The position numbers and the translations under genes are program-made. A stretch of 64,000 bases of DNA from Pratylenchus scribneri (lineage: Eukaryota; Nematoda; Chromadorea; Rhabditida; Pratylenchidae). This document shows, piece by piece, positions 1 to 64,000 of this stretch. Within the stretch, counting starts at the first letter, position 1. Every line of letters starts with the position of its first letter. The stretch is from positions 5,270,001 through 5,334,000 of the forward strand of contig JAQSEB010000023.1 of NCBI GenBank assembly GCA_030063045.1. Direction: 5' to 3'. The notes beneath the pieces were generated by a model. The model saw only the letters and a program-made list of their open reading frames with translations, had not been told where the DNA came from and did no database searches.

Positions 1-1860
1 TGAGATGGGGATGAAGAGCTGGCGTAGACGAGAAAAATGGCATCTCATTTTACTCGTAAAAATATTTTAAAAAAATAAATTATCGATTTCTTTCTATTGT
101 AAAAAATTGACTTTTTCCTTACAAGAATTGAACATTAATTTTAATTATGTAATTATTCTAACACCAAAAAATTAAAAAAGAAAAATTAATTGCCGAAAAA
201 TTGCTTATGAGTTAAATTAGTTTAATAAGGAAGATTATTAAATATATTATGTAAATGTTCAAAAATTTTTGAATAAAAATAGTAAATAATTATGGTAACA
301 ATAAATTTATTGTCAAATATGCCTATGGCAAAAATCAAACATCTAAATATAGGTACTTATATCAAAACTAAAAAGAGTGAATAATTTTCAAACTAATTAT
401 TTTCTACAATTTTTAGCGAAATTAATTTGAATACGAAATTCATTTCATTTCAATGGATTTTTAAAATGAAACAAATTTAACAAATAAAAAAATGGCAAAT
501 TTGTTTGGCAGGGATTTAGATAGGAAAAGTAAATTTGATAACATTTTCAGGGGCACAAATCCTTCATTCGGCGGAAAGACTAGAAATTTGGGATTTTGTG
601 AAAATTCGACTAAATTGGCCAAATTCCATTTTAAAAGAATTTGATTGGAAAAGAAATGGAAACGAGAGAGGGAAAATTGAGGAAAAATTGAATATCCGGA
701 AAAGTACATTTGTGGGAGGAAATAGAGACAATGGAATGAACAATTTGATGGCATAATGGCCAAAAATTTGTATGACAAATGATATTCAAATAAATATTTA
801 AATAAGAAATTAATAAAAAAATAGCAAAAAAATTAATTAAAAAATTGGATATAATTCCAATTTAATTTAATCAAATAAAAAAGGCAAAAAAATAAAAGAA
901 TAATTTCTTAAAATTAAAATCCAATGAGAACAAAATCCAACGAATGTATGAATTTATTTTGTTCCAGAAGTAATTTGCCAATTCTTTGTTCCAAATTTTA
1001 TTATTAAACCAAAAATGGGCGCACATTTCGCCTCGGTTCATTTCGGCATTTTTCTTTTACTCGGCACATATTTTTGTTTGTTCACCCGAAAAATTTAATA
1101 ATATTTTTTCCAAGTAAATCCAATACATATAAAAGAGAAAAAATAAGTAAATTTGGCTGGACCGAAGAATATTCGTTTTCTATTTTTGTCGCCTTTCAAA
1201 TCTTCTTCTCAATATTTTCGAAGATGAAATTGGAACAAAATTATTCACTTTTTTTGAAATTGAATTGAATGCAGATTGGAGAATAGTAAATGATATTTAA
1301 ATAATAATTTAAAAATAAATATTAAAAATATTTTTATTTTTAAATTAAATTTATCCCATAAAATTTATTTTCACCGAAACATGTTTTTCTCTTATCACTG
1401 AAATTGGGACAATTTACGTAATATGCGCACATTGCGGTGCCATTCGCCGTCTCACATTTCATTGACCTTGGTCCCAGATTGTCGAGATGGCCTTTCAAAA
1501 TTTTATATGAAAATATTTTGTGTTCATAACAAACTTCAAATTTTTAATTTTCTTAAAGAAAAGTTAATTTCTCGGCTTTCTATCAAGGTCGAAAAGGATA
1601 AAAAGATGAATTCCAATATTTGAAGGACAATCATTGGGTAATTTTGGGTGGGCGGATAAAAGACGAGAGTGCATTTTTAAATGATAGCAATTGTGTGAAC
1701 CGAAAGCAGAATTTTCTCTATTTCGTTATTAAACCAATTCAAATAGGTATATGGGAATTTGAATTTATATTAAATTAAATTTAATAAATAGAAACAAATT
1801 TCTATCATTTTCTTCATATCATTTCAGTGCAAAAAAAAAGAAATTTTGACCAATTTAAAA
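1..1860. other. AT-rich stretch without a recognisable gene
   Basis: Only short, low-complexity open frames occur on either strand, and none has a domain, signal peptide or convincing splice pattern. The last 40 bases contain a polypyrimidine-AG acceptor-like site (about 1811-1827) just ahead of the next gene, so a 5' untranslated exon or trans-splice site may lie there. Confidence 0.6.
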
Positions 1861-1867
1861 ATGCATT

Positions 1868-3242
1868 TTGACACTTCTTCTCATTGCTATCGCCCTTCCC
1901 ATTTTAATATTAGCCCAAAATGCCAATAATAATCAACGACGAAATTTGCCACAAAATCGGCCAAATGTCCGGCGTCCATTTCGTCCTGCCCCACCACCTC
2001 CAATAGGGAACCGTGCTCGCCCGCCGATTCGCCGTCCAGCGGCAATTGCCGCTCCTTTGAAAAAACAGAAACAATTTTCACCGGAATCAGTCAAAACCGT
2101 TAACCAATGCCTTTGTGCGGACATTCGACCCTGCAAGGAAAAATACATGAGCGCATTGGGGCCATGCCTGGATACATGTCAAGTAAGGAGAATGGGATTA
2201 AATTGTTGAAAAAATAATAATTAAATTATTAAATTTTTAAATATTAATTTCAAATAATTTATTATTACAAAATTCCATCGACAATTTCAATGAATTATTA
2301 TAAATATTTAAACAATATATAGGAGGATTAGCATCCGCTTTTTTGGAAAGGGAAGGGCCCTCTTATGGGTCAACATCAAAAGTGGATTAGGGTTAGGTTC
2401 ATTCGGGGATAGGTTACGGTACGGATATGGTAGGGGTAAAAATCTTTTCACTTAACCCAACACCCTAAGAGGGAACATTTCACTTTCTCTATTCCCACCA
2501 AAAAAGCAGATGCAAATGATATAATTACCAGGGAATTATTAACATTAATAATTAATTTTCTAATTTTTATAAAATATTTAGCACATTGTGAAACCACTTG
2601 GCGGTGATTTGAAGCAAATTTGGCAATGTTTTAAGCAGAAAGAGGGAATGTTGAAGGCAACAATCAGCTGCACCGAAAATAAATATGAAAATGCGTTAGT
2701 AAATAAAATAATTAATAAAATTAATTATTATTTTAGTTGCGCAAAAAGCCCAGGATTTACTGTGCCACAAAGGTACAAACAAAATTTGCAAACAATGGCC
2801 ACAGCGGAAATTGACAAAATGATCACGAAAATGGGCCTTCAAAAGGAGGTAGTCCATTTTTGGAAATATTAAATTTAGCTAATATTTAGGCACGACCATT
2901 TTTGACAACTGGGAAGAAATTATTTGAATGTGTCAAAAATTGTATGAATAAAAGGTCCGGAAATTGTGAAAAATCATTGAATTGTGGATTGTCACTTCCT
3001 TCGGATAGAGTCCTTGTTGAGGTAAAAATAAATTCTGAATAATATTTATTCATTTTCTAAGAGTGCCAAACAATGCGCAATGCAAACCGGCGGCTTCAAC
3101 ACTGCAAATGCCCAACAACTTTGTCGTTGCGCAATGACGGCTGGAGTCAAGTAAAAATTGTGGAATAAAATTATTTTACAATTATCACTTTTTTTGCAGA
3201 AATTTGAGCAACAATTTGTGCTCCAAAATTATCATCAGCTAA
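1868..3242 (+). CDS. Secreted Cys-rich nematode protein, six exons, start uncertain
   Basis: Six exons fit GT-AG rules: 1868-2182, 2582-2694, 2737-2848, 2890-3021, 3062-3150 and 3200-3242. The predicted protein begins with a hydrophobic signal peptide (LLLIAIALPILILA), then an Arg/Pro/Asn-rich linker, then a domain with about 14 cysteines (for example CLCAD, CLDTC, CVKNC, CRCAM) ending in SKIIIS. The Cys spacing recalls small nematode extracellular domains such as the chondroitin-proteoglycan-4 type, but I cannot assign it firmly. The frame of exon 1 has no upstream ATG: an ATG at 1861 lies one frame away, so either a one-base indel is present or a near-cognate TTG at 1868 is used. Intron 1 carries a MITE (2331-2514). 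Function unknown; probably secreted or cuticle/eggshell-associated. Confidence 0.65.
2331..2514. mobile_element. MITE-like element with CCTAA/TTAGG motifs, in intron 1
   Basis: The ends are imperfect inverted repeats (gcatccgcttttttgg at the left, ccaaaaaagcagatgc at the right). The interior contains agggttagg on one side and aacccaacaccctaa on the other. Related copies occur at 56571-56756, 59066-59215 and about 60783-60920. No coding capacity. Confidence 0.6.
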
Positions 3243-4648
3243 TTTTTAGACTACAAAAATTGGCAGACGCTGACGACAAAACATAATTATGACATTTTCA
3301 TTTATAATATTTTCATTTAATTTAATAAAAAATTCAATTTTACCTTTCTATTCCAAAACAATAAAAAGGATCGAATTAAATTATGAGAATATTTAATCAA
3401 TTCATTTTTACATTTAATTTTTTCAAATTAAGTTAAATTAATGGCAAATGCTAGAAATATTATTCTTTTTATGTAATCCTAAGGCGCACGTATTCCTTGC
3501 CGGAAGCATATTTTTAAAAAAAAATAGTGAGGCTTGTCCCACTGGTTTCTTGATAGCATTCGTAAAAAATTAAAATTTTTATTTCAAATTTACACCAAAC
3601 AAATTCGCATTGCCATCCATTTAAGCAATAAAAATTCTTCTCTATACGGATGATCAGACGATGAAGTCATTGCATTATTACAAACCACAATATTATATCT
3701 GTGAAAATGAACAAATTTACTACAAATACGCATATAAATTCCCTAAAAATTTGAAATAAATTGCTCAAGAAATTTTTTTTATTGTACTTTTCTATGTAGG
3801 TAACATGCATTCCAATTCCAATTAATTGCATTTTATGCTTGAAAAGAGGACAAAATCAATTTACAAATTAATTCACACGAACATGGGTGCAACCGTTCAG
3901 CAGACTATATTTCACAATTCCCATTCCCATCAAAAAAATCTATTTGTATTCCTTTGCTACATTCATTTATATTTTATACCTTTTTTCGGCACTTACCCAT
4001 TTGCCATTTCCAGTTTCCACCAGTGTGCCTTTCCTTTTCACCCTCCTTCGTCCTTCTCTTAAGGCAATTTCACCTTGACATTTTGGTCAAATTCGCCTTA
4101 AGAATCATTAATAAATGTTAAAAAAATATTATATATTAAATTAAGCTATTCATTTTTCATTCTGATTATTATTTTATATTCACGATATAATTAAAATTTG
4201 ACGTAAATAAATAAATGCAAATTAGTGCCATACATGATCATTGTGTTTTTTATTAGGTGGAAATTCGTAAAAAACTATTTTGTAGTCAACTTCTCAATAT
4301 TTTTATAATAATGGAAAGTTTTTTTTGGGTTCCTTTTGGTAAAAAATTTTATTAAACAATTCCATGGGAAATTATTTTTGCAATTCCTTTTGTCAAAAAT
4401 AAAACTCATTTTTGATTCAATATTCAAATTCTGATTAATGAAATATTTTTGAGCATTCTTTAACTAGGCATAAAATTCATAGAAAAGGCAGGTGCAATAA
4501 ATTGTAAAAATTGGGCAAAGATTCACCGAAAATGTCAGAAACATAAAATTTTTCTTACCTTAAAGATTAAAAAATGAATATTTTCTATAATAATTATGAT
4601 AGGTAATTTCTTTAATTTTCGTTAATTTTCAGATATTTAAATTGAAAA
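3243..4648. other. Intergenic, no gene seen
   Basis: AT-rich sequence with short spurious frames only. It separates the 3' end of the Cys-rich gene from the receptor gene and probably holds the receptor's promoter; no specific element is recognised. Confidence 0.5.
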
Positions 4649-5915
4649 ATGATTGGTCCTAATAATTTTCTGGACATTTTACACTATTATAGCGATTTGG
4701 TGGCCGGAATTGTTGGCATTTTCCTTTCCATTTTATTCGCCATATTCCTCCTCCTCTCGCATCGAGATTCAAATCAATGCGCGACATATATTTTGGCAAT
4801 TGGATGTTCCATGGATTTTTTCTATTCAATTTTGACAATTTTGGCAAAAACTGTTGGCTTAATTCACTAATTATTTTTATAATTTTAATTTACAGCGAAT
4901 TGTAATTGCCAATGGTTTTCTCTTTTTAATTGCTTCGGACACAAATTCGATTGGTCATTCCACAAATTGGATGCCAATTTTCCTTCATGCTTGGCTTATT
5001 TTCACTTTTGCCAGTTTAATTCTCATTTCCCTTCAATTCACCATTCGTTATCGAATCATTTGCATGTATTATATTTTTTGATAGAATATTTATAAAAATA
5101 TAATTTAAATTTTCAGTGCAAATTCCAGTCGAAAATTTTATTACACTTTATCATTTGGGGTGCTTTTCTCCATTTTCCTCCTGCAATCAACTATTCTTCA
5201 AATTTGGGCATTTTGGCCAGGAAAGGAAGAACTCGATGAGGCAATTTCAATATTGAAAACAAAGCAAATTTATCAAGAGAATATGCCAATTTATTTGGCC
5301 AGCAGCATTGTCAGTGCCCCCAATTTAAAATATTCAAATTTATTTTTGTGTTTTAGTCGGACCCATTGATGTTAATTTATTTAATCATTGCCTCAATAAC
5401 AATTCTATTTGCTTACATTCAAATTGCTTTACTTGGTTATGAAATGTGGAAGGAAGGAAAGGACAAAATGTTCCAAAGCAAATCAAAACAACTTCAAAGA
5501 CGACTTTTCAAAATTCTTTTATTACAAGTAAATTAGAATTTTTAATTTAAAATAAATTTTATGATATTTTTAAGTCAATTATTCCATTATTGATTTGCCT
5601 CTCAATTTCCATTCTAATTGCCGGCGTAATTTTCGGTTGGAATAATGAATATGTCGACGTTCTGCCAACATTGCCTTTTGCTTGGGTGAGCCATTTTTAC
5701 AAAAAAAAATTAATTTTTTCAAATTACTTTTATTGCTTAATTTAATTTTTTTCTTTTTTTTCCAGTCTCCTGTATTCAGCATTTTGGTAGCCTTATTCGC
5801 CATTCGCAAAATGTTAAAGGATTTTATGCAGAAAATAATTCACAATCCACGCCGACTTTTCCAACTCAACAATAAAACGAGCACAACACCACCAGCTGCC
5901 GTAGCTTATTCATAA
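4649..5915 (+). CDS. Nematode serpentine 7TM chemoreceptor-like GPCR
   Basis: Six exons join in frame: 4649-4852, 4896-5065, 5117-5309, 5357-5527, 5575-5685 and 5766-5915. The product is about 330 residues and dominated by hydrophobic segments. TM1 lies around VGIFLSILFAIFLLL, followed by a segment containing ILAIGCSMDFFYSI. Later segments include WLIFTFASLILISL, SFGVLFSIFLLQ, LIYLIIASITILFAY and SIIPLLICLSISILI. The last segment ends SPVFSILVALFAIRKM, which is typical of the seventh helix and helix 8 of nematode Str/Srd/Srj-class chemoreceptors. The first donor (gttggc) is weak but keeps phase. Expected location is the plasma membrane, often of sensory cilia. The family assignment is by topology and C-terminal motif; the exact subfamily is not resolved. 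Confidence 0.72.
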
Positions 5916-6035
5916 TTTAATTACCGTCATTTAGTTGTTAATTGTTTTAATAAAATGCAGTATAGAAATGTTAACAAATTCTTTTTGTGGCTAACTGACA
6001 AATAAAATAATAAAAAAATTTATATGTGTTGCAAC

Positions 6036-6463
6036 TAATATTGGAAATTAGCTAATACCGGAATTAAATTGGCGCCTCGGGCCTGGGCAAGCTAATTTTT
6101 TTTAATTCTCGGCTTCAAGGTGTCGTACAGATTCAAGAATAGGCTCATTCGTCTCGGCATGGTTCATTTACTATATAAAATTTTAATGTCATGTCAGACC
6201 AGTATGAGCTTATTTATTAGTAACATAACATAACACTTCCATTGGATTCCTATCCCGCCTCCAACCCTCTAACCTACCTAACCCTTACCTTACCCTATGC
6301 CCCCTAAACTAATCCTAAATTGAAATTTCATATAGTAAATTGACTGTAAGGAGTCGAATGAGCCTATTCTCGAGTCTATACGATGTTTAGAAACAGATAT
6401 TTCAAAAATTAGTTAGCCCGGGCGCCTAGCTAATTCCAGAATTAGTCAATTTTCAATATTATC
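6036..6463. mobile_element. MITE with about 65-base terminal inverted repeats
   Basis: The left arm (aatattggaaattagctaat, continuing through ggcgcctcgggc) is matched in reverse complement by the right arm around 6395-6463 (gcccgggcgcctagctaatt, ending caatatt). An internal tandem of CCTAACC-like motifs lies at 6255-6310, and an internal inverted pair (gaataggctcattcg / cgaatgagcctattc) flanks it. There is no coding capacity, so it is a non-autonomous element. It sits between the receptor and the 3' end of coiled-coil gene copy A. Confidence 0.65.
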
Positions 6464-6501
6464 TGTGATGAAGTGGATTTTCTTTGTCATTTTTCTTTGT
6501 T

Positions 6502-8972
6502 TTACTCATCAATTTCCATCTCATCGGATTCTTCCTTCACATTCAGATCATCCATATCCATTGAATCATTACTAGGTCCTGCCTCTTCATTGTTGTTGTT
6601 GTAGTGAATAAACTAGAAAAATAAAATATAATTTTTATAATGCTATTTAAAACATTTTCGATGAGCATTTCCATTTGCTTATTTGGTTCAAAAATCATCG
6701 CAAATCTTTTTTGGTTGTTTTTGTAATATGGCCCATGCGAACGCAAATTTAAATTACGAAAATGATTTTTCAAATTTTTCATAAACAAAGCGTGAACATC
6801 ATTATAGAAGTTTTCTTCGTTTTTCCCCCATTTTTTAATAATTTCAAAAAAAATCGCAATATTTGATCCAATTATCAAATGCACCAAATTTTTATATTCC
6901 TTTGTTTCTGAAGGTGGAAATTTAACCCAAATGCCAAAATCCAAAAAAATAATTTTTGTTAAATTGTCCAAATATTTGAAGAAATTTCGTTCATTATTTT
7001 GGGCATTTTCTAATTGTTTTTTTGCTTCTTCATTTTCATTTCCTCCTTTCATTGCCTCAATTTCAATCCGATGTTTTTCGTCAATGGTTGACATTAAAGT
7101 TTTTTCGGTAATTCGATTTTCCAATATTTCGAATAGAATATTCGCAATTTTAATTTTTTGATCATCATTCAATGAAAATTTGTTTTTAGCTAAATTTTGA
7201 AAAAAGTAATATTTATTATATTTATTACCATTTTCAGTGGCCAATTTCTTTGAATCCTCCAAATCGATTTGTAGATTTATTAATTCCGGTAAAAAGCTCA
7301 AAAATATCCTCGAATATTCATTTTCATATTTTTCCATTCTCTTTTTGAATCCTTCAGTTTCGGCCACTCTTCTTTTAATTTCTGCATTTTCTTTTTCAAT
7401 ATTGTCTATTTCCTTTTTCAATTTTTTCAATTCTTCATTTTCGGTGTTAATTTCCATTGTTTTGTTTTGCAATTCTTCCCATTTCTCTTCCAATTTCTCA
7501 ATTTCTTCATTAAATTTCAATTCAATGGAAATTGAGCCCAAAATTGTTTCTTCTAATACTTTTTCCAATAAAAAGGTTGATTTTTGCAAATATTCCAATG
7601 TATTTTTATGAGAACTCAAATCAATTAACTTAAAAATAAAATTTTTCTTTTGTGTTATTTATTTAAATAAACCATTGGGCAATCCAAAATATGCATTAAA
7701 ATTTCATGCTGAATTATGGAAGCAAATTGAAATATTCGAATGCAAATTCCAATATTCTGCACTACTTCCTCATTTAAATAATCCCATTCCGATTCGGATT
7801 TCTCTTTTAAATATAATTTCACTAAAATTTAAATAATATTATATAATAAAAATAATTATTTTGGAACTATGTTCAAAAATCCTGTATTTGGGTTGTGTTT
7901 CATGGAAAAAATTCTTGTCCTTAAAATAATTCTTTTTCATTTCAAATCCAATTGACCGTGCATCTTCAACAATTCTTTCAAAAGTGCTTTCGAATTTTTT
8001 CCTACTTTCTAATTTCTCTCTTTTCCATTCTTCAACGGCATTCATAATTTTCCCAAAATTTTCCATCAAATTTCTTTGCTTAAATTTTTTGCCTAGAATG
8101 CATTTTGTAATTTCCGATTTGTTTGCATTTTCTTCATTCATTTCCATTTCAATATTCACATCCAATTGACAAGTTAATAAAATTGTTTTCACCACAATTT
8201 CAATGAACAATTTGGCTTCAGCAAATATCGAGAAAATGTCTAAAGATGGTAAATAAATATTGAGAAAATATTCTAAATATGTTTAATATTAAGGTTTAAA
8301 AAATAAATATAAATTATAAAATAAGTATACTCTGCACAACAATGCCACTACTCTCCATCATGAACCAAATTTTCGCTTTTTCATTGAATTTATACCTTTT
8401 GTCCAGCTTATAATCATGCTTAAAATCGACCGACATTTCTTCACCATTTTCTCCTTTATTTATTACCAAATTTTTATAACCCGAATCCAAATATAAATCA
8501 CCCAATTTTTCTAATTCTTCCTTCACTTTTTTTACATTCAACTTTTCCTCCCATATTGGCAATTGATATCCGCCAAAATGCCTTTTTGCGTATTCCAAAA
8601 TAGAAGGTGGCAATTTGATGGGCAATTCAAAATATTCGGGCACAAAAATAAACATTAATTTTCCCTGTTTCCAATCTTCCTCAATTTTTAATGCTCCTTT
8701 TTCAAATAGGAATTTAACATTAACATTAGCTGAAAAAAAATAAATTTTATTTTAATTTAAAAAGACTGACGATCATAAAAAAATGTGGCATAAAAGATAT
8801 TGGCCAATGGATGGATTAAATTTAACCATTTTTCCTCCAATTCCATTGTTTTTTTCACTAATTCCTCTCCAACAATTTTTCGCTTCAAAATGTTTGAATT
8901 TTTAGTTGAGAGGACGAAACCAATTTGGAAAAATAAGAAAATAAATGAATGCATAAAAATTGACATAGTCAA
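6502..8972 (-). CDS. Secreted coiled-coil protein, copy A
   Basis: Seven exons read on the minus strand with phase-consistent GT-AG junctions: 8972-8771, 8729-8331, 8239 to about 7870, 7821-7673, 7628-6654, and 6612 to the stop at 6502, with the third junction least certain. The protein starts with a signal peptide (MTMSIFMHSFIFLFF) and has a globular N-terminal part containing KRHFGGYQLPIWEEKL. A long Glu/Lys-rich heptad segment follows (around KLEEKWEELQNK), then a conserved-looking block (FFKYLDNLTKIIF...GIWVKFPPSET). It ends in an acidic tail of Asp/Glu/Met. I do not recognise the family. A decayed second copy lies at 30633-34810, so the gene belongs to a local tandem duplication. The signal peptide and lack of TM segments suggest secretion; an effector role in a parasite is possible but unproven. 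Confidence 0.6.
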
Positions 8973-9147
8973 AATTCTGAATATAAATTACAAATATAAT
9001 ATTTTTAAGAAATTAGAATACTTTTTTATGGAAAATCAATTAAATGGAAATAAGCGGAATAAGGCCAAAAGTGTCCAGAAAATCCCAAAAGGTAGAGAGA
9101 GGAATTGATGAGAGTGGATCGATTGGATTGGCCAATAAATTAATGGC

Positions 9148-9342
9148 TATAGTCGATCGCGCTCGGGGCTCGGAAACCCTGATGAGAGAATATAGCCACT
9201 CCAAAATCCGGACTCGAGCGCGAGCGATTCAAAAATTTTGAATTCGATCGCGGTCGGAGCTCGGGGCGGTTCTATTGTAAACCCCGATCGACTATAGCCA
9301 CCCAATCCGAGCGCCGAACACGAGCAAAAATGGGCCCTCTCA
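9148..9342. repeat. Palindromic GC-rich element interrupted by the Maverick (left part)
   Basis: Repeated inverted words (tatagtcgatcgcgctcggg at the left, ccccgatcgactatagcc near 9282-9302, and gagcgcgagcg) form a MITE-like palindrome. It is absent from the equivalent upstream region of copy B, near 35000. A further piece (gaaccccgagcgcgagcgac) continues just after the right target duplication at about 30361-30380. The Maverick therefore appears to have landed inside this element or its flank. Confidence 0.5.
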
Positions 9343-9348
9343 TTTTCA
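9343..9348. repeat. Target site duplication, left copy
   Basis: TTTTCA lies directly before the AG that opens the left terminal repeat. The identical six bases lie directly after the CT that closes the right terminal repeat. A 6-base duplication is diagnostic of Maverick/Polinton integrase. Confidence 0.93.
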
Positions 9349-9595
9349 AGTAGTATTATGTTACACCATCTTTTTTTTTCGACATTTTTGTGTCGAATGA
9401 AAAAAGATGGTGAAGCGAATAGGTATTTGATGGGTGGTTTGAGTGAGGAGGAAGGACTCTTTGATGAATGACCAAATGGAGGAGGAGGGTGATGCCGATT
9501 TGGGGCATTGATCAAAACGTTTACCTTGGTGCCATTGAGGACAATGGTGCCCTTGTGGGCAATGTTTGATTATGACTTGAGGGAATGAGAATTTT
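9349..9595. repeat. Left terminal inverted repeat
   Basis: It matches the reverse complement of 30101-30343 with roughly ten differences, including a block of about 120 bases with none. It includes a small internal hairpin (accatcttttt ... aaaaagatggt). Weaker similarity continues inward to about 9770, matched by about 29935 on the right. Confidence 0.95.
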
Positions 9596-9915
9596 GTGTC
9601 AAAATATTAGTCTTTTTTAAAAATTATGCTGGGTTTTTTCCTCTTTATGGATGAATGGATAGGTAATGAAGGCTTTTGGGGATTTGTGTAAATTTATGTC
9701 AAAATGAATGACCGATGTCTTTTAGTCAATTTTGATTTTTGTGGAATGAATGTTCAACCATTACCTATTCATTTTTTCCCATCTGTGCATTGCGAATGAA
9801 TTTTGCCGATGAAACGCTATGAAATTAGTGAAATGATTGAAAATATAAAATATTACCAACATTTTTATTTCAATTAATCCAAAAAATAAGTGGTATTGTT
9901 TCATTCGATTGAATG

Positions 9916-10245
9916 ATGTGGTAAAAAATCAAAAACATTGTGAATAATTTTGTGGTAATTTAAAATTGTAAAAGCGAGACAATGGAAATTTATTTTTGTG
10001 TTTGTGTGGTTGATGTGGTCAAAAAATCAAAATATTGTGAATAATTTGGGTGATTTAAAAATCGAAAAGATGAACAATGAAAATTTTGTGTTTTTGAATG
10101 GATGATGTGGTCAAAAAATCAAGACAATTTGGTGATTTTCGAAAAGTTTGACAATGAAAAATTGTTTTTTTCGGTTGGAAAATGTGGTCAAAAATATTTT
10201 GTGGTGATGCCGAAAAATGGATTATGAAAATTGTTTTAAACAAAA
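9916..10245. repeat. Subterminal tandem repeat, about 80-95-base unit
   Basis: The phrase gatgtggtcaaaaaatcaa, followed by an A/T/G-rich tail, recurs at about 9917, 10012, 10103 and 10183 with decreasing similarity. It lies just inside the left terminus of the Maverick. Such subterminal arrays may bind element proteins; here that is only inferred from position. Confidence 0.65.
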
Positions 10246-10361
10246 AAAATGTGAAAATGATGGATTTCGACCGAACCAGGACCATCAACCCTGGAACTTA
10301 AGGTTAAATTTACTAAAACTAAAACATCATTCCTCAACACTGCTTCTTGCCATCCATCCGC

Positions 10362-11827
10362 CTCAATGCTTCTTTCCATGGCGACGCTTCTTTTCCTTCT
10401 TTCCTTTCTTGGCCTTCTCGTTCGTTTCTGAAATTTTTCCAAAATTACCCCCCAATTAAAATTGCCCTTTAAACCAACCTTTCTTGCCGAACTTGCTGAA
10501 GTGCTTCCAATATGTGGCTTGAATTTGCTTCAAAGAGAAGACGCATGACGAGCACGTTGCAAAAAGCACTGCTTTTCCCACATGTTTGATCTGTTCAAAA
10601 TATTATTTTGCCCCAAAATTCCCCCCCCCCCCCCCCCAAAAATTACCTTCTCGACGCATCCCTCTCCCATTTTCTTTTGACGTTTGACGCAGTAGCCGCA
10701 CTGCGCAATTGCAATTTTGTATGTAGGGTAGCAGCTCTTGTAGTCGTCACTCTCCTCCATTCGGTAGCTCTCTGCCAATATTTTAGAAAATTTTTTTAAA
10801 AAAATTCTTCCCAAACTTACTCGTATGATCCATTTTTTCGCCAATTGTGCCGAAGAAGTGGGAAATTGTTTGGCTCATGCTGCTGTTCCCAATCAAACAG
10901 GGTTTGCACAAAATCACACGCATAATTAGCCCATTGGCCGTTGTTTGAATTGGGTTTATTTGCTTTTGGCTTTCCCGGCATTCATTGCATTGACTGACCG
11001 GCACGCAGTGGGCATAGGGCGAAATTTGCATCCAAGCATATTTGCCTGAAAACCAAAGAATTAAAATTAATTTTAAAAATAATTTTTTCCATCAAAAAAT
11101 AAAATAAATTGATTAAAAACCGATTTTTTAAATTAATTTTTTCCATCAAAAAACCCAAAATAAACTTACCGATTTTTTCCTCCTCTGGCTTTCGCTTCCA
11201 TTCGCCTTCTGATTCCGTTGATTTGCCATCGTCGTCATCATCTGAAGTATCGCCATCTTCTGCCGAATCATCATCGCTGCTGCTGCTGTCCGACGAAGAG
11301 GACGATGATGAACTACTGCTGCTGCTCGAAGAACTGCTGCTCTTCTTCTTCCCTTTCTTGCCTAAAAAATCGGCATTTTTACCCCTCCAAAATAAGCATT
11401 CCCGATTTTTACCCTTTTTGTTGGATTTGGCCTTTTTTTTTGCCGGTGGCACTTTGTCCTTGACGATTTTGGCCGTCACACCGGTTCTGCCTTTTGGTGT
11501 TGATTGTTTGCTGCCAGGTTTCGAAGTTGTGCCGGCTTTGGCAATGAGGGCTTCTGTAAACATAAAAATGAGTATTGGCCTTAATTTACGTGAAATAATC
11601 CCTCATTTTGACCTACCCAACGATTTGACATCGGCATCTTCCATTTTCGGCTTTTTTCCGCCCCCCTTTGCACCGTCCTTGTTTGCCCGTTTCCTGTTGT
11701 TTCGTTTTTTCAATTTCTTTGCATCGGCCGATTGTTCCACATTCTCGAAGCCATCCCGTGCATTGGTGTCATCATGTTGAAAAATCTTTTCGCCATCCGA
11801 TTCCGAAAGTACAATGTCATCGTCCAT
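10362..11827 (-). CDS. Ser/Lys-rich multi-CxxC protein carried by the Maverick
   Basis: Seven exons fit GT-AG and phase: 11827-11617, 11553-11413, 11361-11170, 11045-10821, 10771-10647, 10590-10479 and 10427-10362. The N-terminal half is disordered: an acidic start (MDDDIVLSESDGEK), Lys/Arg patches resembling nuclear-localisation signals (KKLKKRNNRKR, PPAKKKAKSNKK), then a run of about 17 Ser and an Asp/Ser acidic stretch. The C-terminal half holds repeated cysteine pairs (HCVPVSQCNEC, CKPC, CGYC, CSSC), consistent with metal binding, and ends in a Lys/Arg tail (KKGKKEKKRRHGKKH). I do not recognise the family. It lies inside the terminal repeats, so it is cargo or an element gene. The look is nuclear or chromatin-associated. 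Intron 5 contains a C17 tract. Confidence 0.68.
10621..10637. repeat. C17 homopolymer in an intron
   Basis: A run of 17 C (G on the coding strand of the Cys-rich gene) lies in the intron between exons 5 and 6. It is one of seven such tracts in the window. Confidence 0.95.
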
Positions 11828-14800
11828 CTTTGAGCCTTCGATCTTGGATGGATGCTTTGCTTTTTTTTGAATGTTGTTTGTAGAAAAACTGAAAAATAAA
11901 TGATGTAAAAATTTGATTAGAAAATGGTTAATGGGTCATTTTGAGAGGGTTGGATGGGCACTAAGAAAGCCGGAATGTATAAAAAATCTTTGCGAAAGGA
12001 TGTAAAATATTCATTTTTAAACTAAAAAACATTTTCAGGAAAAAATGTATTTTTGGAATTGGATTATTATAATTCTGAGAAAAGCCTCCATTTTTTTGGA
12101 AAAAATGAATTTTTCCCCGAGGAATATTCATTCAAGATGATAATTTTATTTTCTGTATATATTCATTCCAAAAAACATGTATTCATTAATTGTATTTTAT
12201 ATAAAGATGGAAATGAAAATGCTGAAAGGGGGCATTATTAAAGCCAAAATGTGTAAAAAATGTTTGCGAAAGGATTTAAGATATTCATTTTAAACTAAAA
12301 AATATTATGCATTTTTTGAAGAAATATTATTATTCTGAAAGAGCCTTTTAAATCAGTATTTTTGGAAAAAAGGATGAATTTTTCCCCGAGGAATATTCAT
12401 TCAATATGATAATTTTATTTTCTGGAAATATTCATTCCAAAAAACATGTATTCATTAATTGTATTTTATAGAAAGATGGAAATAAAAATGTGAAAGTGGG
12501 CATTATTAAAGCCAAAATGTGTAAAAATATTTACGAAAGGATGTAAGATATTCATTTTAAACTAAAAAATATTATGCATTTTTTGAAGAAATATTATTAT
12601 TCTGAAAAAGCCTTTTAAATCAGTATTTTTGGAAAAAAAGATGAATTTTACCCCTGGGAATATTCATTCAAGATAATAATTTTATTTCTGTAGTTTTTTC
12701 TGAAGGAAGAATATTCATTCCAAAAACATGTTTAATTGCATCCTATAGAAAGATGGTATTTTTGATCCTAATATTTCGGAAAAGATTTATTTTAGATTAA
12801 ATTTCTGAAAGATGAATTTTTAATGCAGGAAGTTTGTTTTCCCAAAAAATGGAAAAATTATTTAATTTTATTGGAATTATTCACAGAAAATAGGTGTAAA
12901 TTGATATGCGCTTTTTTTATGAATATTGAGGAATGGTAAATTTAGAGCAAAAAAATGCATTTGAGACCCTAATGGAATTTTGAGGGGAGAAAGGGAATTG
13001 AATTAATTTTAAACCATTCTTTTGCACTAATTTATACTCGATTTATGTCTTTATAAACCAATGTATAGAATTTGGTTTGATGCATCAATTGGCGTATTAT
13101 TTGTCATTTTTTAATTAAAATTAACTGTGGTAATTGCATTTATGATTTTTGCTTAAAAACTAAATTAGAATTAGTTAAACCCCAGCTAAAACATAGCCCA
13201 AATGATGCATCACTTTTCGAATGGAATAATGCCCATGGCCAAGGATTAAAATTCATAAAATTAACCATAAGAATAAAATTAATTCAATAAAATGTGAAAG
13301 GGGGAGATGTCTAAAAAATTGGAATGCATTTTTGGAGGGATATTGAGCGCTTTATCCACCAATTACGGTGTGCAGGACTGGTCAATTTCCCATAAAAATG
13401 ATGACAAAAAAATGGGAATTGCTGGATATTTTTGTTGGGAATGTATTCCGCGCTTTAATGCTTTAAATTAAGAAGCGGAAATGGCCAATTCAAATAGAAA
13501 TAATGTATGGAAAATGCTAAAGTTTTAGCTTTCCTTTTAAATGTTCAAATTAGTTATACTCCATAATCCATAGACTATTGGATAGAGCTTTATTGATGTA
13601 TTATTTTTCAATTTGTTCAAAATCAAAGGGTATTAATCCCTTTAGACAAATATTATTTTTTGGCTAAAAAATAACTTAGAATTCTATGCCCTCTATCGAA
13701 TGGAATATGGATTATGGTGCTAAGCTTAACTATTAAAAAGTTATTAAAATTGTATCAAAAAAATGCCATCTGCACCATTTTTATATTTTTTGGGGGGAAT
13801 GGGAAATGCCTGATTTCCACAGTAAAATGAGGCGCATATTATAATGACAAATATGAATAAAAGGGAGAGGAAAAGGTGGCAGTAGAAAATAATGAATGAT
13901 TTCCACAAAAATGATCCGATAAAGAGGGTGTAGGAGGAGCTTTCATTTTCCCAAAGCCTCAAACCTTTTTTTCTGTGTGTCTGTGCCATCCTCGGGGCGA
14001 TTTGGGAACGAACATTTTCTTAAGATTGGTTCTTCCTGATAAATTCCCTCCACCCCAATAAACCTTTTCTTCTCCACTTCATTCCCAACTTTTTTGGGGC
14101 CAGCCAAGAAAAGGTTGGGAATGGCAAAAAGGACAGCCCCATTCAGCTGCCGCTGATGACATTTTCCCCCTCATTTTCGAGGGGAGGCTGGAAATTGCCA
14201 CCCCAAAGGGGCACCGACCTTCTCTAAAATGAAGGGATTTGATTGGCAGGAAAATAAAAATATATTTATGAATCAAAGTTGGAAAAGCCCAAAAATAAAC
14301 ATTTTTAGTCAATTTTTAAATTTAATAAGAATTTTGGTGTATAAAAATGGAAGCGAAGAGATGGAATTATGAGAGGGAAATGATTCTCATTTTTTATGAC
14401 ACGAATGAAAAAAATGGAGGTTTTTTTTAAATTTGAATGGTGCCGCCAGCAAACTCTAACCATTTTTACTCAAATTCACGTTATCCATCTTCATTTTTTG
14501 TATCTTTATTCCATAAATTCTATACCTTTTAGGGAATTAAATGGAATTGAATAGTTTTTTTGAATATTACGAGCCTTCAAGCTATTTTTGTTCAAAATTA
14601 CATTTTTTCTTCAACATTTTTTTGTGTCTTAAATTCATTCAAATCCTATACTTTTTTTAGGGAATTTGCTGAAAAAAATTGAAATATTTTTTCCAATAGT
14701 ATTTGGTGTATTCGAACAATAAAATATCTTATTACATACATCCGAATTTTGTTCTAAAATCCAAATTTCTCCCTTCCAAATTATTTTTCAAGAGAATCCT

Positions 14801-15562
14801 TTAAGCCTAAAGGTTTTTAGATTGAATAATTACAAATAAAATAATGGAATTATGATAAATTAATGTTCAATTTTGTATATTCTTTACTTAATCCATTTTA
14901 TTATCAAATTACAATTTAAACCATCAGCAGATTTAAAATTATTAAACTGGTGAAAATAAATGTTCATTTGACAAATATGAATTTAGTGAAACAAAATTAA
15001 TATGTGTTAAAAACAACCTTTTTCAGATGGACAAAAAAATGCCCGGAGGGATCAATCATTCTATCCCCTAGACAAAATTAATTAATCTAATATCTTAAAA
15101 TACTTTGCAATGTTCATATTCCTTTTCAATAAAATTTCATTCCATTTTTTTGGGCTAATTTAATTACAGGTACAAATTATGCATTGACTGACTTTAAAAC
15201 GAAGCACCTTAAGCTGAATGCTTTTTTGACAAGAAATATAAATACTTAAAATAATAGGAAGAACAAATTAGTATTGTTTCAACTTTTGATTTTGATTTCT
15301 TTGTAATTAAATCCTTCAATTGTATTCAATTAAAGGGTTAAGGGTTAAATTTACTAATTTTTAAAACAAATATTAGTTCATTGGATTGGGGATTTGGTTT
15401 GCAAAATTCGGATGTTCATTCTAAATACTTTTAAACATTTTTATGGATGTAAAATAAGGCCTAAGGGATTGAATACCATATTCATTTCTAATAATACATT
15501 TTTCCCATCGAATTACATTTCGTTTTGGCTAGTAAATTGTACACATAATTTAACATTTTCAG
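11828..15562. other. Internal Maverick region without recognised gene
   Basis: This interval lies between the Cys-rich gene (leftward) and polymerase B (rightward) and must hold their divergent promoters. It contains the 270-base repeats at 11965-12770. The remainder is AT-rich with short frames lacking domains. Upstream exons of the polymerase may lie in its last part but cannot be fixed. Confidence 0.55.
11965..12770. repeat. Three tandem copies of a unit of about 270 bases
   Basis: The words gcgaaaggat, gtaagatattcattttaaac and gaggaatattcattcaa recur with starts near 11973, 12247 and 12517, a spacing of 274 and 270 bases. The third copy is degraded at its end. There is no coding frame across units. 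It lies upstream of the leftward gene inside the Maverick, so it may be a regulatory or replication-related array; that is inference. Confidence 0.75.
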
Positions 15563-18500
15563 ATTGAAAGTGAGCATTTGAAGGGGAAATCGACGTTCAA
15601 AGCATGCTTCGCCAATATCTACACATCAATTCAATCGAGCCATCGCTGTCATTGTCCCGAAAAACTTGGCCAAAATTCGACACATTCGGCGTTTCCCCGA
15701 AGACTTTCTTCAAACTTTATTCAAATTATTAATCAAAAGGGTCGTGTCCGAAGGGCGGAAAAGTTTTCGAGGTTCTCCCTTCCACCCCAAAATTCCCCAA
15801 TTTTCTTTATAATATTTCAGGAAAACCCAAATTCATTGGGGTCCAACTCCAAACAAAATATATGGACACCCCCTTTTGCATTCCCCTCCGTTCTCCCAGA
15901 CAAAATAATCCTAAAGCATTGACTGCCGAATTGCTCTCATTGGCCAAACAGTCCGGTGGCAGGCTAAGAATATTGAAATCGGCACTGAAATTGAAAATAT
16001 CTGCGGTTTGGCCACGTAAATTGGAAGGGGATTAAGGGGAAGAATTAAATGGAAAAATCTAATTTTAGTGGACAAAAAGGACATTACAAAAAAGATACGA
16101 AAAAGGCGCCGTTTTTTCGGCGCATGTTCGAATGAGGGAAAATGGCTGTCAAAGGAGGAAAAGCTCAGAAGGGGAATATTCCCAATTGTGAATGAGGAGG
16201 ATAATTTGTGCATGGCTCGAAGTATTGGCCTAGGCATAATCAAATGCCTGAAGGGAATGACAGCACTCCGCAAGTGGGGTAACGATGAACAGCGCCAAAA
16301 GGCATTGGCAATTTCAATTTTGAAGGTTAAAAATGTGAATAAATTTTGAATTTTTTTCCCCCCAAAAAATAGAAGGCTGGAATTCGAATCGATTTGAAGG
16401 CATATAACATGGGACATGTCAAAAAAATTCAAAAATTGTTGAATCGATGGAATTCGGGAATTCGAATCGGAATTTTGCATGCCGAAAGGGCCTTCAGAGT
16501 ATTGTTCAAAGGTGGAGGCCCAAAAAAATATGATCTGTTGCTCCTATTGAATGGTGCCCACTATGATTTGATTTATTCAACCAAAAAATTATTCCAAGTG
16601 AGTTTTTTGGGGGGGATTAAAGATGGAAAAAATAATTTTCTTATAGACAAGAGGCGAATTTTGTCTAGACTGTGAGGGGCCTGCTTACCGCTGGTCTCAC
16701 AATCGAAAATGCGTATATTCCTGCCAACTTTGCTATCGCTATGGGGAAAAATATCCATGCAAGGGGCGAGCTGCGATAAAATGCAATAATTGCCGTTTCT
16801 TCTTCCCAAATCGGGATTGCTTCAATTACCACAAAACCAGAGGGGAAAGGAATGGTGCAAGCATTTGCGAATCACGATATTTTTGTCCTAAATGTGATAA
16901 AGTGGTGAGTAAAAGGGCAAATTAATTCTAAAGCATTTATCTAAAACAGGTTTACAAAAGAGGAGGAAAACACCAATGTGAACAGTCGGAATCGGCTAAA
17001 AATGTTGGAATTGAAAAATGTGGCCAATGCTTTGTGATGAAAGCCATTGGTCATCCCCATTTTTGCTACATCCAACCAATTCAACCAAAAGTGGACACAC
17101 AGGATGTGAGATACATCTTCTTCGACATTGAAGCCAGTCAATCCGATCGGATTGAAGTAAATGGAATAAAAGTAAGGGGCAAATAATAAATTATGATTTT
17201 TTCAAAAAATGAATTCTTGAATTTTGTCAAATAATTTTGATTTTTTCCTAGTGTTATCGTCATATTCCCGTTCTTTTGGTTGCCGAAGTACTTTGTCAAT
17301 ATTGTATGGATTTGGGGGCAGTGCAATTCAATCGAGCGCCCAATTGTTGTTGTGGAGTATTCGGTGGAGGTCATTTCAAGTGGCGAAAAGCACAGTTGGA
17401 TCCCAGAAATCCTCGAGTATTGTTCTTTCATCAATTCGACAAAAACAACGAGCTAACTCCGGCCGAACAATTTTTGCATTTCCTTTTCAACTGTGGACCC
17501 AAGAATATGCGCACAATTTGCCTTTCCCATAACGGAGGCAAGTACGATATGCATTTACTTATGGACAAAATTTATGAGTGGCAGCTTCAACCAAAGATGA
17601 TAATGACCGGTTATTTTTGAAATTTGAACAAAAATTTCTAATTTTTTCAGGCCTAAAAATTTATAACATGGAAATTTATGTCAATCAACGCCGAATTGTG
17701 ATGAAGGACACTTTGAATTGGCTAACGGGCAGTTTGGCAGGATTGGTTGAAACTTTCGGAATTGGCGCCGAATATGCCAAACCACCTTTTCCACACAAAT
17801 TCAATAAGGCCAAAAATTTCGGCAAAGTTCTGCCTCATTTGCCGGCATTGAAATACTATTGTATAAAGGATATGAAAGTGGATGAACGGAATGAATTGCT
17901 CAGCTGGTGCAATGCAAACAAGCATCGCGAATTTGATTTGAACCGTGAATTGCTTGAATACTGTAGGAATGATGTGGCAATTTTAAAGTAAGTTTATCCT
18001 ATTTTCATATCGATCAAAATGTTTAAAAATATTTTCCAAGATTCGCATGCATTCGATTTCGTGAAATAATAAGAAGTATTGCCCCCAATGTCGAGCCATT
18101 CCTTCACACATCCACTTTGGCAAAGTTGGCTTTCAATATTTGGAGAATGGAATTTTTGCTCCCAAATTTGCTCCTCAACATTCCCGAAGAAGGATTTCGG
18201 CCCCAACATCTGCAATCTGCTCAGGCTCGACAATTCTTTGCCCTTTTTACAAAAATGACTGGTCGGCGAGTGAGAACAGTGGACACATCCGTTGATGGCG
18301 AACACATTTCGAGACATCCTGAGGTCAATTCAAAACATGGAAAAGGAGATTTTCGAGTTGATGGACTGCTCGAACCGCGCACACCCGACGAACAACCAAC
18401 CATTTTGGAGTTTTACGGTTGTTATTATCATGGTAAGTGTAAGGGAATGAAAAAATGGGCCAAAATATTCAAAAAAAAGGTTGTGAGAAATGTTTTGTCG

Positions 18501-20426
18501 ATCGGGAAAAACCACTTCAAAGAGGCAGAACTGCGGAGGAATTGTTTGAACGAACACGACAACGACGAATTGAGCTGGAACGCCGGGGCTATAAAGTGTT
18601 GGAAGTTTGGAATTGCGAGCTGCAAAAAATGTTGAGAGAAAACAAAAAGACTCGCAAATTGTGGAATTCGCTGCAACTGCCTCCACCGCCACTCAACCCC
18701 AGAAAGAACGCATTGAGAGGAGGGAGGGTAGAGCCCTTTGTTTTATTCACAGAGGCGGGACCCGATGAACGAATTGAACTCTTCGACATTGTAAATTTTT
18801 GGGGATTTTGGGTGAGAAAAATCTTTTTAAAAATATAGGTGAGCCTATACCCAAGTGTGATGAAGAGTTCACCATATCCACTTGGTACGCCAATGGTGTA
18901 CGGAGAAGAGGATTTCAGGCGGCTGGGCCTTCCCAAATTGCCATGGCATGCAACCTTCCCCAAAGGAATGGAAGGATTGATGCTCGTCAAAGTTTTGCCA
19001 CCCCCAAAAATGCCCATGCCAATCGGTGCCCAACAACCATTTCCCCCATTTCTTCCATACAAAACGCGTGAAGGGTTACTGGTATTCCCGCTTTGTGCCC
19101 GTTGTTCTGACACACAAAATCAAAAGCGATGCTCACATTCGGATGAGGAAAGGGCTTGGATTGCTGCATTCCCCCATCAAGACCTTGAGATGGCACTCGA
19201 ATTGGGCTACACCATTCTCGATCTTTATGAAGTGAGTTTTGGGGTATAAAAATGTACTCATAAAATCCCTACAGTTTTGGCATTGGCCCCAGGAACAATG
19301 GACAAATTCAGGCCCACATAAAGATTTGTTCCGTGAATATATCAATGCCATGTTAAAATTAAAGGTAAAAAGAGGGGGATTAATCAAAAAAAAAAAAACC
19401 AAAATTTCACAGGTTGAAGCGTCGGGTTGGCCCTCAAATATGGATTCGGATGAGGCACGGCAGGAATTCATTCGGCAATATGCGGAACGGGAAGGAATTG
19501 TGCTGGATGCCACCTCAATGGACAAAATCAACAAAGGATTGAGGATGATCGCGTATGTTCCGCATTTATGGGTTGGGAAATTTCCAATATTTTTAGTAAA
19601 CTCCTATTGAATAGCCTGTGGGGTAAGATGTCACAAAGGCCAAACCCGTCCACCGTCATCATCACCAAATCCGCCAAACAACTGCATGAATTGTTGGAGG
19701 ATCCGACCCGTGAAGTTGTGGATTTTTGCCATTTGAATGCATTCCTGGATCGGGTGGTTGTTCGACAGAAGCCTGAATTCCTAAAACCTCCATCCACAAA
19801 CAATGTAGTGATCGCAAGCTTTGTCACTTCACATGGTCGGAGGCGCACATATCAAGCAATTCAAGAGGCAATTCGACTTGGTCATCAACTCATTTACACG
19901 GACACCGATTCAATTGTGACAAAACGACGAGTGGATCAACCCCGAATCAGTGAAGGTAGAAAATGAAATATTTGGGGGGTGAAAAATCGTTTTCTTAGGA
20001 CAATTTCTCGGTGACATGCAAAGGGAACTTGAAAACCGCATTGTCAAGCGATGGCTTGCAGCAGGCCCAAAAAATTACGCATACGAACATACCGATTTGG
20101 AGGGCGGAGATCTGAAACTCACACGACGAATCCGGGGCTTCAAACTCAGCTATCGTGCTTCAAAACGGCTCACATTTGAGAAAATGCGCGCGGAAATGTT
20201 TTCTCGTTTTGGTGGAGAGAAGAAAAGGTGGGGTGCAAAATCTGAGGATGAAAAATAAAATAATTTTTTAAAGAAAATGCCAATTCATTCGATACAATGT
20301 GTTTAGACGGCATAAGAAGGGCTGGCTTTATACAACCACAATGAAGAAAGAATACAGTGCTGTTTGTGGCAAATCGATTATCCGAGGGGATTATACCACA
20401 AAACCATTTGGATGGATTGGAGATTA
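15563..20426 (+). CDS. Maverick protein-primed DNA polymerase B, multi-exon
   Basis: About 17 exons join in phase, among them 15900-16015, 16069-16325, 16373-16597, 16647-16904, 16950-17171, 17252-17609, 17651-17987, 18041-18432, 18480-18790, 18839-19231, 19275-19364, 19413-19552, 19597-19955, 19999-20227 and 20307-20426. The exonuclease motifs are FFDIEAS (Exo I), SHNGGKYDMHLL (Exo II) and YCRNDVAIL (Exo III). The polymerase motifs are DIVSLYPSV (A), KLLLNSLWGKM (B) and IYTDTDSIV (C). The YYHGCEKCF element is typical of Maverick/adenovirus-like polymerases, and a Cys-rich region at about 16650-16900 precedes the exonuclease. It would replicate the element with a protein primer in the nucleus. 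The 5' end is uncertain: the first accepted exon opens at an AG at 15561-15562, and upstream coding exons are possible. Almost every motif is intact, so it is likely functional. Confidence 0.93.
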
Positions 20427-20588
20427 AAAATATGATGATTAATTTTTTCTAAAATCATATAATTTTTTCATAACAATTTTTCATTTTTTTTTAAAAAATA
20501 TCATTTAATAAAAAATTACCATTAATTTGCTGCATTGAATAATTTGTGTTGTATTAATTTTTCGGGTCTTAGTAGTCGTCAAAAAAAG

Positions 20589-20692
20589 GTATTCGCAGCC
20601 TTCACAAATATGTGCCATATGAGATTTTTTATGAGGGCGTAAATGATCGCCGCTCAAACACATATGGACAAATTGTGAAGATAGCGAATAGC
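20589..20692. terminator. Large imperfect stem-loop
   Basis: The left arm 20589-20623 (tattcgcagccttcacaa, then ccatatgag) pairs with the right arm 20653-20692 (ctcaaacacatatgg, then ttgtgaagatagcgaata). Runs of A before and T after could extend the stem. Position between convergent genes suggests a 3' end or boundary role; this is inference. Confidence 0.5.
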
Positions 20693-20724
20693 TTTTTGTA
20701 ATTTGAATATTTTTATGCCGAACC

Positions 20725-20820
20725 GTTACCCGTCAGGTTTGCCTTATGGAAATATTTCAAGGCTTTGAGAATTCACACAGACCTAAACTCATAAGGCAAA
20801 ACCTTTCGAGTGGCGGTAAC
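20725..20820. terminator. Second stem-loop at the convergent junction
   Basis: The left arm at 20725-20749 (gttacccgtcaggtttgcct, then tatgg) pairs with the right arm at 20788-20820 (ctcataaggcaaaacc, ending ggcggtaac). The stem has a bulge of several bases on the right arm. It ends a few bases before the stop codon of the leftward membrane-protein gene. Confidence 0.45.
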
Positions 20821-20832
20821 GCCATTTTTGAA

Positions 20833-21231
20833 TCATTTAGTGGAAATTATTGGAGGTCGAGAAAATGGGGATGTTGCCGATATTTTCACATTCTTCAGCT
20901 CCTCAATCATGGAGTCGGCTTCACTCGAATTGATGTGGCCTCGTCGTTTCAAATATGAAATTAGGGCAATCCAACAAAGTAAAAATACCGGGAATGCAAT
21001 TAAATAGTGGGCAAATAGAAGTAGAATTTCAAAGACAATATTGATTTGATTGGCTGCTGTTGATTTAATGCGGCCATGATTAACCATTGGAGATTCATTA
21101 TCGAAAATTAAATAGTCGAATTGTTGTTGTTGCTCATTTTGTGGATAAATTGAAGTGGAATTTTGGTGCAGAGATTGATTATTCAAATTCTCCATTGCCT
21201 GTGCTCGGTAATAGTCAAGAATTTGATCCAT
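20833..21231 (-). CDS. Small membrane protein of the Maverick block
   Basis: This single exon encodes 132 residues starting MDQILDYYRAQAMENL. It has a polar, Asn/Gln-rich N-terminal half and one strong hydrophobic stretch of about 27 residues (INIVFEILLLFAHYLIAF, then PVFLLCWIALIS). A basic turn (YLKRRGH) and an acidic amphipathic tail follow. It is last in the leftward block, 46 bases after the major capsid gene, so it is probably expressed with the structural genes. I recognise no family. A virion membrane or lysis/egress role can be imagined but is not shown. Confidence 0.6.
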   Translation of the reverse strand: MDQILDYYRAQAMENLNNQSLHQNSTSIYPQNEQQQQFDYLIFDNESPMVNHGRIKSTAANQINIVFEILLLFAHYLIAFPVFLLCWIALISYLKRRGHINSSEADSMIEELKNVKISATSPFSRPPIISTK

Positions 21232-21277
21232 TTAAAAATGGGGTGGGATGCTTTATTTTGGTTTATTTATATGCCCT

Positions 21278-22603
21278 CTAGGCTAGATTTGAATCGGAAA
21301 CTATATGGCGATTATAGTCAATCATGACCATTTGGTCAAATTCGCCTAAGACTAACATTTCTACACCACCAGCGGGGATGGCTGTGTTGAATAGGACCCG
21401 AATGCTGGTTGTTCCATTTCTAAGCAATTCAAATCCACAAGAATCATCGAGAGTGGAAGTTAGTGGGATGACAAAAAAGGTCCAGCCTTCTTTGAATTTT
21501 TTCATGGAAATATCGAAAGAACGTTCCGAGTTTGCCACCCCCAATGCTTCATACATGTCCAAAAAGGGGCGAGTGTAGGAATCATTCGTAAATTCCATCT
21601 TATAGGGGACCACTGGGTAAATTTGACCCCCAGCATGTACGGCTATTTCTCGAATATCGAAAGGTTTGAAATTGAATGGGGATTTGGTGGAATAGCCATT
21701 AAATGCCTCATTTTCCACAAAAGCCACGGTTATGCGTCGAGGAATGCTTGCACTAAACGCATTATAGTCAATTGAGGTTCGACCTGCGCTCAGAAAACAG
21801 GATTTCATTTCAGTTTTGCGAATGGAATAGGTGGCTGGCTGCTGTTCCAGAGTTTTATAGATGGATAGGTTGAGAGATGGTTGAACCTCTACCATTTTTG
21901 CATAAATTTTGACATCCTCTACATAGAGGCGGTATTCATTCAAATCGGCTGCACCGCCTAATTTATGAATGCAAAAAGAATCTTTCGATCTGAATATGCT
22001 AAACAGCACATCCATATTGTTAAGAAGGAGTAATTCTTGATTTCCAAAATCAAAATCTAAACGCGAAAGGAATTGAGCCTTTTTTCCTGAGGCAAATTGG
22101 GACACAATCCCCAAGAAACCCGTGTCCGTTGAATCATTATGTTTTTTGAGTGGATAATAGCCGGAAGAGGCTAAAAAATTAGATTTCACATTATCTGGAT
22201 ATGAGAGCTCAGTGGTCATATAGGTTTTATAGGGATAAAGTGTTCCGCTATCGTACAAATCAGTGTTTCCTATTGTCACTTTAAGTTGCTGAACAAAACT
22301 TTGTCCAATGCATTGGATGGTACCCACGAGAAGATCGGTTGCTTCAATTGGGACCCAGTTGTTCCCTGATTTTTTTTGAATTCTCAATTCCAAATAGAGA
22401 TAGATTCGGGACAAATCCGTCCACAAATTATCGCTGAATAAGCGGAATAAATATGGTGATTCTTGGGTAATAGTACTCAGTGGCAGAATTTCGCGATAAT
22501 GTGAGCGGAGTATTGACACATTGGTAGGAGGGACAGTAAAAATGCTGAGTGCTGTGTCAATAGCCAAAGGACTTTTTTCGCTTATTTTCTTTGGACAGCT
22601 CAT
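21278..22603 (-). CDS. Maverick major capsid protein (F54H12.2-like, double jelly-roll)
   Basis: This intronless gene encodes 441 residues. The start and organisation (PLAIDTALSIFTVPPTNVSI, then the SPYLFRLFSDNLWTDLSRIY segment) match the nematode protein class often named after C. elegans F54H12.2. That class is the Polinton/Maverick hexon-like major capsid protein with two jelly-roll folds. The length is lower than in many animal-virus hexons but normal for this class. The protein would form trimers making up the icosahedral faces. It lies next to the pVI-like gene (7 bases upstream) and the protease, as in other Mavericks. No frameshift is visible. The product name rests on recognised sequence style, not on a search. 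Confidence 0.82.
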   Translation of the reverse strand: MSCPKKISEKSPLAIDTALSIFTVPPTNVSILRSHYREILPLSTITQESPYLFRLFSDNLWTDLSRIYLYLELRIQKKSGNNWVPIEATDLLVGTIQCIGQSFVQQLKVTIGNTDLYDSGTLYPYKTYMTTELSYPDNVKSNFLASSGYYPLKKHNDSTDTGFLGIVSQFASGKKAQFLSRLDFDFGNQELLLLNNMDVLFSIFRSKDSFCIHKLGGAADLNEYRLYVEDVKIYAKMVEVQPSLNLSIYKTLEQQPATYSIRKTEMKSCFLSAGRTSIDYNAFSASIPRRITVAFVENEAFNGYSTKSPFNFKPFDIREIAVHAGGQIYPVVPYKMEFTNDSYTRPFLDMYEALGVANSERSFDISMKKFKEGWTFFVIPLTSTLDDSCGFELLRNGTTSIRVLFNTAIPAGGVEMLVLGEFDQMVMIDYNRHIVSDSNLA

Positions 22604-22610
22604 TGACGGA

Positions 22611-23153
22611 CTAATATGTACCTAAACTGTCAATTCTTAATCGCTTTTTAGTGGTAGATGCTTTTTTAGCTAGAGCTTTTTTCTTCCGGGGTTTTGAGGG
22701 AAGAAAATTTGGTGGCCCAATGGAGGAAGCAAGTTTATGTATAGATTTTCCAATTTTTGGGTCAGTCACTTTTTGATATCTTTTAAAATCAAACCGACTT
22801 CCTTTTCCGGTTTGCTGCTGTGTCTTTTCCAAATTTGAAGAGGCTTTATCCAGCAGGGACTTTAAACCCATTCTGCCTTCATCCACAAGGGATTGTTTAA
22901 GATCTTTGCCTTCTAAAACATTAGTTAGAACGCGGCTGCCAGACTCCAGTCCCTGGCGTCCTATAGCAGACCCAATCTCTTTTCCTATAGGGAGGAGATA
23001 ACGAAAAAGGCGCCGAAATACCGAGCCTAGACCGCTTCCTCTCTGGTAGGGTAGACCACGAAAGACGGCATATCCGCCAGTTTGGTAGATTTGCGGTTCA
23101 TTCCCTGCGAGTAAGGACCAATCAATTTCAAGAGGATCGAAATCAACATGCAT
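22611..23153 (-). CDS. Maverick pVI/pX-like capsid accessory protein
   Basis: This intronless gene encodes 180 residues from the ATG at 23153 (MHVDFDPLEIDW). The central segment GLPYQRGSGLGSVFRRLFRY is the Gly/Arg-rich, amphipathic motif that recurs in Polinton proteins compared with adenovirus pVI or pX precursors, with GxG-type sites that adenain could cleave. It is followed by an alanine/glycine helix region and a strongly basic C-terminus (KPRKKKALAKKASTTKKRLR). Expected role: internal virion protein that aids membrane passage or binds DNA, matured by the neighbouring protease. An open frame continues upstream of the chosen ATG, but it overlaps the protease and is rejected as the start. 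Confidence 0.7.
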   Translation of the reverse strand: MHVDFDPLEIDWSLLAGNEPQIYQTGGYAVFRGLPYQRGSGLGSVFRRLFRYLLPIGKEIGSAIGRQGLESGSRVLTNVLEGKDLKQSLVDEGRMGLKSLLDKASSNLEKTQQQTGKGSRFDFKRYQKVTDPKIGKSIHKLASSIGPPNFLPSKPRKKKALAKKASTTKKRLRIDSLGTY

Positions 23154-23205
23154 CTTTTTGAGGATTTTGTGTATAAGAATTCGGAATTGTAGTATTTTAT
23201 TTATA

Positions 23206-23667
23206 TTAATTGGCAAATATTTTATCATCAACAAATTTGTTAATAAACCGATCAATGGAACCGGGGATTGATTTAAGAAAGCGAAGGGTTTCCTCAAAAG
23301 ATTTTCCTTTTGAACGAGCATAGAGAAAAAATATGGCATGTTGGCCACAAGATTTGGAATATTCACTTTGCAGGGCATAAGGATTAAAGCGGATTCGATT
23401 AAATTTGGCCAAATATTCCGTAATATTCGAATTCAGTGGAGGCCAAAGCCCCAATGAATCGTAATAGTCAACATCGTTAGGCGAAATTGAAAAAATGGCT
23501 ACCCAATGGGAACCTTTGAATTCAGAAGGATCAAAATTCACAACCATTGAATGGGGATATTTGCCTGGAGAAATTTTCAATAGTTGATCCGAGGCAAAAC
23601 AACCCAGATAAAAAGGAGCAGTTATGTGATTTCTTTTCAGAATTTTGTCGATTTGTCGACTTTCCAT
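23206..23667 (-). CDS. Adenain-type cysteine protease of the Maverick
   Basis: This intronless gene encodes 153 residues from the ATG at 23667. The catalytic set typical of adenain/Ulp1-like proteases is visible: His in KGSHWVAIF, Asp in VDYYDSLGLWP, Gln in YALQSEYS and the nucleophile Cys in KSCGQHAIFF. The family processes capsid precursors during virion maturation. The gene lies between the penton-like and pVI-like genes. The region just upstream of the ATG holds an 18-base G/C homopolymer, and an open frame runs through it, giving a proline run in that frame that I do not count as coding. All expected motif residues are present, so the enzyme is probably active. Confidence 0.9.
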   Translation of the reverse strand: MESRQIDKILKRNHITAPFYLGCFASDQLLKISPGKYPHSMVVNFDPSEFKGSHWVAIFSISPNDVDYYDSLGLWPPLNSNITEYLAKFNRIRFNPYALQSEYSKSCGQHAIFFLYARSKGKSFEETLRFLKSIPGSIDRFINKFVDDKIFAN

Positions 23668-23673
23668 TTGAGT

Positions 23674-23691
23674 GGGGGGGGGGGGGGGGGG
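23674..23691. repeat. G18 homopolymer in the 5' leader of the protease gene
   Basis: Eighteen G on the plus strand lie 6 bases before the protease ATG and 5 bases after the penton-like stop codon. Slippage here would change the leader length but no reading frame. Confidence 0.95.
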
Positions 23692-23696
23692 AATAT

Positions 23697-24830
23697 TTAA
23701 AAATAGGCAGCTTTTCGGAAATGTAAAGTCAATATACAATTTCCAAACATGAAAGGCATCAATACACCATTGGCGGTGCGAATTTCAATAAAAATTTCAC
23801 TGATTTCCTTCACCAGTAATTTATGGTATTGAATGGCGAAGAATTGTTCCTCCACAATTTCATCTGCTGCACCTCGAATTGTGACGGCACGGAGAATGGG
23901 AGCAGTTACATCACCAAACATCATTGGCTCTATCAGACCAGGCGCATAAACCAGAAATGAGGAAACTCCTCCCTTTAAATCCGGCATGAATTTAGCCACG
24001 GTAGTTTCCGTTAAAACCTGCCTCTCAAATCCAAGAATGTATGAGAGCTGTTCACTCAATTCAACCTGTTGAATAAAACCCGAGTCCAAATGAAATGTGA
24101 AACGATTATGGGTTGGATCAAATTGAAGCCGGCAAGCAAAATTTACATGCCGATAAGCATGAATCCATGATTCTAGGCCCTTTTGCTTAGTTTGATCTAA
24201 AATTGAGCGATCTTCATCATCAAGCAGTGCGATTTCCTCATTCAAATAGCGATTGTAGAGTTCCTCTAAAGTTGGTAAATTTTCGGAAGAAGTTGGCTGC
24301 TCTTCTTCCTCTATTTGGGAACTTTCTCTTTCCTGTCGTTCCAGAACAGTTTGAGCACCTTCTAAATCGGAGACTTCCTCAATGTCTTTGACTAGGGAGG
24401 GAGCTTTTCTTTTTCGAGATTTTTTTTTTGTTGCTTTCCCATGTTCCTCTCGGGCTCGATTTTCGGCCTTTTTAACAACTTCAAGAAACGAGAACTGTGT
24501 GGTTCTTACTTTCTTTGCCAGCTCTTCACTCCCAGATTGCAATGCTTTCGTCATTGCCTTGGTCAATTCATGAGGATTAGTGAATGTGCTTGAAGGGAGT
24601 TCAATTCGGACATTTTCTCCCGTTTTCCATACAACATTCAGAAATTGCTGAGTGTTTGTACCCAATGAGGGCCATGTGTGTGGATAAACCAACACGGCCA
24701 ATCCCACTGACCATTCTGAATTGAATTGAAGTTTATGAGGGAGGCGAACTCTAAAAGAATTTGTCTTATTCCCATCGACATTGGTATTTGAGGGTAAAAT
24801 AATGTAGAAAGATGTGGAAGAAGTCGTCAT
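23697..24830 (-). CDS. Maverick penton-like minor capsid protein
   Basis: This intronless gene encodes 377 residues. The start SFYIILPSNTNVDGNKTNSF, followed by a 'VRLP...LQFNSEWSVGLAVLVYPHTW' pattern, is the hallmark opening of the Polinton minor capsid (penton-like, single jelly-roll) protein. Later blocks LSYILGFE and LVYAPGLIEPMMFGD match the same family. A charged, low-complexity insertion (about residues 130-210: Lys/Arg patch KKKSRKRK, then Glu-rich stretch) separates the N- and C-terminal parts and makes this copy longer than typical. It would sit at the capsid five-fold vertices. It is first in the local group penton-protease-pVI-MCP. Confidence 0.85.
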   Translation of the reverse strand: MTTSSTSFYIILPSNTNVDGNKTNSFRVRLPHKLQFNSEWSVGLAVLVYPHTWPSLGTNTQQFLNVVWKTGENVRIELPSSTFTNPHELTKAMTKALQSGSEELAKKVRTTQFSFLEVVKKAENRAREEHGKATKKKSRKRKAPSLVKDIEEVSDLEGAQTVLERQERESSQIEEEEQPTSSENLPTLEELYNRYLNEEIALLDDEDRSILDQTKQKGLESWIHAYRHVNFACRLQFDPTHNRFTFHLDSGFIQQVELSEQLSYILGFERQVLTETTVAKFMPDLKGGVSSFLVYAPGLIEPMMFGDVTAPILRAVTIRGAADEIVEEQFFAIQYHKLLVKEISEIFIEIRTANGVLMPFMFGNCILTLHFRKAAYF

Positions 24831-24879
24831 TTTTTTGGATAGAGTAAAATGATGTAATTTTTGCGAATTCCAATTCTAT

Positions 24880-26010
24880 TTATTCTTTCCAGTAAAGTTC
24901 ACTTGATGGAATCCAGCTATTATATTCAGGGCCATAGCCCTTCCATTTAACAAACAAATATTCCACATCGTCTTTTTTTCTATTTTTTAAAATTTTTTCA
25001 ATATCATAGAGGGGCATTTCCGTATTCGTTTCTTTCTTACGAATTCGACTGAAATCGGATGAGTAAAATTTACCTTTAATTATTTCACCTTCCCTATCTC
25101 GAATTCTGTACGTAATGGGTTGATAGGGAACTTTGTCTCGTACCTGGTCAATAATGAATATTTCGTTGGTGAAATTTGGGGTATATCCTTTTTGGAAAAT
25201 ATGTTTATGTTTCTCAATTCGAACCATATCGCCAACTTTGAATTTTCCCAAATCGGATTTGTTTTTAAATTTTTCGATAGCTTTTTGTTCAAGTTTTCGT
25301 CTAAGTGTCTCGGCATTTTCAAAATTTACATCCACTGGCCTCATGCCGATCGAACGATTTATTGTGTGGTTTATTGAGTTCACAATTTTCTGGATCACTC
25401 CAATCCAATTCTGCGTTTGTCTTTCCGTAAAGAGGCGATAAAGACGTTCTTTGATTGTTCTATTGGCACGTTCTGCCATTCCAGCATGGAATTTTGGGTT
25501 TAACATACAAAAATGTTGAATTTCATTTCGGCTAAAATATTCTTGAACTTGTTTTGCCATAAATTCTTTTCCCTGATCCGTTTTCAGTTTCCAAGGTAAA
25601 TGGCCTACTCGAGAAAATATTTTTTCAAATGCCTTCACCATGTCTGGTGCTGATTTTGTCTTGACTGGCTCAACAAAAATTTGTCGGGAGAGAGCATCGA
25701 TGCAGACCAACAAATATTTGTAGCCCCGATTTTGGCGAGAAAGTCGATCCAAAATAGCCAAATCGGCTTGCCATTCAGTATGCAAACCAGGGGCGAGTGT
25801 TGGAAGTGTTGGATAGCGGCGAACAGCTCTTCTATGAAGAGTATAAGCATGCTGTGATTCCAGATATTTTTTCACTTCATTTTGTGTAATATCTTTTCGA
25901 ATTTTTTTCGCTTCCCGATAGATTGGAACAACAGAGGTATATGCAGATGTGGAATTTATATCTTTATAGAGGCGATCGAGAATTTGATTTTTGGATTTCA
26001 TCACTTCCAA
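24880..26010 (-). CDS. Maverick retroviral-type integrase with C-terminal chromodomain
   Basis: This intronless gene encodes 376 residues. The DDE core is visible: first Asp in TEWQADLAILD, second Asp in LKTDQGKEF, and Glu in HAGMAERANRTIKERL, about 35 residues after the second Asp, as in rve-type integrases. After the core comes an SH3-like segment (KFKVGDMVRI). The C-terminus is a chromodomain (YDIEKILKNRKKDDVEYLFV, then KWKGYGPEYNSWIPSSEL), which would bind methylated histone tails and bias target choice. It cuts the element ends and makes the 6-base duplication seen here. The start overlaps the next gene's end by 10 bases. All catalytic residues are present. Confidence 0.96.
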   Translation of the reverse strand: MEVMKSKNQILDRLYKDINSTSAYTSVVPIYREAKKIRKDITQNEVKKYLESQHAYTLHRRAVRRYPTLPTLAPGLHTEWQADLAILDRLSRQNRGYKYLLVCIDALSRQIFVEPVKTKSAPDMVKAFEKIFSRVGHLPWKLKTDQGKEFMAKQVQEYFSRNEIQHFCMLNPKFHAGMAERANRTIKERLYRLFTERQTQNWIGVIQKIVNSINHTINRSIGMRPVDVNFENAETLRRKLEQKAIEKFKNKSDLGKFKVGDMVRIEKHKHIFQKGYTPNFTNEIFIIDQVRDKVPYQPITYRIRDREGEIIKGKFYSSDFSRIRKKETNTEMPLYDIEKILKNRKKDDVEYLFVKWKGYGPEYNSWIPSSELYWKE

Positions 26011-26855
26011 AGAGTGGGCTTAAATTTAAATGAAGAATATTTTCTTTCATCTTTATATGTCTTTTTTATATGGGTCATTCCCGAACCGGATTGATGTCTT
26101 TGTTGCTTTAGGCCTAGAATTTTTATTAATTCAGGATGCCTGTTTATTCTTTCCACAAATTTTTCGTATCCCGGTGGTAGCGGTTTACGGCGATTTCCTT
26201 CGTTGTTCACCAAATGATCAATAATGGTGGAGACATTGCTTGTTTTAATAACCTGGGGGGCTCCGCCCACAGAATTCACCATTACCTGCCCATGACTGTT
26301 CAGACCTAATGATGCTAAATTTCTGGCAACATATTCATTTGCCCGTTTTTTTCTGGTCACAAAAGGGTCGGTCCCACTTGTACTTGCTTCTTTTTGGCTC
26401 TTGGCATCTTCATATATTTCATCTTCTTCTTCTTCTTCTCCAACGTTATCATCAAAAACTGAAACGGATTCCGCATTTCCCCCTTTTTTCAATGTTTTTG
26501 AGAATTTTCCCGTTTTCCGACGATGATAAGTCTTTTTGGTTGGAGCTATAATTGCTGAGTTTAGAGTTTTTTCTACTTTTTGGGGTAGGGAATCGGCAAT
26601 TTCTTCTATATTTTGAAGACGAACATTCAAAGGTTTTTCCTCTTGTTCTTTCTGTAGCTTACTATAGCGTTTATATTCTTGATCGAATCGAATTGCGCGT
26701 TCATCCCTATTCATTTTCTGGTCAATGGGTGCGGTGAGATTTTGCATTTTGGATTGGATATGCCCAAGTGGGCTTCCATCTTGATTCTGTTGGGAGGAGA
26801 AGAAATGCTGATAGAGCTCTTCAGGAATAAGAAACATACGATTTGAATGTTTCAT
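26001..26855 (-). CDS. Conserved Maverick protein of unknown function, coiled and charged
   Basis: This intronless gene encodes 284 residues starting MKHSNRMFLIPEELYQHFF. It has a charged helical segment (FDQEYKRYSKLQKEQEE), a Lys/Arg-rich stretch (KKTYHRRKTGKFSKTLKK) and an acidic loop (EEEEEDEIYED). The C-terminal motif TIIDHLVNNEGNRRKPLPPG, then YEKFVERI, resembles the 'IIDLIN...P.GW..F' end of an uncharacterised protein found in many animal Mavericks. It lies between the integrase and the small basic protein. A scaffold or DNA-packaging role is conceivable. The family match is by memory of its style and is moderate. Confidence 0.62.
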   Translation of the reverse strand: MKHSNRMFLIPEELYQHFFSSQQNQDGSPLGHIQSKMQNLTAPIDQKMNRDERAIRFDQEYKRYSKLQKEQEEKPLNVRLQNIEEIADSLPQKVEKTLNSAIIAPTKKTYHRRKTGKFSKTLKKGGNAESVSVFDDNVGEEEEEDEIYEDAKSQKEASTSGTDPFVTRKKRANEYVARNLASLGLNSHGQVMVNSVGGAPQVIKTSNVSTIIDHLVNNEGNRRKPLPPGYEKFVERINRHPELIKILGLKQQRHQSGSGMTHIKKTYKDERKYSSFKFKPTLWK

Positions 26856-26920
26856 TTTTCAATTTGTGTAGAATCTTTCAAATACTCTTTGTTATTTATT
26901 TGTTTTTGGGCGGAACACAT

Positions 26921-27316
26921 TCATCCAAATGTTTTTGAAATTATTTTCTCCGCAAGAACGGGCAATATTATATTAGCCAACAATGCCGGCACCAGTGGGA
27001 GACCTTCACCTTTTTGCGGGATTCCGCTATGTAAAAGGGCTCTGGCGGTTTTGCTTGAACGGCAGCGGGACAGTTTTCTTAAAGTTCCAGCTTGCTTTTT
27101 TAGGGAATTCAGCGAACGTTTAGGGATGGGAATACGTCCCTTCAGCAAATTGAAACAAGTTTCAACTAGACATAACAACTCTTTACCCGTTGCGCTATTC
27201 AGTAAAGCTCTAATTTTTGGGCGAGATTTTCCACATTGCTGAATATTTTTCAAAAAATTGATGTTCTCTTTTATTAGGGGACTAAATTTAATCAACTTTT
27301 TGGCTTTCTTGGTCAT
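26921..27316 (-). CDS. Small basic conserved Maverick protein (core/pX-like)
   Basis: This intronless gene encodes 131 residues. The middle part (LRKLSRCRSSKTARALLHSG) matches the pattern of a conserved small Polinton protein, in which a row of basic helices precedes a Gly/Pro hydrophobic tail (GEGLPLVPALLANIILPVLA). The protein has a high Lys/Arg content and a possible membrane-active C-terminus. Its ATG overlaps the stop of the ATPase gene by 4 bases, so the two are probably translated from closely linked messages. The likely role is a virion core or internal protein. Confidence 0.62.
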   Translation of the reverse strand: MTKKAKKLIKFSPLIKENINFLKNIQQCGKSRPKIRALLNSATGKELLCLVETCFNLLKGRIPIPKRSLNSLKKQAGTLRKLSRCRSSKTARALLHSGIPQKGEGLPLVPALLANIILPVLAEKIISKTFG

Positions 27317-28041
27317 TTTGGTAAATAAACGGTGGTAGGTTGACCCTCATCCGAGTATATATTTGTTCTGAGACGGAGCGAGTCAACTGTTGCTGGATGG
27401 ATATCAATTAGTAAATAGCCAAAATTTTTACGAATGGCATCCGAATATGCTTCTAAGAAATAGGGAACTTTGGAGGGAAATAATTGTACGGCGAGATTTC
27501 GAATCTGTAATGCACCAGCCGGATTGCGTAATAGAACAATATAGTGAGAATTATTTCGAGGAATTCTTAGTTCTTTAGTAAATAGATGCTGCGTAACCAA
27601 AACGACACTTACTCCCCAATTATGGGAGGCTCGAGTGAATAGCGAGTCCAAAAATTCTTTGTTGCCTCCTATACCTGTCATAAGATCATCTAGCACAACT
27701 AAAAGATGGCCATTTGTCTGTTTAGCATGAGTTCGAAGCAATTCCTCACTAGGAAAGCCATGATATGTCAGCAGCTGAATTCCCCCATCTTCTATTTTCC
27801 CCCTTCTTTGCATTTGTAGAATATTTGGGTTCAATTCTCCATAGCAATAAAGGATAAGAGCTATTGGAGAGGGTTCCGCTTCTCCATTTCCTATTATTAA
27901 TTTTCGAAAATTTTTAAAAAGTCGGAGAATCCATTCCGATTTACCACTTCCAGTACTGCCAGAAACAATCATAGTGAAGGGATGACGAAATCCTAATTGG
28001 AAGGATTGAATTTCTTCACCTAGAAGATTTGAAGAAGCCAT
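27313..28041 (-). CDS. Maverick genome-packaging ATPase (FtsK/HerA/A32-like)
   Basis: This intronless gene encodes 242 residues. The Walker A motif is in FTMIVSGSTGSGKSEWILRL and Walker B in LLVVLDDLMTG. A downstream block with GVSVVLVTQHLF (sensor Gln) and RNNSHYIVLLRNP follows the order seen in A32/FtsK-HerA packaging ATPases of Polintons and large DNA viruses. The enzyme would pump the replicated element into capsids. The gene starts a leftward group of nine ORFs and faces the PAZ gene across a 113-base divergent intergenic region. The length is normal for the family. Confidence 0.93.
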   Translation of the reverse strand: MASSNLLGEEIQSFQLGFRHPFTMIVSGSTGSGKSEWILRLFKNFRKLIIGNGEAEPSPIALILYCYGELNPNILQMQRRGKIEDGGIQLLTYHGFPSEELLRTHAKQTNGHLLVVLDDLMTGIGGNKEFLDSLFTRASHNWGVSVVLVTQHLFTKELRIPRNNSHYIVLLRNPAGALQIRNLAVQLFPSKVPYFLEAYSDAIRKNFGYLLIDIHPATVDSLRLRTNIYSDEGQPTTVYLPK

Positions 28042-28154
28042 TTTTATTTCCCACCCCTAAGGGGTATTGCGTATATATAGTGAGGGAAATTATTTGAAAT
28101 CTTTCATTTCATCATTTTTAAAAAATCTTTCTTTTATTTCATCATTATCAAAAA
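28042..28154. promoter_or_regulatory. Divergent promoter region between ATPase and PAZ genes
   Basis: The 113 bases between the two start codons contain a TATA-like run (gtatatatag, about 28071-28080) and, nearer the ATPase, a dyad cccctaagggg (about 28053-28063). Two pyrimidine-rich repeats (ttcatcattttt/ttcatcattatc) precede the PAZ ATG. The element also encodes a TBP-like protein, so a TATA box here is of interest. Function is inferred from position. Confidence 0.5.
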
Positions 28155-28994
28155 ATGGAGTTTATGCTGGCTAATGATTGGCTCCAAGTGATCAACAACA
28201 CCTCAAACAATTCACAGGAGGCCGATATTTCCACCCCAATCCCCGAAAAGGTAAATATGATTTTTCGCGCTAAAATTATTTCTTTTTAGAAAAATGACGT
28301 GGAAATTCAAATGGATGAGGCTGAAGACTCGGATCATGAAGACATTTTGAAGATTTTGGAATCCGATGACGATGACCTGATCACTGTACGGGATGAGAAT
28401 GAGAAAGAGGAAAAGCTGGATGAGGGAAAAGAGAATCGCGTGCCCCCGAAAGGAAAACAAAATCTGGGTATTTCATTCGGCTTGAATTAATTTTCGTTTA
28501 AAATATTTTAGATGGGAAGAAGGAATGCAAATGCAAGGAAGAGCAAGCCCATTGGACTCCGCTGATTGACCATCTTTGCGAAAAATTTGGATGTTCGGTG
28601 AAAGAGCTGCAAATCATTTTCAATGGGCTTGAAACTCGGCGGGAAGTCATCGCATATTTGCGGGAGAATGTGGCCCTGAAAACCTCACATTTGAAACCGG
28701 CCGGCCACAATTTCATCGTCCGATGCTGCGATTTGACCAATCTCCCGGCCAGTTGCGTTCCAGCCTTGGGCGGTTATTTGAATGTGACGGTTAGTTTTTT
28801 GCTTAAGACATTTTCTTATCCATTTTTTTTCACAGGTACGGGCCTACTATTACATCAAGCACGGGATGAAGCTTCGTCATCCATATTTCCCATGTGTGAT
28901 CCAATACGGCGGTGGGCGGCACCAATCGTATTTCCCCCTTGAGGTACTGCAAGTTGCAAGCCGACGAATTAAGAAGAATCAATACAAATGGTGA
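28155..28994 (+). CDS. Stand-alone PAZ-domain protein carried by the Maverick
   Basis: Four exons join in phase (28155-28250, 28290-28467, 28512-28789, 28836-28994) to give 236 residues. Residues 1 to about 90 are acidic and disordered (DEAEDSDHED, ESDDDDLITV). From about residue 95 to the end the pattern follows the Argonaute PAZ domain. WTPLIDHLCEKFG aligns with the 'PVIQFMCE' start, FIVRCCDLTNLPAS with 'YRVCNVTRRPAS', and AYYYIKHGMKLRHPYFPCV with 'YF...Y.LKYP.LPC'. SYFPLEVLQVASRRIKK aligns with 'TYLPLEVCNIV...IKK'. PAZ domains bind the 3' end of small RNAs. There is no PIWI, MID or RNase III part before the stop or before the next gene. Two pocket aromatics are changed (Y to F, Y to H). 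The gene sits between the ATPase and the TBP-like gene, inside the terminal repeats. Confidence 0.85.
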
Positions 28995-29102
28995 AGGTCC
29001 ATTCCACAAATACACACCCCCCAAATATCAATATTCATTTTAAAATATTTTCTCAATTTCTTGACATTCATTTTTTTCCCAATTATGCGATAAACTATTT
29101 AG

Positions 29103-29814
29103 ATGAAAATTGAAAATTGCAGTGTTGTTTTCCGTCTTTTCCCTTCCAATTCCCCCAAAAAAATCCCACATCAACAATACCTAGCAATTGCCCGAAATGG
29201 ATGGAATTTGGAATTTTGTCCTCGACGTTTTCATGCAATCATCATGCGATTCCCTGTCCAAAATGCTGAAGGGAAAAACAATGTAATTGCCGCTTTGATT
29301 TTCAAATCAGGAAAAGTTGTTTTGACTGGTGTTCCCTGTCCCGGTTTGTCCTTTCCTTTTTTACTACCTCCCAAAGGAATGAGCTTTAGAAATGGCTGAA
29401 TTTGCTGCGAGAAAAGTTTCAAGAAATTTGAGAATGGCTGCTCGAAGAGGTCAACACCCGTTCGAAAAGAGAGATGGCCTGATTTATGGAATGCGAATTG
29501 TGAACATTGTCGGAGCACATCAAATGCCGCATCGTGTGGGCATTGAGCGAATTCATGAACTTTGGCGTCTCAAAAATATAGAGGGAATTTTGGCAGAAGA
29601 TGCCCGATTTCGGCTGATTTCCAAAAGCACATATGACCCGACAATTTTCCCGGCGCTTCGTTGTAAAATTTTCATCAATGATGGCACCAGCGCAATTGCC
29701 AGTATCCTCGTGTACACAACAGGCAAAATAATTGTTACTGGAGTTCAAGAAGTCAAGCAGCTAGAAGAAATTTTCAATTCATTAATTCCACTTCTCTCCC
29801 AATTCCCTCGCTAA
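29103..29814 (+). CDS. TATA-binding-protein-like protein carried by the Maverick
   Basis: Two exons (29103-29328, 29390-29814) joined by a 61-base GT-AG intron give 216 residues, the size of a TBP core. Repeat 1 runs from IENCSVVFRLF through CPRRFHAIIMRF to ALIFKSGKVVLTG, then AARKVSRNLR. Repeat 2 runs from MRIVNIVGAHQM through STYDPTIFPALRCKIF to ILVYTTGKIIVTG. Order, spacing and the 'SGK-V-TG' signatures match TBP. Of the four DNA-kinking Phe, three are kept (RRF, LIF, IFP) and the fourth is Tyr (LVY). TBP bends promoter DNA and recruits the transcription machinery. The gene lies 108 bases after the PAZ gene and 287 bases before the right terminal repeat. Introns and divergence argue against a recent copy of host TBP. 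Confidence 0.87.
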
Positions 29815-30100
29815 ATTATTTTATTTAAATTTGAAATGAACAAGATAAATTATTAGAAATAAAATTCATTTCATTCAATTATATTTGTAGAGAGACATCG
29901 GTTTGGTTCCCAAAAAATGACAATTTATTCACATAGGCAATGGTTGAACATATTCAATCCAGTAAAATAAAAACTTACCTCATCATAAGCCATTCATTTC
30001 GCCATCAATTTCCCATTTACCCCACAAAAACATCCATTACCTATCCGTTCACACCCGAAAAGTGGCCAGCAAAATTTTAAAATTTAATATTTTAGGCCCT
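29815..30100. other. Spacer between TBP-like gene and right terminal repeat
   Basis: No coding frame is seen. The part from about 29935 retains weak similarity to the inner side of the left terminus (shared words gttcaaccatt and ggataggtaatg in reverse complement), so the inverted repeat was once longer. Confidence 0.6.
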
Positions 30101-30343
30101 AAAATTCACATTCCCTCGAGTCATAATCAAACATTGCCCACAAGGGCACCATTGTCCTCAATGGCACCAAGGTAAACGTTTTGATCAATGCCCCAAATCG
30201 GCATCACCCTCCTCCTCCATTTGGTCATTCATCAAAGAGTCCTTCCTCCACATTCAAACCCATCACATACCTATTCGCTTCACCATCTTTTTGCATTCGA
30301 CACAAAAATGTCGAAAAAAAAGATGGTGTAAAATAATACTACT
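30101..30343. repeat. Right terminal inverted repeat
   Basis: Reverse complement of 9349-9595 with about ten differences, ending in ...taatactact at 30343. The same hairpin (accatctttttgcattcgac / gtcgaaaaaaaagatggt) is present. Confidence 0.95.
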
Positions 30344-30349
30344 TTTTCA
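30344..30349. repeat. Target site duplication, right copy
   Basis: TTTTCA directly follows the right terminal repeat and equals 9343-9348. Confidence 0.93.
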
Positions 30350-30404
30350 TGTTATCTTTTCGAACCCCGAGCGCGAGCGACTGTACGTACCCAGGGCTTA
30401 AGTG

Positions 30405-30600
30405 TTGGCGTTTTATATAGAGTTGTATTTGATGAAGTGAGGGTAGCAACTAGCAAGACATCGAAAGAAATATAGAGATTGGACGAGATGAAACTCTTGC
30501 CGAAATTTTCCGAGACTGGACAGAGACTCTCGACTGAGTTCTCTATCGGTTTTTATCTTTTTGAGGCCAATGTTAAAAGTTAAATTAAATTGAATAAATA
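30405..30600. repeat. Upstream region of duplication unit A, continued after the Maverick
   Basis: Words such as aagtgttggcgt, gcaagacatcgaaag, gagattgga and gagactctcga recur at 35000-35235 (aagtgttggcat, gcaagacaccgaaag, gagattgaat, gagactctcga). The sequence is therefore the outer part of the duplicated upstream region, cut from copy A by the Maverick. Confidence 0.6.
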
Positions 30601-31359
30601 ATATGAACGAATTTTTGTAATTTTTCATTGTTTTACTCATCAATTTCCATCTTTTCGGATTCCTCCTTCATTTTCACATCATCCACGTCCATTGGATCAT
30701 TGCTTATTAGTCCCGCCTTTTCATTGTTGTCGTTGCAGTGAATAAACTAGAAAAAAAATATACATTTTGTAAATCATGCAAATAAAATTCAAACATTTTC
30801 GATGAGCATTTTCATTTGCTTATTTTCCTTTAAAATCAATGCAAATTGGTTTTGGTTGTCTTTGTCTTTGTAGTTCAACCGCCCATGCGAAGGCAAATTT
30901 AAATTACGAAGATGTCTTTTCAATTTATACGCAACCGACAAAACTTTATAATACTTCGCAGTGTTTTTCGTCCATTTTTCAATAATTTTCTCAATAAAAA
31001 TGGCAATATTTAAACCAATAATTGAATGCACCCAACTATATTTGCTTGTTTCTGAAGGTGGAAATTTAATCCAAATGCCAATATCCAAAAGAATAATTTT
31101 TGTTAAATTATCCAAATATTTGAAAAAAATCTTTTTCTTTAATTTGTGCATTTTCTCGTCGTTTTTTAGTTTCTTCAATTTCATTTTTTCCTGCTTTCAT
31201 TTCCTCATATCCATGTTGTTCGTCGATGGTTGACATTAAAGTTTGCTCAGTAACATACGGATTTTCCATTATTTCGAATAGCATATTCACAATTTTAACC
31301 TTTTGATCTTTATTCAATGACAATTTGTTTTTAGCTAAATTTTTAAATTTTTTGTTTCA

Positions 31360-32143
31360 AACATTTTAGGTTTTTGTAGCCCCAAACATTTAAATGTTTT
31401 TGTAGCCCCAAACATTTAAATGTTTTTGTTGCCCCAAACATTTAAATGTTTTTGTTGCCCCAAACATTTAATGTTGCCCCAAACATTCTATGTTTTTGTT
31501 GCCCCAAACATTTAAATGTTTTTGTTGCCCCAAACATTTAAATGTTTTTGTTGCCCCAAACATTTAAATGTTTTTGTTGCCCCAAACATTTAAATGTTTT
31601 TGTTGCCCCAAACATTTAAATGTTTTTGTTGCCCCAAACATTTAAATGTTTTTGTTGCCCCAAACATTTAATGTTGCCCCAAATATTTTAATTTTTTGTT
31701 GCCCCAAACATTTAAATGTTTTTGTTGCCCCAAACATTTAATGTTGCCCCAAATATTTTAATTTTTTGTTGCCCCAAACATTTAAATGTTTTTGTTGCCC
31801 CAAACATTTTATGTTGCCCCAAATATTTTAATTTTTTGTTGCCCCAAACATTTTATGTTGCCTCAAACATTTTATCTTGCCCTAAACATTTTAATATTTT
31901 TGTTGCCCCAAACATTTTATGTTGCCCCAAACATTTTATCTTGCCCTAAACATTTTAATATTTTTGTTGCCCCAAACATTTTATGTTGCCTCAAACATTT
32001 TATCTTGCCCTAAACATTTTAATATTTTTGTTGCCCCAAACATTTTATGTTACCCCAAACATTTTATCTTGCCCTAAACATTTTAATGTTTTTATTGCCC
32101 CAAACATTTTATGTTGCCCCAAACATTTTATTTTTTTCCTAAT
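31360..32143. repeat. Minisatellite inside pseudogene exon
   Basis: The unit is about 26 bases, with core gccccaaacatttaaatg followed by tttttgtt, near-identical from 31378 to about 31670. It then grades into longer composite units built from ttgccccaaacattttatg, ttgccctaaacattttaat and atttttg. The unit contains the palindrome aaacatttaaatgttt. Both strands are open over long stretches because unit lengths often preserve frame, but no gene is implied. Confidence 0.92.
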
Positions 32144-33899
32144 ATTATTTTAATACAATTTGATTTTATTTTCTTTAGTTTATCTTTTTCAAATTTTAAT
32201 CAAAAATTTATTTTCGCATTGCATTTGCATGATTGTGGAATCGCCCATATTTGCATCTTTGTTGAATTGACTTAGCACAGACAAAAACGTATATAAAAAC
32301 ATTTTTTAAATTGGTTTCAAACTATTCGGCAAACAAAATATTGATATCAATATAAATCCCAGCTAAACTCACTATTACGTATTACCATTTCCATTTGTCA
32401 ATTTTTCCGAATCCTTTATGTGCCTTTCGATTAATGGAATGATCAATTCTGGTAAAAAGCCAACAAATATGCTTGAATATTCCCTTCCATATTTTTCACT
32501 TCTCCTTTTGAATCCGTCAGTTTTTGTAATTCTCATTTTAATTTCATTTTTCTTCTTTTTGATTTCATCCAATTTGTTTCCAACATTTTTCCGTTCTTGT
32601 TCCAAATTTTCTAATTCTTCATTTTCAATTTTAAATCCCATTTTTTCCATCATATCCGTCATATCTGTTATTTTATTTTGCAATTCTTCCCATTTCTCCT
32701 CTAATTGCTCAATTTCTTCATTAAATTTCAATTCAATGGAAATTGTGCCCAAAATTGTTTCTTCCAATGCTTTTTCCAATAAAAATATTGATTTTTGCAA
32801 ATATTCCAATGTATTTTTATGAAAACTCAAATCAATTAACTTAAAAATTAAATTTTTCTTTTGTGTATTTATTTAAATAATAACCATTGGGCAATCCAAA
32901 ATATGCATTAAAATTTCATGCTGAATTATGGAAGCAAATTGAAATATTCGAATGCAAATTCCCATATTCTGCACTACTTCCTCATTTAACTAATTCCATT
33001 CCGATTCGGATTTCTCTTTTAAATATAATTTCACTAAAATTTAAATAATATTATATAATAAAAATAATTATTTTGGAACTATGTTCAAAAATCCTGTATT
33101 TGGGTTGTGTTTCATGGAAAAAATTCTTGTCCTTAAAATAATTCTTTTTCATTTCAAATCCAATTGACCGTGAATCTTCAACAATTCTTTCAAAAGTGCT
33201 TTCGAATTTTTTCCTACTTTCTAATTTTTCTCTTTTCCATTCTTCAACGGCTTTTATAATTTTCCCAAAATTTGCCAACAAATTTCTTTGCTTAAATTTT
33301 TTGCCTAGAATGCATTTTGTAATTTCCGATTTGTTTGCATTTTCTTCATTCATTTCCATTTCTAAATTCACATCCAATTGACAAGTTAATAAAATTGTTT
33401 TCACCACAATTTCAATGAACAATTTTGCTTCAAAGATCGAGAAAATATCTAATAATAGTAATAAGTTTAAATATTAAAATATCTTCTTAATTATTATTTT
33501 AAATAAATTTACTCTGCACAACAATTCCATTGTCCAACATATACCAAATTTTTGCCTTTTCATTGAATTTTGGCCTTTTGTCCGCATAGATTCATATTTA
33601 TAAAATCCAATTTTTTATAATCCAAATTCAAATATAAATTCCCCAATTCTTCCAATTCCTCCATCACCTTTTTCCCATTTAACATTTGCAGCTTTTTCCC
33701 ATTCAACTTTTCCTCCCACATTGGCAATTGATATCCGCCAAAATGCCTTTTTGTATATTCCAAAATATGTGGTGGCAATTGGATGGGATCTCGCAAATGT
33801 TCCGGCTCAATGAACATTAAAATATTCTCTTGTTTATTTTCCTTTATCATCTTTAATACTCCTTTTTCAACTAGGCGTTTAATATAGGCTAAAAAATAA

Positions 33900-34615
33900 A
33901 TTTTATGATAAAAATCCGGAATAGGGAAATTAGCAGCATCCAGGTTGGCACAAAAACAAATAGCTCAGCACATAATGAATGATTTCAAATGATTTTTTTT
34001 ATCATTTAATAAATAAAAAGTTTCTACCAATTTATAAGAAAAAAAAAATATTTAAAAAATTTTCCAATATTATGCCCAATTTTATTCAGACAGAAAATAT
34101 CTGTGCTCTTTATAAAATATTATAAAATGATTTTTGGGCCTGCCGACAATTTCGCAATCCGCATCCAGCCAAAACTAAGCAATTATTTAATCCCCCCACC
34201 CCATTTTTTTCGGCTTTGCGCGATTCTTATCCCCGCTCCGCGACCCTAACCTCTAACCCCCTATAACCTATGACCATGTTTTTCAATAAAATTCAATTCA
34301 TTGTGGAATTTTCAGTTTTGGTTGGTTGCGGAAATATTTAGTGGGGAATTTTTGAGTGAGGAATTGTGGGTCGGAATTTATACTATATTCGATAGATAAT
34401 GGCATTGTTCTATCAAAACTATATTAAAATATTCGAAACAGTTCAGTTTTTAGCAGGGCTGGGGTCGAAACTCAAAAACATCAAAATTTCGAAAATCGAA
34501 ATTTCGATCCCACCCCTGGTTTTTAGGATGAGTTATTATAAAGCAAAACTGGCCGCCACCAACTAACCGGACACCAAACTATAGGTGTACCATAAAAATT
34601 AGTCGGACCTTCATC
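33900..34615. other. Extra sequence within duplicated gene copy B
   Basis: Copy A has only a 41-base intron here. The extra DNA includes a run of CCTAACC-like motifs (34240-34275) and near-symmetric aaatttcgaaaatcgaaatt (about 34484-34505). It is probably one or two inserted non-autonomous elements, but clear termini were not found. Confidence 0.45.
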
Positions 34616-34810
34616 AGGATATAAGGCATGGAGGACATTGGCCAATGGGTGAATCAAATTGGACCATTTCTCCTCTAATTCCATTGTTTTTTTCATTAAT
34701 TCTTTCCGATCAATTTCCGGCTTCAATGTGTTCGAATTTGGGGTAGAGAGAACGAAACCAAATTGGAAAAATAAGAAAATAAAAATAAGAATAAAAATGG
34801 ACATAGTCAA

Positions 34811-35941
34811 AAATCTGAATATAAATTTTTTTAAAAATAAAAATTCCTTTTTTTATAAAAAAAATCAATTAAATGGAAATAAGTGGAGCCAATTTGAAAG
34901 GAACCATCCATTATAAAAGCATAGTGAATTCACCAAATCCCAAAGTGTAGAGGAGAGTTATTGATGAGAGTGGATCGATCGATGAATTGGCCCAATAAGT
35001 GTTGGCATTGGCATTATTATATTAATATTATGATAATAATGTATTGGATGAAGAGAGAGCAGCAAGACACCGAAAGGAATTTGATGATTTTCATTAGAGA
35101 TTGAATGGAGACGAGACTCTCGATGAGATTTTCAGAGACTTTGGTCTGAAACACTCTCGGTTGATGTCCGACGGGTTTTTTCTTAAAAAACCCAGACTTT
35201 TCCCGGACACTCGGCCGAGATCTTGATCCGGTCCGCTTGCTGTAATTTTCATTGCCAGTTAAATTTTTTTAATCCTTCCAATTTATAAAATGAAATTAAA
35301 CAGAGGAAATGTATTGCCTAATATAGAATGTCCTAATATTAGCCTAAAATTCCGAATTAAATTCGGGAACTGGATGGAGATTATTCTAAATAGGGCATTT
35401 AGTTTAGATGATGATTGAGATGAAGCATAATAAAATAAAGGTTTAAAAAATGCATTTATTAAAAAGAAATTTTCCCTCTTCTCCAATAAAATTAATTTAG
35501 TACATGCTATTTTATGCATTAATAATCAAATGACTGATTTTTTATATAAGTTAAATAAAAAATAGTGGAAATAAATGAGAATAAATATTCATAGATTAAG
35601 AATTATTTTATATATCGTAAATGCTCTAACCCAATCTCTAATAATTCCCCAGTTTACGGTAATTTAAAAATTTTCTTTAAATTTTTATCATTTTTTGGAT
35701 GAAGCCTAAAAATACATTTATGCATTGAAGTGGAGAAGGTGGAAATGGAGAGAATGAAGTGGAGAGGAGAGAGCAGCAAATTGAAGTTTGAAAAGTGGAT
35801 TTTTTTTGCTTCTCTACTCTATTGCTTAAACCAAAAAAAGAATAAAACAACTCTGATGAAAAATGTGAATTAGGTTTTTAATTTTTATTTAATTAATTAA
35901 ATATTGAGATGAATAAAATTGAGCAAAAAATAAATAATTAA
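34811..35941. other. Intergenic, duplicated upstream region then AT-rich spacer
   Basis: 34811 to about 35235 resembles the flank of copy A on both sides of the Maverick (shared gatgagagtggatcgat and gcaagacaccgaaag). The rest shows no gene. A segment at about 35610-35665 (cgtaaatgctctaacccaat, then ctctaataattcccc) is a fragment of the dispersed family found at 42040 and 44805. Confidence 0.5.
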
Positions 35942-39463
<3,522 letters not shown>

Positions 39464-40108
39464 TCTTTTAAATAAAAATTGATTAAATATTTAATTAAAA
39501 AATTTAATTATTAAAAAAGGTGAAGATGACTCATTTAAAAATATTGGATCAATATTCAAAGCAGCAATATGTGCAAATGTTTATAAAAAAAAATGAAAGG
39601 ATGGAAATGGAAAAAAGGTCAACCCTTCACCGGGCCCATCGATGGTTAAGCAGCGTTGGTAGATGGAAATGGAATGGTGAACGGCGGGGAGGGATTAGGA
39701 CAACAAAGAATGGGAAAAAATAATTATTCTATGGTGTTATCTTAAATCAATTTGTTATTTTTGTGTATAGTGTCAAATTGTGCATTAATGCCAATTTGTT
39801 GCATATCTCAAAAATGACTTTTTCAAGGATTAAATAACCTGGCTGTAACAAAAATTAGGACTGTTTATGTAAAGCTTAAATATGGATTAATAGGATAATT
39901 TTCAACTCAGCTAAACAAACTTTGAATGCCTTATTATTATTAATGAAATTAGATAATCCTTTTATAAAAAAGGGATTATTAAATCCAATTCTCTAAAAAA
40001 ATTAATTTCCATACAATTCAATTAAATTTTATAAAAACCATGTATTTCAAAACCAAATAGAAATGTTTTTATTTTTATCACTTTTATCATCAATTTACTT
40101 TTTTTTAA

Positions 40109-40739
40109 TCAATTTTCTGTGTTGCCATTCCTGAAGCGATTGTTGAGCTGTTCGAGCACTTCATGATCGGGTTGGGGCATTGATTTGATGTTTCGAATGA
40201 ATTGCCGGGTCAAATCAAAATAATGGTCAAATTCATTCGGCGATTGATGACTTTCATGCAAATAAAATCTACCAAAAATTAAGTTAAATTATTCAAAAAT
40301 GATTTCAAACTGTTCAAGTCGAGTTAGCATCAAATTGATTCCTTGATATTCATTCCACGGGAATGCCAACCGACGAAATTCCACCACCCTTTCCCTGGGC
40401 ACAATCAAACCATCACATTTGTCCTTGGCAAAATTGATGAATGCCAATTCAATTGAACTCCTGAAAAATTAAACATGAAATTCAGTCTAAATTTAATAAT
40501 TAATTTATTGTTAATTTTGGCACAATAATTTGCTTCTAAAAATTTTAATTTTAAATAAATTCCAATTAATGCTTTTTTAAATACTTAAATTGTCCTTTAA
40601 CAAATAATTTTATTCCCCATATTTACCATAAACTTTTGGCCAAATTTTTTGCCGCATCATTGTATGCATTCTGAAGTACATCATATTTGACATTTCCTTC
40701 ATTCAATTCGGCCAATGTGTTGCCGGCATCCTCAATCAT
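40109..40739 (-). CDS. Small unrecognised protein, three exons, start unresolved
   Basis: Three open blocks join in phase: about 40739-40627, 40460-40311 and 40268 to the stop at 40109. The readable product includes LQNAYNDAAKNLAKSLW, SSIELAFINFAKDKCDGLIV, EYQGINLMLTRLEQFYLHES and FDLTRQFIRNIKSMPQPDHE. It is mostly helical and charged, without signal peptide or membrane segment. The open frame runs upstream of the internal ATG to about 40800, so an upstream exon is likely. The general look (short helical protein with repeated leucines) would suit a subunit of a larger complex, for example a Mediator-type subunit, but I cannot assign a family. Its 3' end is about 650 bases from the helicase start. 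Confidence 0.5.
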
Positions 40740-41124
40740 TTGATTCAATTCATTCTCCTCTATACAACGGAGAATGTCCTCCTCAAAAACACCTTTGGAG
40801 GAACTTTAAAAGCCCTCAAAATAAATCCATCCATTTTTGTGTTGGCAAAATTTTATGCAAATTCAGTTTTTCTATAAAAGAATTGTGGCATAATAATGAA
40901 AAATTGTGAGTTTGGATTGAAGTAGGAGGTGACCCGCCGTTTATGGAAAATTAAATGGATAGGCGAATAAATAAATAGTAATTATGGGTGGTTTTATTTT
41001 GAATATTCCTTCTTTTTTATTCCAATTTGGGGTACTACTATTTACTTATACAGTTTGTGTCTTATTTTTTTATGAAAAGGTAAATAGTTCCATTTTCTCT
41101 ATGATGGGCTTGCTATCCAGTAGG

Positions 41125-41290
41125 GTTATTCAAAGTAGGTTTTAAACTGGGATTTTGGAAAAATCCGGTTTTCGGTTTTTGTAAAAATCTCGTTTCGGTA
41201 TTTCTTCTATTTTCGGGTAATTTTGCCCAAAATTCCCAATTTACGGTTTTAAATTTCATCGATTTTCTTCAACCGAAACCGATTTTGAGC
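41125..41290. repeat. Dispersed repeat family 1, copy 1
   Basis: Pattern 'ttttaaactgggatttt ... cggttttcggtttt ... attcccaattt ... catcgattttct'. The same order of words occurs at 49130-49275 and 52985-53195. There are no clear termini; the copies share 60-75% similarity by eye. Confidence 0.5.
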
Positions 41291-42039
41291 AACTCAATTA
41301 TCCAGCGAATGATCTACCAAAAATAAATTATAGAAAATTTAATTATTTAATCCATCAATTTCCAAAATTCCATTTTATTATTCTCGATGGTACTTCCCAT
41401 TCCGAATCAAAAATACAAACTATAATCAAAGAAAAAGCGGCGCACAGAGGAATGGAATTGATGCGCAAAACACAAAAAGGAGGGTTGATTGTTTTGCCCA
41501 TTGGATGGGCTCATCCCTTGTCCCTTTTCCTATCAACAATGGAAATTCGGATGAATTTTTGGGTGGAACATTGGCTGTCCGAATGAATGAATGGACTCCC
41601 TTTGGGAATTATATGGGCAATGGCCATTGGGGCACCCCGCGGCGAACAAAAGGCGCACGGCAAAGGAAGTGCCCGGAAGCGGCAAATTGTCAAAAGGGAA
41701 TGGAGGAAATGGAGGCCATGGCCATGCAATTGGGTGGTGACTGGTGAGGGCCTTTTGTGCGCGCATTCATTCATTCCCCACAGAGAGAAGGAGGGTAATT
41801 GTGTTGGATGGGCGAGAAAATTGGAGGGAATGAATGGAATGAAGGCCATTCCATTCCCATCAAATCATTGAATGAATGATGGACCTTGAATGATAATATC
41901 AAATTGCATACTGTTGAAAAAAAAAAGTTATTTTTTTGCTTTATTTTTCCATGGAATATAATTAATTTATCCATAAAATCATTGATATTCCCCAATAACT
42001 TTCGTGTAAAAAATCTTATTTTGGACCATAAAATGTAAC

Positions 42040-42265
42040 TAAATTCCGTAAATACTCTAATAAAACCTCATCTCTAATAATCCCCCTCCCACGATTTTAA
42101 GAACCAAAATAGCTCCTGGCAGGGTAAAAATTTTTTATTATATTTTCTTAGTTACCTAAAGCTCTATAAAATCCGCTATAATTTGTTCAAAAATGTCCAC
42201 AAATTAAGGATTTAGACCCCAATTTTCCCAATTTTTGAGCGGTTGAAAAATATTTATCCACAGAG
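42040..42265 (+). repeat. Dispersed repeat family 2, plus-strand copy
   Basis: Words ccgtaaatactctaata, catctctaataatcccc, gctataatttgttcaaaaat and gaccccaattttcccaattt occur here. They recur in reverse complement at 44805-45010 (aaattttgggtctaattcgc, acaaattatagcgga, tttattagagactgggg, aatttacggta). Confidence 0.6.
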
Positions 42266-43949
42266 TTTTAACTTTTAAAAGAGGTTATACGATAATAAAT
42301 ATAATTTTTCAATAAAATCATTGAATTTCCCAATAACTTTCCTGTGAATATCTTTTTTTTGTGCATAAATGTAACCAAATATTACCTTTACAAAAATAAA
42401 TATAGGTGAATTTTAAAGGAATGAGATTTTTCCCTTCAAAAGATTTACGGCTTTAAAGCCTAAATGGTCGGTCAATCTTCGGCAAACACCTTTGTGAGTG
42501 AGTGAGTGAAATCCAAATCCCATCGGAATGAATATTCGGGACTTTCCTTTGTGACCTTTGCTTTGAATTGAAGAATAAATGCAAACAATTCGAGAGGAAA
42601 ATCCTCTTCCCCCAAAAATCATTTTGATGAGTTTCCTTTCCATTTCTTTTGTTGAATTCCACTTGACCTTTTTTTGCCCTTTGTTCGGATGCGCAGGTGC
42701 CGGCGGCATCCACACCCTCCATTCTTTTATTCCCAAAAATCCCAAAATTGTCACTTTTACAAACTATTCTCGGCAACAAAAAAAAAAAGTTTCCAATGGG
42801 CCGGAAATTTATTATCTTTCATTCAAATTCCATTTTCTAACCAACAAGGCCTTCTTTTTCTTTTCATTTTAATCTTAATAAAAGATTACTGTACCGCCAT
42901 TACCGTACTTGGCTCATTCTTTTAGTCGTTGTTTTACAAGGAACCAACAAGCAGTTTGAGGAAAGTGATATTCTATTAGGACGCCTAAAAGTCATTTAAA
43001 AATGTTCTAATAATTTTATGAAATATTTAAAACGGCTTATAAAATAAACACCTTTGGATTTTTTCTGACAATAAAAATTAGCTTTTAATTCACTCAAAGA
43101 CATAAAATTTTTTAAAGTTGAATTTTTATAAAATTTAAAAATGTTTAATTAAAGAAGACACTTTTGGCTTTTCAATGGTATATCACTTTCTTGGGATAAA
43201 TCACTCATTTTTGAATTTAAACAAAAGAATAACAACAAATCAAATGTCGGCACTGAAATGTCCAAAACCATTCTTTTTTTTTCGATTGCGAATGAATTTT
43301 CCCAGACAATTTGCATCAAAAGAGGATGTTCTTCTTCTAATGCATTGGAAGCAGCTGCGTTCCCACGCCCTTGTCAGTCACATCTTTGCCCTGTTGTCCA
43401 TTTATTCCGCATTTCCCCTCGATTTGCCCTGGCGCGCGATAGACCCACTCCCATCCAATTCCATTCCAATCTAATCGACCGCACAAATGTTCTTTCTTCC
43501 CCTTTTGGGGGTTTTGAAGAATACTTTCCCATGGCCCCTTCCACCTTCCATATCCACCTGCATTTTCGGTATCGGCGCCGATTTGGAGCTGGCGTGACCA
43601 ACGATGCTCATCCGAAATGGAGGAAAGGACGGCACACGATATTTTGGCCTCATCAAATTCACATTGAAGAATGTGGGAAAAGGCGGCTTCTCCTTTCCTT
43701 TTCCTTCCTTTGTTGTTGTTCCCCTTTATTTCCCCTCTGGGAATTCGGTCAGAAAGATCGGCGCAGGCGATTGGCTAAAAGGGATGGGCGGTTGGCCATG
43801 GGAAAATGGATGGAATTGAGCAGAAAATGAAGAGGTAAATGGGATGGAAAATTGGGAGAAAAATAAAAATACATAAAATAATTAAAAGGAAGCGACCATT
43901 CATCAGAAGCCAAAATGGAATTAATAATAGGAATAAATGGAATTTACCC

Positions 43950-44105
43950 AAATTCTTTCTTGTCGGAAAATATTATATTTTTAGGCCATATAACTTGGCC
44001 AAATTAAACTTCTTTAAGATTCCCTAACCCCTAGCCCTTAGCCTAATACCCAGTTATGGCCAAATTATATGGCCTCAAAAAAAATATTTTTCGACAAGAA
44101 AGGAT
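43950..44105. mobile_element. MITE, about 150 bases, inverted arms of about 50
   Basis: The left arm (cttgtcggaaaatattatat, then ttttaggccatataacttgg) is matched by the right arm (ccaaattatatggcctcaaa, then aaaaatatttttcgacaag). The interior has tandem CCTAACCCCTAGCCC-like motifs. Confidence 0.7.
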
Positions 44106-44804
44106 TTTTTTAAATTCAGTCATTTTTTGTAAATTAAATTTATCCCAATTAATATTATTTTTTAATTCCTAAGTTTTTTCCTTCCAAAATACCTTTCCCA
44201 AATCTGACACATTTTCTCCATTCTTGTCCAAAAGAATTAATCCACTGACCATTAACCTTGAAAAAGCAGAGCACCCAGGAACACGAATGGGAATGGGATG
44301 ATGATATCAAGCTGAGCCAATGGGATATGGGAGGAATGCGCAACCGGCGATTGCCCAATGCAAATTGACTCCTTCCCCCAAACCAAAATCCGTCCCCCTC
44401 CCCTCCATTTTCCTTGTCTCCAATTTCCCTGCGCATCCATCACATTATTTTTGCCTTCACCTAAAAAAATTTTTTCCTTGGCTTCCAACAGTGCGAGATT
44501 TTTCCATTCCCCCAGAATCCCCGAGAAATATAATTCTCGATTAAAAATGACACACAAAAATGGAATAGCAAGGGATTTGGGGCAGAAATGGAATTTTAAA
44601 GAAAATTGGGGATGGCATCAATCTTCTTTGTTGATTGGCTTCGTCCCAAAAAAATTAGTTATTCAATTTTTGATTTGACCATCAGAATTAAATTCACCAA
44701 AAAAGTGATATTTTAAGTGTGATATTTTCATAATTAATTTATTTAGATTAGAATAATATTTTATTCAAAACCATATATTCGCTTTTAATACCCCATAGGA
44801 ATTA

Positions 44805-45010
44805 TTTTTCAACCCCAGAAAAATTGAGAAATTTTGGGTCTAATTCGCTAATTTGTGGATATTTTTAAACAAATTATAGCGGATTTTATATAGAGATTTA
44901 GTGAACTAAGAAAAATGCAATAAAGAATTTTTTCCTAAGTTATGTGAGTCCTCAAAGTCGAGGGCAGGGATTTATTAGAGACTGGGGTATAAAGAGAATT
45001 TACGGTATTT
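44805..45010 (-). repeat. Dispersed repeat family 2, minus-strand copy
   Basis: Reverse-complement relative of 42040-42265, about 2.7 kb away, so the pair forms a large interrupted inverted repeat. A shorter piece lies at about 35610. Confidence 0.6.
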
Positions 45011-45355
45011 TAGTAATTTTTAAAAAAAATTAAAAATTTTAAGTCTACTTTGTTAATATTCTATCTATTTTTATTAAAATCAAGTCCGTATATCCTATTT
45101 GTTAATAATCCTTCCCCAAGTCATTTGATCGAGTGCGGATTTGCATAATTCCTCTAGATCCGATTCCCTCTTCCTTCTCCTTCCACAATTCAATTCGCAT
45201 TCGTATCCATATCCCAATTTCTTCCAATTTTCTGACTTGCTGTTGGAGGACTTGCTAATCCAAAATCTCTTTCCCCAATTCATTTTTCACCATTCTCAAA
45301 TCTCAACCTCCTGCTGACCTAAAAATGAAGTCTAAAAGTCCTCATCAAGACAAAT

Positions 45356-45374
45356 GGGGGGGGGGGGGGGGGGG
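45356..45374. repeat. G19 homopolymer
   Basis: Nineteen G in an AT-rich intergenic region. Mate tract C18 lies 300 bases downstream. Confidence 0.95.
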
Positions 45375-45673
45375 ACAAATCTTCAAGAATGAAGGCAGCA
45401 GGCTTGGTTAGGTGGACGAATTACTGCGCTAAAAAATGTGAATGACTGTTCTGGGGTGAGGCACACCCCCGGCAGAAGCAGAATTTGCCCCCATTGTTTG
45501 TCAAGAATATGGAAATGAAGGGGAATTATTGAGTCGAAGGAAGGGAAGGAATGTTGACTTGTTGAGAAAAATGGCCTATAAGGTCAAATTCCCCTTCCAA
45601 ACAATTTTATTTGTCCATTTTTTGTGCATTTTCATTCAAAATGACCCTAAAATTCATATTCGTCAAGGACATT

Positions 45674-45691
45674 CCCCCCCCCCCCCCCCCC
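45674..45691. repeat. C18 homopolymer
   Basis: Eighteen C; with 45356-45374 it could in principle pair over a 300-base loop. Confidence 0.95.
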
Positions 45692-46925
45692 TTCAAAATA
45701 AATTGGTTACAATATTTTTGGACAATTTTTGCTAATTATAATTGGAAGGACCAAAATCCAAATTGCTTAAAACAAATTAAAAATAAATTAAAAATTATTT
45801 AAAGAAAATCCTAAAATAACAAAAAATGATTTTCATCTCAACATATTCCACCTTCTTCTTCCAATCCAATTCCATCTTTCCTCCACCAAATCTCGTCCTT
45901 CAGAATTCTTTCCTCCGCCTTTCGACCTTTCCCATTCCCCCCTATTCCCATTTTCCATTTTTGTGAATTGCCGCGCACACCTGCACAGAGCCAAAAATAC
46001 TGATGATGATGGGGGATCAATTTAGACAGTCCTCCTTCCTCTCCTTCAATTTTTCATATTTGTATTTGGATTTTGAAAAGAGACAAATGCGCATTGTAAT
46101 CCAAAATCCATGCATCCATTTTCCGCTCAATCCATTTGCCCAGATTTGAATTCCTTTCATCAATATTATTCCATTTTATTCAATCAAAATGAAAATCTTA
46201 AAAATTATTCAAAATTGGCCAATATTATTTTTTGTAGAACTTATGGGTTATCTACCCCCAGCAGATTTTTTCCCCAAAATTACCCTGAAGATACCCCATT
46301 GGTCAACCCTATAATCGCCTAAAATCATGTTTTTTTTTCATTGTTTTACAATAATAGTTAATAGATTAAGAATCATAAAAATTTTTTAGGCATATTCTTC
46401 ATTAAATCACATAATTCTTTAGGAGTATATTTAATATTTTTCTCTTCCAAAAATTTTTATTCCATTAAATATCTGCTTATTTCCCAGCCCATCCAATATT
46501 ATTTTTAATCTTCCTTTCTAATCTCATTTCCCACACCATCATCAAAATGATCCGGCCATCGGCATTTTCCTTTATACCTTTCGTCAAAGGTTTGTCCTCG
46601 AGGGAAATGAGCCGCCACTTTCCCAAAAGCATATAATTAATCGCTTTTTGCGCATTTTCCCATATCCCGCCTAATCCAACCATCCACTCCCCAAAATAGG
46701 AAATTTATACGGATAAATGCCGAAAGGACTGTAAGGTCACATCACAAATCCAACTTAAAAATGGTATCGTCCATTATCATCAAGTCTCCGGCACCATTTA
46801 TAAAATCAGAGTGCACCTTTTGCCAAAGACTTCAAAAGATTAAAATGGTAATTCCCAAAGGGAAAATGGAGGAAGATCCCATTCCGCATAATTAATCACT
46901 TTTTGCGCTTTCCATTTTCATTGGT

Positions 46926-46943
46926 CCCCCCCCCCCCCCCCCC
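46926..46943. repeat. C18 homopolymer
   Basis: Eighteen C at the edge of a G+C-richer noncoding island. Confidence 0.95.
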
Positions 46944-47409
46944 TCATTCTATGCTGGCGGCTCCATCAAAAAAGAAGGCAATAGAATGGATTACATGTCC
47001 CGCCAATTGTGTCCTCCATTTTCCAATGGAGGAATGCCGAAATTGGCGAAAATTGGCAGAAAACCGGCTGCAGATTGATGGATGAGGCGAAAGAGGATGC
47101 CCTCCTTTTCCTTTGTTGTCCAACAATTTATTCTCCATTCCCCTCATTGAATTCCGAAAGGCAAATGAATTTTAATTGGGGAAGGGCGGAAGGAAATTGG
47201 GAGCAAAAATGCCAATGCCGACAATTTCCCTCGGGCAAACCCAATTATGCACGCATTCCCTTGTGATTTACCGAAGAGAAAAATCGCTTTCTTTTGATGT
47301 AATTCCCATTTCCGCTCAATTAAATCCACAATGAAATGTGGTTAATTCTCAATTCCGAAAATGTTACTTACAAAATGCCTATTCCCACATAAAAAGCTAC
47401 AAAATACCC

Positions 47410-47720
47410 ATGCCCTAAACAGTTTTTGACTTCTAATAAATCAGTAACCGGTTTTAGATACTACAAAATTTTTACTAATTTGTAGATCTCAACGAGACAG
47501 TCTGTTGGCATATATATTTCTTAGTTTAGATCAAAACTGATCGAGTTAAACCGTTTAAACCATATTTCCTGTTTTTTGGTTATAAAGTTTAATTTTAGGT
47601 CAAAGCTTGGCATTTTATATAGCATTCGATGCGTCTTGTTGAGATCTACAAATTTATATAAGATTTGTATGATCTCGGGTTTCTGATTTATTAGAAGTCA
47701 AAAACTATTTATAGACATTT
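47410..47720. mobile_element. MITE, about 300 bases, with inverted ends
   Basis: The left end (aaacagtttttgacttctaa, then taaatcagtaacc) is the reverse complement of the right end (ggtttctgatttattagaag, then tcaaaaactattta). A second nested pair (tttgtagatctcaacgagac near 47482 and tgttgagatctacaaattta near 47637) extends the fold. No coding capacity. Confidence 0.75.
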
Positions 47721-48133
47721 TGTTGGGTTACAATTTTTCTATGTTTGTTTTATAAAAAGGTGTTCCTCTCCTCCCTATTTTCTCCTTTTATGGACATAAA
47801 TATGCCGCCTTCATCCAATCTTGGCCATAAAATTCGCCAACAACAAAGACAAAATTCCCGATTTGCCCTAAATAAAAGGATGTTTTGGATTTATTATTCC
47901 TCCTTCCAATGTTTATGCTCCTTCCTTTGCCATCCAATTTCGGCATTTACCCAACCAAATTTCTATTTTCAAAGCACATTTTTTGTTTGCCGACCACCCC
48001 TGCGTTTCCCCTTTTTTGGAGGATTGCCTAATGCCTCATTTCCGTCCTCCTTTGACCGAATTCCTTCCTTATAATGTTCTCCTTTGTTCCTTCACAAAAG
48101 GACTCATTCCCCTCTTTTATACACAGCTGCTCT

Positions 48134-48150
48134 GGGGGGGGGGGGGGGGG
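48134..48150. repeat. G17 homopolymer
   Basis: Seventeen G about 580 bases upstream of the HLH gene start. Confidence 0.95.
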
Positions 48151-48728
48151 CACCGACATTTGCCCTTTTCTTCCCACTTGGCCTACCCCTCACTCCTCCT
48201 TGGGTTGTGCCAATCCTGAATGAATGAGATGGGCCAAGGGCCTAGCATTTTGCCATTTGGCGCAGCTGCGATGGATGTGTCCTTCCTTTCGTCGTCGGCA
48301 TTCTTCTCCCCCTAATATATCCAAATGCCGGGTGCAGATGTGGGCGTGGCGGGACTTTGGCAATGTGGTTGAATGAAAATGCACACAGGGAGGGGCTGCA
48401 GGCATCTGCTGGCCATTTTACCCTTCCCAAACCAACATTTATTCATTTCCTCCACTTCACTTTTGCATTTTCAACATTCTCAAATAGATTTTGTTCCAAA
48501 TTTTAATTTTGGCCTGGAAGCCTTGGGACTGGGGTTCCTTATAAATTTTGCCAAATTTTAATTTATTTCTTGTTGGAGATTGATTCCCCTTTTAAAATTT
48601 ATTTATCCCACATTTTAATATACCTATTTATTTGTTTAATTAAATAAATTCAATCATGAAATTCATAAATTCAGCTAAAAATTCTCAAAAAGAAAAACAA
48701 TTAATTTATCTTGATTTGTTCTTCTAAA

Positions 48729-49773
48729 ATGACCATCTCTGAAACTTCCGTTGAACAACATTGTCAGAAGCAAAAAATGGACGGGAAAAAGGCGATAAAA
48801 GTGCGCAAATCCAGTCAAAGAGGGTCGGCCAAATCAAAGGCGGCAAAAAGTGCACTTCAAAAAGAGCGACGTTTCGCCGTTTTGGAACAACTTCGGACAA
48901 TGGTCGGCTGCGAACCGGGTTGTGGTCAATTCGAAATTGTTCAGGTGGGGAAATTGTTAAACATTTTTTAAAATTAAATCTGATGAGGGGAAATTAAAAC
49001 TAGTAAACCCCATAAATTTAATAAAAACTAAAATATTCTTGTACAATTTTAAAAATATTAAATGTCTATTAGAATAGAATCATAAATGGCTGGAAAATGG
49101 AAAAATCAAAATTTCAAAATTATCTTAAAATCGGTTTTAAACTAGAATTTTGCAACGGTTTTCAATTTTTGAAAAATCTCATCTTTCGGTTTCAATTTCT
49201 CCTTTTTAAGTTATTTAAACAAAAATTCCCAATTTTGTTTTTAATTTCATCGATTTTCTGAAATTGAAACAAACATAAATTTCATTAAAAATTTCTTTAA
49301 AAAATATGTAATAAAATTGGGCCTGTATATAATTTAATTTTCGAGCCAAAAAATTAAGCTTGAATTCATAGAAACTTGGCCATGTAAAGCACAATTTTAG
49401 TAGCTAAAACCTTTCTAATTCTTAAAATTTCTCATAACCATGAGCACGAAAATTTATTTATGAATTAATCATTTTAAAAATTATCCCATTGCCCATTTCC
49501 TCAAACAATAAATGATCCCTGCATTTTCAGCGAGTGATCCACTACATTGGCCAACTCAATCAACAACTCCAACCCGCCACCGTCCAACAATGTTCGCCAA
49601 GCGATGAAATGGATGAGGGAATATTGGCTGATGAAAGCGACCAAATTGTTGGCCAAAATCAAATTTCGACGGCCGCATTCAATCAATTGGTTGCCGGCCT
49701 TTCCATGGTTTGGTCACAAGGCGGGAAAAAGGCGAACAAAAAGAGCATGCCCCGGGCACAGAGGACACATTGA
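48729..49773 (+). CDS. Helix-loop-helix protein, Id/emc-like
   Basis: Two exons, 48729-48944 and 49531-49773, join in phase to give 152 residues. After a Lys/Ser-rich N-terminus (KVRKSSQRGSAKSKAAKS) comes a helix-loop-helix: helix 1 KERRFAVLEQLRTMV, loop GCEPGCGQF, helix 2 EIVQRVIHYIGQLNQQLQ. The 'EI-Q-VI-YI--L---L' pattern of helix 2 is that of Id/extramacrochaetae proteins. The sequence before helix 1 lacks the E-box-binding Glu/Arg pattern of true bHLH factors. Id proteins pair with bHLH activators and block DNA binding during differentiation. The 586-base intron falls at the helix 2 region. Large flanking gene-free DNA fits a developmentally controlled gene. The loop is shorter than in vertebrate Id proteins, so the assignment is probable but not certain. 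Confidence 0.7.
49130..49275. repeat. Dispersed repeat family 1, copy 2 (HLH gene intron)
   Basis: It shares the word order with 41125-41290 (ggttttaaactagaatttt, tttcggttt, aaaattcccaattttg, catcgattttct). It lies in the intron of the HLH gene. Confidence 0.5.
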
Positions 49774-52493
49774 ATTTGATGGAAGAATGAACGAAATTGG
49801 GAGAAAGAAATATTTTGAAGAAGAAATTTATGCGGGTATTTTCACACAAAAATATGTATTTTCCATTTTTATAATGCGTAATTTTTTCCATCATAATAAT
49901 CATTTTAAATGTTGCCAATAAAATTATATAATTATATTTATTTTGAAAATGTAAATTTTGTAAAGGCCAAAATGACCATCCAAACATTTTTCCCGCATTT
50001 CCAACTGATTGAATCCCTTCCTTTTTCCCTCCTTCTTTTCCTTTACCCCTCCCAACAGTGCAGCTGCCAATTTATTAGTGCATAAACAATTGAGTGTATA
50101 ATTGGCCCCATCATCCTCTGGTTGGCCAAAATTGGGCCACATTAGTCAGTCAGTCAGCAGTCAGTGCCAAACCTAAAATTACTCTTATGTCAAAATTGTC
50201 CAACTCATCAGACTGGGCCATCCAATTTGGCCACTCTTCGACCAATGGGTTGGCCAACCAACCAGCCAGCCAGCCTTCCTCCCACACCCAAAAAGCCCCG
50301 AGGGCATTTGGCCATAACGGGACAGATGGCCGGAAGAGGGCAGCAAAACATGGCCAAGAAGACGAATGTGCCTGGCCGGGTTTTGGTTGGCCAGCAGTAG
50401 AAGGAGGAGGAGAAAATGTGGGCAGATGTGCCTGATGTTGATGATGATGAGGGGCTTTTTGGGCAAGCATTTTCGGGAACAGCTGCAGAAACCGCAAGCA
50501 GGCAAGGCACAAGCACAAGCAGGAGTGGTTGGTTGGCTTTGGTTTGCCGCCCATAGCAGCTGCACATCTTGTGAAAATGTAAGGGGAAAACATGGACAAT
50601 CTCGGGAAGGCAAAATGCTTGACACTGTGAAATGTTTTTGTCACAAATTTGCATCACAAGATTCGAAATGAACAATTGAAGAAAAATAAAGGCGTTTTTT
50701 AAAGGAAAGGGAAAAATGATCAGTGGAAGGTCTAAATGGGCCCAGTTTAATTTTGTGCAAAAATTTATAATGCATTAAAAATTGAGACATTTTCACCGAA
50801 TTTGATATAAAAGGAAAGAGATTTATCAGATCTAAAGAATTCAAAAACAATTAAAAGAGTTATGGCCAAAATAAATTTGAAAAAAATAGTATATTATTTT
50901 TGAAATATGTTTTTGGATTGAATTAATCAATAATTTATCTTATTAATATATATTCGATAGACAAAACTTTTAGCTCTTTAATTGATAAAAATAGAGATCA
51001 GACGGTATGGGTTCCCGTTCGAGAAAATTCCGGAAATGGACAGGAAATCATTCGGGAAATCCCTTATGGGCGCCTGAAGTACTTGGCCAATCTCTAATAA
51101 AAAGGTTTTGACTTTAGAGTTCAAAAATTATGTATATATTTAGCAAACTTATTTATCCAAATGATTATTCTTGGCACAAATTGATTGATCAATTTATTTT
51201 TGGTTAAAATGTTAAATTATAAAAATCCCACTTTCCAAATCTTTCTAAATATCCAATAAATTAAAATTTGAAATCCTCTAATGAAAATGCCATGAACAGA
51301 CGCATTTGTTCCTTCAAAAAATCCAAAATGGAGCGGCAGAAGGTTTCAATCAGTGGTCCTGGGCCAAAGCAGCTGCGCCGATGTTGAGTTGAGTCCCAGC
51401 CCAACACAGAAGGGGTACGGGTGATGGGGTCCCAATCTGTGCCTAACCAACAACACAACCCCGCCCGGGGGCAGATGTGCACCACCACACCAAGGAGGGG
51501 GGGTGGGCGACAGGAGGAGAATCCCCTTTTCTAGGCCCAAGCTGCTGCTGTGGGGCACCCTTTTGCCCAACACACTTGGCCCACAGTTGGCCAGAAAGGC
51601 GCCATTTGGCAGGTGCTGCTGTGGAAGGAAGGCGGCAATGGCCACAAGCACACACATTGAAAACAACAAATCTGGTTTGGGCAAAAGTGGATGGGAAGAA
51701 AAGGGAAGGCGCAATTGAACAGAGGGATGGGCGCACATGGCGGCAGCAGCAGATGATGATGAGCCAAAAAGGAGAGGTGGCCCATTTAGCGCCATTCGCG
51801 CAAAAATATTAAAAAGGGGGAAATTGAAGGAATTGCGCTCTCTCGGCATTTTTATATTAAAAAGGGGCAAAGGACAAAAATGAACATGGATTTTTTTAAT
51901 CTTATTTTAGTGTGAAAAAAGATTAGAAAATCAGTTTAAATTTTTATAAATATAGAAAAAATCATTTGTTTAGATTAGAGAATAAATAATTGTTGAAAAT
52001 AGAAAGATATAATTGGAATTAAAAGGATAAACTAAAATCCCGATATGTTAAATGGACCTTTTTTATCGAAAATATTTCCGAATTAACCTGTGGCCTTCAA
52101 AACTCCTCTACATTCGAGAATGGGTGCGGCACATATTTTATTGTTTCTTTGTTTGATTTGAATCTTTGGAACAAAAAATAAACCCACCAAAAAGCAATCA
52201 TCTCTTTTGTTTAATTTTAAATTGAGAAAAATTTAAAAAATGGGTGCGGTCTCTTTTGATATATTTGATGTCGAGAGTCGAGACAAAGAAAATGAATTGA
52301 ATTTGATAAAATACAAATAAAAAAGATAAAAATGAAATGTGGATTAAAAATTCGGAATATCAACAATTTAATTTGGGTGCGGTGAACAGAATTGGCATAA
52401 AAGGAGGATAGAGAATTCTATAAATTTGTTCATTAATTTATATTCGAATAATTTAAATAAATTAAAATTAAATATTTTAATTTCCAAGCAAAA
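49774..52493. other. Intergenic with two G+C-rich noncoding islands
   Basis: At 50090-50640 and 51260-51870 the composition is much more GC-rich than the surroundings (CAG/CCAGCC tandems, gccagccagccag). Open frames there run over 100 codons on several frames and both strands at once, as expected for composition effects. No domain or splice logic is seen. They could be regulatory DNA of the HLH gene or structured RNA. The rest is AT-rich and featureless. Confidence 0.45.
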
Positions 52494-54815
52494 ATGTTGT
52501 CATCAATTTCCGCTTTCCTCCTCCTCTCTGTTGCCATCAAAATTGGTGCAATTCCTTTGGAACAATCCGTCGTCGAAATTCCACTAAAATTTGTTACTGA
52601 AAGCAAGGAGGGACATCCGTTGAGGCCAATGAACGATTTGTACAGCAAATATATGATTGGGCCAATTAAAGGGATTGGCACACCATCACAAAAATTGGAC
52701 AAAGTTATTTTCACACTTTCATCAGGTTTAAAAAATTAATTTAATTTTAATTATTTTTTTATTATTTAAGGCGATTTCTGGGTTCAAAATTCGGAAGCAC
52801 GAAAAGCGCTTCATTGCCCATATGACAATCCGGTGGATGGATTCGACCTACAGTAAGGATAACAAACAACATTTGCTGCCATTTCTATATCTGGATCTGG
52901 ACAATTCTTTTGATCATAGTTCACAAAAGAAGCAAACAATTCAAGAGCCATTCGAAAACTCTTATATAGATTAGAATAGGGCTAATTTGATTTTAAACCG
53001 AGATTTTCGTAAAATCCGATTTTTTATTTTGTATATTTTGGTTTTCACTTTTGAAAAATAGTTTTCAATTTTGAAAATTTGGGTTTTCAGTTTTGAAAAT
53101 TTCAGTTTTCGAATTTATTTTCTACTATTTTAATTATTTTGGGCAAAAATTCTCAATTTCAATATTTAATTTCCTCGATTTTTTGAAACTGAAGCCTATT
53201 TTATCTTTCTATTATAGATAAAAGAATTGACAAAAGAGATACTGCTGAACTGGCGGATTTTGAAATGTACAAAACTGTTTTTAGTACAATCAAAAATTGC
53301 CATGCCAAGAATTCTTTAATAAAAAATAAAATTTTGTCTGACACTTTTCAAAGAATTCACAATTCAAATTAGCATCCAATTTACGATTTTAATGAATTAT
53401 TTTTTACAGTAATTCAACCAGTTATGAATCGACTAGGAAAAAATTTGAAACATATTCCTTCAAGGGAAATGTAACAGGCAAAGTGGGCAAAGATATAATC
53501 AATGTAAGATAAATGAATTTGTCATCAAAGAATTTGCCATTTTTAAATAGATTGGTGGCCCAATGATTGCCCGAACATTATTTGGTAATGCCAAAAATTT
53601 CAGTTGCTTTTTTGTGGAAAATTCAATCAGCGGAGTGATGGGCCTGGGATGGCCACAAATTGCCAATTCGAATTTGAGTCGATCCCCAGTTTACGATGGA
53701 CTACGACGAAAAATGTCAAAAATGTTCAGCATTCACATTGATTCGTTAGTGAATTTTTGATTAAATTTGAAAAAAAACTGACAATTTTTAGTAAAAATGG
53801 AGAAGGTTCAATAACTTTTGGCCAATCTAATAGACAAAATTGCCAACAAAATGGATGCCAATATACGCCGGTGTCACAGCGAGGATTTTGGCAGGTAAAA
53901 ATAAATAGTAAAATTTGTTCACCAGAATTTTGTGTTATAAATCCATTTTAAACAAATTTTTGCACTATATTTATCAAATTTGATAAAATTGGCCATTGAT
54001 TAAGAAAAATTGATTGAAGAATTAATTAATGAATTTGATAGGAAATTACTAATAAATTATGATCAAAAAAGTGGCAAAATATATTCAAAAAATCTGATAG
54101 TTTTTGATCCTTTGGCCATAATTTTCTGGTCAATATATTCAAAATTTTCTAAGGAAATTGATTAATCAAATGGCCTAAAAATAAAATTCTTATTAAAAAT
54201 TCAGAGAATGATGAATGTGATTTTTTGATTATTGGCCACTTTCGTGTAGCCAATTTAAATAATATATATTAAAATTACACGCAAAAATTCCACCCAATTT
54301 TCACAGTTTGGCACCACCGGATTCTCCATTGGCTCGCATCGTCATAATCAATTTCAACAAGCAATCCTCCTTGAATCCGTCCCATTCATTCTTGACCAAA
54401 TTGACGACATAAATCGATTAACAATTGAATTGGGCCCATCCGCCGGATTTAGCGAATTGTCCCGTACAATCATTGTTGGATGCAAGGAATACAGGGAGGG
54501 CAAATTACCCAACGTTACTTTCCATCTTGGAAATGGTGTGGATTTGGATTTGGTATTGGCCCTAGAGGATTATGTGGTATTTTGGACATCTTTTTGGGTC
54601 GAAATACTTTTCTTTTTTAGGACATCGACGGCGCCATTGATGATATTTGCCCAACCTATTTTGCCTATAAAGCTGATTTCTACAAGACCAATGTTTTGCC
54701 CGGCAATTTGACTGGCATCAATTGGATTTTTGGCCGACCCATAATGTCCAAATATTGTACCAGTTATCATTTTGATCTGCGAAATATTGGTTTTACGCTG
54801 GCCAAGAAACAATAA
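52494..54815 (+). CDS. Pepsin-like (cathepsin D type) protein, probably catalytically dead
   Basis: Exons join in phase: 52494 to about 52727, 52772-52852, 53410-53503, 53551-53744, 53792-53894, 54307-54576 and 54621-54815. A signal peptide (MLSSISAFLLLSVAIKIGAI) precedes a pepsin fold: DLYSKYMIGPIKGIGTPSQ (normally 'YYG.I.IGTPPQ'), FSCFFVENSISGVMGLGW, GEGSITFG, QFQQAILLESVPFIL and WIFGRPIMSKYCTSYHFD, LRNIGFTLAK (normally 'ILGD.F...Y...FD....IGFA.A'). The first active-site motif, normally DTGSS, reads TLSSG, so the catalytic Asp is Thr. The second reads LDQIDD without the Thr-Gly. The protein is therefore a pseudoprotease or diverged binding protein, secreted or lysosomal. All exons remain open, arguing for selection on a non-enzymatic role. 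Confidence 0.78.
52985..53195. repeat. Dispersed repeat family 1, copy 3 (pepsin-like gene intron)
   Basis: Contains gattttaaaccgagatttt, repeated gttttcagttttgaaaattt words, gcaaaaattctcaattt and cctcgattttttgaaac, in the order seen in the other two copies. It lies in the second intron. Confidence 0.5.
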
Positions 54816-55235
54816 AAATTGATGTTTTTATTGATAAATTGTTTAAATAAATTTTATTTTCATTTTATGGAGAAATAAATTTGTTGATTGTTCGGTGCCA
54901 ATAATTCTAATATAATAAGGCTTTTCCTATTCATCCTACTGTACGCACACTTTTTTCCCTAATTAAGCCGTCACCTTATCAATCAAATATTGCCCACAAT
55001 CTGCCTTTTAAAACTCACTGTTATCCCTCTCGCCCCGTACAACATTTGTCCCAGGCATAAGGAACGGACTATTATTGATTTTTTCTTAATTTGTAATTGA
55101 ATAATTGACATTTCACATTTTGATTGGATAATAATATTCAACATATATTCATGCAATTTATTTATCAATTTAATATTTATTTATTTAAAATATATTGTAG
55201 CTAATTTTGTATTTCTTCTTTTCATCCTCTTTTCT
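54816..55235. other. Short convergent spacer
   Basis: This lies between the 3' ends of the pepsin-like gene and the xylanase gene. AT-rich, with no coding frame or clear structure. Confidence 0.5.
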
Positions 55236-58184
55236 TTAATTTGAAACGAATGTGGTCACACTTTGTGCCGGCAACGAATATGTGAATGATCCATTCAACA
55301 AATTTACATTTGCCTCATTCGAAATCTTTTTCGTACTCGATGTGATATGCGGTGTAAACGAGGATGGTACTGTACCGCCGCTTACATTTATTTGTTGACT
55401 GACAGCCGAACCACCCGCATTGACAGCCACAATTACGACCTATAAGGATTATAAATTTTTGTAAATTTTATTCTAATATCCTGTGTATTTTTATTTTATA
55501 AGAATTTATAAAAATTTATTTACAATTTTTTTACTCATCTGTAATTTGCCCTAACAATGTTTTAAAATATTCATAAAATATTTATACTATATTTGGTTAA
55601 GTTCTTTTTGAAGAGAATTTTGATATAAGAATAAGGAATGATTGAAAAATAATAGGCCAGAAATTTATGGCATAAAAATGTCCGATTTGATCTTATTTTA
55701 CCCCCTTTTGGTCAAAACTATTTATGATTTTCATCAAAACTAAATCTGTTACTTAATTTAATTCTTTTAATTAATTCCTCATAATTAATTGGCAAAAGGA
55801 TTAAATGATATGAAAGGTTAAAATATTATACCAAAGCTTGCACTAACCGATTAAATACCCTAATTCCTTAAAATAGTAGGAAATTGGGAATTCCATTAAA
55901 ACATTTTAGGTGGAAAAAAATAAATAATTTGAATAAAATTAGAAATTAGCTTCTCGTTTCTTCTATTTCAAGTAAATTTGTATTTACTATTTATATTTAT
56001 CTATACCTTATTTCCATTCTTGTATGCACTCAAGTAGACATTCGTGCTTGGATTGTAGGTTGCATCGACTCGAACAAATCCAGGCCGAATATATTTTGCC
56101 CATTGGCCAATCACATATCCACGCAATGTTGGATTTCCGTTGGAATCAATTGGACCCATATTTGTTGCCGCATTCGTTGTGGTGAACCACCAAAGTATGT
56201 AGGCATTGTAGTCGGCCACGGTCATGGAATCGTGAATTTCTTTGGCTGTTTGCATACAACTTGCCCAGGTTGCCCCTTCATTGAAATGTTCTGTCATCCA
56301 AACTTGTTTCCCCTTTTGTTTGGCCAATGTATAATTGGATAATCCACCTCCATAGATATGGCCAGCGATTATGGCCACTTTTGAGGCTGCCGATGCGTCG
56401 TTCTATAATAATAACAAATTATTCCATTTTTTATAATGAAAGGAATGTATGAATTTTTCTAATATTTGTGGCAATCGGAAGTTGAATTTTTGGGCTTAAA
56501 ATTAAGTTAAACAGTGAATGATTATCTATTGAATAATTATTATAAGAAATATTATTAATAAATTTGGCAGATTTGCATCCCTTTTTTGAAAGTGAAGATT
56601 CCCCCCATGGATCGGATCATTAGGATTAGGGTCAGGAGATAGGTTACGGTTTACGGATATGATGGGGTAAAAATCATCTCACCTAGTCCCTATCTAACCC
56701 TAACACCCTAAGGAGGACCTTCACTTTTACCCTTCTTTGTAAAACCGGCAAATACCATAAATTTTTCCAAAAATTTATAATCAAATTAAATAAGGCTTAA
56801 ATTATAAAAATAAAATAATTAATTTAAAAAAGTTAACTATTTTAATAAAATTAATAAATTAAATCAACCCACCAAAATGGCATCTGTGATGTCCTTTCTG
56901 AATTGGAATGATTCAGCAGCCATCACTCTTGTCCCTGTAATTCTGGAGCCAACACTTTTGAGGAAATTGACCATTTGTGCGGGTGTCCAATCCATCGACT
57001 CATAATTCACTTTAATATCCGGTTCATTTTGTACGGAAATTGCGTACAATGTGACGCCATTGTTTCGTAATTGAGTCACAAAACTGAAAACAATTTTAAT
57101 ATTTTATATTTAAATATCAATTTTACCTGTTCAAATAGTCGGCATATGCCTGGTATTGGTCAGTGCGCAATGAGCCACCCACCAAATTATTGTTGGTTTT
57201 CATCGATGCTGGCGCAGTCCAAGGTGTGGCCATCACCTGGGCCCCACGGGCAGATGCCTTTTGGGCGTTGGAAATTTCGTCGGCCCAATTTTTGTTTGGA
57301 TCAATTCGAAGACGAATGATTGAAAGGCCAATTTGATTGTTGTTCCCATTCGAGAAGCTGCATTTTTGATTATTATTTTAATTGTTGTAATATTTTTGGT
57401 AGAATTTTAGGTTACAATTTTGTAGCTAATAAATTGAATAAAATTAATCCAGCAGCTTTTTTAAGTCTCTTTGTTCTAATTGTCATAATACCAAAAATTT
57501 GGATATTTTTTGGTTAATTATTTGTAGATTTTTACAACCCAAAATAATTCTTTATTTCTTTAAAATTAGTCGCAAGACATTAAAATGGTATTTTTACCTT
57601 CATTTTACAAAAATCTATAGAAATTAATTTAAAATGTTACAATATTTTTAGCAGAATTTTTATATAATTTTGTGGCTTGAAAAATAAATAAAATTAATCC
57701 AGCAGCTTTATGAAGTCTTTTTTGTTCCAAATATCGTATATACCAAAAAAATGGGCTACTTTTCGGTATTTATATGAAGATTTTTACACCAACAAAATCC
57801 CCTATATTTTATTAAAATTAATAGCAAGTTTTTAACCTTAAAATGGTACTTTTTCATTGTTTAAAAATCTAAGCAAAATTAACTAAAAATTTTAAAATTT
57901 CTTTTGGAATCTCCACAAAGAACGACAAGTACCAAAATTTGTGCAAAATTTTGAATCCATAAATTTATTTGATTGAATTGAACAATTTCCTAGAATTAAA
58001 CTAACAGAGAATTCATAGCTGAATCCGACACTTTTCCTTGCCATGCGCTGGCAGCACCGAATCCTTGGATTGTTTGGCGGACACCAGCCAAATTGACAAA
58101 ACCAGTGGCAGATTGGACTTTGCAAAAATGTTGGGCCAACAAAGAAAAAGAGAGAATAAAAAGTGCAAAATTTGTGGGAAACAT
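55236..58184 (-). CDS. GH30 glucuronoxylanase (endo-1,4-beta-xylanase), secreted
   Basis: Five exons join in phase: 58184-58006, 57357-57127, 57083-56873, 56402-56007 and 55440-55236; about 406 residues. A signal peptide (MFPTNFALFILSFSLLAQHF) is followed by GVRQTIQGFGAASAW, SIIRLRIDP, MATPWTAPASMKTNN, YAISVQNEPD (acid/base Glu), QVWMTEHF (nucleophile Glu), YILWWF and the side beta-domain (GFVRVDATYNP, VYLSAYKNGNKV, VTTFVSN). These are features of bacterial-type GH30 subfamily 8 enzymes, which cut glucuronoxylan in plant cell walls. In nematodes such genes are known from plant parasites, where they arose by transfer from bacteria and are secreted during root invasion. Both catalytic Glu are present. 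Introns show it is nuclear and settled in the host genome. Confidence 0.93.
56571..56756. mobile_element. MITE related to 2331-2514, in a xylanase intron
   Basis: It starts atttgcatcccttttttgaa and contains gattagggtcaggagatagg and ctaaccctaacaccctaagg, then a right end gtaaaaccggcaaat. It lies in the intron between exons 3 and 4. Confidence 0.6.
57376..57866. repeat. Two direct repeats of about 240 bases in xylanase intron 1
   Basis: 57376-57600 and 57624-57866 share the order: gtaatatttttggtagaatt, aaaattaatccagcagcttt, aagtctctttgttc, taccaaaaa, agatttttaca, taaaatggta. This internal duplication explains the large first intron. Confidence 0.75.
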
Positions 58185-58876
58185 TTTTTTGAAGAGGAAA
58201 TTAGGTTTAAATTTGAATATTTACATTTCCATTTAAATACCAAAATGGAACTGGTGTGCAAATTGAAATTGAATAAATAATTAAATTCCATCGGCGATTG
58301 ACGGGAAATTTGGCAAGTGCAAATTTTTCTATGAAAATATCCCAAAAAATTCATTGAGCTGGTCAAACCTTAAGATCACAGTTCAGGTACTTTGCCGTAT
58401 GACTGTGATATTAGTTCGAACGGAAGCGATTAAGAATATTAGGCACTATGAAAATGGGTATACAAATTTTTCTGGTAAATTACCTGAATAAATATTGATT
58501 CATTTATTTTAATTGAAATGATAAAACAAATTTTTAAAAAGTAAATTTATTGTTAAAATAGGAATAAAATAAAAAAATTGTAGAATTAATTTGGGGGCAA
58601 ATAGGCGGAATTAAAATCAGAACAGGCGGAAATTGGGGCAAAATACGTCATTAAATGCCTAAGGATCCAAAATTACCATTTTAGAAAGTTGTATTTCCTT
58701 TTTACCCAATACAAATATAATAAAATTCAACAATATTATTTATCCATTTTGAAGAAATTTATGAAGAAGAATTATTTAATTTTGGTGAATTTAATTAAAA
58801 TCGAAAAAATTGAATTCTTCCATCAAAAGTTTGTTTATTGGCCCATCGGCAAATTCACTTCTTTCTTTCTTCTGCT
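58185..58876. other. Promoter side of the xylanase, no further gene
   Basis: AT-rich; it contains the xylanase 5' flank. No TATA element or regulatory motif could be fixed with confidence. Confidence 0.5.
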
Positions 58877-59490
58877 GCTCAGTTCTGTCCACCACGGCGC
58901 TGCTTTCGAGCCCAATCCCGTCGATATTTGAGTCGTTGCTCCTGACGCTGGGCTTCCAGGGCAGCACGCTAAAAAATGTGGTAATTGTAAAATTACTAAT
59001 TACAAGCTCATTTTTGTTGGTAAAATGCATATTCTAAAATTGTGGTAAATTTACGCTATTTATCGGCATCCGCTTTTTTTTGTAGAGAATGGAAAAGATG
59101 AAGGGTCCCCACTTCAGGATTTGGGTAAAGATCATTCAAGGATAAGGATGGAAAAAATTATCCCATTTAACCCTAAATCCTATCACTACCTACACACATA
59201 GGTGAATTTTTTAATATACCGATTTATCAGAAACTTTTGGTAAATTTACCCGATAATTTTGCCAAGGTAAATTTACCGATATTTTCACTATGTAAAATAT
59301 CATATGTACCTCACGGCGCTGGGCCTCTTCCCTTGCATATTGTTCCGCCCAATGTTGGCGTTCAAGTTATTCTTGACGCTGGATTCTGGCCATTTCTTGA
59401 CGGTGGCGCTCAATCTCTTGACGGCGCACCGCATCGGCGTGTTGCTTGGCACTATGATCCGAGTCAGTCGATCGAGTCGAGTTGGAAGAC
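58877..59490 (-). pseudogene. Gln/Arg/Glu-rich helical protein with in-frame stop
   Basis: Exon 1 (59490-59310) opens MSSNSTRSTDSDHSAKQHAD, continues with RRQEIERHRQEMARIQRQE, then meets a TAA. The same frame goes on with LERQHWAEQYAREEAQRRE up to a clean GT donor. Exon 2 (58968-58877) continues RAALEAQRQEQRLKYRRDWA, RKQRRGGQN and stops. The repeat-like RQE pattern across the stop suggests one former gene for a single long charged helix of about 90 residues. The stop may be a real mutation, a sequencing error or a polymorphism. No family is recognised; such proteins often act as nuclear or scaffold proteins. The intron holds a MITE (59066-59215). Confidence 0.5.
59066..59215. mobile_element. 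MITE related to 2331-2514, in an intron
   Basis: It starts gcatccgctttttttt, contains gataaggatgg and taaccctaaatcc, and ends near cacataggtg. It is the third intronic copy in the window. Confidence 0.5.
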
Positions 59491-61720
59491 ATTTTGAATT
59501 TTTTGGATAAAAAAAAATTATAAAGAAGGCAAATTCTAGAGAAAATTGTAAAAAAATGAGGAAAATTGGGAAATGAAATCGGAAAAGAGGAAGGTCCCGC
59601 GCGCGATGGCAAAAAGTCTTAAAAGTTGCTAGGGCTTTTCAACGAAAAAGTCGTCTAAAACATTTTATCCAAACCAATTTTGTCAATTTAGAAGGATTAA
59701 ACCAAAAAAGTAATAATATTTTTTTTTATTAGCATCTCGGTAAGTAACCAATTTCAAAAAAGGCATTTAATGAATGCAATAGCAAAAACAAGGGCTGATT
59801 CAAATTTTTTAAATAATCTTTTCTGGGTGAAATGCGCAACACCCGTTCAACCGCACAAGGGGGTAAGAAAAGATAAGGAAGTCATCGATCCTTTTTGGGA
59901 ATTTAATAAGATATGCTCACATCAATGAGTAAGAATAAAAATGGTTTGGAATTAAATTAATAATGAAATGAATTGGGCGAATTATTAGGGACTGAAAATG
60001 AATGGATGAATCAACGATGAACACAAAATTGCCGGAAATTTGCCGTTTTTTTCACTTTTTTTCATCCGATTTGAAATTTTAGAATGGGAATGAAAAATGT
60101 AAACAAAATGGAATTGGGGGCTGGAAGGGATTGATCATTGGTGAATGAATCAGCTTGAAAAAAAATAATAAAATTGGCTTAAAGAAAACGAATAAAATTG
60201 GTCACAAAATGGATAAATTTTGTGAATAAATAAATTGGGATATCAAATAATTTAAAGAATTTTGAAACGTTTTGGAAGGGCAAAGTAAAAAGTGAAGAAA
60301 TCATTTAATCAATGCTAATAGCAAAAATAAAAATGTTTTAAATAAATAATGTGGGTGAAATGTTAAACACGGGTTCTTTTTTACATACTTATTGAGGGTT
60401 CTAAAAAACGAAATAAAGGAGGTAAGGGAGAATTATTCTACTATTTTAGGCCGGGCAAGAATAGAAAAAGAATGGATTTTTAGTTGATGTCCATTCTCAA
60501 TATACCCCATTTTTCTCTTGTTCCCGATCGCATTTTTTCAGCTTTGAAAAATAGAATTCACCTAAAGAGGGATAATTCTCAATTTCCTCAGTAAAATGGA
60601 ATAAAAATATTTAAAATGATATCATAAAGTGGAAAAAGTGAGAAAACAGAAAAGTGATTTTATGAATGTGGGGAGAATAATTTTAGCTGGGAAATGGGCG
60701 GAAGAGAAGCCAAAAACTGATTCATTAATTATGAAATGGATGAAATACTGAAGTACTGACTATTATATAAAAGGAAGGAATAATTGAATTTGGGAATATG
60801 GTCTGGGTACTGTATACTGTCTCACATATTCTTCCCCTAACCCTAACCCTAATTTGAAGACCCATAGGAGGATCCTTCACTTTCCAAAAAGTGGGCACAA
60901 ACCGGATAAGTATCTTGTTATGTGGCTTCATGGCTGTTTATAAAGGTATTGCACGGACAAACAAATATAAAATATTTTCAAGTAAAAATGATAAAAAGAT
61001 TTGGAAAGTCATCGATCTTTTTTGGACTTAATATAGATTTGTTCTCAATGAATACGAAAAAAACAAAAATTATATAGTCAAAAGATGGAATGTGGGTTCG
61101 ACGCTATTAGAGAAGTGTGCAGCAATTTCTGCTGCGAAAGTAATGAGAGGAGGGGGGGGGGGGGGGGGGGGGTGAGCGGTCAAAGCAGGATGGGCCAATC
61201 GATGAAATGAAGGCCAATGTATTGAGCCAAAGATTTCTTGCATAATTATGAAGGCGAAATAGTGGATTGGGAAATAAATGGGAACATAAAAATTATTTTG
61301 ATGGAATGCCTTCGGCTCAATTTTTCTAATTGTGGCCATAAAAAAATAGGTAGATCAAATTGGCCAGAGGGAGAAGACCAAAATGGGAATGGATGGGAAT
61401 TGGTGGATTATAGAAAGTAGAAACTAAACTTGGAAAGGAAAAGAATTGAAAAAGAGAGGAACAAATACAGGATGCAAGAACTTTTCTTTATAACTGTGTA
61501 ATTTTTATTTGAGAAATGTCAAAATGGTTAAGGAGTTTGGCTTAATTTCCTTCGTAAATTGAATAAAGTGTTTCATCTTCATCAAATAAGAATGGGAATA
61601 GGAAGTAGGATGGAAATGAAATGATTAAACTGAATTTTTGCGGACTCAAAATTTATATTCATTATTTAGATGATAAAATTTTTAAAGAGCAAACGGCGAA
61701 GAGAACTAAAATTTTTCAAG
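59491..61720. other. Intergenic, repeats but no gene
   Basis: Short similar segments recur (ctgggtgaaatgcgcaacac at 59823 and gtgggtgaaatgttaaacac at 60351; aagtcatcgatcctttttgg at 59879 and aagtcatcgatcttttttgg at 61006). A fragment of the CCTAA-type MITE lies at 60783-60920 and a G21 tract at 61152-61172. No supported coding frame. Confidence 0.5.
61152..61172. repeat. G21 homopolymer
   Basis: The longest of the seven G/C homopolymers of the window. Confidence 0.95.
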
Positions 61721-61721
61721 G

Positions 61722-64000
61722 CCTACCCTATCTAATTTTTATCATAATTTTATATTAGACCTTGAATTTAGCTCCGAAATTTTATTTTTAAAAATTTCGA
61801 AAAATCAAAATTTTAAAATTTCCTTTTTCAATATGTACATGCTGTTTCAGCAATTTGTGAATTGAATTTTCAAAATTTTCTATTTTCTAATTTAATAAAT
61901 TATTTCTTATCAATTCTATCTAATCTATATAATAATTTTATATTAGACCTTGAATTTAGCTCCGAAATTTTATTTTTAAAAATTTCGAAAAATCAAAATT
62001 TTAAAATTTCCTTTTTCAATATGTACATGCTGTTTCAGCAATTTGTGAATTGAATTTTCAAAATTTTCTATTTTCTAATTTAATAAATTATTTCTTATCA
62101 ATTCTATCTAATCTATATAATAATTTTATCTTAGACATTTGACTTAGTTCCGAAATTTTATTTTTAAAAATTTCGAAAAATCAAAATTTTAAAATTTCCT
62201 TTTTCAATATGTACATGCTGTTTCAGCAATTTGTGAACTGAATTTTCAAAATCTTCCTATTTTCCAATTTATTAATTTTTTCTAGTCTATTCTATCTAAT
62301 CTATATAATAATTTTATCTTAGACATTTGACTTAGTTCCGAAATTTTATTTTTAAAAATTTCGAAAAATCAAAATTTTAAAATTTCCTTTTTCAATATGT
62401 ACATGCTGTTTCAGCAATTTGTGAATTGAATTTTCAAAATTTTCTATTTTCTAATTTAATAAATTATTTCTTATCAATTCTATCTAATCTATATAATAAT
62501 TTTATCTTAGACATTTGACTTAGTTCCGAAATTTTATTTTTAAAAATTTCGAAAAATCAAAATTTTAAAATTTCCTTTTTCAATATGTACATGCTGTTTC
62601 AGCAATTTGTTAGCAGAATTTTCAAAATTTCCTATTTTCTAATTTAATAAATTATTTCTTATCAATTCTATCTAATCTATATAATAATTTTATCTTAGAC
62701 ATTTGACTTAGTTCCGAAATTTTATTTTTAAAAATTTCGAAAAATCAAAATTTTAAAATTTCCTTTTTCAATATGTACATGCTGTTTCAGCAATTTGTGA
62801 ACTGAATTTTCAAAATCTTCCTATTTTCCAATTTATTAATTTTTTCTAGTCTATTCTATCTAATCTATATAATAATTTTATCTTAGACATTTGACTTAGT
62901 TCCGAAATTTTATTTTTAAAAATTTCGAAAAATCAAAATTTTAAAATTTCCTTTTTCAATATGCACATGCTGTTTCAGCAATTTGTGAACTGAATTTTCA
63001 AAATCTTCCTATTTTCCAATTTATTAATTTTTTCTAGTCTATTCTATCTAATCTATATAATAATTTTATCTTAGACATTTGACTTAGTTCCGAAATTTTA
63101 TTTTTAAAAATTTCGTAAAATCAAAATTTTAAAATTTCCTTTTTCAATATGCACATGCTGTTTCAGCAATTTGTTAGCAGAATTTTCAAAATTTTCTATT
63201 TTCTAATTTAATAAATTATTTCTTATCAATTCTATCTAATCTATATAATAATTTTATCTTAGACATTTGACTTAGTTCCGAAATTTTATTTTTAAAAATT
63301 TCGAAAAATCAAAATTTTAAAATTTCCTTTTTCAATATGTACATGCTGTTTCAGCAATTTGTGAACTGAATTTTCAAAATCTTCCTATTTTCCAATTTAT
63401 TAATTTTTTCTAGTCTATTCTATCTAATCTATATAATAATTTTATCTTAGACATTTGACTTAGTTCCGAAATTTTATTTTTAAAAATTTCGTAAAATCAA
63501 AATTTTAAAATTTCCTTTTTCAATATGTACATGCTGTTTCAGCAATTTGTTAGCAGAATTTTCAAAATTTTCTATTTCTAATTTAATAAATTATTTCTTA
63601 TCAATTCTATCTTATCAATTCTATCTAATCTATATAATAATTTTATCTTAGACATTTGACTTAGTTCCGAAATTTTATTTTTAAAAATTTCGAAAAATCA
63701 AAATTTTAAAATTTCCTTTTTCAATATGTACATGCTGTTTCAGCAATTTGTTAGCAGAATTTTCAAAATTTTCTATTTTCTAATTTAATAAATTATTTCT
63801 TATCAATTCTATCTAATCTATATAATAATTTTATCTTAGACCTTGAATTACGAAATTTTATTTTTAAAAATTTCGAAAAATCAAAATTTTAAAATTCCCT
63901 TTTTCAATATGTACATGCTGTTTCAGCAATTTGTTAGCAGAATTTTCAAAATTTTCTATTTTCTAATTTAATAAATTATTTCTTATCAATTCTATCTAAT
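61722..64000. repeat. Satellite array, 188-base unit, about 12 copies, open at window end
   Basis: The marker atgtacatgctgtttcagca starts at 61833, 62021, 62209, 62397, 62585, 62773, 62961, 63149, 63337, 63525, 63726 and 63909. The spacing is 188 nine times, then 201 (a short internal duplication) and 183. Two unit types alternate irregularly after the marker: one with ttttctattttctaatttaa, the other with cttcctattttccaatttat. Units carry a strong dyad (aaaatttcgaaaaatcaaaa, then ttttaaaattt). The unit length is near that of a nucleosome repeat. Confidence 0.96.

Follow-up and report, generated by a model that had tools for sequence, protein, structure and literature searches.

The window, that is, the whole stretch of 64,000 nucleotides of Pratylenchus scribneri DNA analysed here, contains a whole Maverick. 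The initial annotation had proposed that this element carries a gene for a TATA-binding protein (TBP) between its PAZ gene and its right terminus. In this study, we found terminal inverted repeats (TIRs), a 6-bp target site duplication (TSD), PolB and integrase around the gene, which agrees with a Maverick-borne TBP. The PAZ-like gene (about 28152-28994) and the element end (30343) were located on its two sides, as proposed. The features are as follows:

9343-9348: target site duplication TTTTCA, left
9349-30343: whole Maverick, TIR to TIR, 20,995 bp
17578-19966, plus strand: PolB pieces (DNA_pol_B_2); the sole piece above the cut-off is 17578-17991
23206-23784, minus strand: protease candidate with weak Ulp1/adenain-like matches (C48 14.9 bits, C5 12.5 bits, both below cut-off)
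24880-26019, minus strand: integrase (rve) with chromodomain (Pfam, rve 52.2 bits)
27313-28056, minus strand: packaging-type ATPase, divergent from the PAZ gene (Pox_A32 22.2 bits, just below the cut-off of 22.8)
28072-28079: TATATATA box in the gap separating the divergent ATPase and PAZ genes; no other TATATATA occurs in the window
28152-28994 (about; exon limits by reading), plus strand: PAZ-like gene in four exons, directly 5' of TBP
29085-29102, plus strand: TTTAG directly ahead of the TBP start, a candidate acceptor for trans-splicing or ordinary splicing
29103-29343, plus strand: TBP-like gene, exon 1, with the first of the two TBP repeats (Pfam and comparison of 19 copies)
29344-29389, plus strand: TBP-like gene, intron, GTTTGT...CTTTAG, 46 nt (comparison of 19 copies)
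29390-29814, plus strand: TBP-like gene, exon 2, with the second repeat, an altered stirrup for TFIIB contact and the stop
30344-30349: target site duplication TTTTCA, right

The TIR arms were traced to 30321, the right element end was placed at 30343, and the two 6-bp TSD copies matched perfectly. The PolB piece at 17578-17991 scored 43.9 bits with PF03175. The Pfam PAZ match of the PAZ-like gene was weak (23.3 bits versus a cut-off of 28.8), and a 447-aa capsid candidate had no match in Pfam or PHROGs. The TBP gene, directly 3' of the PAZ-like gene, is the last one ahead of the right terminus. On the minus strand at 10530-11935, the element also has a gene region in which a low-complexity part, acidic and basic, occurs along with Cys pairs; it gave no convincing Pfam match. 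Just beyond the element, tandem AAACATTTAAATGTTTTTGTTGCCCC repeats were observed at 31360-31815 of the window. The flanking host genes, both on the minus strand, were a helicase piece with HA2 domains (36977-37429) and a gene with a weak match to glycosyl hydrolase family 59, below cut-off (56001-56402).

Of the 40 loci examined, 13 (L009-L021) had a right terminus that could be assigned with confidence. The insertion flanks of these loci and of the window, 14 in total, all differ and therefore represent separate insertions. No shared insertion-site motif was seen by eye at the 14 sites, and integration targeting was set aside for this reason.

The TBP gene is intact and under selection

Splicing of 29103-29343 to 29390-29814 gives a protein of 221 aa without internal stops, ending at the stop codon at 29812-29814. 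TBP (PF00352) was the sole Pfam family found in this protein, in two stretches, with 77.7 bits (E 6.2e-22; cut-off 22.9 bits). The exons measured 241 and 425 nt in all 19 copies of the window family (F1), window included, while the intron varied between 41 and 60 nt, a pattern that rules out a false intron. The frame was open in 18 of the 19 copies, L009 having one internal stop. The two-exon, two-repeat TBP gene that was annotated at the outset is thus borne out by the uninterrupted 221-aa frame, the two Pfam stretches and the constant exons, and the PF00352 search named there as a check accepted the protein as TBP.

In the F1 family, mean dN was 0.030 and mean dS was 0.256, a ratio of 0.118 (10 of the 19 copies, 45 pairs). 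The ratio was 0.07-0.21 in the other families, each sampled with one to three copies, and also 0.07-0.21 over the five comparison sets as a whole. Four loci with shortened or broken frames (L034, L036, L048, and L050) were excluded from these calculations and from the tree. These ratios indicate that purifying selection is acting on the element TBP. The dN/dS of the ATPase came out undefined, perhaps owing to the much more distant ATPase of L029. At that locus (C76:1001300-1007300), an F1-family TBP adjoins an ATPase that is only 72% identical, the arrangement of a mosaic element.

An AlphaFold2 model was obtained for a database relative, P0009, which is 40% identical to the window protein (pLDDT 92.1, pTM 0.82). 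All 44 PDB matches of this model with E <=0.001 were TBPs or TBP complexes, and its matches among viral structures included several named TBPs of giant viruses. A saddle fold of the TBP type is predicted from this model, the support coming from P0009 and not from the window protein itself.

TBP is a regular gene of Mavericks in the genome

We searched the 227-Mb assembly with a TBP profile, and 128 exon matches were merged into 70 loci. The window ATPase had at least 150 relatives in the genome (150 scored of 302 candidates). Among the ATPases listed, a Maverick ATPase lay within 15 kb of 53 of the 70 TBP loci, a zone covering 2.0% of the genome. At 45 of these 53 loci, the TBP was 0.97-1.58 kb from the ATPase on the opposite strand, as in the window; at six the distance was 8.33-8.35 kb and the strand the same, and the remaining two were C90 (5.3 kb) and C82 (at the contig start). 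The synteny with sister Mavericks for which the initial annotation had called is therefore found, the TBP-ATPase arrangement being that of the window at 45 of the 53 loci.

Among the other 17 TBP loci, four had a PolB on the opposite strand at 2.3-2.4 kb, three had one at 5.4-5.7 kb, two had a PAZ match within 0.4 kb, and two (L051 and L055) resembled the element families by sequence only. Five were host-like, namely a TBP (L049) and its twin, a TBP paralogue (L001 and L002) and a TLF-like gene (L052); the last, C179, fell into none of these groups. By our sorting, 64 of the 70 TBP loci are linked to Mavericks, 60 of them through a neighbouring ATPase or PolB. Among the best 150 of the 302 ATPase candidates, a TBP was nearby at 53 of the 58 loci with at least 51% identity to the window ATPase and at none of the 92 loci with 50% identity or less.

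Relatives and phylogeny of the element TBP

A protein search returned 16 relatives, from Meloidogyne enterolobii (P0009-P0011), Heterodera trifolii (P0015-P0017) and unnamed metagenome records. The three H. trifolii gene models, which are named TATA-box-binding protein, read as the N-terminal portion of the homologous PAZ gene with TBP after it, and are probably Maverick genes. Since these models join a PAZ part to TBP, the gene order seems to be kept across the two genera; this reading comes from gene models, in which the fusion may be real splicing or a prediction artefact.

In a tree of 37 rows, the window protein fell into clade A (support 100/100), whose 13 rows comprise families F1-F5, M. 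enterolobii, H. trifolii and metagenomes, and which sits on a long branch. Clade B (the 8.3-kb type, four rows) had support of 100/98. Clade C (the PolB-side type, two rows) had support of 100/100, and its metagenome sisters joined it with 97/91. Host TBP paired with the host paralogue (100/96), and both grouped weakly with yeast TBP (89/44). Because clade A is a separate clade with full support and host TBP groups with its own paralogue, clade A is no recent copy of host TBP. The initial annotation had named a recent broken copy of host TBP under relaxed selection as the outcome that would speak against it. In the phylogeny against host TBP the element TBPs form their own 100/100 clade, and relaxed selection did not appear (dN/dS of about 0.12 in 10 of the 19 F1 copies). 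An AU test rejected none of the groupings A+B (p 0.199), A+B+C (p 0.182) and A with nematode TBPs (p 0.375), so the TBP captures may have been one or several, from one source or more. An old origin from a nematode TBP is possible (p 0.375).

In L052, the TLF-like gene, F116, F190 and F207 are missing; it has a separate position in the tree, with a long row and an unsure placement. Clade A neither groups with L052 nor shares its lost kinking Phe residues, and membership in TLF/TRF2 was rejected with that reservation on the placement. Clade A also lay apart from L058 and L059, the two viral-contig rows in the tree. IMG/VR yielded no relative of clade A, of the clade-C metagenome sisters (A4), of clade-B P0031 or of the window ATPase, which led us to reject viral contamination. 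With the clade-C profile, IMG/VR gave three distant TBPs (L058, L059, and L060), and the neighbours of L059 were giant-virus-like.

PAZ adjoins TBP in clades A and B. In L006 (C41) and L007 (C13), the clade-B TBP comes after a PAZ-like gene and a candidate protease that weakly matches adenovirus endoprotease. Two clade-C TBP and PolB pairs were found in mirror image, about 12 kb apart, at C131:356911-377597. Among the 138 PAZ matches listed (150 scored of 256 candidates), some were also near ATPases of TBP-less Mavericks, e.g. C1:1007226 with the ATPase at C1:997032.

DNA contacts are kept and the TFIIB surface is changed

The 13 clade-A rows were aligned with yeast TBP, whose residue numbers are used here. 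Both minor-groove Asn residues and F99, F116 and F190 were kept in all 13 rows, and F207 was Tyr in 10 rows and Phe in three. The window protein keeps both Asn residues. The reading of three kinking Phe with Tyr as the fourth, made in the initial annotation, was reproduced (Phe at 99, 116 and 190, Tyr at 207).

At the TFIIB-contact positions of clade A, E186 was replaced by D in 13/13 rows, E188 by T in 12 and S in one, and L189 by I in 10 and by M, Q or V in the others. The window protein has D, T and I at these positions. Contact of these two glutamates (E186 and E188) with TFIIB is stated in PMC7221094. Since the TFIIB-contact residues are changed in 13/13 rows, the window protein appears to be a member of the TBP family with a changed TFIIB surface, and not a standard TBP.

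We take A86, N91, E93 and R107 to be TFIIA-facing positions. In clade A, A86 was kept in 13/13 rows, N91 and E93 in 11/13 each, and R107 in 9/13; the window protein has P at position 107. The longest invariant block in the alignment of the 16 database relatives was YDPTIFPALR (10 residues), from which families F4 and F5, outside that alignment, depart. The two clade-C rows showed the reverse of clade A, with the TFIIB residues kept and the TFIIA positions changed, and the clade-B row L007 had N, E and I at the TFIIB positions.

A TATA box is conserved ahead of the PAZ gene

A single TATATATA in a window is roughly the chance expectation (shuffle mean 1.32), so the weight rests on the place and conservation of the box and not on its number. 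There were 41 clade-A loci (the window and L009-L048), and the PAZ-start pattern matched 40 of them. In all 40 scored copies, which are akin and amount to about six families as independent units, TATATATA was located 46-88 nt upstream of the PAZ start, with flanks that differ among families. The locus that the pattern missed, L044, has CTATATATAAAG instead. TATATATA occurred in 344 of 8000 shuffled 160-mers and in 37 of 5000 random element 160-mers. Upstream of the ATPase in 20 TBP-less Mavericks, TATATATA was found in 0/20 and the looser TATATAWR in 4/20, an imperfect control in that the ATPase there mostly follows another gene and does not face PAZ. The clade-B loci L005-L008 have TATATAAAG, which in L006 lies 75 nt ahead of the PAZ start, inside the end of the preceding gene. 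In clade C, no such box was found at L003 and L004, and the two in L057 are both downstream of the TBP start.

The box does not by itself prove use by the element TBP, and host TBP alone could use it. The TTTAG that adjoins the TBP start would fit both a spliced-leader operon and alternative splicing from PAZ.

TFIIB-like genes occupy the same place in other Mavericks

Seven TFIIB-like genes were found beside Mavericks (C157:219963, C48:1248593, C150:1034504, C172:107824, C130:330236, C142:697222, and C109:1533216; L081 and L082). They belong to two families, from each of which one protein was scored against Pfam TFIIB (51.0 and 28.9 bits; cut-off 23.6). In five of the seven cases (C150, C172, C109, C130, and C142), the TFIIB-like gene is directly 3' of PAZ, the TFIIB match beginning 19-22 nt after the PAZ match in 5/5, and at C150 the two frames overlap, which makes the gene border there provisional. 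The genes on C157 and C48 are 92% alike and lie 0.5 kb from a facing ATPase; by our reading, a PAZ-like piece without a Pfam match precedes the one on C157. At four further loci, the TFIIB match was in the zinc ribbon only. The seven TFIIB-like genes had no TBP match within 15 kb, and a search beside clade-A elements gave no TFIIB-like gene. PAZ is followed by TBP in some lineages and by TFIIB in others, which points to an exchangeable place after PAZ.

Discussion

We consider it probable that the gene encodes an element-borne TATA-binding protein that has long been part of one nematode Maverick lineage, and that this protein would serve host Pol II as an initiation factor with a preference for the element's own TATATATA promoters. 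The data above establish what the gene is, where it lies, its copies with their open frames, the purifying selection on it, the conserved TATA box and the changed residues; expression, DNA binding, partner choice and promoter selectivity of the element TBP are inferred. The protein would be made along with the PAZ-like protein from the TATA promoter within the element, take the usual saddle fold and bend TATA DNA. Its first lobe would still resemble a TFIIA-binding surface, and in its second lobe the TFIIB-contact glutamates would be replaced, with YDPTIFPALR in most rows. Host Pol II initiation complexes would then be built preferentially at the element's TATATATA promoters, via an altered or different TFIIB-type contact. 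Because the first lobe is still similar to a TFIIA-binding surface and the TFIIB glutamates are replaced, an altered contact with a TFIIB-type partner at the element's own promoters is the most likely function.

The main rival is interference with the host. In such a case, the element TBP would occupy host TATA boxes or titrate TFIIA, no transcription would start for want of TFIIB contact, and host expression would be lowered or redirected. The DNA-contact residues are kept and the TFIIB glutamates are gone in 13/13 clade-A rows, in favour of this reading. However, the segment that replaces them has 10 residues invariant across 16 relatives, and such conservation suggests a partner rather than mere loss; clade-C TBPs retain the TFIIB residues, and germ-line elements would presumably gain little by a general shut-off. 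We therefore regard interference as rather improbable. The altered TFIIB surface together with the conserved TATATATA would favour use at the element's own promoters over diversion of the host.

A role outside initiation is another alternative, and we think it quite unlikely. Integration of Ty3 is guided to promoters by TFIIIB, and an element TBP might likewise steer integration to promoters, mark element DNA for packaging or, with the PAZ protein, shield the element from silencing. The adjacency of PAZ and TBP in clades A and B, and the TFIIB-like gene after PAZ in five of seven cases, are in keeping with such a role, but the 14 insertion sites share no motif by eye and the conserved TATA box sits in a promoter. 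It is very improbable that the gene is a passenger in decay or a recent host TBP copy that the element picked up. In favour of such a copy, the AU test does not reject a grouping of clade A with nematode TBPs (p 0.375), and one of the 19 copies has a stop. The separate 100/100 clade on its long branch, the signal of purifying selection and the relatives in Meloidogyne and Heterodera speak against such a copy; the tree, the 18 of 19 open frames and the dN/dS of about 0.12 rule it out as recent or decaying.

Initiation at the element's own promoters is thus our preferred reading, and it can be extended, more tentatively and with somewhat less than an even chance of being right, to the Mavericks of tylenchid nematodes in general. 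These may have an exchangeable slot after PAZ for a private general initiation factor, either TBP or TFIIB. An element of about 20 kb without its own RNA polymerase would then run a partly orthogonal promoter system on host Pol II, with its own TATA box and a TBP or TFIIB whose TBP-TFIIB interface is re-made, and this system would be tied to a PAZ protein that might dampen silencing by small RNAs.

These results suggest that such elements supply some of the gene-switching machinery themselves, in the form of an apparently functional TBP. General initiation factors are known from large viruses, several of which have their own polymerase. Three element types of a small animal transposon-virus with TBP, and a further two with TFIIB, would show that basal factors can be captured in the absence of a viral polymerase. 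The element TBP makes promoter choice, and the expression of an integrated element in a silencing host, testable, and the element TBPs provide naturally occurring variants of TBP in which the TFIIB surface is altered. The data also suggest that some Heterodera entries named TATA-box-binding protein and uncharacterized Meloidogyne proteins are Maverick genes and not host genes.

The window element shares PolB, integrase, ATPase, TIRs and a 6-bp TSD with known nematode Polintons/Mavericks. To our knowledge, the canonical Polinton gene set includes no TBP, TFIIB or PAZ genes. Our literature search, whose coverage of nematode Polinton and Caenorhabditis Maverick papers was weak, found no text on TBP, TFIIB or PAZ of a Maverick/Polinton. 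Animals have a TBP paralogue, TLF/TRF2, with a changed promoter choice. The element TBP resembles it in being a TBP paralogue, but the host TLF-like L052 is without F116, F190 and F207.

That large DNA viruses carry TBP-like proteins, as the initial annotation had noted, is in line with the two-lobe virus-encoded TBPs described in PMC7221094, in which the DNA-binding residues are kept and the TFIIB-contact positions have diverged. The main text of that paper contains neither "Maverick" nor "transpos". Mirusviruses have TBP as a core gene, present in 59% of genomes (PMC10132985), and algal elements of putative mirusvirus origin carry TBP genes (PMC10675990). However, mirusviruses belong to a different virus class and capsid lineage from the window Maverick, and our 37-row tree was built without mirusvirus TBP. 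The poxviral VITF-3, a TBP/TFIIB-like pair, is described in PMC12917281 as initiation factors derived from TBP and TFIIB. VITF-3 acts with the viral RNA polymerase, whereas here TBP and TFIIB are in different elements and no hint of an element-borne RNA polymerase was noticed. Virus-encoded TBPs and the poxviral TBP/TFIIB pair are therefore known, while TBP and TFIIB in Mavericks may be new. As in clade A, the TBPs of giant viruses (NCLDV), ascoviruses and others keep the DNA contacts and diverge at the TFIIB positions (PMC7221094). Giant-virus genomes are much larger, whereas the TBP of the window sits in a 21-kb animal Maverick.
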